25,897 bases of DNA from a virus. The stretch lies in the IMG/VR virus record IMGVR_UViG_3300048115_000399, positions 1 through 25,897 of that record; one strand, 5' to 3'. The notes under the pieces were generated by a model. The model made no database searches. It saw nothing but the letters and a program-made list of their open reading frames with translations, and was not told the origin of the DNA. The position numbers were made by a program, and so were the translations under genes. Positions 1 to 25,897 of the stretch are shown here, piece after piece (positions within the stretch are counted from its first letter, which is position 1; each line of letters opens with the position of its first letter).

Positions 1-24
1 TCTGTCTTTTAAATTATTATAGTA

Positions 25-54
25 CAAATATAAAACGCATTTTTTAATTAAAAA
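25..54 (-). promoter_or_regulatory. Host-type promoter-like element at the left edge
   Basis: The minus strand carries a perfect Bacteroidota -7 element, TATATTTG (32 down to 25), just after the last gene of the window, so it would drive genes beyond the left edge. The -33 position (52-54) reads TTT rather than TTG. The surroundings resemble the promoter at 25045-25074: both contain tacaaatataaaac followed by cat, and a similar aaagttt...aataact stretch further upstream. The weak -33 keeps confidence moderate. Confidence 0.4.
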
Positions 55-64
55 AGTTTAATAA

Positions 65-541
65 CTATTTTTTTTTACTTTTCTTCTTTGCAAATGGATT
101 TATGTTTTCCTTTTCATCTGACCTATTTACCAAACTTGCTTGGCTTTCCTCCAACAAATAAACATCTTTTTTAATTTTACTCCCACTCCAATGTGTTGTC
201 TCAGGAAAACGCTTATTGAAGATATTTAACTCTTGTAACTTATTTAACCAAAACCAATAACTCCCTTTTGGATCACTAACAAAATAAATCTTTATTACAT
301 CTTTAGGCAACTTCATTAAATTGTCGAATCTCTTTTTTTCAAGCAATTTAGTTTCGTAGTATGTTTTCCTGAACTTCATCTCAATGACAACCTCATCCCC
401 TTTCGGAGTCTTGCCGATGGCATCGTAAGGCAAGTTCTGATCTCCCACCCACTCCAACTGCCAATCATCAAAGCCATTGTAAAACCAAATAAATGCTTTT
501 TCAAATTTATTTGTTGATCTGATTCCTCTCATATAAGTCAT
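65..541 (-). CDS. Putative PD-(D/E)XK-type nuclease
   Basis: Small soluble protein of about 158 residues that probably cuts DNA. A segment near residues 40-58 reads LPYDAIG...GDEVVIEMKFRK, which fits the D-X(n)-E-X-K active site of the PD-(D/E)XK superfamily (restriction enzymes, Holliday-junction resolvases, exonucleases). The C-terminus is Lys-rich (KKKSKKK), suiting nucleic-acid contact. I chose the ATG at 541; reading could extend to a TTG at 553, and another in-frame ATG lies at 532. It is the last gene of the replication block and overlaps the 69-residue gene upstream, so it is probably co-transcribed. Which substrate it cuts cannot be read from the sequence. The fold call rests on one motif, and a structure prediction would settle it. 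Confidence 0.5.
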   Translation of the reverse strand: MTYMRGIRSTNKFEKAFIWFYNGFDDWQLEWVGDQNLPYDAIGKTPKGDEVVIEMKFRKTYYETKLLEKKRFDNLMKLPKDVIKIYFVSDPKGSYWFWLNKLQELNIFNKRFPETTHWSGSKIKKDVYLLEESQASLVNRSDEKENINPFAKKKSKKK

Positions 542-716
542 TGATTTGTGCAATCCATTGATTTACGATTTTTGGGCTGCATTTGCAGGGTAAATAAAAT
601 GAGTGCTTAAAATACTTTGCATGCAATTCTGCCACAAGCTTGTACTCTAAGTGGCTTATATGTGATGTTGGGTTAGCCCTGAATTTTTCCCAATCTTCTA
701 AGTCTAATTTGTCCAT
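507..716 (-). CDS. Small conserved phage protein with CxC motif
   Basis: Protein of 69 residues with no function I can assign. It is hydrophilic with a PCKCSPK motif near residues 43-49 followed by NQWIAQINDLY. From memory, this combination (PCxC followed by a W-I-x-x-L/I-N-x-L/I-Y helix) recurs in small proteins of flavobacterial phages. The two close Cys residues could help bind a metal, but two alone do not make a zinc site. The start is the ATG at 716, overlapping the end of the upstream 54-residue gene, which also carries a CxC motif (DDCGCD). The two probably form a conserved pair. Confidence 0.6.
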   Translation of the reverse strand: MDKLDLEDWEKFRANPTSHISHLEYKLVAELHAKYFKHSFYLPCKCSPKIVNQWIAQINDLYERNQINK

Positions 717-868
717 TTGTCCAATCTATTTATTTTAATTTTATTGAGTTGCTTTTTTCTCCTGTCGCATCCGCAATCATCAATTCCGAAAATCTTTGTA
801 ATTTTTTTGACTAACCATTTGATGCCTGTATAGGTTGTTATTTTTTCGACTAAATCCCCCAATCTCAT
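704..868 (-). CDS. Small Cys-containing protein, DCGCD motif
   Basis: Reading from the ATG at 868 gives 54 residues: MRLGDLVEKI, TGIKWLVKKITKIFG, then DDCGCDRRKKQLN and a basic tail. The layout of a short amphipathic N-terminal helix followed by CGCxxRK recurs in small proteins of Bacteroidota phages, as I remember them; the function is unknown. The start overlaps the stop of the 126-residue gene (ATGA), and its end overlaps the start of the 69-residue CxC protein, which indicates translational coupling. The overlaps at both ends and the recognisable motif make it a real gene despite its size. Confidence 0.6.
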   Translation of the reverse strand: MRLGDLVEKITTYTGIKWLVKKITKIFGIDDCGCDRRKKQLNKIKINRLDKWTN

Positions 869-1245
869 AGCAAAGTAATTTCTTTGAGATCACTTACATT
901 GACATTGTAGATGCCTCTTTTTTCTGAATTTGCTTTTTCAAATAAATCCTCTTTTGATAAAAATCCATAGAAGTAAACATCTGATCCCTTTGCTCCTACA
1001 AAAGCGTAATTTTCTTGCTCCATTTTCTTTTTGCTACCCTTGAATGTAAAATCAATAACATCATTAAAATAAGCATAGCCAACTGCTTGTAATACAATTC
1101 CAACTCCTTGCTTTTTCATTGTGTTTTCAATATAATCCTCAACTGCTTTGAACATGATTGTTTCGTACATTGAAGATTCATTTTTTTTAATATCCAATAG
1201 TGAAAGTATTTCTCTTTGTTTTTCTGCTGTAAATGTAATTTTCAT
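865..1245 (-). CDS. Hypothetical phage protein, 126 aa
   Basis: Soluble protein of 126 residues that I do not recognise. The N-terminal half is helical (EKQREILSLLDIKKNESSMYE); the middle alternates beta-type segments (GIVLQAVGYAYFNDVIDFTFKG, then NYAFVGAKGSDVYFYGF). No signal peptide or membrane span is visible. The ATG at 1245 overlaps the stop of the sigma-like gene, and its own stop overlaps the next ATG (ATGA), so it belongs to the same polycistron. Lying directly downstream of the sigma-like factor, it might be a partner or regulator, but nothing in the sequence shows this. Confidence 0.6.
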   Translation of the reverse strand: MKITFTAEKQREILSLLDIKKNESSMYETIMFKAVEDYIENTMKKQGVGIVLQAVGYAYFNDVIDFTFKGSKKKMEQENYAFVGAKGSDVYFYGFLSKEDLFEKANSEKRGIYNVNVSDLKEITLL

Positions 1246-1733
1246 TTTTGTTTAAGTTTTAGATTTATATTTTTTTTAATTTTTTGAACTGCTCTTCTTA
1301 CTGTATGATATTCGATCCCTGTTTTGTCGCTTAGCCATTGTATTGATTTTCCCTCTAAAAAAACAAGCTCATAAATTTTTTTGTGATACAAGCTCCAAGT
1401 ATCAATCTCTGACTTTACAAAATCCAATCTTTCCTGATACTCCATTGACATGGCTGATATAGATGGCTCATAAAATGTGTCACTTAGTTTAATTATTTTT
1501 TTTTGTTTTTTCACTTTGTCTAAAAATAAATTTCTTAGAACTTTGAAAACAAAGTATTGGTTAACCTCTTTATCATTAAACATTAATGTTTTATCGTATT
1601 TTCCCTTCCATTGATTTATTTTAATATACATGTCTTGCACCAAATCCTCTGCATCATCTTTCAATCCAAAAGATTTAGCGATAGTGATCCACCGATTGTG
1701 GTCTTTAGCAATTATGTTTATAACCTTTACCAA
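1242..1733 (-). CDS. Sigma-70-family-like transcription factor (ECF-type)
   Basis: Probably a phage-encoded sigma-like factor that redirects host RNA polymerase. The N-terminal half carries AEDLVQDMYIKINQW, typical of sigma region 2.1-2.2 (core-binding helix), followed by YFVFKVLRNLFLDKVKKQKK, matching region 2.3-2.4. The C-terminal part, LEGKSIQWLSDKTGIEYHTVRRAVQKIKK, is a region-4 type helix-turn-helix that would read a -35 element. The size (about 163 residues) fits an extracytoplasmic-function sigma. The start is uncertain because no ATG is available: I chose the TTG at 1733, which overlaps the upstream gene's stop by a few bases; a TTG at 1766 would add 11 residues. It could instead be a phage regulator that keeps only the sigma fold. 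It is a candidate reader of the ACAAA-N14-GCGTTATACA motif, which is inference. Confidence 0.65.
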   Translation of the reverse strand: MVKVINIIAKDHNRWITIAKSFGLKDDAEDLVQDMYIKINQWKGKYDKTLMFNDKEVNQYFVFKVLRNLFLDKVKKQKKIIKLSDTFYEPSISAMSMEYQERLDFVKSEIDTWSLYHKKIYELVFLEGKSIQWLSDKTGIEYHTVRRAVQKIKKNINLKLKQK

Positions 1734-1879
1734 AATGTTATCCTGATTCCAAACATTAAAAAGCAAATAGTAAGTATATATTCTTTTTTTTGATTTATTA
1801 AATCCTCCTCCTCATTGTAAAGAAACCCAATCAAAACTCCTGAGATATATACTGATTGAATGTGAACTCCGTTATTCAT
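1727..1879 (-). CDS. Small hypothetical protein, possibly membrane-associated, 50 aa
   Basis: Reading from the ATG at 1879 gives 50 residues beginning MNNGVHIQSVYISGVLIGFL, then an acidic stretch (YNEEEDL), then a hydrophobic C-terminus (YILTICFLMFGIRITFW) that could lie in or on the membrane. I recall similar short proteins (G-x-x-I/F-G-F, acidic middle, hydrophobic tail) in flavobacterial phages, with no known role. It overlaps the 49-residue gene upstream and runs into the start of the sigma-like gene. It would be an odd chance ORF with overlaps at both ends, but the size keeps confidence moderate. Confidence 0.45.
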   Translation of the reverse strand: MNNGVHIQSVYISGVLIGFLYNEEEDLINQKKEYILTICFLMFGIRITFW

Positions 1880-2021
1880 TTGTTTTTTTTGTTATGAATT
1901 TGCCCTCTGCTATATTGTCTGCCTTATCATTAATAGCCTGCAGTAAAATATATATCTCCCCTATTGCTTTTTCAATCCTTGAAATCCTTTGATTTACTGT
2001 GTACTTTTTTGCTGTTTTCAT
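1872..2021 (-). CDS. Small helical protein, 49 aa
   Basis: Reading from the ATG at 2021 gives 49 residues: a basic N-terminus (MKTAKKYTVNQR), then a continuous helix-prone segment (ISRIEKAIGEIYILLQAIND) with hydrophobic residues at heptad-like spacing, then a charged tail. A short coiled coil or small DNA/RNA-associated helix is possible; no family is recognised. It starts inside the 3' end of the 104-residue gene in another frame and overlaps the next ATG, consistent with the compact operon. Confidence 0.45.
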   Translation of the reverse strand: MKTAKKYTVNQRISRIEKAIGEIYILLQAINDKADNIAEGKFITKKTNE

Positions 2022-2286
2022 TTTCAATCTCTTTTTGTAAATTTGCCAATGCCCTCCAAGCTACCTTTGCTGAGTGTCTGATTCCATCATCATCCAAACT
2101 ACCTGCATCAATTAAATGTCTTGTCAAAGCATCTAATTCATCGCTGCTTTTTGACCTATCCCAATGTAATGGTTTTTCAGGATGATGTTGTTTGTTCCCT
2201 TGCAAAGAAACTTTTGAAACTTCTTTAATAGCGTCAGGAAAGTATTTTAATACTCCTGTAAAAACAGGCATATCTTTTCTTTTCAT
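1972..2286 (-). CDS. DUF5664-like protein, possible dATP/dGTP diphosphohydrolase
   Basis: Protein of 104 residues with a conserved signature: FPDAIKEVSKVSLQGNKQHHPEKPLHW, then RSKSSDELDALTRHLIDAG and DGIRHSAKVAWRALANLQKE. This matches my memory of the phage DUF5664 family (Pfam dGTP_diPhyd_N), an all-alpha fold related to MazG-type nucleotide pyrophosphohydrolases. Such enzymes remove particular dNTPs or act in phage nucleotide pools; some relatives occur in phages with 2-aminoadenine genomes. The Glu/Asp/His clusters (E22, H34-H35, H41-W42, D49, D53, H57, H70) could bind metal. The ATG at 2286 overlaps the helicase stop by a few bases. The substrate is unknown, and no purine-Z synthetase lies in the window. 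Confidence 0.6.
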   Translation of the reverse strand: MKRKDMPVFTGVLKYFPDAIKEVSKVSLQGNKQHHPEKPLHWDRSKSSDELDALTRHLIDAGSLDDDGIRHSAKVAWRALANLQKEIENENSKKVHSKSKDFKD

Positions 2287-3206
2287 TTAATTGAGATTAA
2301 GGGTTTGAACTCTTCTTTTATTGGTATATCTAAAATTGGTTTGCCATCAATTTCAAATCCTACGTTGTCTATCATTGACCTGAATTTTATTGGATCATCC
2401 ATTGGCGTGGGTTTGCCTCCTGTTTCTATCTCTTTAATTTTTCTAACGTGGAGATGCGTGTACATCCACTCAGATGGGTGCTGTATGTAGCGATGTAACA
2501 CGTAAAAATCGTCAGCGCGGTTAACGAATTTTCCGCCTCCCTCAACATCTGATGCCATCGGTGGTATGGGGTGTCCGACATAATCATGCCCAATGGGATG
2601 CTTCATTCTTAGTGCGTTAGTGTTTGCATGAGTATTGAGCCATATTGTAACCCCTGTTTTTTTGCAAAAAATTCTCATCTCTGTTGTTGCCTGATAGTCA
2701 TATTCATGACCTCCGACATTTTTAATTAGTTCTGTTGCTTTTATTAAGCTATTATATGGATCAATAAGTAATCCATGAAAATCCCAAGCATCCTTAATTG
2801 ATTGACTAAACTCCAAAAGAGCCCTATAGTCGTACATCTTATTGTTATCAATTACTTTAAAATAACCTTGTAACCATTCAAAATGCTTATTGAAACTATT
2901 TTCATCAATTTTTGTAATTGGTTTTTGTTCTAAAAATTCAATTAATTTTCTGTAAATCGAATGACTTTCGTTTTCACTACTAAAAACAAGCCATCTCTTG
3001 CCTAATCTTTTAGCAAACATTAACATCAAATAGAGAATCAAAGTTGTCTTTCCGACATTTGCATGCCCTAAAACGACAACGAAATTGCCTTGTTTGAATC
3101 TTAGGTATTTGTCAATTTCATCAACTCCTATCTTTTCCCCCTCTTTTATTTTTCCTGTTCTTAAATCATTTAGCTTGTCTTTTAAATTTTTGCGATCTAT
3201 TAGCAT
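2283..3206 (-). CDS. DnaB-type replicative helicase / RecA-fold ATPase
   Basis: ATPase of 307 residues resembling the C-terminal motor of DnaB-family helicases, which unwind DNA at the fork. Walker A is GHANVGKTT (residues 47-55), a Walker B-like LLIDP lies at 146-150, and NTHAN (191-195) sits where DnaB/RecA proteins carry their DNA-sensing or sensor motif. A basic segment, HVRKIKE, is near 253-259. The start region (VDEIDKYLRFKQGNFVVVLG) is the usual lead-in to the motor. There is no N-terminal primase-interacting domain, so it is shorter than full DnaB (about 450 residues). It may act as a minimal helicase or a loader-type or recombination ATPase. It follows the nuclease-like gene by 19 nt and overlaps the next gene. 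Confidence 0.75.
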   Translation of the reverse strand: MLIDRKNLKDKLNDLRTGKIKEGEKIGVDEIDKYLRFKQGNFVVVLGHANVGKTTLILYLMLMFAKRLGKRWLVFSSENESHSIYRKLIEFLEQKPITKIDENSFNKHFEWLQGYFKVIDNNKMYDYRALLEFSQSIKDAWDFHGLLIDPYNSLIKATELIKNVGGHEYDYQATTEMRIFCKKTGVTIWLNTHANTNALRMKHPIGHDYVGHPIPPMASDVEGGGKFVNRADDFYVLHRYIQHPSEWMYTHLHVRKIKEIETGGKPTPMDDPIKFRSMIDNVGFEIDGKPILDIPIKEEFKPLISIK

Positions 3207-3225
3207 TTTTTAATTTTCTTTAAAG

Positions 3226-3861
3226 TTATAAAATTTTTTTAATATCGATTTCTTGTATCAATTTATTTTTTTTGTAGATACCTGCATCTTCATAAAATAT
3301 GTAAATGTAAGGTGCATAAATTCTTTTGTATTTTTCATTCAATCTCTTGTGATTTTCTTTAGCCTTTAGTTGATAAGGTGTGTTCATATATTTATAGCTG
3401 ATAGGTTTAATTTGCAACCCCAAAACTCTATTGCCATTTGACATCATCTCCCAATCAATGCAATAAGTGTGATCAATATCATAGCTTGTTTTTCTGAAAT
3501 CATATTCAGGAAAGTAAGGTATTAATTCATCAATGACCTCTTGCTCAGTTATTAACCCATTCCAAGTCTGACCAATCGATCTGTAAAATATATACCATTT
3601 GATGTCTGCATCTGACATTCCAAAAGTGTAGCATTTTTCTTTTATGATCTCGAAAACATTTGTCAATTTTGAAAATCCAAAATGCTCATTGTAATAATTC
3701 TCCCAACCTTTTTGGCTTATAACATTTTCGTTATGTGAATAATCTGAAAATAATTTTTGACAAAAGCCGATATGTTCAACCCCAAAAAATTGTCCGATGA
3801 AACTATCTTTGCTGAGTTTGCTGTAATGCTTTTTTAATATAGGCAATTTGTATTTATGCAT
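3226..3861 (-). CDS. Putative nuclease, MjaI-like PD-(D/Q)XK signature
   Basis: Protein of 211 residues. Its C-terminal half contains YDIDHTYCIDWEMM followed by NRVLGLQIKPISY (D136 ... Q150-I-K152). This resembles the core strand pair of PD-(D/E)XK nucleases in which the acidic residue of ExK is replaced by Gln, as I recall for MjaI-like restriction endonuclease relatives in phages. The final part (APYIYIFYEDAG) is a plausible core strand. The N-terminal 110 residues are helical and unassigned. The start codon at 3861 follows directly on the T-run of a strong terminator hairpin, so expression may depend on read-through. It could be a degraded nuclease; the fold call rests on one motif. Confidence 0.5.
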   Translation of the reverse strand: MHKYKLPILKKHYSKLSKDSFIGQFFGVEHIGFCQKLFSDYSHNENVISQKGWENYYNEHFGFSKLTNVFEIIKEKCYTFGMSDADIKWYIFYRSIGQTWNGLITEQEVIDELIPYFPEYDFRKTSYDIDHTYCIDWEMMSNGNRVLGLQIKPISYKYMNTPYQLKAKENHKRLNEKYKRIYAPYIYIFYEDAGIYKKNKLIQEIDIKKIL

Positions 3862-3885
3862 AAAAAAAAGGCGGTAAAAACCGCC
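3862..3885 (-). terminator. Rho-independent terminator abutting the next start codon
   Basis: On the minus strand a perfect 6-bp stem, GGCGGT / ACCGCC (3885-3880 and 3875-3870) with a 4-nt loop, is followed by eight T (3869-3862). It begins 5 nt after the SSB-like stop. The T-run ends exactly at the A of the ATG at 3861. It is unusual for a terminator to touch the following start codon; it probably acts as a leaky or regulated terminator lowering expression of the genes below. Confidence 0.85.
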
Positions 3886-3890
3886 CTAAT

Positions 3891-4205
3891 TTAAAATGGT
3901 AAATCATCATCTTTTCTTCCTGCCAAATGATCTTCGACCTCGACAGCCTCAACCTGATCCTCCTTGTCAGCATTTTTAATCTGTCCATCATTCCAAACAA
4001 CCTTGCCATTGCCTAAATAAGCTTTGTCGTTTCCTGCATCTCTCTCCTCTTTTGATTGAGATATATAAATCCCTGCATTGTTTCCGAATCTTGTTTCATC
4101 ATTAATGCTCATTGTTAGATTGATGTATGTTCCCTTTTTACCTTGAATCAATTTATCTTTTGGTAAGTCCTTTACGTTCAAACTGAAATTTATTAGTGCA
4201 CTCAT
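3891..4205 (-). CDS. Phage single-stranded DNA-binding protein-like
   Basis: Small protein of 104 residues, probably coating single-stranded DNA during replication and recombination. The N-terminal 60 residues look like a beta-rich OB-type segment (INFSLNVKDLP, GKKGTYINLTMSIND, AGIYISQS). The C-terminus is acidic and ends DDDLPF, matching the acidic tip with terminal Pro-Phe by which SSB proteins bind partners. It is shorter than typical bacterial SSB (about 150-180 residues), which is common in phages. The ATG at 4205 overlaps the stop of the annealing-like gene upstream, and a strong terminator follows. The tail motif and neighbours support the call; the OB fold itself is not proven. Confidence 0.7.
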   Translation of the reverse strand: MSALINFSLNVKDLPKDKLIQGKKGTYINLTMSINDETRFGNNAGIYISQSKEERDAGNDKAYLGNGKVVWNDGQIKNADKEDQVEAVEVEDHLAGRKDDDLPF

Positions 4206-4621
4206 TTTTCTATTTTTTGAATTTTAGTTGTGTTATTTGATTTTTTAAAACTTTCGCTTTCATCTTCTCCGAAAACCCCAAGCTCGTAGAATCCTGTGAT
4301 TTTCAAAACTGCTCTGCTCATTGCCCTCTTTTCAGCCATCTCTGCAACGTACCATGAATTTGTATTGCCATCCTTAAAGTTAGTACCTTTTAAAGCACTT
4401 CCAAATGTTTGGATGACTATATCATTAAAGGTTGCTTGTGCCTTGACAACTGCATAATTTGTCTCGCATCTGATCACATCATAAACAATAGCAATCTGCT
4501 CCTTAGCCTGAATCTTATCAATCCCTGCTCTTGTAATGATTGTGTAATGTTGATGCTTAAAAAAATCCTCTTTGTTGAGGTCGTACTTTTTGTACATTTC
4601 GAGTAGTTTGTCTCTTTTCAT
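4202..4621 (-). CDS. Putative recombination / ssDNA-annealing-like protein
   Basis: Protein of 139 residues probably involved in recombination or replication. The most telling stretch is NSWYVAEMAEKRAMSRAVLK, then GFYELGVFGEDESE. The AEKRA-x-x-RA-x-L pattern resembles the conserved helix of Erf/Rad52-type single-strand annealing proteins. The middle (YAVVKAQATFNDIVIQTFGSA) is beta-rich, as in that fold. It is shorter than full Erf proteins (about 200 residues). It lies directly upstream of, and overlaps, the SSB-like gene, a pairing common for annealases and SSBs. The family is recognised from motif resemblance only; it could equally be an accessory replication protein. Confidence 0.5.
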   Translation of the reverse strand: MKRDKLLEMYKKYDLNKEDFFKHQHYTIITRAGIDKIQAKEQIAIVYDVIRCETNYAVVKAQATFNDIVIQTFGSALKGTNFKDGNTNSWYVAEMAEKRAMSRAVLKITGFYELGVFGEDESESFKKSNNTTKIQKIEK

Positions 4622-4626
4622 TTCTA

Positions 4627-4806
4627 TTAGTATTTATTAAACATTACTTGTCTTGCGACTTCATTTTGAGCCTTTAAAAACTCAATTTGATTTTCTAAAG
4701 ATACAATTTTTTTTTCCAAATCTTCAACTCTTGACTCCAAAGCCTGAATCCTTGCATCTTTAAATTTAATTTTTTTAGCCCTTTGTATATCTTCTGAATG
4801 TGTCAT
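4627..4806 (-). CDS. Small coiled-coil protein, 59 aa
   Basis: Reading from the ATG at 4806 gives 59 residues. The N-terminus is basic (MTHSEDIQRAKKIKFKDA). It is followed by a clear heptad pattern, ALESRVEDLEKKIVSLENQI then EFLKAQNE, with Leu/Val/Ile at a and d positions. A parallel coiled-coil dimer is likely, with the basic head possibly touching DNA. No family is recognised. The ATG overlaps the stop of the 66-residue gene upstream (ATGA), and the stop is 5 nt before the annealing-like ATG. Second gene behind the promoter at 5028-5057. Confidence 0.65.
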   Translation of the reverse strand: MTHSEDIQRAKKIKFKDARIQALESRVEDLEKKIVSLENQIEFLKAQNEVARQVMFNKY

Positions 4807-5003
4807 ATTATATTATTTGTTTTTAAGTAATTTATTTTAAAATCGATAAATGTCTCTGCACCTTTTAAAAATACAAAGCCCTTTGTTTTGATCTCCTGAT
4901 CCTTTGTTCCATAATTACGAAACCAAACGACCTCGTAGCCATAGTCTAATTTTATTAGCTTGTGTTTGTAAAAGAATCTATTTTTTTTGATTGAGTAATT
5001 CAT
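4803..5003 (-). CDS. Hypothetical protein, 66 aa, first gene of the replication block
   Basis: Protein of 66 residues beginning MNYSIKKNRFFYKHKLIKLDYGYEV: strongly basic and aromatic, with short beta-type segments (YGYEVVWFRNY, KGFVFLKGAETFIDFKI). It could be a small nucleic-acid-binding or regulatory protein, but I do not recognise it. The ATG at 5003 lies about 25 nt downstream of the -7 element at 5028-5035, so it is the first gene of the unit read from that host-type promoter. First position behind a housekeeping-type promoter suggests early or middle expression. Confidence 0.6.
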   Translation of the reverse strand: MNYSIKKNRFFYKHKLIKLDYGYEVVWFRNYGTKDQEIKTKGFVFLKGAETFIDFKINYLKTNNII

Positions 5004-5027
5004 GTCTTTTGTATTATTATTACATTA

Positions 5028-5057
5028 CAAAGATACTAACAAAATTTGATAAAACAA
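5028..5057 (-). promoter_or_regulatory. Bacteroidota housekeeping-type promoter (replication block)
   Basis: On the minus strand TTG (5057-5055), a 19-nt spacer, then TATCTTTG (5035-5028) match the Bacteroidota consensus TTG-N19-21-TAnnTTTG exactly. The start codon served (5003) is about 25 nt downstream. The flank around the -33 (AAAAGCTTGT) is shared with the promoter at 24423-24452. A terminator lies immediately upstream, so this promoter starts a new transcription unit. Confidence 0.8.
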
Positions 5058-5076
5058 GCTTTTTGTAAAAAAGATC

Positions 5077-5112
5077 AAAAAAAAAAGAGGTTAACCGATA
5101 AAAGCCAACCCC
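5077..5112 (-). terminator. Rho-independent terminator at the end of the late/lysis unit
   Basis: The minus strand forms a 10-bp stem with G-U wobbles (5112-5103 with 5096-5087), a 6-nt loop, and ten T (5086-5077). It lies 45 nt after the stop of the NinG-like gene and 20 nt before the promoter at 5028-5057, so it separates the long late unit from the replication block. Confidence 0.8.
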
Positions 5113-5156
5113 TTTTCAAGTAATAGATAACCTAAAAGACAATCAAAGATAGTAAT

Positions 5157-5555
5157 TTATTTTAATTCTGAAATCTTTTTTTCGTAAAATTCGATTAACT
5201 GCAGCAAATCCGCTGCATCGTAGTGAACAGTTTTGTTGCTTAGTATCAACAAATCTTCTGCTGTATTTTCTCCAAACTTAGAATCTAAATTTTTGCTGAA
5301 TTTATACTGCTCTCCATATCTAAACACATTGCAAGCCGAGCATTGCACTTGACAATTGGTTTCATTCCATCTTGTAGAATAATGTCTTCGACTCATGAAA
5401 TGTCCACATTGTAATTTTTTCCAATGATCGTGCTTTCCACAAGTGAAACACTCTGTATGTCCCCTGTGATCTGAATTTCTTTGCCTGATATATAGTGAGA
5501 AAACCTTGTCTGCTTTTTTTATTAAAGCACTTTTAGTCGGTTTCCTTTTAGGCAT
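5157..5555 (-). CDS. NinG/Rap-like HNH-type recombination nuclease
   Basis: Protein of 132 residues matching the phage lambda NinG (Rap) family, which cuts branched recombination intermediates. Hallmarks are a basic N-terminus (MPKRKPTKSALIKKADKVFS), a zinc pair CFTCGK (C36, C39), HWKKLQCGHFMSRR (C50, H52), TRWNETNCQVQCSACN (C68, C72, C75) and RYGEQ. Together they give zinc ligands and an HNH-like core. The length is shorter than lambda NinG (about 200 residues) but typical for compact relatives. The ATG at 5555 overlaps the upstream stop (TAATG). Sitting after the lysis genes and before the terminator, it belongs to the late transcript although it is a DNA-processing gene; a role in resolving DNA before packaging is possible. 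Confidence 0.75.
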   Translation of the reverse strand: MPKRKPTKSALIKKADKVFSLYIRQRNSDHRGHTECFTCGKHDHWKKLQCGHFMSRRHYSTRWNETNCQVQCSACNVFRYGEQYKFSKNLDSKFGENTAEDLLILSNKTVHYDAADLLQLIEFYEKKISELK

Positions 5556-5752
5556 TATTGAATTGAGTTATCCAATATCTGTATCATGTGGCGGATTTCT
5601 GACCTCTCAAATTTACCCTCAATTGTTGCATTGTAAGTTTTAAATTTTAAGTGGTACATGTCCATATCAGCATTGTATTTATCTTCTTTTTTTCCTAAGT
5701 GCTTTAGTGATAAGTCGAAATTCATTTTAAAATAGTTTTTGCCTTTAAACAT
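5555..5752 (-). CDS. Hypothetical protein, 65 aa
   Basis: Protein of 65 residues, soluble, charged, with alternating strand-like (YHLKFKTYNATIEGKFE) and helix-like (RSEIRHMIQILDNS) segments. I do not recognise the family. The start at 5752 (MFKGKNYFK) is the longest; an ATG at 5725 (MNFDLSLKHL) is an alternative. It is coupled to the NinG-like gene by a TAATG overlap, so it may assist that protein. A weak promoter-like element lies about 55 nt upstream. Confidence 0.55.
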   Translation of the reverse strand: MFKGKNYFKMNFDLSLKHLGKKEDKYNADMDMYHLKFKTYNATIEGKFERSEIRHMIQILDNSIQ

Positions 5753-5807
5753 ATTGATATATCATTTTTTTTCTTTTTGGTTTAGAAAAAAATAAGAATT
5801 ATGTTGT

Positions 5808-5838
5808 CGAAGATATATAAAAATTTTTAGAAAATCAA
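5808..5838 (-). promoter_or_regulatory. Weak promoter-like element upstream of the 65-aa gene
   Basis: The minus strand reads TTG (5838-5836), 20 nt, then TATCTTCG (5815-5808), one mismatch from the Bacteroidota -7 consensus TAnnTTTG. It lies in the 98-nt gap (5753-5850) between the holin-like gene and the 65-residue gene. It might give the NinG-like pair separate expression, but in such AT-rich DNA a one-mismatch hit is weak evidence. Confidence 0.3.
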
Positions 5839-5850
5839 GTGGTTCAAAAA

Positions 5851-6246
5851 TTATTTTTTACCTATTGTGATATTGCCTGCAATCTTCTCAGCACTTCTCC
5901 CAATGACATAGCCTCCAATACCTAACTGCAAGAGATTCCAAAATTCATTCTCCAACTCAGGTATTCGCAAGTCAAATAAGGGTGCAATAAATTTAACATA
6001 AATAACAATAAAACCAAAAGCTAACATTAATATCGGTCTCCATGATCTTTGTAGCCAATTGCCCTGAGCCTCTGCAACTATGATCTCAGTTTGCATTTTT
6101 TGCAATTCCAATTCCTTTTCTTTCAGGATTTTAAAAACTTCATTTTTAGCTTTGATTCTCTCCTCATCATTTGTGAATAGGTTATCAATGACTTTTCCGA
6201 TTTCTCCGATCACTCCCTCTGTAAACCAAGTTAAAATTTTTTTCAT
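5851..6246 (-). CDS. Holin-like membrane protein (3TM/GTA-holin type)
   Basis: Protein of 131 residues, probably a holin that lets the endolysin reach the cell wall. After a charged helical N-terminal half (EERIKAKNEVFKILKEKELELQKMQ) comes the hallmark AEAQGNWLQRSWRPILMLAFG. It leads into a membrane segment (ILMLAFGFIVIYVKFIAPLF, about residues 72-91), and a second hydrophobic segment near the end (FWNLLQLGIGGYVIGRSAEK). The AQ/E-x-x-x-NWLQRSWRP motif is that of 3TM holins of the gene-transfer-agent type (Pfam GTA_holin_3TM). The ATG at 6246 overlaps the stop of the DUF5824-like gene. A second small membrane protein upstream (7726-7881) also qualifies as lysis membrane protein. Confidence 0.7.
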   Translation of the reverse strand: MKKILTWFTEGVIGEIGKVIDNLFTNDEERIKAKNEVFKILKEKELELQKMQTEIIVAEAQGNWLQRSWRPILMLAFGFIVIYVKFIAPLFDLRIPELENEFWNLLQLGIGGYVIGRSAEKIAGNITIGKK

Positions 6247-7046
6247 TGCTTTGAACTTTTAGGATGTTTTTTTGGAAGTAGATCATAGTCAGTAGTATAT
6301 TTAGAATTTTGAGGCCTTCCATTCTTAACCAAATAAAGATAAGCATTGACTCTTGCAAATGCCCAAGCAGATGCTGATTTGATCTTTGGGCTGTGAGAAG
6401 TATTAAACGCTCCGAGCCCTCTTTGAAATACTGACTTTAGTTGTCCAACTGTAACTCCATAACCAAGTTTGCTTTTGTACCTTTTATTAAAATCATCTGC
6501 TTTCTTTTTTAAAGTAGCCTCATCCTTTTTTGAAACCTTTGCTCCTCTACTTGTTGAGGCATCTCCCTTTGCAGTACCTTTGCCTTTTGGATTTCTATTA
6601 GGTGTATCGCTTTTTGGTGCTTTCGGACTCTTTTTTATCCCACCTCTTTTGCCTACCTCTGCCAAATCGATTTCTTTTAATTTACTTATCGCCCAATTTA
6701 CTCCTGCTGAGCCTCCCCATGCATCCCACATCAATCCTCCGCAACCCTCTGTGTAAGGTACATCTTTGTGTTGTTGATGTCTTTTGAATGAAGCCATGCG
6801 AGCAATCGTGTCTCGGCTGAGTTTTGCTTTTCTTGCGATTTGGGCTGCTCTTGTCCACCCCACCCTTGTTCCGCATGATGAGCCATTTTTTTCTTTCCAC
6901 TCAATAGCTCTCTTTGCATTATTTACAGCTCCTTGTGGGTAATCGTTGTATGTTTCAAATTCGATTCTCTGACCTGCATTGTACCTTTTATCTTTTTTGA
7001 TTAAGGCATTAATTTTTCCCAATATAAGTTTAGTTCTTTTATCCAT
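6243..7046 (-). CDS. Two-domain phage protein with DUF5824-like C-terminus
   Basis: Protein of about 267 residues with two recognisable parts. The N-terminal half (AVNNAKRAIEWKEKNG, CGTRVGWTRAAQIARKAKLSRDT, IARMASFKRH, GLMWDAWGGSAGVNWA) resembles a helical domain I know as an appendage of phage prohead proteases. A basic Ser/Lys/Gly linker follows. The C-terminal part (YGVTVGQLKSVFQRGLGAF, AWAFARVNAYLYLVKNGRP, YDLLPKKHP) looks like DUF5824. I chose the ATG at 7046, just after the amidase stop at 7048; upstream in-frame codons would only overlap the amidase gene. The role is unknown: capsid maturation or DNA handling is possible, though it sits between amidase and holin. Confidence 0.6.
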   Translation of the reverse strand: MDKRTKLILGKINALIKKDKRYNAGQRIEFETYNDYPQGAVNNAKRAIEWKEKNGSSCGTRVGWTRAAQIARKAKLSRDTIARMASFKRHQQHKDVPYTEGCGGLMWDAWGGSAGVNWAISKLKEIDLAEVGKRGGIKKSPKAPKSDTPNRNPKGKGTAKGDASTSRGAKVSKKDEATLKKKADDFNKRYKSKLGYGVTVGQLKSVFQRGLGAFNTSHSPKIKSASAWAFARVNAYLYLVKNGRPQNSKYTTDYDLLPKKHPKSSKQ

Positions 7047-7047
7047 T

Positions 7048-7485
7048 TTAAAATTGGTTGCTGATCCATTCATATTCTTGTTGAGCATCAAAGCATGGGC
7101 ATGATTTAGAACTGAAATCATTGTGTCCATAAACATTTGCCTGTGGGTACATTATTTTTAGATAGCACAACATATCATCCAAAGCCTCTTTTTGCTCATC
7201 TGTTCTTGTGTCTTTTGCAACCCAATCTCCATCTGCACCTCTCTCCGCTTCAACTCCTCCAATGTAACAAATTCCGATGCTATCAAAATTATGTCCTTTA
7301 GTGTGAGCACCTGTTTGCTCAATCGGTCTGCCCTCATGCACTTGACCATCCAATCCAATGACAAAATGGTAGCCGATATCTCGCCACCCTCTTTTCAAAT
7401 GCCACTTACGTATTGTCTCGACGCTTACATCTTTTCCCTCTTGTGTTGCAGAGCAATGTATTATTATCTTCCTGATCTTTCGCAT
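7048..7485 (-). CDS. N-acetylmuramoyl-L-alanine amidase (endolysin)
   Basis: Endolysin of 145 residues that cleaves the amide bond between MurNAc and the peptide stem of peptidoglycan. It is a single Amidase_2 domain like T7 lysozyme. Zinc ligands can be assigned as H10 (IIIHCSAT), H121 (YGHNDFSSK) and C129 (SCPCFD), with Y39 (GYHF) and K127 at the positions of the T7 catalytic Tyr and Lys. There is no signal peptide or cell-wall-binding domain, so release should depend on a holin. I chose the ATG at 7485 because IIIH then falls near the N-terminus as usual. Flanked by a 51-residue membrane protein upstream and a 3TM holin downstream. Confidence 0.9.
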   Translation of the reverse strand: MRKIRKIIIHCSATQEGKDVSVETIRKWHLKRGWRDIGYHFVIGLDGQVHEGRPIEQTGAHTKGHNFDSIGICYIGGVEAERGADGDWVAKDTRTDEQKEALDDMLCYLKIMYPQANVYGHNDFSSKSCPCFDAQQEYEWISNQF

Positions 7486-7589
7486 GAGCAATTAGTTTTT
7501 AAATTCTCCAAAAATCGATTCCAACCAAAGTGAAATCTACATTTTTTATCCTCCAACCAATCTGCAAATTTTCTTATTAATTTAATCAT
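7464..7589 (-). CDS. Small basic protein, 41 aa, lysis region
   Basis: Reading from the ATG at 7589 gives 41 residues: MIKLIRKFADWLEDKKCRFH, then FGWNRFLENLKTNC and SCERSGR. It is basic with an amphipathic N-terminal helix and three Cys; no family is recognised. Translation could begin further upstream in the same frame (up to 7682), but that would overlap the 42-residue gene almost entirely, so I take the ATG two bases after that gene's stop. It overlaps the amidase start by 22 nt. Confidence 0.4.
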   Translation of the reverse strand: MIKLIRKFADWLEDKKCRFHFGWNRFLENLKTNCSCERSGR

Positions 7590-7590
7590 T

Positions 7591-7719
7591 TTAACAATTT
7601 TGTGAAGCAGAGGTAGTAGAACTATACCAATCATAAATGTCTCCCCATCCATTTGAGCCATTGTTGATCTCTCCACATCCAAACCAACTCACATCATATA
7701 TCTCTGCTGTCGTGTTCAT
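7591..7719 (-). CDS. Small Gly/Trp/Asn-rich protein, 42 aa
   Basis: Reading from the ATG at 7719 gives 42 residues: MNTTAEIYDVSWFGCGEINN, then GSNGWGDIYDWYSSTTSASQ and a final NC. Its composition (Gly, Asn, Ser, Trp, Tyr) is unlike the Lys-rich neighbours and suggests a small exposed virion or surface peptide. It starts 7 nt after the stop of the membrane protein gene upstream. No family is recognised; a chance ORF is possible, but its codon use reads as coding and the frame competing with it is mainly its shadow. Confidence 0.45.
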   Translation of the reverse strand: MNTTAEIYDVSWFGCGEINNGSNGWGDIYDWYSSTTSASQNC

Positions 7720-7725
7720 ATTTTA

Positions 7726-7881
7726 TTATTTATTTTTTTGATTCATTAAGTACCATTTATTTATTGTGTAACCTATTGTTACGACTAACAACAATAATTT
7801 TAGCACCATATCAATGTTTGTCAAGCTTATTGCAAAACTGCTTATATTCAATCCGTATATTTTTAAATCTGTTAAATTCAT
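7726..7881 (-). CDS. Small single-span membrane protein, holin candidate, 51 aa
   Basis: Reading from the ATG at 7881 gives 51 residues with an N-terminal polar segment (MNLTDLKIYGLNISSFAISL), one membrane span (MVLKLLLLVVTIGYTI, about residues 25-41) and a basic tail (NKWYLMNQKNK). The form matches small single-span lysis or virion-release membrane proteins that I recall upstream of amidases in flavobacterial phages. Its ATG overlaps the stop of the fibre-like gene. It could be a class III holin, an antiholin to the 3TM protein at 5851-6246, or another membrane partner. Confidence 0.6.
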   Translation of the reverse strand: MNLTDLKIYGLNISSFAISLTNIDMVLKLLLLVVTIGYTINKWYLMNQKNK

Positions 7882-9323
7882 TATTGTAGTGTCGTTGGAT
7901 TATATCCTGTTTGTTCTTGAGTTTTAAATATCTTGTATTTAATTCTAAATTCAACATTATAATTCGGTCTTATTGTTTGGGTGTTTAATGTTCTTGCTCT
8001 TAACTGAACTGTGTTTCCTGACCTTTGAACAGTCGTTAAGAAATTGTTATTGATCTGCACATTTTCATTGCTTCTCATTAAGTAAGCCCATTTTTTTTGT
8101 TCTGCACGATATGTTCCTAAAGTAACAGCAGCAATTTGTCTGTCATAAACTTCTGCTCCTGATCGATTAAAAAAGCCCAACCATGGGTCTGCATCAGGTC
8201 CGACAAAGTTCCCCCTTGTGGTTGGTGTATAAATGTCTTTATTATCAATGACTAAAATCTCATCAACTAAAACAAATGTATTGTCATTCGGTGCTGTTAA
8301 AATAGTATAAGTTTTATATTCTCCGATTGTCTGAACTCCCCACCAACTCGGCTTGATTCTTACCCATTTATACAACCAATCCTCCATCAATTTTCCATCC
8401 TGACTAAAACTTGCGGTTGTTGCTTGGGTAAAGTTAGGTTTGTCAGGGTTCATGCTACTTAAATTTCCACTTCCGTAATCGCTAAATTGTAAGAAATTTT
8501 TATTATCCTGAGTTGTGCCTGTATAAATCCTTTTTGATGTAAGAGCACCATTAAGTCTGTTTCCTATATTTAATTCATTTGACCTTATAGTGCCATTGAC
8601 TTCAAGTGGGTACTGTGGGTCATTAAGCCTAATCCCAAGTTTGCTTGTTGATTTATCCATTAAAACGTTTCCGAACAATCTTGTATTGCCCTGAACATCC
8701 AACGGCCTCGATGGTGCTCCTGTAACATTGACTCCAATCGATCCTGTTGCCTTAATTGTTGCACCTTGAATTTGTGATGTAGATGTAATGTTTCCTGAAT
8801 TTTGATTCAAGTTTCCACTAACTTCCATTCCATCAAAAATAGTTACAGGGTTTTGAAAATTAACTTCATCCGAAAACTCAACGACACCTGTTGTGCCACT
8901 ATTTGTTTTAGCTAATATATGGTCAGTCAATAAGTTATTTTGAATCTCGACATTAAGATCGGTTCTGACATCTATTGCCGATGTAAAAGCTCCGTTGTTG
9001 TCTGATCTACCGATAAAAATCCCTCTTTCAGGGTTGTCTTGGTTGTCTGAGTTTCCGACAAATTTAATAGCACCTCCATTTACATCCCCTTTAATGAATC
9101 TCTCTTGATCATTATAAGTAAACAATAAATCCCCTGCATCGATTTTTACATCCCCACTTGATTCAATTCCATTAGTTGACCTGCCTACACTTAATGCACT
9201 ATTATTTCCGACTCCATCCTGTACCACTACTCTGCCACTTACAGGTATGCCCTGAGTGCTATCAGTAGTCTTTAGCAATCCATCATAAGTATTCCTTATT
9301 TGCGCTCCTGTTAGTGTACCCAT
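7881..9323 (-). CDS. Tail fibre / receptor-binding-like virion protein
   Basis: Protein of 480 residues, beta-rich and Gly/Asn/Ser/Thr-rich, likely a virion fibre. It starts MGTLTGAQIRNTYDGLLKTT, an N-terminus I associate with flavobacterial phage fibres. Residues about 30-290 hold repeated short beta segments (VSGRVVVQDGVGNNSALSVG, RPLDVQGNTRLFGNVLMDK, YPLEVNGTIRSNELNIGNR), which resemble trimeric fibre shafts. The C-terminal 180 residues (from about 300) contain aromatic-rich sequence (EDWLYKWVRIKPSWWGVQTI) and could form the tip. The ATG is preceded without a gap by the stop of the 53-residue gene. It is separated from the tail-tip genes by about 9 kb, so a head fibre is also possible. Confidence 0.65.
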   Translation of the reverse strand: MGTLTGAQIRNTYDGLLKTTDSTQGIPVSGRVVVQDGVGNNSALSVGRSTNGIESSGDVKIDAGDLLFTYNDQERFIKGDVNGGAIKFVGNSDNQDNPERGIFIGRSDNNGAFTSAIDVRTDLNVEIQNNLLTDHILAKTNSGTTGVVEFSDEVNFQNPVTIFDGMEVSGNLNQNSGNITSTSQIQGATIKATGSIGVNVTGAPSRPLDVQGNTRLFGNVLMDKSTSKLGIRLNDPQYPLEVNGTIRSNELNIGNRLNGALTSKRIYTGTTQDNKNFLQFSDYGSGNLSSMNPDKPNFTQATTASFSQDGKLMEDWLYKWVRIKPSWWGVQTIGEYKTYTILTAPNDNTFVLVDEILVIDNKDIYTPTTRGNFVGPDADPWLGFFNRSGAEVYDRQIAAVTLGTYRAEQKKWAYLMRSNENVQINNNFLTTVQRSGNTVQLRARTLNTQTIRPNYNVEFRIKYKIFKTQEQTGYNPTTLQ

Positions 9324-9485
9324 TTATACTGTATTTTGATGTTTAGTGTTTTCGTCTGATACCAATCCATTTTCGTATTTTTTTAAAAACCTTTTCAAAA
9401 GATCAACATTCTTTTTTTTTGGTTTGCTGTTTCTTGTTTTCTTTGACTTCAAAATTTCGATTCCATTATTTGCAAAATGATTCAT
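9324..9485 (-). CDS. Small basic protein, 53 aa
   Basis: Reading from the ATG at 9485 gives 53 residues: MNHFANNGIEILKSKKTRNS, then KPKKKNVDLLKRFLKKYENG, then a polar tail. It is very Lys/Arg-rich with one amphipathic helix (VDLLKRFLKKYE) and probably binds nucleic acid or an acidic partner. It is coupled by an ATGA overlap to the connector gene upstream, and its stop directly precedes the fibre ATG, so the frame fills the gap between 9482 and 9323 exactly. No family is recognised. Confidence 0.6.
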   Translation of the reverse strand: MNHFANNGIEILKSKKTRNSKPKKKNVDLLKRFLKKYENGLVSDENTKHQNTV

Positions 9486-9997
9486 AAAACCCAACCTGTA
9501 AAATTAGCATCTCTGTCAGGGTACATGTCTTCATTTTGATTTTGATTGTACTCAGGAAACTGCTCATTGTTAAAATTCATAAAATCAATAAATCTTCTCG
9601 TGTAGAATTGAGCAAAATTTCTGTGCTTGTCAATCAAAGAATCAACCTCCTCCTTTGTAACCGATTCGCTGTTTTCTGAATTGTGTTTGAAAACTCCTCC
9701 GTTTGCCACTTGGTAAGCAGCAAAAGGTAGGTAATCAACCATTGCATAGTGTATCAACATGTCGACAATGTAATTCTTTAGTAAAGACAAATAAGGGTCT
9801 TGCAATCCTGTGCCTCCTCCTGCTCCATCCAAAATGTCTGCAGAGATTTTATCGTACAACTTGCCACCCAAAAAATTCTGAATGTGAATCTGCTGAGCGA
9901 TTTTGATGAATTGCAAAAATTTATTCACATCTACGTTGCCATCAATGAGTGTGTTTGCTTTTAAATCCTTTGCTGTTATGAATAATGCTGTTGCCAT
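9482..9997 (-). CDS. Head-tail connector-like protein (DUF6712-type)
   Basis: Protein of 171 residues, mainly helical, probably part of the connector ring under the portal. It begins MATALFITAKDLKANTLIDG, with VDVNKFLQFIKIAQQIHIQN, LGGKLYDKI, LLKNYIVDMLIHYAMVDYLP and HRNFAQFYTRRFIDF. This pattern (helix, I-Q-x-x-L-G-x-x-L-Y-D-x-I, then a long helical core) matches my memory of the Bacteroidota phage DUF6712 proteins and of gp6-type adaptors. It follows the portal gene by 10 nt, the expected place for an adaptor. The acidic tail (NQNEDMYPDRD) may be exposed. Confidence 0.6.
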   Translation of the reverse strand: MATALFITAKDLKANTLIDGNVDVNKFLQFIKIAQQIHIQNFLGGKLYDKISADILDGAGGGTGLQDPYLSLLKNYIVDMLIHYAMVDYLPFAAYQVANGGVFKHNSENSESVTKEEVDSLIDKHRNFAQFYTRRFIDFMNFNNEQFPEYNQNQNEDMYPDRDANFTGWVL

Positions 9998-10007
9998 TTG
10001 CTATCTT

Positions 10008-11960
10008 TTATTTTTTGCCTCCACTCCAATTCGGATGATGCCCACCATTAGGCATATCAACAGGTGCCACAATCGATTCTGCTGTGCCTCTTGGGTTTAT
10101 ATTATACGACTTAGGTATTGACCTTGTTCTTTGATAATCATTGAAAGCAGGGCTTGTAATCGTCTTGCTTTTTAATCTGTATAAAACTTTTTTCCAAACA
10201 TGGTGGCAATATGGTCCTCCCTTATATTTGAATAAATCGTAAGGTTGTGATTTATGACCGAAATTTGAATTGATCCCCTCTCTGCTTGCTTTGTCAATGT
10301 CTTCAATTCTGTAAACTGCAGGATAGCCCCTTGAATCAAATCGACTCATCATTGTAGAACAGAAATCTCTGCTATCGCTTGATGATTGTTTCTTTTGATG
10401 ATACTTATATCTAATCTTGTAAAATGATTTATCTAAGTAACTAAATCCCTTTGGTTTTGGCGTTACATATCCTGCGAGCTTTTGAGCTAAGTTCTTTTTT
10501 TCATCCAATAAATAATTAGCCCAAACTTCATCGTCATACTCTTCGCCATCGCACTCAATCTCATCTACAATCTCCCATTCGTCCAAAATCTCTTCATGCT
10601 CTAAATTATTGAGTATAGCTTTTGAGATGTCCTCTGTCAATTCGACCTGCTCCGACAAATCATGCGATTCGCAAGGCATGTACCAAATTTTATCATCCAA
10701 TTTATGTTCGTGATATCCCTCACATCCCATCTCTTTAGCTACTGCGATTGCCTCCTCTTTAGTATCAAATGCACTTCGTCCATCTATTTGTTTTGAAGTT
10801 AATTTGACTCCTGTTTCCTCTTCTCTTGTTTCGCTGTCTATTGTAGTATCAATTTCGACAAACTCAAGTGGTTGAAGAGTCTTAAAATAAAGATTTAATG
10901 TAACCTCATTAAAGGCAAGTATCTTATCAAAAGCATCAAGTAATAATTCTTGAAATGGGCGAATCACAGTATTGTCCATCAATACACTTGCGACCTTTAA
11001 TTCATCGGCATTGTTTCCGAGTCCTGTTTGATCCTTGATTCCCAATAACATAGGCGATGTAATTCTATGCCCTAACATTATTTTGCGAGTACTCTCTGAA
11101 CTTAGAAACTCATACTGCAAATGTGCATCACTTAATTGAACTGCATCAATGCTACTTTGTGAATCTGTATTCTCGTTAAAGCTGAGTATAAATTTGCCTG
11201 CGTTTGAGCTGCCGCTGTACTTCTCGTAAATTCTCCTTTCAATCAATTCTCTCTCCTCTTCATTCGGTACTCCATTGTTGAAGTTGATTAACATGCTTGG
11301 GGCAAGCCCATTTTTTATGTTAGACAAGTGATAGTTTGAAACCTCCTCCTCTAATTCAGCATATTGCAAACTGCCTTGGTAATCTACAGGCGAAAAGTAA
11401 TAGTGTCCTGCAACGTAAGGTTTGATGTATAACAATTCGATTGCCTCATTGCTTGTTCCAAAAGCAGGTATTCTTTGAGGTTCATCCTGAGGTTTGATTT
11501 TAGCCCAATCGTGAAAATAGTAATAGCCCTTGACTTCTCCATCATCGTTTGCCTTTTCAATTGCAATTGTCTCAATAGGTAAGTGCTCAATTTGTGCAAT
11601 CCTTTTTCGATCCTTTGAGTAAATTATTTGAACTGCACATTGCCCCATTAGTTTGAGATCATACGCTAATTTGCGAGTGCAATCTTTATTGAACAAAGAT
11701 AATGCCTCTGCATATTCATTCGGCTTTTTATTGCTGTCTGTTGCATCTAATCCTTTGCCATAAATCATCTGCGAAATTCCATTGATAATCGCATTGTTTG
11801 TTGGGCTTCCTGAATATCTGTCTAAAAGGTAACTAAAGTATTCATTCTTTGTGCCATAGGTAACCCATGTTTTGTCCTTAGTAACCTTGATTTCAGGTGA
11901 AGTATAGTTGCTTAGATTTACAACATTAATTTTACCCTTTTCTGTACGTCTTCTGCTCAT
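10008..11960 (-). CDS. Portal protein with fused C-terminal Cys/His and MuF-like region
   Basis: Protein of 650 residues. Residues 1 to about 365 form the portal core, the ring through which DNA is packaged: TNNAIINGISQMIYGKGLDA near 54-73, KDCTRKLAYDLKLMGQCAVQ near 92-111, LEEEVSNYHLSNIKNGLAPS near 203-222, and the stem/crown-like helix region near 315-350. An acidic linker follows. Residues 399-433 hold possible metal ligands (GCEGYHEH, then MPCESH: C413, H417, H419, C430, H433). Residues 515-600 (RDFCSTMMSRF, YRIEDIDKAS, NFGHK, YKGGPYCHHVWKKVLYR) resemble the C-terminal part of MuF/minor head proteins. The ATG at 11960 overlaps the upstream stop. The C-terminal domains need structural confirmation. 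Confidence 0.75.
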   Translation of the reverse strand: MSRRRTEKGKINVVNLSNYTSPEIKVTKDKTWVTYGTKNEYFSYLLDRYSGSPTNNAIINGISQMIYGKGLDATDSNKKPNEYAEALSLFNKDCTRKLAYDLKLMGQCAVQIIYSKDRKRIAQIEHLPIETIAIEKANDDGEVKGYYYFHDWAKIKPQDEPQRIPAFGTSNEAIELLYIKPYVAGHYYFSPVDYQGSLQYAELEEEVSNYHLSNIKNGLAPSMLINFNNGVPNEEERELIERRIYEKYSGSSNAGKFILSFNENTDSQSSIDAVQLSDAHLQYEFLSSESTRKIMLGHRITSPMLLGIKDQTGLGNNADELKVASVLMDNTVIRPFQELLLDAFDKILAFNEVTLNLYFKTLQPLEFVEIDTTIDSETREEETGVKLTSKQIDGRSAFDTKEEAIAVAKEMGCEGYHEHKLDDKIWYMPCESHDLSEQVELTEDISKAILNNLEHEEILDEWEIVDEIECDGEEYDDEVWANYLLDEKKNLAQKLAGYVTPKPKGFSYLDKSFYKIRYKYHQKKQSSSDSRDFCSTMMSRFDSRGYPAVYRIEDIDKASREGINSNFGHKSQPYDLFKYKGGPYCHHVWKKVLYRLKSKTITSPAFNDYQRTRSIPKSYNINPRGTAESIVAPVDMPNGGHHPNWSGGKK

Positions 11961-12361
11961 AATACAATATAGTCATTTGTGCTTGTTTCTTTTTCAATGT
12001 AATTTCCTTTATTGATATTGTAGGATTTTTCATTGACTTGATTGATTTCCTGATCTGTAACAAAGATCTTGTCTTTGTAAACTACCCTTTTTTTGGGTGG
12101 TGTTGAAACATCATTATTTGTTATCCACAAGCTGTAAGTCATTCCCTCCTGCAATCCTACAGGTTCAAAATTGACTTTAATATAATCTCCATAGCTTTGG
12201 GTTGTATAGCTTTGATTTGTGATGTTTTCTCCTGTTATATCATCCACAATATAAGCTGTGTAATCTTCTGCCCATAAACTGCCCTGTGGTGCCGAAATAA
12301 AATAAAACTCTTGTTGTCTTATTCCTCCGTTACCATCATCGCTTGTTTTTAATAGTATCAT
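11957..12361 (-). CDS. Hypothetical virion-block protein, 134 aa
   Basis: Protein of 134 residues, beta-rich and polar: QQEFYFISAPQGSLWAEDYT, AYIVDDITGENITNQSYTT, YIKVNFEPVGLQEGMTYSLW. The strand pattern suggests an immunoglobulin-like or carbohydrate-binding-like sandwich, perhaps a capsid decoration or tail accessory protein, but no family is recognised. It is the first gene of the portal-to-lysis unit. Its ATG lies 5 nt downstream of the bipartite late-promoter-like motif, and its stop overlaps the portal ATG. Confidence 0.6.
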   Translation of the reverse strand: MILLKTSDDGNGGIRQQEFYFISAPQGSLWAEDYTAYIVDDITGENITNQSYTTQSYGDYIKVNFEPVGLQEGMTYSLWITNNDVSTPPKKRVVYKDKIFVTDQEINQVNEKSYNINKGNYIEKETSTNDYIVL

Positions 12362-12364
12362 ATA

Positions 12365-12393
12365 TGTATAACGCTATTTGTATGAATTTTTGT
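12365..12393 (-). promoter_or_regulatory. Candidate phage late promoter, copy 3
   Basis: The minus strand reads ACAAA (12393-12389), 14 nt, GCGTTATACA (12374-12365), then 3 nt and the ATG at 12361. It is the same bipartite motif as at 15466-15494 and 23408-23436 and does not contain the host TAnnTTTG element. It lies 10 nt after a terminator, so it should start a new transcript (small virion protein, portal, fibre, lysis). Confidence 0.65.
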
Positions 12394-12403
12394 GAAATAA
12401 TTT

Positions 12404-12433
12404 AAAAAAAAAAGAGCCACATTCTTGTAGCTC
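12404..12433 (-). terminator. Rho-independent terminator after the capsid unit
   Basis: The minus strand forms a 7-bp stem, GAGCTAC / GTGGCTC (12433-12427 with 12420-12414, one G-U), with a 6-nt loop and ten T (12413-12404). It lies 26 nt after the tail tube-like stop. Sequence around the stem (TTGAAAGGGAG on the 5' side, CTC plus T-run on the 3' side) is shared with the terminator at 23450-23477. Confidence 0.8.
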
Positions 12434-12459
12434 CCTTTCAACTCGACTAAAATCCAATT

Positions 12460-12996
12460 TTAGATATCTGTAATGTCAGATGTAGAAACTGTGATTCCAA
12501 CTCCTGTAATTCCTCCTGATAAGAAATTAGCAGGTTTTTTCTCCATTCCTTGAAGCGTTAAAGTGTAACCGCTGAGGTCTCCCATTGCAGCTCCACTCAC
12601 AACTGTGCCTCCATTTACGTCCGCGCCAAACTCACTTCCAACTAAAAAGAAATTGCCATTGTTATCTTCAACCACAACGTGTGGTCTTGCAACTGCAATT
12701 ACTGCCAATTGGTCGTTTGATTCAGGCGATAGCTTTTTTAATGTTAAATTAACTATTTGATCATAAAAAGTAGTGCCATTCTCTCTGCTTGATGTGATGG
12801 TTTGTTCTAATGAAGAGTTGCCTTTCAATACATATTTGTAAGCTGTCGGCGATCCTGCTACTGCTGTAATTTCATCACTTGTAGATGCGTAAGTAATATC
12901 TCCTAACGTACCGAAGTCAATGAAATAAACAGCCTGCAACCCACCTACGCTATCCTTGCAAGGTTCTGTTCTCCCTTTTGTTATTAAGCATGCCAT
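12460..12996 (-). CDS. Major tail tube-like protein
   Basis: Protein of 178 residues, probably the tail tube subunit. It begins MACLITKGRTEPCKDSVGGL; further on come YKYVLKGNSSLEQTITSSRE, NGTTFYDQIVNLTLKKLSPE, HVVVEDNNGNFFLVGSEFGAD and MGDLSGYTLTLQGMEKKPAN. This pattern is familiar to me from flavobacterial phage virion proteins placed next to the capsid gene. Length and the beta-hairpin/strand rhythm fit tube proteins. Against this, the tail assembly chaperone and tape measure are in another block upstream, so an alternative is a second abundant virion protein. It follows the capsid gene by 70 nt and precedes a terminator. Confidence 0.6.
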   Translation of the reverse strand: MACLITKGRTEPCKDSVGGLQAVYFIDFGTLGDITYASTSDEITAVAGSPTAYKYVLKGNSSLEQTITSSRENGTTFYDQIVNLTLKKLSPESNDQLAVIAVARPHVVVEDNNGNFFLVGSEFGADVNGGTVVSGAAMGDLSGYTLTLQGMEKKPANFLSGGITGVGITVSTSDITDI

Positions 12997-13025
12997 TTGT
13001 TATATTTTTTATTTGTTATGGATTT

Positions 13026-13050
13026 GTGGGTCAGAAAAAATCCAACCCAC
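13026..13050 (-). other. Hairpin between capsid and tube genes
   Basis: A 6-bp perfect inverted repeat (GTGGGT ... ACCCAC) with a 13-nt loop lies in the 70-nt gap between the capsid stop and the tube-like ATG. No T-run follows on the minus strand, so it is not a standard terminator. It could protect the 3' end of the capsid message or tune the amount of downstream product. Confidence 0.35.
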
Positions 13051-13066
13051 TCTCTCCGAATTATTA

Positions 13067-14014
13067 TTAAGCTCCGTAGTAAACAATGTCAGATGCAACA
13101 CCATACTGCACACCTGCTGTGTAACGCATAATGAATCTAACATTTTTGCTTCCGTCCAAATCTGCCATGTCCAACACTCGCACCTCATTGTGATCGTTGA
13201 GTAATCCTGTGCCGAAAAATAGGTTAGATTTTTGAGCAGCTACCATTCTGTTGTCTGCAAGTCCATTTGCAACAACAATAGAAACTCCATCAAAAGAAAG
13301 CCCTGCTCCTCCATTGTACCACATTGTACCTTGTGCACCGATACCTGAGTTGTTTTCTCCGTTTACGAAACTTCCGAATCCACCCAAAGCACGAACATAA
13401 GCACGAGCGATATTTTGAGAAACATATATTAGCATGTCTTCTTTATTGTATAGTGATGAAGGTATTGCATCAACTACTTTTCCAAGCTCTCCAATTACGT
13501 TGCTTGATGTAACTGTTGCAGGAGTCTCGACATGACCACCTGCTGATGCGAATGCTGCATCTGCAAATAGAGTAGAGAATCCATCAAAAGTTCCTGCTCC
13601 TGCTGATCCTGACCAAATAGATGTCTCAGTTGCTGATGCTACATCTGCAGAGATTCTTGCGATAAAGAAATCGCTGAATTTTGGAGGTAGCGAGTCGTGT
13701 GCTGAAAAGCCCATTGACTCAGCCTCCCAATCGTCCTGAAATGGAGTCTTGCAAAGCTCTAAGTTCACTTGTAACTCTTTTGGTTCAAGTATTCTTTCAG
13801 TTAGATCAACTGATCCTGTGTCTGTAAATCCGCAAGTTGCATTTGCGATAGCAGAAGTGTAATCAACTTTTTTGATCACTTCTTTTAATTTGATGTTTGG
13901 CTTAACTGTGATTAGTTGGTTAGCCAATGTGTTACCACTTAATAGAGCCGCTCCGATATATTCTCCTGCAAACTGCCCTGCATAAGTAGATGTAATAGAT
14001 ACTGATGTTGCCAT
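13067..14014 (-). CDS. Major capsid protein
   Basis: Protein of 315 residues, probably the major capsid protein of the HK97 fold. It begins MATSVSITSTYAGQFAGEYI; then come ILEPKELQVNLELCKTPFQD, the Ala/Gly-rich helical region with DVASATETSIWSGSAGAGTF (spine helix and loop), GKVVDAIPSSLYNKEDMLIY, VSQNIARAYVRALGG, and C-terminal strands (VRFIMRYTAGVQYGV) typical of the A-domain. Its place after protease and scaffold-like genes is the classical one, and it lacks a long delta-domain because the Glu-rich scaffold-like protein is separate. The ATG at 14014 follows the scaffold stop by 5 nt. Upstream AT-rich sequence shows no SD. Confidence 0.85.
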   Translation of the reverse strand: MATSVSITSTYAGQFAGEYIGAALLSGNTLANQLITVKPNIKLKEVIKKVDYTSAIANATCGFTDTGSVDLTERILEPKELQVNLELCKTPFQDDWEAESMGFSAHDSLPPKFSDFFIARISADVASATETSIWSGSAGAGTFDGFSTLFADAAFASAGGHVETPATVTSSNVIGELGKVVDAIPSSLYNKEDMLIYVSQNIARAYVRALGGFGSFVNGENNSGIGAQGTMWYNGGAGLSFDGVSIVVANGLADNRMVAAQKSNLFFGTGLLNDHNEVRVLDMADLDGSKNVRFIMRYTAGVQYGVASDIVYYGA

Positions 14015-14019
14015 TTTTA

Positions 14020-14682
14020 TTATTGTTTAATGTTTAAAATTTTGCTCACTATTCTATCGTAAGCGGTTATATTCTTGTTAGTGTTAAATTTGAATTTAGC
14101 CTTGAAAGCACTCTCCTCTTTTGGTGCATGCTTCAATGGTTCTGTTGCAGGTTTTGAAAGCTCTTCTTTCAACTCTTCTTGCTCACTAACCTCTTCGTTA
14201 GTAGCATCCGACTCGACTTGCTCATTCTTAACCTCTGCCTCAACCTCTTCTGTCTGCTCACTCATTTTCTCCTCTGTGATAGTCATTTTTTCAATCATTC
14301 CCTTGATCTCTTCTAAGGCAGTATAAAATTCTTCTTTTGAAACGTATTCCATTTTTTCTTCCTTTGGTTCATCCTCCAAATTAGCTTCGACCTCTTCCTC
14401 TTGCTGAACTTCCTTTTCAGCCTCTTCCTTTTCAGCCTCTTCTTGTTCTCCAATCATAGCAATAATGCCATCCTCTTCGACAATTAGTTTTTTGCCATCT
14501 TCCATTTTATACTCTCCTTTTGGTAGAGCGACCTTGTCATCCTCTGTAACAATAAAAACCGACTCTCCTTTTGCAAAGCTATCTGCTTCAACAATAGTTC
14601 CGTTGTCTAATTTCATTTGTTCCAAATTTACTTGCAAGCCCAAAACTTCTTTGACTTTGTTTAGTGTTGTTGTTGCACTCAT
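14020..14682 (-). CDS. Glu-rich scaffold-like capsid assembly protein
   Basis: Protein of 220 residues; probable scaffolding protein for procapsid assembly. The N-terminal 75 residues are compact (LGLQVNLEQMKLDNGTIVEA, VALPKGEYKMEDGKKLIVEE). Residues about 78-190 are strongly acidic and low-complexity (EEAEKEEAEKEVQQEEEVEA) with a predicted helix (SKEEFYTALEEIKGMIEKMT). The C-terminus turns basic (FKAKFKFNTNKNITAYDRIV), as scaffold C-termini that bind capsid subunits often do. Position between protease and capsid supports the role. The Glu runs are encoded by GA-rich repeats. Confidence 0.7.
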   Translation of the reverse strand: MSATTTLNKVKEVLGLQVNLEQMKLDNGTIVEADSFAKGESVFIVTEDDKVALPKGEYKMEDGKKLIVEEDGIIAMIGEQEEAEKEEAEKEVQQEEEVEANLEDEPKEEKMEYVSKEEFYTALEEIKGMIEKMTITEEKMSEQTEEVEAEVKNEQVESDATNEEVSEQEELKEELSKPATEPLKHAPKEESAFKAKFKFNTNKNITAYDRIVSKILNIKQ

Positions 14683-14732
14683 TTTTCTGATTTATTTAAT
14701 TAACGATTTTAATTTTAAAAATTGCGTTTAAG

Positions 14733-14885
14733 CTATTCATTTTCTTTTGAATATACTGATCCAATACCTTGTGCCATTAAACTGCCATCACAACATTTTC
14801 TGTGATAAGTATTGTCCTCACACAAACATCCTCTTTTACCATTTTTAGGGCTTGAATAACTCGGTGTTTTAAAATATCTATTCAT
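14733..14885 (-). CDS. Small Cys-rich conserved phage protein, 50 aa
   Basis: Reading from the ATG at 14885 gives 50 residues with the core RGCLCEDNTYHRKCCDGSLM followed by AQGIGS. The C-x-C ... K-C-C-D-G-x-L-x-A-Q-G-I-G pattern recurs, as I recall, in small flavobacterial phage proteins of the capsid region; function unknown. Four Cys (20, 22, 31, 32) could form a zinc knuckle. The ATG overlaps the protease stop by 8 nt; a 50-nt non-coding gap (14683-14732) separates its stop from the scaffold-like gene. Confidence 0.65.
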   Translation of the reverse strand: MNRYFKTPSYSSPKNGKRGCLCEDNTYHRKCCDGSLMAQGIGSVYSKENE

Positions 14886-15462
14886 TTGAAATTATATTTT
14901 TTAATGTTTGAATGATTTGTTGATTCATCTCCTCCTCAGTAATTTTATTTCCCTCTGCTTTATCAGCGAAGTAACCCTCAATGCTAAAGCCTTTGACCTT
15001 TCCTGTTTTTACATATTCATTCCAAACCTGATCATTGTCAACCTTTACTGCTCCAACCCAACTGCCTAATGGCAAGTCCATTCCATAAATGTTTGACTTG
15101 TCATTTTTTTTATCCTCAACCAACCATGATTCAACAAGAGTTAACCCCTTTAAATCCTCACTATGCTCCAAAGTGGAGTTGGCTTGGTTTCCTTGTTTTA
15201 GGTATAGTTGGGATGCTTTCTGAACTGTCTCTCTGCTGAAATAAATATAGTATTCATCTTCTCCATTTTTTCTGTAAATAGGTTTATTAGGTATCAGTAT
15301 TGGTCCGACTAAGATTTTTCGCTCCTTGTCTTGTTCTGCGAATCTAAACTCTTGCGACTTTAAAGCAACAAAGTCCTGCTCAATTGCAGGAGATTCAACA
15401 ACAGAAATTGCTTCAACAAAATTGTCTTGATCTTCATCCAAAATTAGTTCGACTATTCTCAT
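14878..15462 (-). CDS. XkdF-like prohead (capsid maturation) serine protease
   Basis: Protease of about 194 residues, of the XkdF/Peptidase_S78_2 type, that should process scaffold and capsid proteins in the procapsid. Hallmarks are VVESPAIEQDFVALK near 21-35, VGPILIPNKPIYR near 52-64, LEHSEDLKGLTLVESWLVED (H100 and S112 as likely catalytic His and Ser), LPLGSWVGAVKV near 130-141, and VKTGKVKGFSIEGYF near 151-165. I chose the ATG at 15462 because it sits 5 nt downstream of the conserved motif and gives the usual start (MRIVELIL); an upstream in-frame codon at 15522 would overlap the tape measure gene. First gene of the capsid unit. Confidence 0.85.
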   Translation of the reverse strand: MRIVELILDEDQDNFVEAISVVESPAIEQDFVALKSQEFRFAEQDKERKILVGPILIPNKPIYRKNGEDEYYIYFSRETVQKASQLYLKQGNQANSTLEHSEDLKGLTLVESWLVEDKKNDKSNIYGMDLPLGSWVGAVKVDNDQVWNEYVKTGKVKGFSIEGYFADKAEGNKITEEEMNQQIIQTLKNIISNE

Positions 15463-15465
15463 AAT

Positions 15466-15494
15466 TGTATAACGCGTTAAATTTATTTTTTTGT
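15466..15494 (-). promoter_or_regulatory. Candidate phage late promoter, copy 2
   Basis: The minus strand reads ACAAA (15494-15490), 14 nt, GCGTTATACA (15475-15466), 3 nt, then the ATG at 15462. It fits entirely into the 34-nt gap between the tape measure stop and the protease start. No terminator precedes it, unlike the other two copies, so the capsid unit may also be read from upstream. Confidence 0.65.
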
Positions 15495-15496
15495 GT

Positions 15497-18079
15497 TTAA
15501 CCGATGGTTGCACCATCAACAATGTTTCTCTCTAAACTTTGTGCTGTTGTAACATCTTGACTCGTAACAAATGCTTTGATTGGTTGCTGTTGCTGACCTG
15601 CTATTGCATCAGCTAATTGATTTGTTCCGCTTGATCCAACTATATTAAATGCAGGTAATTGTGATCCTCCCTCAGCATTTGCCATTCTCGGTGTTGAAAC
15701 TGTTGGGGCTGATCCTCCTCCCCCTCCTGAAGCTCCTGATTTTGCAACTGCTTTTTTTACGCTCCTCATTAAAGCAATTCCTTGACCAACAGCCATTGCA
15801 ATAGTAATGATGTTTTGTGGAAAACCGATTTTTGAACTTGACGAAATGTTTTTTGCTGAATCAACTGCTGACTCAGCCACAGCTTGTTTGCCTTTGAATG
15901 AAATCCTTTTGAGTTCCAAAATACTCTCTTTTAGCATCAATGCTTGTTTTGCAACAAGTAATGCTTTTCCGACTCCACTCTCTGCACCTGCTACTGAGAT
16001 CACAGCATCCAATGTGTCAAGCTTATCTTGCCTCTTTTTAGCCTCAATATCTGAAAGGTGCTCTTGCTCTTCTGTATTGATTTCAACCATCCGATCTGCA
16101 AGCTGTTTTTTAAGCAAAGCCTTTTGCTCATCGTTCAACAACTCATCTTCAAGCAATAATGCTTGTTGCTCTTTTATTTTCTCTCTTCTTTCGCTAAATT
16201 GTAACTCATCAATTTCTTTGTCGAAAGTGAATTGATCAAGCTTTTCTTGGTTTTTCTTATTTCGATCCGATTGAGCTTTTTCTTCATCTTTAGCTTTTGC
16301 CTCCTTTTCTAAACTATCATAAAAATCGTTAATTTGCTTTTCTGCTTTTCTTTTCTCCTCTGTAGTTAACTTTAAAGCATCCAACTCCTCTAATGCTCTT
16401 TGACGTTTTCTTTCTGCTTTTTCTAATTCTGATTTGTCGACTAAATTCTCAGATGCTTGTTGATATTTTTTTTCAATAGCAGCCAACTTTTTTAAATCAC
16501 TTTCCCTCTGCTTTCTTGCCTCTTCTGCCGCTTTTTTTCTATTCTCTTCTGCCTCTGCATCAAACTTAGCTTGTTGCTCCTGATTCTTTTTTTCTTGTTT
16601 TTTCTTTTCTTTTCTCTCTGCTTGTCCACTTCTTTCTGCAGCGAATCTAATTGCCGCTGTCAATCGGTTTTGAGCAACCTGTGCAAATTTTTCTGCTCCT
16701 GCCTGAATATCCTTTGCCCCATCCTCAACCAATTTTTTAGCCTCATCAAATCTTTTTTGAGCGGCTTTTTTATCAATAGCTTTTCCGATCAAAGGTATTT
16801 TTGAAATTGCCAAAATAGCACTATTAGCAAACATTCCTATTGCACCGCCTAAAATTTTCAATAGCCCTTTTAGTATATCTACGTTTCCACTAACTGCAAG
16901 TTTGATATTGTTCCATGATTCACGAAAGCTAAAAGCCAAAACATCAATAACAAATCCCAATCCCTCGATTGCTAATGTCAACCCCTGAATGACTTTCCTT
17001 TGTAAGAAATTTATTGGTCCCTCTCCATCTTCAAAGCCCAAAAGTAAGCCCTCCCAAGCTGATCCAAGTTTTGTCATATCCCCATCTAAATTGTCGAGTC
17101 TGACCTCTGCCATTTTTGCTGCAGCACCCTCAGCACCCTCAAATTTTGAAGTCAAATCGTCCAATTCCTGATTGCCGACTTTTGCTAAGTTAAGTAAAGC
17201 TTTACCTCCATTGATTCCTACCAACTCGATTGCTGTGTTCAACTTGTTTGAAGAGCCATTGACCTGATCCATAGCCTCCTCTAAAGTCAATCCCTTTTTT
17301 GATAACTCAATAAATGTCTTAGCAAGTCCTGTTCCTGCCATACTGCCTGTGATACCTGTATTTGCCAATCCACCAAGCAATGCTGTTGTTCTCTCAACGC
17401 TCACTCCGACTGCAGATGCGGCAGGTGCAACCATTTTCAAACTCTCTCTCAACTTATCAAAATCCAAAGCTGTTGTTGAGGTGCTTTTAGCAAAGACATC
17501 TACCAACCTTTGTGTGTCCTCAGTTTCCAAACCAAATGCACGAACTGTTGATCCTGCAAAAGCAGCAGCCTCACTCAATCCAATCTCCAAAGATGCAGCC
17601 AAATCCAAAATAGCAGGAGTTGAATTTTCAATGTCTTGTAATGAAAACCCTAACTTAGCTAATTCGGTCTGTAAACCCAAAACTTGCTTTGCTGTAAAAG
17701 CTGTTGTTGATCCTAATTGCTTTGCTTGATCAGTAACTCTCTCCAATTCATCTGCTGTCTTTCCTGTAACTGCTCTTAATGTAGAAACACCTTTCCCAAA
17801 CTCAGCACCTGCCTTTGCAGCTTTAGCCATAACACCAACCAAAGCACCAACTGCCACAACTATTGCTCCGACTCCTGTTGAAATAAGTGCAATTTTGAAA
17901 GCGTTAAGTGCAGGGATTGCAGATAATATGCCTGCCCTCATTGCACCAAAAGCACCTGACAAACCTTTGCTTGTAGTCTTTGCAGATTTACCTGTCTTTT
18001 GTAAACCCTTGTCAAGCTTTGCTACGCTTTGTTGCGCCTTGCCTGTTTCTATCTTTACAATTATTGTTTCTTGCGCCAT
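15497..18079 (-). CDS. Tail tape measure protein (TP901 core type)
   Basis: Protein of 860 residues that sets tail length and passes into the cell during DNA ejection. After a basic N-terminus comes a hydrophobic stretch (residues about 51-90: PALNAFKIALISTGVGAIVV, then VGALVGVMAKAAKAG). The TP901-type core follows (KTADELERVTDQAKQLGSTT, TAKQVLGLQTELAKLGFS, LDLAASLEIGLSEAAAFAGS, TTALLGGLANTGITGSMAGT). Two more hydrophobic segments lie in the middle (GLTLAIEGLGFVIDVLAF; ILGGAIGMFANSAILAIS), then a long Lys/Glu/Ala coiled coil (about 490-690) and a Gly-rich C-terminus. At about 1.5 Å per residue this would suit a tail near 130 nm, which is inference. The ATG overlaps the 49-residue gene. Confidence 0.9.
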   Translation of the reverse strand: MAQETIIVKIETGKAQQSVAKLDKGLQKTGKSAKTTSKGLSGAFGAMRAGILSAIPALNAFKIALISTGVGAIVVAVGALVGVMAKAAKAGAEFGKGVSTLRAVTGKTADELERVTDQAKQLGSTTAFTAKQVLGLQTELAKLGFSLQDIENSTPAILDLAASLEIGLSEAAAFAGSTVRAFGLETEDTQRLVDVFAKSTSTTALDFDKLRESLKMVAPAASAVGVSVERTTALLGGLANTGITGSMAGTGLAKTFIELSKKGLTLEEAMDQVNGSSNKLNTAIELVGINGGKALLNLAKVGNQELDDLTSKFEGAEGAAAKMAEVRLDNLDGDMTKLGSAWEGLLLGFEDGEGPINFLQRKVIQGLTLAIEGLGFVIDVLAFSFRESWNNIKLAVSGNVDILKGLLKILGGAIGMFANSAILAISKIPLIGKAIDKKAAQKRFDEAKKLVEDGAKDIQAGAEKFAQVAQNRLTAAIRFAAERSGQAERKEKKKQEKKNQEQQAKFDAEAEENRKKAAEEARKQRESDLKKLAAIEKKYQQASENLVDKSELEKAERKRQRALEELDALKLTTEEKRKAEKQINDFYDSLEKEAKAKDEEKAQSDRNKKNQEKLDQFTFDKEIDELQFSERREKIKEQQALLLEDELLNDEQKALLKKQLADRMVEINTEEQEHLSDIEAKKRQDKLDTLDAVISVAGAESGVGKALLVAKQALMLKESILELKRISFKGKQAVAESAVDSAKNISSSSKIGFPQNIITIAMAVGQGIALMRSVKKAVAKSGASGGGGGSAPTVSTPRMANAEGGSQLPAFNIVGSSGTNQLADAIAGQQQQPIKAFVTSQDVTTAQSLERNIVDGATIG

Positions 18080-18210
18080 GATATTTCTCTTTTAGCTTGT
18101 TTAAAGCCCTCTTTTATTGTTTGGGGTAATTTATACTTTCCTTGTGCAATTCTTATGCTTTCGGTTTCTCCATTTAAGTAGGGTAATAATTTTATTATTT
18201 CGTTTATCAT
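18061..18210 (-). CDS. Small protein between tail-tip and tape measure genes, 49 aa
   Basis: Reading from the ATG at 18210 gives 49 residues: MINEIIKLLPYLNGETESIR, then IAQGKYKLPQTIKEGFKQAK and a basic end (REISWRKKQ). It is helical and basic; no family is recognised. The ATG overlaps the stop of the 733-residue tail protein, and its 3' end overlaps the tape measure start by 19 nt, so it fills the gap completely. It may assist tape measure or tail-tip assembly. Confidence 0.6.
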   Translation of the reverse strand: MINEIIKLLPYLNGETESIRIAQGKYKLPQTIKEGFKQAKREISWRKKQ

Positions 18211-20411
18211 TAGTATATGTTTGATGTATAATTAAACAATTCTAACTTGCTCTCATTATTTTTAAGATTAGTTGTTATGCTGTTTATTATGTAAAATCTA
18301 TTTCCTATTTGCAACCTGTCTGCGAGTGAATAATTCCTTAAAAAATCAGATGGTAAAAAAGCTGTGATTTTTACTGCTCTTCTTTTCTGACTGAAAACTT
18401 CTTTTATGTATTTTAAATAATACTCATTAAATAAACTCCGATCCTTTGTGATTCCTGTCCATTCATCAACTTCTGATCCAAAGTTTATTGTTTCTTGCTG
18501 TAAGCTATTTGCAGCACGATTGTATTGTGTAACAGGTGCTGCATTGTTAGAATCAATGCCTGAATAAAAACTCAATCTTCTTGCGTAGCCTGTTTGTGTT
18601 TGCCTTCTTAAAAAAAGTAGAGGTTTTGTAAGTGTAGCATTTTGATCCTTATCAACACTCCATCCGACTGCTATGTTTGTTCGTACGCTTCCATCCGACA
18701 GCCTTTCGTAAATCATTTTTTCAAAAGGTAAAGTAATTACATATTTGTTGCCTCTATCTGTTGAAGCAACTTCAGGTTGCTGAGTACAATTCTCTAAAAA
18801 TCCAAACTTGTTATTGTTGATCTCATTAAAATTGTGAGCCAAAAATGTCTTAGGTTCTTGCCATCTCAAAGCGACCTCTTGATATGGTATAGCATAGTCA
18901 ATATCTGATTTGTTTTTAGCTACATATTTAGTAATGTCTCTTACAATTCCTGTCTCCATAAATTTGTCTAAAGTCATGACCTTGACCTTGCCATCTCTTT
19001 GAATAAAAGCTGTTAGGTTAAACATCTTAAACATGCCTGTCAAAAATTCTAAAACCTTGATATTAGGCATTTGATCTGACATAACTATTCTCGAAACCCC
19101 TGTTGTTGGCTGTATGTCTCTAAATTGTTGCTCAAAACTTATAGTATAATTTGAAAAAAAACTGTTTAAAATTCTTGATCCTTTTATTCTTAAATCAGCT
19201 GAGTAAGTAAAATTAGGATCGCTTGTTTCAATAACCCATCGAAAAGATTGTCTGTTTGTTCCTAAAATAAAAGATTGTAAAACACCTGTTCCTGTTTGAT
19301 TTTGTATTGAATTTTGTATTGATGTTGTGCCTGTAACATTCTCACAAATGATGTTAAACGGTTGACTGCTTGATGATGTTATAGTTAATGAATAAGAATA
19401 AGATTCGCTCTGTGCTTGGTAATTAGGGTAACCCAATCCATTGTTGTAATACCAACTATCACAACTCCAAATCCCTCCTGAGATTTCTGAGTTTGCACAA
19501 GGGAATGGTGTTATACCACCAAATGCATTTGCATTTGTGTAACAAGTTGCATCCTGAAGTGGGTTGATGACTGACCAAGTATTGATGTCTCCTGCAATAT
19601 ATCCGATCCCTGTGATAGGTATTCTAATTTGACTGCCTCCTGAATAACTGACTGCAAGGTCTCCCTTTTGTCTTGCTATCCACAAATATAGCTTGTCGTA
19701 GATATCATTTTGAGATGTATTAAAAAAAGAATCTGCATCTGTTTTGTTAAATTCTAAACCTGCAAAATTCTCAATCTCCTCAATGACTTTTGAAACCCTG
19801 ATTGCAGGTTTTAAATCTGTATATCTGACTCCTTGATTGTTTGTAGGGCCACTCCCTGCATAGTCCAAATTGCGACTCCCTGCAGATGTATTTGAACTAT
19901 CGAAATAAAGCCTCTCTGTGTGAGATATTAAGGGGTAAATAATATTATTTGATATTAAATTTGCTCTCAAACCCTGCAGAACATTTGCTCTGTTATAATC
20001 ATGATTGTAAGTTGTAACTGCCTCGAAAACATTTTGAAGTGAAATCTCTTTTAATTTTTTTTTGAGATCAACTGTTTCTCCAAAAAATGTCGCCTTGTAA
20101 GCATAAGGTTTATTGTTTGTCATTTTGACTCCATCCAAAGCCAAAAATCCTTTTCTAAATTCTTGTTGATTTAACAAAATTTTTGCAGGTAATTTGTCAT
20201 TTGCATTGAATCCATTAGCAATCCCATCGTCATAAAAATGCTTAAAAACTCGATTGTTGATTTTAGATGCAGGCATTGTAAACGACTTAGAAAAATCAGT
20301 GAAGATTGATCCAATGTCTTTCACATTTTGAATTGTTTGTGTAAGAGTAATGCTCTCATCTTTAAAAAGCTCTACTCTCTGACCATCAACAAAAAGCTGT
20401 ACTATCTGCAT
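18210..20411 (-). CDS. Tail tip / baseplate-like structural protein, 733 aa
   Basis: Large virion protein of 733 residues. The N-terminus (VDGQRVELFKDESITLTQTI, QNVKDIGSIFTDFSKSFTMP, ASKINNRVFKHFYDDG) is a signature I associate with conserved Bacteroidota phage tail-tip proteins, playing the distal-tail/hub role. A beta-rich middle (270-420) is Ser/Asn/Gly-rich. The later part (MPNIKVLEFLTGMFKMFNLT, AFIQRDGKVKVMTLDKF) has the strand-helix form of hub (gp27/Tal-like) domains. The C-terminal SLADRLQIGNRFYIINSITT and NNESKLELFNYTSN resemble tail-hub OB-type ends. It is coupled to the 388-residue gene with no gap. The exact position in the tail is inferred from order: before the tape measure here, whereas such genes usually follow it. 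Confidence 0.65.
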   Translation of the reverse strand: MQIVQLFVDGQRVELFKDESITLTQTIQNVKDIGSIFTDFSKSFTMPASKINNRVFKHFYDDGIANGFNANDKLPAKILLNQQEFRKGFLALDGVKMTNNKPYAYKATFFGETVDLKKKLKEISLQNVFEAVTTYNHDYNRANVLQGLRANLISNNIIYPLISHTERLYFDSSNTSAGSRNLDYAGSGPTNNQGVRYTDLKPAIRVSKVIEEIENFAGLEFNKTDADSFFNTSQNDIYDKLYLWIARQKGDLAVSYSGGSQIRIPITGIGYIAGDINTWSVINPLQDATCYTNANAFGGITPFPCANSEISGGIWSCDSWYYNNGLGYPNYQAQSESYSYSLTITSSSSQPFNIICENVTGTTSIQNSIQNQTGTGVLQSFILGTNRQSFRWVIETSDPNFTYSADLRIKGSRILNSFFSNYTISFEQQFRDIQPTTGVSRIVMSDQMPNIKVLEFLTGMFKMFNLTAFIQRDGKVKVMTLDKFMETGIVRDITKYVAKNKSDIDYAIPYQEVALRWQEPKTFLAHNFNEINNNKFGFLENCTQQPEVASTDRGNKYVITLPFEKMIYERLSDGSVRTNIAVGWSVDKDQNATLTKPLLFLRRQTQTGYARRLSFYSGIDSNNAAPVTQYNRAANSLQQETINFGSEVDEWTGITKDRSLFNEYYLKYIKEVFSQKRRAVKITAFLPSDFLRNYSLADRLQIGNRFYIINSITTNLKNNESKLELFNYTSNIY

Positions 20412-21578
20412 TTATCTTACATTTTGAATTGTGTCAAAAGCATATTCAAATTCAAATGTGTATTGAATCAGCTTGTCATTGACTCCTGTTTTAAATTGTT
20501 GACTCGATGTTTTAACAATTACAGGCACGACGCTTAAATCTTCAAACTCCAACCAAACGCTCTCAGATAAAAGCAATTGCTTGATAGGATCATTCATGCA
20601 CTCTCCAATAAATCCTGTATTGCAAACTATTCTCTCATTTGCCGAAATATCAAATCTCTGTTTTGTATGGGAGTTAGTATCATAGCTTGGTATTGTGGTT
20701 GTATAATCTAAAATGTTTGCTTTAAATTCCTGATCTCTAACCTGTATAGATTGTATGCTTTTCTTATCAACCCAAATATCCTGCAACGCTCCATATTTAT
20801 TGTAAAATACCACTCTTATTTTTTCAAACTTTCCACATTGTAATCGGTTAAGAGTAAGAACTGTGGTTTGACTTGATCCTACATTGCTTTGTATTGTAAT
20901 TGTATCTCCATCTCCAAATTGTCCTGCACCTAAAATCAAGTATTGTATTTTATCATTTGAATCACTACTATCTGTAATCACTTGACTAACTGCTGTTCCA
21001 TCCCAATTAACATCTGCTGCAGTCCAATAGTATTCTGTCTCATTCCAATATCCTGCCCCTCCGATGTAATTTGCTGTGCCTTGTGGCTCTGAAAATAAAG
21101 GGATTCGTATATCTCTCCCTGTTGTAAAATAGACACAATGATTGTCTTGCAATACTTGAGGTGTAAAAGGTTGTGCAGGATTTTGAGGTTGATTAAATCT
21201 TCGTGGGTTTGATCCCTCATTAAAATAGCCGAATCCATCAAAAGCCAAAAAATTTCTATCGTCTTGCTCTGTGAAAACTGTATTGTCAAACTCTGTTATA
21301 ACTGCATCTAACTCAACCCAAACTGCATCAATAGCAGATGTGTAGTATTTTGTAAACAATTCATCTCGAATAAACTCTGCTATGTCAATAACAATGTAAG
21401 GTGTATTTGTAGATACGATTTCTCTCTCAATATAGAAATCCGATGTCGGAGGTTTATCTGTTCCGAAAACTCCACTGTAAATAAAAACATTTACTTGCAC
21501 CCCAACTAAAGTTCGGTTGCTTTGTGTTGCCTCATATTTAACGAAGTACGGACTTCTTGCATTTATGATTGTACTCAT
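20412..21578 (-). CDS. Tail structural protein, 388 aa, beta-rich
   Basis: Protein of 388 residues beginning MSTIINARSPYFVKYEATQS, then LVGVQVNVFIYSGVFGTDKP, which reads like a fibronectin-III or Ig-like strand pattern. The middle has NGxxY-type turns and many aromatic residues (YIGGAGYWNETEYYWTAADV). The C-terminal part (ANERIVCNTGFIGECMNDPI, KQLLLSESVWLEFEDLSVVP) is compact and seems conserved in related phages as I remember them. Probably a tail-tip component working with the 733-residue protein directly downstream. The ATG at 21578 overlaps the stop of the gp10-like gene (ATGA). No enzymatic motif is visible. Confidence 0.55.
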   Translation of the reverse strand: MSTIINARSPYFVKYEATQSNRTLVGVQVNVFIYSGVFGTDKPPTSDFYIEREIVSTNTPYIVIDIAEFIRDELFTKYYTSAIDAVWVELDAVITEFDNTVFTEQDDRNFLAFDGFGYFNEGSNPRRFNQPQNPAQPFTPQVLQDNHCVYFTTGRDIRIPLFSEPQGTANYIGGAGYWNETEYYWTAADVNWDGTAVSQVITDSSDSNDKIQYLILGAGQFGDGDTITIQSNVGSSQTTVLTLNRLQCGKFEKIRVVFYNKYGALQDIWVDKKSIQSIQVRDQEFKANILDYTTTIPSYDTNSHTKQRFDISANERIVCNTGFIGECMNDPIKQLLLSESVWLEFEDLSVVPVIVKTSSQQFKTGVNDKLIQYTFEFEYAFDTIQNVR

Positions 21579-22159
21579 TGGTTATCTGTTTTTCTATTTT
21601 GATATTTTTCTTTGATCATAGTAACTAAATCTCTGACAAAACCCTGAGTCACTTCATCAGGCAAACGACCATACGCTCTGTTGTAAGGGTTTGAAAAAAA
21701 ATAAGTAGGTTTGATCCCCTGAGCATAGATAAACTTGCTTAAAACGAATCCAATTGCTTTGTAGTTGCCTTTTGCGAATCTCCCCTTTTCATCTCTCAAT
21801 CTAAAATTTTTTCTTTTAGCCCATTCTGTAAGAGGTTTCATTGGTGGGTATTTACTTTTGAAACTGAATCTGCTTAAAGGTGCTTTTTGAACTCCTGTTC
21901 TTTTTTTTCCATTAGCAGTCCATCTGTCAATGATTGATGGGTCTGCACCTTTGACTCCCTGATCAACAAATGCTCCATACTTCCCCAAATTAAAAACAAC
22001 AGAAAACCCTTTTTTGTCCTCAATGATTGAATAGTTTAATGCTGAATAAAGCAAACCCTGATCAATCTTTTTTCTCCTTGTTAGGTTGCCTCTTGATTTA
22101 GCTATTACATTCTTGCCAAAAGCTTCAATGACTTGTCTTGTTTCTTTTAGGTATTGCAT
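21575..22159 (-). CDS. HK97 gp10-like head-tail connector / neck protein
   Basis: Protein of 194 residues, basic, probably a neck or tail-completion protein. The N-terminus is helical and basic (FGKNVIAKSRGNLTRRKKID), followed by LLYSALNYSIIE, FSVVFNLGKYGAFVDQGVKG (the strand plus YGxFVDxG feature of HK97 gp10-like proteins), KYPPMKPLTEWAKRKNFRLR, and the C-terminal helix QGFVRDLVTMIKEKY. Its place next to a tail-terminator-like gene matches the usual pairing. The ATG overlaps the upstream gene by 13 nt. The assignment depends on motif and order. Confidence 0.65.
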   Translation of the reverse strand: MQYLKETRQVIEAFGKNVIAKSRGNLTRRKKIDQGLLYSALNYSIIEDKKGFSVVFNLGKYGAFVDQGVKGADPSIIDRWTANGKKRTGVQKAPLSRFSFKSKYPPMKPLTEWAKRKNFRLRDEKGRFAKGNYKAIGFVLSKFIYAQGIKPTYFFSNPYNRAYGRLPDEVTQGFVRDLVTMIKEKYQNRKTDNQ

Positions 22160-22647
22160 CGATCAATGTTATTTCTTGTTTCTACATTAAAGGTAAAACT
22201 CCATCCTGCCAACAAATTTTCAAATCTGTCTTTGAATGGCTCTGCCTGTACTGATTCTCTGACTATCCTTGTATTGCCATCATTCTTTGAGCCACTATTA
22301 AAAATGTCTGTAACGTGATTCCCTGAATTTAACATTGAATTAAAAACCCAATTTTCATTGTCATTTGCATAAATCTCTGCCTCTGTAATATCAACTCCTG
22401 TCTCCTTGCCCTCTGTAACCATATCCATAAAAAGAATTGTAACATTGTAGGTAATTATTGTACTATTAAACTGAGCACTATTTACAATAATGTGAGCCAA
22501 AGGAAAGATGCTTTGCTTATCCAAATCAACTTCACTAATGTCTCCCTGTGAAACTGTATTGATTAGCTTATTATCCAAGCAACTATCTCTCAGGATTTCG
22601 ATTAGTTGTAAAAAACTTTTTGATCCTTGATTTTGATTTACTGCCAT
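22147..22647 (-). CDS. Tail terminator-like protein, 166 aa
   Basis: Protein of 166 residues with an alpha/beta layout like tail-terminator (gpU/gp17-type) proteins: a long first helix (SKSFLQLIEILRDSCLDNKL), strands FPLAHIIVNSAQFNSTIITY and NVTILFMDMV, a helix around NENWVFNSMLNSGNHV, and a last strand pair (FENLLAGWSFTFNVET). It begins immediately after the stop of the frameshifted chaperone reading frame (TAA directly followed by ATG) and overlaps the gp10-like gene downstream. Function is inferred from order and fold impression only. Confidence 0.5.
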   Translation of the reverse strand: MAVNQNQGSKSFLQLIEILRDSCLDNKLINTVSQGDISEVDLDKQSIFPLAHIIVNSAQFNSTIITYNVTILFMDMVTEGKETGVDITEAEIYANDNENWVFNSMLNSGNHVTDIFNSGSKNDGNTRIVRESVQAEPFKDRFENLLAGWSFTFNVETRNNIDRCNT

Positions 22648-22905
22648 TTAAAATTTGTTTTTAATTTCCTTGCCCTCGATTGATTCCTTTTCTTTTATGA
22701 ATGCTAACATTGTAAAACAAAAATTTACATTTAATTTAGTGACCTTTTCAATTCTTGTAATGTCTCCCTTACTGAGTGCAAAGAGTGATTGATACCATCC
22801 CCATTTGTTTGAGAAGCCGCTTTGAGCGCTTGTTGTATTTCCCTCTGTTTGCCCTTGTCCAAATAAGTCATCATAGCGGTCGAGCAATCTATCCCTAAAC
22901 GATAA
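22648..22905 (-). CDS. -1 frame extension of the tail assembly chaperone
   Basis: This second reading frame is reached from the chaperone gene by a -1 slip on the T9 run at 22904-22912. The fused product would have about 251 residues: 166 of the first frame plus 85 here, starting LSFRDRLLDRYDDLF. The key segment is SNKWGWYQSLFALSKGDITR, then EKVTKLNVNFCFTMLAFIKE; the K/W-GWY-x-x-x-x-x-L-A-x-GD-I/L pattern is typical of the T part of phage G/GT chaperones. In-frame TTG at 22887 is the first possible independent start, but no ATG exists, which favours frameshifting. As in lambda G/GT, the long form should bind the tape measure and the short form the tube protein. Confidence 0.7.
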   Translation of the reverse strand, partial: LSFRDRLLDRYDDLFGQGQTEGNTTSAQSGFSNKWGWYQSLFALSKGDITRIEKVTKLNVNFCFTMLAFIKEKESIEGKEIKNKF

Positions 22906-23402
22906 AAAAAAACTATTGATGAAACTACTGCATCCAAAGGCATTTTGAGCATAACATCATGAAACTCCTCTCCATGATAATCGTAAAGAATGTATTTGTC
23001 TTTTAGTTTCTGCTTGATAGGGCGATATAGCACAGCCATAGCTTTGTGAACTTGCTGAATGTCTCCCAAATGATTATCGATGTCAATATACTCTCCGAAA
23101 GTCAAATCCTCTAAATTAGGCACAAACCCAAACTCACTCTCTCCCATTTTAAATGTCCTTACAAGTGGAGGTGTTTTTTGTATGATATCATAAATCTTTG
23201 TGGCGATCCTTTCAAAATCGACTAACTTCATGTTGTTAGCAACATCATAAGAAACATTGCAAAAGATTTCAATTAATTTACAAGTTATAAATCTTTCCGA
23301 CTCTTCGACATCTTCGTTTGCTTTTATGATCCTTTCGTATTTTTGATATTGCTCCAATGTAATATCACTCAAAGAATCAGGCACATTGATTTTTATTTCC
23401 AT
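22731..23402 (-). CDS. Tail assembly chaperone, zero-frame (short) product
   Basis: Protein of 223 residues; the short, abundant form of a G/GT-type tail assembly chaperone. It begins MEIKINVPDSLSDITLEQYQ and is largely helical: LEQYQKYERIIKANED, TCKLIEIFCNVSYDVANNMK, FGFVPNLEDLTFGEYIDIDN, MAVLYRPIKQK, VSSIVFFYRLGIDCSTAMMT. Codons 164-166 (GTT TTT TTT) form the slippery site. The zero frame continues to 223, ending with NGDGINHSLHSVRETLQELK, which looks family-typical rather than random, so both products are likely real. The ATG lies 7 nt downstream of a conserved bipartite motif. First gene of the tail unit. Confidence 0.75.
   Translation of the reverse strand: MEIKINVPDSLSDITLEQYQKYERIIKANEDVEESERFITCKLIEIFCNVSYDVANNMKLVDFERIATKIYDIIQKTPPLVRTFKMGESEFGFVPNLEDLTFGEYIDIDNHLGDIQQVHKAMAVLYRPIKQKLKDKYILYDYHGEEFHDVMLKMPLDAVVSSIVFFYRLGIDCSTAMMTYLDKGKQREIQQALKAASQTNGDGINHSLHSVRETLQELKRSLN
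22904..22912 (-). other. Programmed -1 frameshift slippery site (T9)
   Basis: The minus strand carries nine T, read in the zero frame as GTT TTT TTT TAT. The heptamer T TTT TTT is a perfect X-XXY-YYZ slip site in the correct phase, and a -1 shift leads exactly into the frame encoding the GWY-containing extension. I checked the rest of the overlap (22731-22903) and saw no other in-phase slippery heptamer. Confidence 0.7.
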
Positions 23403-23407
23403 ATATA

Positions 23408-23436
23408 TGTATAACGCTATTTTAAAAATTATTTGT
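23408..23436 (-). promoter_or_regulatory. Candidate phage late promoter, copy 1
   Basis: The minus strand reads ACAAA (23436-23432), 14 nt, GCGTTATACA (23417-23408), 5 nt, then the ATG at 23402. Over the 18 bases atatgtataacgctattt (plus strand) it is identical to copy 3 at 12365. It stands 13 nt after a terminator and opens the tail unit. Confidence 0.65.
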
Positions 23437-23449
23437 AAATCTAAGTAAT

Positions 23450-23477
23450 AAAAAAAAGAGGCACATTAATGCACCTC
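23450..23477 (-). terminator. Rho-independent terminator before the tail unit
   Basis: The minus strand forms an 8-bp stem, GAGGTGCA / TGTGCCTC (23477-23470 with 23465-23458, two G-U pairs), with a 4-nt loop and eight T (23457-23450). It lies 28 nt after the stop of the 78-residue gene. It resembles the terminator at 12404-12433 in sequence and in its distance from the late-promoter-like motif. Confidence 0.8.
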
Positions 23478-23505
23478 CCTTTCAATTATAATAATAAAAA
23501 ACAAT

Positions 23506-23742
23506 TTACTTGCTAATAAATTTAGCGAGCTCCTTATATTTTTTTTGTATGAATTTTTTTTCACAAGCAACCTCATCAAAGGTTAGCTGAACAATACTTG
23601 GCAAATCCCTCATCAAATTGTAAGCATTAAAGGTAAGCAATCTGCCATCCTCTAATTCAAAACAAACCTCTCCATTTTTACCTCCCCACATTGAGATTGT
23701 ATTGTCAATATATATGTCCTCTAAAATATCTCTTTCAGTCAT
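23506..23742 (-). CDS. Small hypothetical protein, 78 aa
   Basis: Protein of 78 residues, acidic in the N-terminal half (MTERDILEDIYIDNTISMWG), then strand-like GKNGEVCFELEDGRLLTFNA and a helical basic C-terminus (EKKFIQKKYKELAKFISK). No family is recognised. The ATG overlaps the stop of the 53-residue gene upstream (ATGA). It is the last of five small genes behind the host-type promoter at 24423-24452 and is followed by a terminator, so it belongs to an early or middle unit rather than the tail unit. Confidence 0.6.
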   Translation of the reverse strand: MTERDILEDIYIDNTISMWGGKNGEVCFELEDGRLLTFNAYNLMRDLPSIVQLTFDEVACEKKFIQKKYKELAKFISK

Positions 23743-23900
23743 TTTATGTTGTTTATTGTTGATCTAATCTCCATAGCTTTATTTTCGTAAGCCCTGTAGA
23801 CCTCGCTTGATTCTCTTGTCATTCCATTATGATTAAAAACTCCTATCATATTGTCAAAAAACTTTAATTCCTTTTTTAGATCGTCTAATTGTGTCCTCAT
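23739..23900 (-). CDS. Small helical protein, 53 aa
   Basis: Reading from the ATG at 23900 gives 53 residues: MRTQLDDLKKELKFFDNMIG, then VFNHNGMTRESSEVYRAYEN and KAMEIRSTINNIK. It is almost all helical with an internal break at NHNG, suggesting a helical hairpin. No family is recognised. It overlaps the 78-residue gene downstream by 4 nt and follows the 45-residue gene by 20 nt. Confidence 0.5.
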   Translation of the reverse strand: MRTQLDDLKKELKFFDNMIGVFNHNGMTRESSEVYRAYENKAMEIRSTINNIK

Positions 23901-23920
23901 TTTTTTTGTAAATTATAAAC

Positions 23921-24058
23921 TTATATTTTAAATTTATTTGCAACCTCTCGAATCTCTGCCTTGTCATCCTGATCAAGCCCATCTGTTTTATTCGCATACA
24001 TCCTTAGAACATAATGAACAAAGGTGCAATCATTTTCTGTTAGCTTTATATTTCTCAT
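23921..24058 (-). CDS. Small protein, 45 aa
   Basis: Reading from the ATG at 24058 gives 45 residues: MRNIKLTENDCTFVHYVLRM, then YANKTDGLDQDDKAEIREVA and NKFKI. It looks like a small two-helix protein with an acidic loop. No family is recognised. The ATG overlaps the stop of the 59-residue gene upstream (ATGA), which supports translation. Confidence 0.5.
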   Translation of the reverse strand: MRNIKLTENDCTFVHYVLRMYANKTDGLDQDDKAEIREVANKFKI

Positions 24059-24234
24059 TTGATTAGATTTAAGCATAACTCTTTAGCAACATAGTTGATA
24101 TGCTTTTGAGTAGTCATTGACCAATAGCCGAGTTGGTTTAAATTATCTCCATCAATAGTAGCAACGTGTGTTGAGTAACTCCAAACCTGATTCCCTTGTA
24201 TTCTTAAATTCTGTTTGTATCTTTTAAGTGTCAT
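24055..24234 (-). CDS. Small protein, 59 aa
   Basis: Reading from the ATG at 24234 gives 59 residues: MTLKRYKQNLRIQGNQVWSY, then STHVATIDGDNLNQLGYWSM and a helical end (TTQKHINYVAKELCLNLIK). The first half looks beta-type, with VWSYSTHVATIDGDNL typical of small proteins of this kind seen in phage accessory blocks. No function is known to me. It sits 7 nt after the 51-residue gene and overlaps the next ATG. Confidence 0.55.
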   Translation of the reverse strand: MTLKRYKQNLRIQGNQVWSYSTHVATIDGDNLNQLGYWSMTTQKHINYVAKELCLNLIK

Positions 24235-24241
24235 TTTATTT

Positions 24242-24397
24242 TTATTTTAAGTTAATTAAGTGAAATTCCTGACCATTGTCAAAAAGCATCATTCCATTTC
24301 TGATTGCTACAACTTTGACCATCTCTGTGATTTTTTTTCCGAATGGAGTTTCTCTCTGTAATTTGAACTGATCTCCGATTTTTACTTTTGTATTCAT
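24242..24397 (-). CDS. Small beta-type protein, 51 aa, first gene behind a host-type promoter
   Basis: Reading from the ATG at 24397 gives 51 residues: MNTKVKIGDQFKLQRETPFG, then KKITEMVKVVAIRNGMMLFD and NGQEFHLINLK. The pattern (VKIGDQFKL ... VVAIRNGMMLFDNG) is that of a small SH3/KOW-like barrel, possibly nucleic-acid- or protein-binding. The ATG is 26 nt downstream of the -7 element at 24423-24430, so it is the first gene of that unit. Confidence 0.55.
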   Translation of the reverse strand: MNTKVKIGDQFKLQRETPFGKKITEMVKVVAIRNGMMLFDNGQEFHLINLK

Positions 24398-24422
24398 GTC
24401 TATTTTGTTATCAATTATAGTA

Positions 24423-24452
24423 CAAAGATATCAAATAATTTTAATAACACAA
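24423..24452 (-). promoter_or_regulatory. Bacteroidota housekeeping-type promoter (small-gene unit)
   Basis: The minus strand reads TTG (24452-24450), 19 nt, TATCTTTG (24430-24423): a full match to TTG-N19-TAnnTTTG. The region just upstream (AAAAAAGCTTGTGTTAT) closely matches the promoter at 5028-5057, so the two probably respond together. It serves the five small genes starting at 24397. Confidence 0.8.
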
Positions 24453-24470
24453 GCTTTTTTGTATTTTTTT

Positions 24471-24749
24471 TTAGTAATTATATACGACTCTGCTATTTGC
24501 TAAAGTTTGAATCACTTGCTCCATGTTACCTTTTATCCTACCACACAAAGGCACACATTCAGAAACGACTTCTGTACCTGCCTTGATCTTCTTGTTTTTG
24601 TTTTTGAAGTCCTGATCCAAAACCTCAACTCTTCTGCCTGTATATCCCATTGTCTCTCTGTCTGCCTCATCCATTTTGATTGAGCCATAAAACTTTCCGT
24701 TGAGGTATATATCTTTGTGAAATCCTATGATGTTAAATTCTGCTTTCAT
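24471..24749 (-). CDS. Hypothetical protein, 92 aa
   Basis: Protein of 92 residues: MKAEFNIIGFHKDIYLNGKF, YGSIKMDEADRETMGYTGRR, then VEVLDQDFKNKNKKIKAGTE and a C-terminal VVSECVPLCGRIKGNMEQVI. The first part is strand-rich, with charged loops; no family is recognised. The ATG at 24749 lies 15 nt downstream of a GC-rich hairpin, so expression may require read-through from the 25045 promoter. Its stop lies 18 nt before the -33 element of the next promoter. Confidence 0.55.
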   Translation of the reverse strand: MKAEFNIIGFHKDIYLNGKFYGSIKMDEADRETMGYTGRRVEVLDQDFKNKNKKIKAGTEVVSECVPLCGRIKGNMEQVIQTLANSRVVYNY

Positions 24750-24764
24750 GATTTAGATTTTAAA

Positions 24765-24780
24765 GGGGGATTGCTCCCCC
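24765..24780 (-). terminator. Short GC-rich hairpin, weak terminator
   Basis: The stem GGGGG / CCCCC with a 6-nt loop stands out in this AT-rich DNA. It begins 8 nt after the stop of the 76-residue gene. On the minus strand only three T follow (TTTAAAATCT), so it would be a weak or partial terminator, or a 5' structure controlling the 92-residue gene whose ATG is 15 nt further on. Confidence 0.5.
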
Positions 24781-24788
24781 TGTTTTAT

Positions 24789-25019
24789 TTATATTAGTTT
24801 AGCGTGTCGTAAGCTACCAAATTCATCCCATTTTCTTGCCATTGAAGTTGTGTTTGTAAAAATATCATCTCCCCAATGTACAGGTTCGTGTTCTACTTCA
24901 ATTCCCTTTGCATGCTTATCTTCAAAAATACCTGTTACAATTCCTTTAACCATTAAACCTGTAACAATGATTTCAACTTCTTTTCCGATTAGATTTTGAT
25001 TTACTTCTGATGTTTTCAT
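24789..25019 (-). CDS. Hypothetical small protein, 76 aa
   Basis: From the ATG at 25019 the protein has 76 residues: MKTSEVNQNLIGKEVEIIVT, GLMVKGIVTGIFEDKHAKGI, EVEHEPVHWGDDIFTNTTSM, then ARKWDEFGSLRHAKLI. The GKEVEIIVTGLMVKGIVTGI segment looks like a small beta-barrel (SH3/OB-like). A longer reading from 25058 would start inside the promoter and is rejected. The unit is driven by the perfect host-type promoter at 25045-25074, about 25 nt upstream. Confidence 0.6.
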   Translation of the reverse strand: MKTSEVNQNLIGKEVEIIVTGLMVKGIVTGIFEDKHAKGIEVEHEPVHWGDDIFTNTTSMARKWDEFGSLRHAKLI

Positions 25020-25044
25020 TTTATTTTGTTTTATTATTATGATA

Positions 25045-25074
25045 CAAATATAAAACACATAATTGAGTTATCAA
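25045..25074 (-). promoter_or_regulatory. Bacteroidota housekeeping-type promoter
   Basis: The minus strand reads TTG (25074-25072), 19 nt, TATATTTG (25052-25045), a full match to the Bacteroidota consensus. It lies in the gap between the terminase stop (25115) and the ATG at 25019. The plus-strand text tacaaatataaaacacat resembles the element at the left window edge (tacaaatataaaacgcat). Confidence 0.8.
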
Positions 25075-25114
25075 AGTTTTTTAATAACTTTTTTATTTTA
25101 AGAAGATAATTTGT

Positions 25115-25897
25115 TTATCTGATAGCGTAAGTACCATAATTAGGTTTGCCCAATTTATTTACAATCGAATATCTCAGGGCATCAAGCGAATGGTTGAAAG
25201 CATCAATCGGCTTATTTGTTAGCTGTCCATTCTTGTCCTCTATGTATTTGTAATTTCTCAACTCCTTAATCATATTAACGCTGTCAGTCGTAACATGCAA
25301 TCTGTATCTCCTGATCATATCGATTCCGATATTGATACTGCCCTTTGCTGTTTTCTTTGCATTGAATCCCATTCTGAATATCTCCTCAATAGATTTCGGC
25401 TCTGCTGAGTCGCACCAAATCTCATCTCTCCGATCTAATCCCAAACGCTTTAGCTCGTTTCCGATATCCTGATTTGTCATTCCTGTTCTGTATAACAACT
25501 CTCTGCAGTACATATCATCCCCCTCAATGAATGTTTCAACCAAAGCTGTGCTGTCATTTGAGAAACCAAAATCCAAACCTCTGCCAATTAATTTTGCAGA
25601 TTCAGGTATGCTGTCTATTGTTTGAAATTTAAAAACAAGTGAGCGACTTGCTCCCCTCTCTCCCAAACCATAAACCCTCCAATAGTTATCGTCAATGTCT
25701 TTTAGCCTTTCAATCTCATTGACAAGCGATTGCTCTAAAAATGGATTATCTTTGTATGTTGTTTGATAAAATTCAACATCCTCTCTTGTTAGCACCTTGT
25801 CATAAATCCAATGGTATTCGTCTGATGGATTGTAGTCAATTATTATTTGCTCAGTTGTTCTAAACAATAATTGTTGCCAATCTTCAAAGTATAATTC
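25115..25897 (-). CDS. terL: Terminase large subunit, C-terminal nuclease part (partial)
   Basis: The last 260 residues of the DNA-packaging motor subunit; the N-terminal ATPase lies beyond the window edge, and the reading frame is open to base 25897. The RNase H-like nuclease that cuts concatemers is complete. GRGLDFGFSNDSTALVE gives the first catalytic Asp (codon near 25573), EIWCDSAEPKSIEEI the second (near 25411), and DAFNHSLDALRYS the third pair (near 25204 and 25183). The pattern NPFLEQSLVNEIERLKDIDD, YWRVYGLGERG upstream is the normal lead-in to the nuclease. Directly downstream is not the portal, as is usual, but a set of small genes and the tail block. Confidence 0.95.
   Translation of the reverse strand, partial: ELYFEDWQQLLFRTTEQIIIDYNPSDEYHWIYDKVLTREDVEFYQTTYKDNPFLEQSLVNEIERLKDIDDNYWRVYGLGERGASRSLVFKFQTIDSIPESAKLIGRGLDFGFSNDSTALVETFIEGDDMYCRELLYRTGMTNQDIGNELKRLGLDRRDEIWCDSAEPKSIEEIFRMGFNAKKTAKGSINIGIDMIRRYRLHVTTDSVNMIKELRNYKYIEDKNGQLTNKPIDAFNHSLDALRYSIVNKLGKPNYGTYAIR

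Follow-up and report, generated by a model that had tools for sequence, protein, structure and literature searches.

Which signal opens the structural gene blocks of a phage whose early genes carry host-type promoters, and what reads it? The window analyzed here (IMG/VR record IMGVR_UViG_3300048115_000399, the whole stretch of 25,897 nt) has a bipartite motif at the start of each block, described in an initial annotation as a candidate late promoter. Its position at operon starts and its conservation in relatives make this the best-supported reading. We consider it very probable that the motif serves as late promoter in a marine flavobacterial siphophage-like clade (relatives of phages P12024S/L) and that it is read by a phage ECF-like sigma factor.

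A bipartite element at operon starts

A pattern search of the whole window located the exact motif, ACAAA-N14-GCGTTATACA, in three copies, as first annotated, all on the minus strand and each at an operon start. Copy 1 (23408..23436), with ACAAA as the predicted -35 element at 23436-23432 and, after the N14 spacer, GCGTTATACA as the predicted -10 element at 23417-23408, ends 5 nt short of ATG 23402, the start of the first gene in the tail block (22731..23402, minus strand, 223 aa, phrog_32199), and its orthologous position is kept in relatives. Copy 2 (15466..15494), also kept in relatives, is separated by 3 nt from ATG 15462, the start of the prohead protease gene (14878..15462, minus strand, Peptidase_S78_2, PF14550). 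Copy 3 (12365..12393), likewise kept, ends 3 nt before ATG 12361 of a 134-aa gene (11957..12361, minus strand) that directly precedes the portal gene (10008..11960, minus strand) and opens the third late block. These gaps of 5, 3, and 3 nt replace the 5-7 nt given originally.

The reversed pattern has no match in the window, and no further site appears there even at up to two mismatches. The motif is not confined to these three places, however: a degenerate fourth copy, GCAAT-N15-CGTTAATTA (14697..14725, minus strand), lies upstream of the scaffold and capsid genes. This copy (CAAT-N15-CGTTAATTA, 14724-14697) keeps the 15-nt spacing of the others, with 23 nt from its C to the A of the ATG at 14682. 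The gene that follows (14020..14682, minus strand), between the protease and capsid genes, encodes an acidic protein of 220 aa that is scaffold-like judging by position and composition, and is followed by a probable major capsid protein gene (13067..14014, minus strand; phrog_11320, weak phrog_1623). In the nearest relatives (G008, G037, and G041) the fourth site reads GCAA(A/T)-N15-CGTTAATTA, and in most other relatives it is a full CGTTATATA site. Because the contig breaks off within the gene for the terminase large subunit (25115..25897, minus strand, N-terminus cut by the contig end), a terminase-operon copy of the kind present in relatives would lie outside it, and by comparison with them the missing promoter is predicted beyond the contig end.

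Two of the copies follow intrinsic terminators on the same strand. One (23452..23483, -15.8 kcal/mol, z -5.4) ends 15 nt upstream of copy 1, and the other (12408..12439, -16.3 kcal/mol, z -4.1) ends 14 nt upstream of copy 3. The TAnnTTTG box found at -7 in Bacteroidetes sigma-A promoters is absent from all three exact copies, in agreement with the initial annotation. In contrast to the late boxes, early genes of this genome do have promoters of the housekeeping type: three good host-type promoters (TTG-N19-TAnnTTTG, all on the minus strand) lie upstream of small genes or of genes in the replication and sigma region. The promoter at 5028..5057 stands 24-25 nt before ATG 5003 and opens a replication/recombination stretch that ends with a sigma gene, and those at 24423..24452 and 25045..25074 precede small genes at 24397 and 25019, respectively. 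Promoters were not overrepresented in a generic sigma-70 scan.

Conservation and concerted variation in related phages

Footprinting placed the element, in the form [AG]CAAA-N15-CGTTATATA-N3-ATG, before the same genes in some 35 contigs of related marine flavophages and in the cultured Nonlabens phages P12024S/L. It precedes the counterparts of the three genes in relatives with protein identity as low as about 40%, which bears out the expectation of conservation in related phages, and 97 unique sites yield the consensus [AG]CAAA-N15-CGTTATATA with a free spacer. Across 26 genomes (625 kb), CAAA-N14/15-CG[AT]TATA occurs 66 times in the forward (coding-strand) orientation and never in reverse, against 0.88 per strand in dinucleotide shuffles, and at 62 of these sites an ATG begins 12-16 nt after the C. 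The chance scatter inside genes named at the outset as a ground for rejection is therefore not seen.

A scan of IMG/VR by the DNA pattern alone gave a similar picture. Relatives of window genes were present at 107 of 120 loci (3 of 106 for a scrambled control), an ATG followed 129 of 139 matches (29 of 106 for the control), and 19 loci carried two motif copies (0 for the control). Scanning IMG/VR with the exact GCGTTATACA variant returned mostly chance matches in unrelated contigs, plus true relatives, a poor yield explained by the lineage specificity of the variants. A distant portal relative in a Bacteroidia MAG (RUG13263) is without the motif.

The variants themselves are informative. Box families include GCGTTATACA, TCGTTATACA, ACGTTATATA, CGATATATA, and TTTATATAT, together with TGTTATATA, which goes with a CCAG -35, and CGTTAATATA in P12024S/L. 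Within a genome, boxes vary in step across operons, with a mean identity of 0.94 against 0.71 for shuffled labels (0 of 10,000 shuffles). Boxes of non-homologous operons thus shift together between lineages, which fits one diffusible reader for all of them, with the qualification that the lineages are related and the independent box shifts are therefore few.

A candidate reader and its alternatives

The proposed reader is an ECF-like sigma factor of 174 aa (1242..1766, minus strand; start codon uncertain, TTG), encoded among the early genes, downstream of a host-type promoter. Containing regions 2 and 4 only, it has the size and domain content of ECF sigma factors (these two regions alone, about 160-200 aa), and the -35 element here is CAAA instead of the AAC core of ECF promoters. 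Pfam scores fall below the curated cut-offs (Sigma70_r2 20.2 versus 24 bits, r4_2 16.7 versus 25.7 bits), and for this reason we call the protein ECF-like and not a member of the ECF family. Profile searches of PDB sequences returned marginal ECF matches or none. The predicted fold was more informative: its top PDB matches are ECF sigma factors, and its C-terminal domain superposes at 1.3 A (63 columns) on region 4 of sigma-E in complex with -35 DNA. Good superposition is confined to single domains, the whole-chain alignment being loose (TM 0.34-0.39, pTM 0.46) and the relative domain placement uncertain.

A sigma-fold protein of about 170 aa is encoded by every near-complete or full-length relative examined. 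Its family is catalogued without a function (phrog_31712) or, in P12024S/L, appears only as a domain annotation. Neither a close-relative scan of IMG/VR nor a protein search of cultured phages gave a match with the window sigma alone, and homologues were reached only through genome neighbours and a profile. Among 50 contigs picked by the sigma alone, most of them fragments, 17 carry the strict pattern, and two long contigs among the exceptions have altered boxes. Divergence of the -10 box tracks sigma region 2.3-2.4 (r 0.58, p 0.001) and does not track portal, capsid, or terminase; divergence of the -35 box does not track sigma region 4. Because one tail protein among 12 other proteins compared correlates with the -10 box at 0.51, versus 0.46 for the whole sigma, the relationship is not unique to sigma and serves as supporting evidence only.

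We propose that early genes, the phage sigma gene among them, would first be transcribed by the host housekeeping holoenzyme from TTG-N19-TAnnTTTG promoters. The phage sigma would then load host core RNA polymerase onto CAAA-N15-CGTTATA promoters, in which ACAAA would act as the -35 element and, after a free spacer of about 15 nt, CGTTATACA as a -10 element of ECF type. These promoters would open the tail, protease, scaffold/capsid, portal-lysis, and (outside the contig) terminase operons, presumably late in infection, with the terminators directly upstream separating the operons. With 3-5 nt between the end of the -10 box and the ATG, transcription would be expected to start at or within a few nucleotides of the start codon, yielding leaderless or nearly leaderless late mRNAs.

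The same promoters could in principle be read by a host ECF sigma instead of a phage protein. Flavobacterium psychrophilum encodes seven ECF sigmas, and a conserved CGT box occupies -10 in its ECF motif SM6 (PMC9723704), a resemblance that also speaks for the ECF-type reading of the phage -10 box. We regard a host reader as unlikely, however, given that full-length relatives all retain a sigma-like gene, that concerted shifts to CGATATATA, TTTATATAT, or CCAG...TGTTATATA are easier with a phage-borne reader, and that the -10 box tracks the phage sigma as described above. Considerably less probable is that the boxes are an operator for a phage activator or repressor, with promoters elsewhere. 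The start sites are predicted, and a DNA-binding dimer would likewise be compatible with two boxes at a constant distance, but the boxes are not palindromes and do not repeat one another directly, a single orientation is used, and with terminators 14-15 nt upstream and the ATG 3-5 nt downstream no space is left for a promoter between box and gene.

The fixed short distance of most copies to an ATG might also suggest a translation-initiation signal, a non-Shine-Dalgarno leader of the first genes. This is highly improbable, as the element stands at operon starts and not before every gene, and its -35 half 20 nt upstream has no role in such a signal. Moreover, relatives retain the box at the terminase operon, where roughly 35-50 nt or more separate it from the ATG, which argues against a signal for translation. 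Chance resemblance or the copying of leaders through duplication, conceivable with only three exact copies in an AT-rich genome, can be dismissed almost entirely, since the boxes are kept while spacers and flanks differ and the strand bias in the comparative counts already refutes it. Promoters for a T7-type single-subunit RNA polymerase do not fit either: this incomplete contig holds no unassigned ORF of suitable size, and such promoters form one continuous block, whereas a free spacer divides the motif here into two parts.

Relation to known systems

Late promoters driven by a phage sigma are a known kind. T4 gp55 and SPO1 gp28/gp33-34 direct transcription of structural genes, and T4 late promoters consist of TATAAATA at -10 only and need a sliding-clamp co-activator. 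The flavophages would share the phage-sigma principle with these systems, but sequences and sigma families differ. The Bacillus subtilis sigma-W (ECF) promoter is TGAAAC-N16-CGTATA. Like sigma-W and SM6 promoters, the flavophage element would pair a two-domain sigma with a -35 and a short -10 starting CGT across 15-16 nt. Unlike them, it has (A/G)CAAA and not an AAC-type -35, appears to drive phage late genes, and has a -10 that abuts the start codon, with no anti-sigma identified. A similar layout is seen in phiEco32 and 7-11, in which a divergent phage sigma, serving middle/late promoters, accompanies a shared motif upstream of structural genes and host-type promoters at early genes (PMC4331800). 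Their motif consists of one -10-type block (tAATGTAtA / TGATGT), for which a -35 box is not reported, whereas the flavophage motif is bipartite, and those phages are much larger enterobacterial podophages, compared with flavophages of about 30-36 kb.

The literature on phage promoters in flavobacteria or on P12024, surveyed without most subscription papers, yielded no description of the bipartite flavophage version. The proposed reading supplies a predicted early-to-late switch, with a probable regulator, the phage ECF-like sigma, for a group of marine flavobacterial viruses that is abundant and mostly uncultured, represented by well over 100 contigs in IMG/VR. The cultured P12024 phages would allow a direct test. 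The wholesale turnover of late promoters in each lineage would offer a natural data set on the evolution of sigma specificity, and the sigma/promoter pairs could become orthogonal expression tools in Bacteroidetes. We see an even chance that the clade holds a natural series of co-evolved pairs (CGTTATACA, CGTTATATA, CGATATATA, TTTATATAT, CCAG...TGTTATATA, and CGTTAATATA) and also makes leaderless mRNAs from most late operons. Such mRNAs are uncommon in flavobacterial hosts; in F. psychrophilum they account for 5.5% of the mRNAs that were mapped (PMC9723704).

The motif in the window

A pattern search agrees with the initial annotation that ACAAA-N14-GCGTTATACA occurs exactly three times in the window, all on the minus strand, at 23408-23436, 15466-15494 and 12365-12393 (copies 1, 2 and 3); no fourth copy with up to two mismatches was found, and the pattern read backwards gave 0 matches. 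As also described there, the genes that follow open the tail, capsid and portal-fibre-lysis blocks (ATGs 23402, 15462 and 12361), although the gaps from box end to ATG are 5, 3 and 3 nt, slightly off the 5-7 nt first reported. The tail block starts with a phrog_32199 gene and the capsid block with the gene for a Peptidase_S78_2 prohead protease. Strong intrinsic terminators lie 14-15 nt upstream of copies 1 and 3, and the upstream neighbour of copy 2 is the end of the tape-measure gene. The window also retains a degenerate scaffold site, GCAAT-N15-CGTTAATTA, which its nearest relatives share.

Conservation and standing of the probable late promoter

The proposal that this element is a phage late promoter is supported: footprinting, strand counts and an independent scan point to a real late-promoter system, whose late timing we infer. 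Ahead of the orthologous genes in relatives (25, 58 and 96 sequences for the three genes, with some redundancy), the element recurs and its spacers vary freely. Its consensus over 97 unique sites is [AG]CAAA[AT]-N15-CGTTATATA-N3-ATG; the upstream (-35) box played no part in picking these sites, yet position -17 is A in 97/97 and position -16 in 96/97. A matrix scan, with each genome's own sites left out, found about 3-6 sites in most genomes, nearly all on the coding strand before operon starts, including two further operons, scaffold/capsid and terminase. Rather than recurring inside genes at chance frequency, CAAA-N14/15-CG[AT]TATA occurs 66 times forward and 0 times in reverse over 625 kb, where shuffles expect 0.88 per strand. 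At the terminase operon the boxes are retained with the start codon farther downstream, roughly 35-50 nt or more, which counts against a translation signal.

The independent scan queried 2.9 million viral contigs with GCAAA-N14-ACGTTATATA only and returned at least 120 loci, at least 19 of them with two copies. Among the matches listed, 107 of 120 loci encode relatives of window late genes or of the phage sigma factor, and an ATG lies within about 10 nt after 129 of 139 matches. A control with a scrambled downstream (-10) box gave 106 loci, 3 with window-gene relatives, an ATG after 29 of 106, and no two-copy loci.

Phage sigma factors that drive late genes include T4 gp55 and those of SPO1. 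The same holds for phiEco32 and 7-11 (PMC4331800), but phiEco32 uses one -10-type block, in contrast to the bipartite, ECF-like flavophage motif; the latter shares the CGT at the start of the -10 box with a motif reported for a flavobacterial host ECF sigma (PMC9723704). Phage-sigma late promoters are already known; no description of this bipartite version was found in the literature searched.

Concerted box variation and the probable reader

Boxes of unrelated operons are 0.94 identical within one genome versus 0.71 between genomes, a difference reached in 0 of 10,000 shuffles, and still in none without the two most deviant lineages. The -10 box is GCGTTATACA in the window and, among related marine flavophage contigs, TCGTTATACA in G008 and G037, CGATATATA in G023, G028 and G029, TTTATATAT in G021, G031 and G032, and ACGTTATATA in most lineages. 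G048 has CCAG-N15-TGTTATATA, the cultured Nonlabens phages P12024S/L have ACAAA-N14-CGTTAATATA, the spacer is one nt shorter in G030 and G027, and variants are mixed in the group of G003, G004 and G006. Concerted variation of this kind points to a diffusible reader that co-evolves with the boxes; independent box shifts are few because the lineages are related.

The reader is probably the 174-aa sigma-like product of 1242-1766 (minus strand). It matches phrog_1740 'RNA polymerase sigma factor' (2.5e-10) and, weakly and below Pfam cut-offs, Sigma70 regions 2 and 4. The best PDB matches of its AlphaFold2 model (59 homologues, pLDDT 80.6) are ECF sigma factors, and when its C-terminal domain is laid over E. 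coli sigma-E region 4 in complex with -35 DNA, 63 columns fit at 1.3 A. Every full-length relative examined has a homologue (gp33 in P12024S), and more than 500 viral stretches carry one. Divergence of the -10 box follows most closely that of sigma region 2.3-2.4 (r 0.58, p 0.001), where the -10 box should be recognised, and shows no correlation with divergence of the portal, capsid or terminase. This correlation is supporting rather than decisive, because one tail protein correlates nearly equally and -35 divergence does not track region 4.

The relatives G047 and G048 have the same gene set; their -35 CAAA is lost, with CCAA/CCAC or CCAG instead, and their recognition helix is changed, reading SIKRT in place of SLYNT. 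A link between these changes is a candidate but unproven, as the window lineage has SIRRT/TVRRA yet keeps CAAA.

The sigma-like protein of P12024L (21405-21884) belongs to phrog_31712, filed as unknown function, which also matches sigmas of several relatives and could be renamed ECF-like sigma factor. G031 has a second, diverged sigma-like gene (183 aa, 7632-8183) on the late-gene strand. The window sigma gene is followed by 865-1245 (126 aa, unknown) and 65-553 (162 aa, no PHROG match), and in P12024 a VRR-NUC gene directly precedes sigma; such neighbours could be sigma partners or antagonists.

Proposed transcription scheme, probable host and genome

The window also has host-type TTG-N19-TAnnTTTG sites, placed 24-25 nt upstream of ATGs 25019, 24397 and 5003; the last of them stands at the head of a series of replication/recombination genes extending as far as the sigma gene. 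In the simplest scheme, host sigma-A would transcribe early genes, the phage sigma among them, and the phage sigma would then drive the late operons. In ECF promoters generally, the C of a CGTTATA-type -10 box lies near -12. The ATG falls 12 nt after this C in 33 of 66 sites, the commonest distance, and 12-16 nt in 62 of 66; if the phage boxes sit likewise, that geometry would put the transcription start on the ATG or only a few nt away from it. In F. psychrophilum only 5.5% of mRNAs are leaderless (PMC9723704).

A portal search of IMG/VR found about 600 stretches, from which 79 loci (53-77% identity) were kept. The host is very probably a marine flavobacterium, because the only cultured phages matched were Nonlabens phages P12024S and P12024L and the matches in bacterial genomes are contigs binned with Flavobacteriaceae/Bacteroidia. 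The contig, with its ends at 1 and 25897, is broken within the terminase large subunit gene. Judging by how genes are ordered in relatives, the genome is probably almost complete, missing the N-terminal part of the terminase as well as the small terminase gene and the promoter of that gene. The portal (10008-11960) contains a small DUF3721 domain; its C-terminus is extended by a long segment that the IMG/VR relatives conserve but that has no match in P12024S/L. The gene at 5157-5555 encodes a NinG/Rap-like DNA junction endonuclease.
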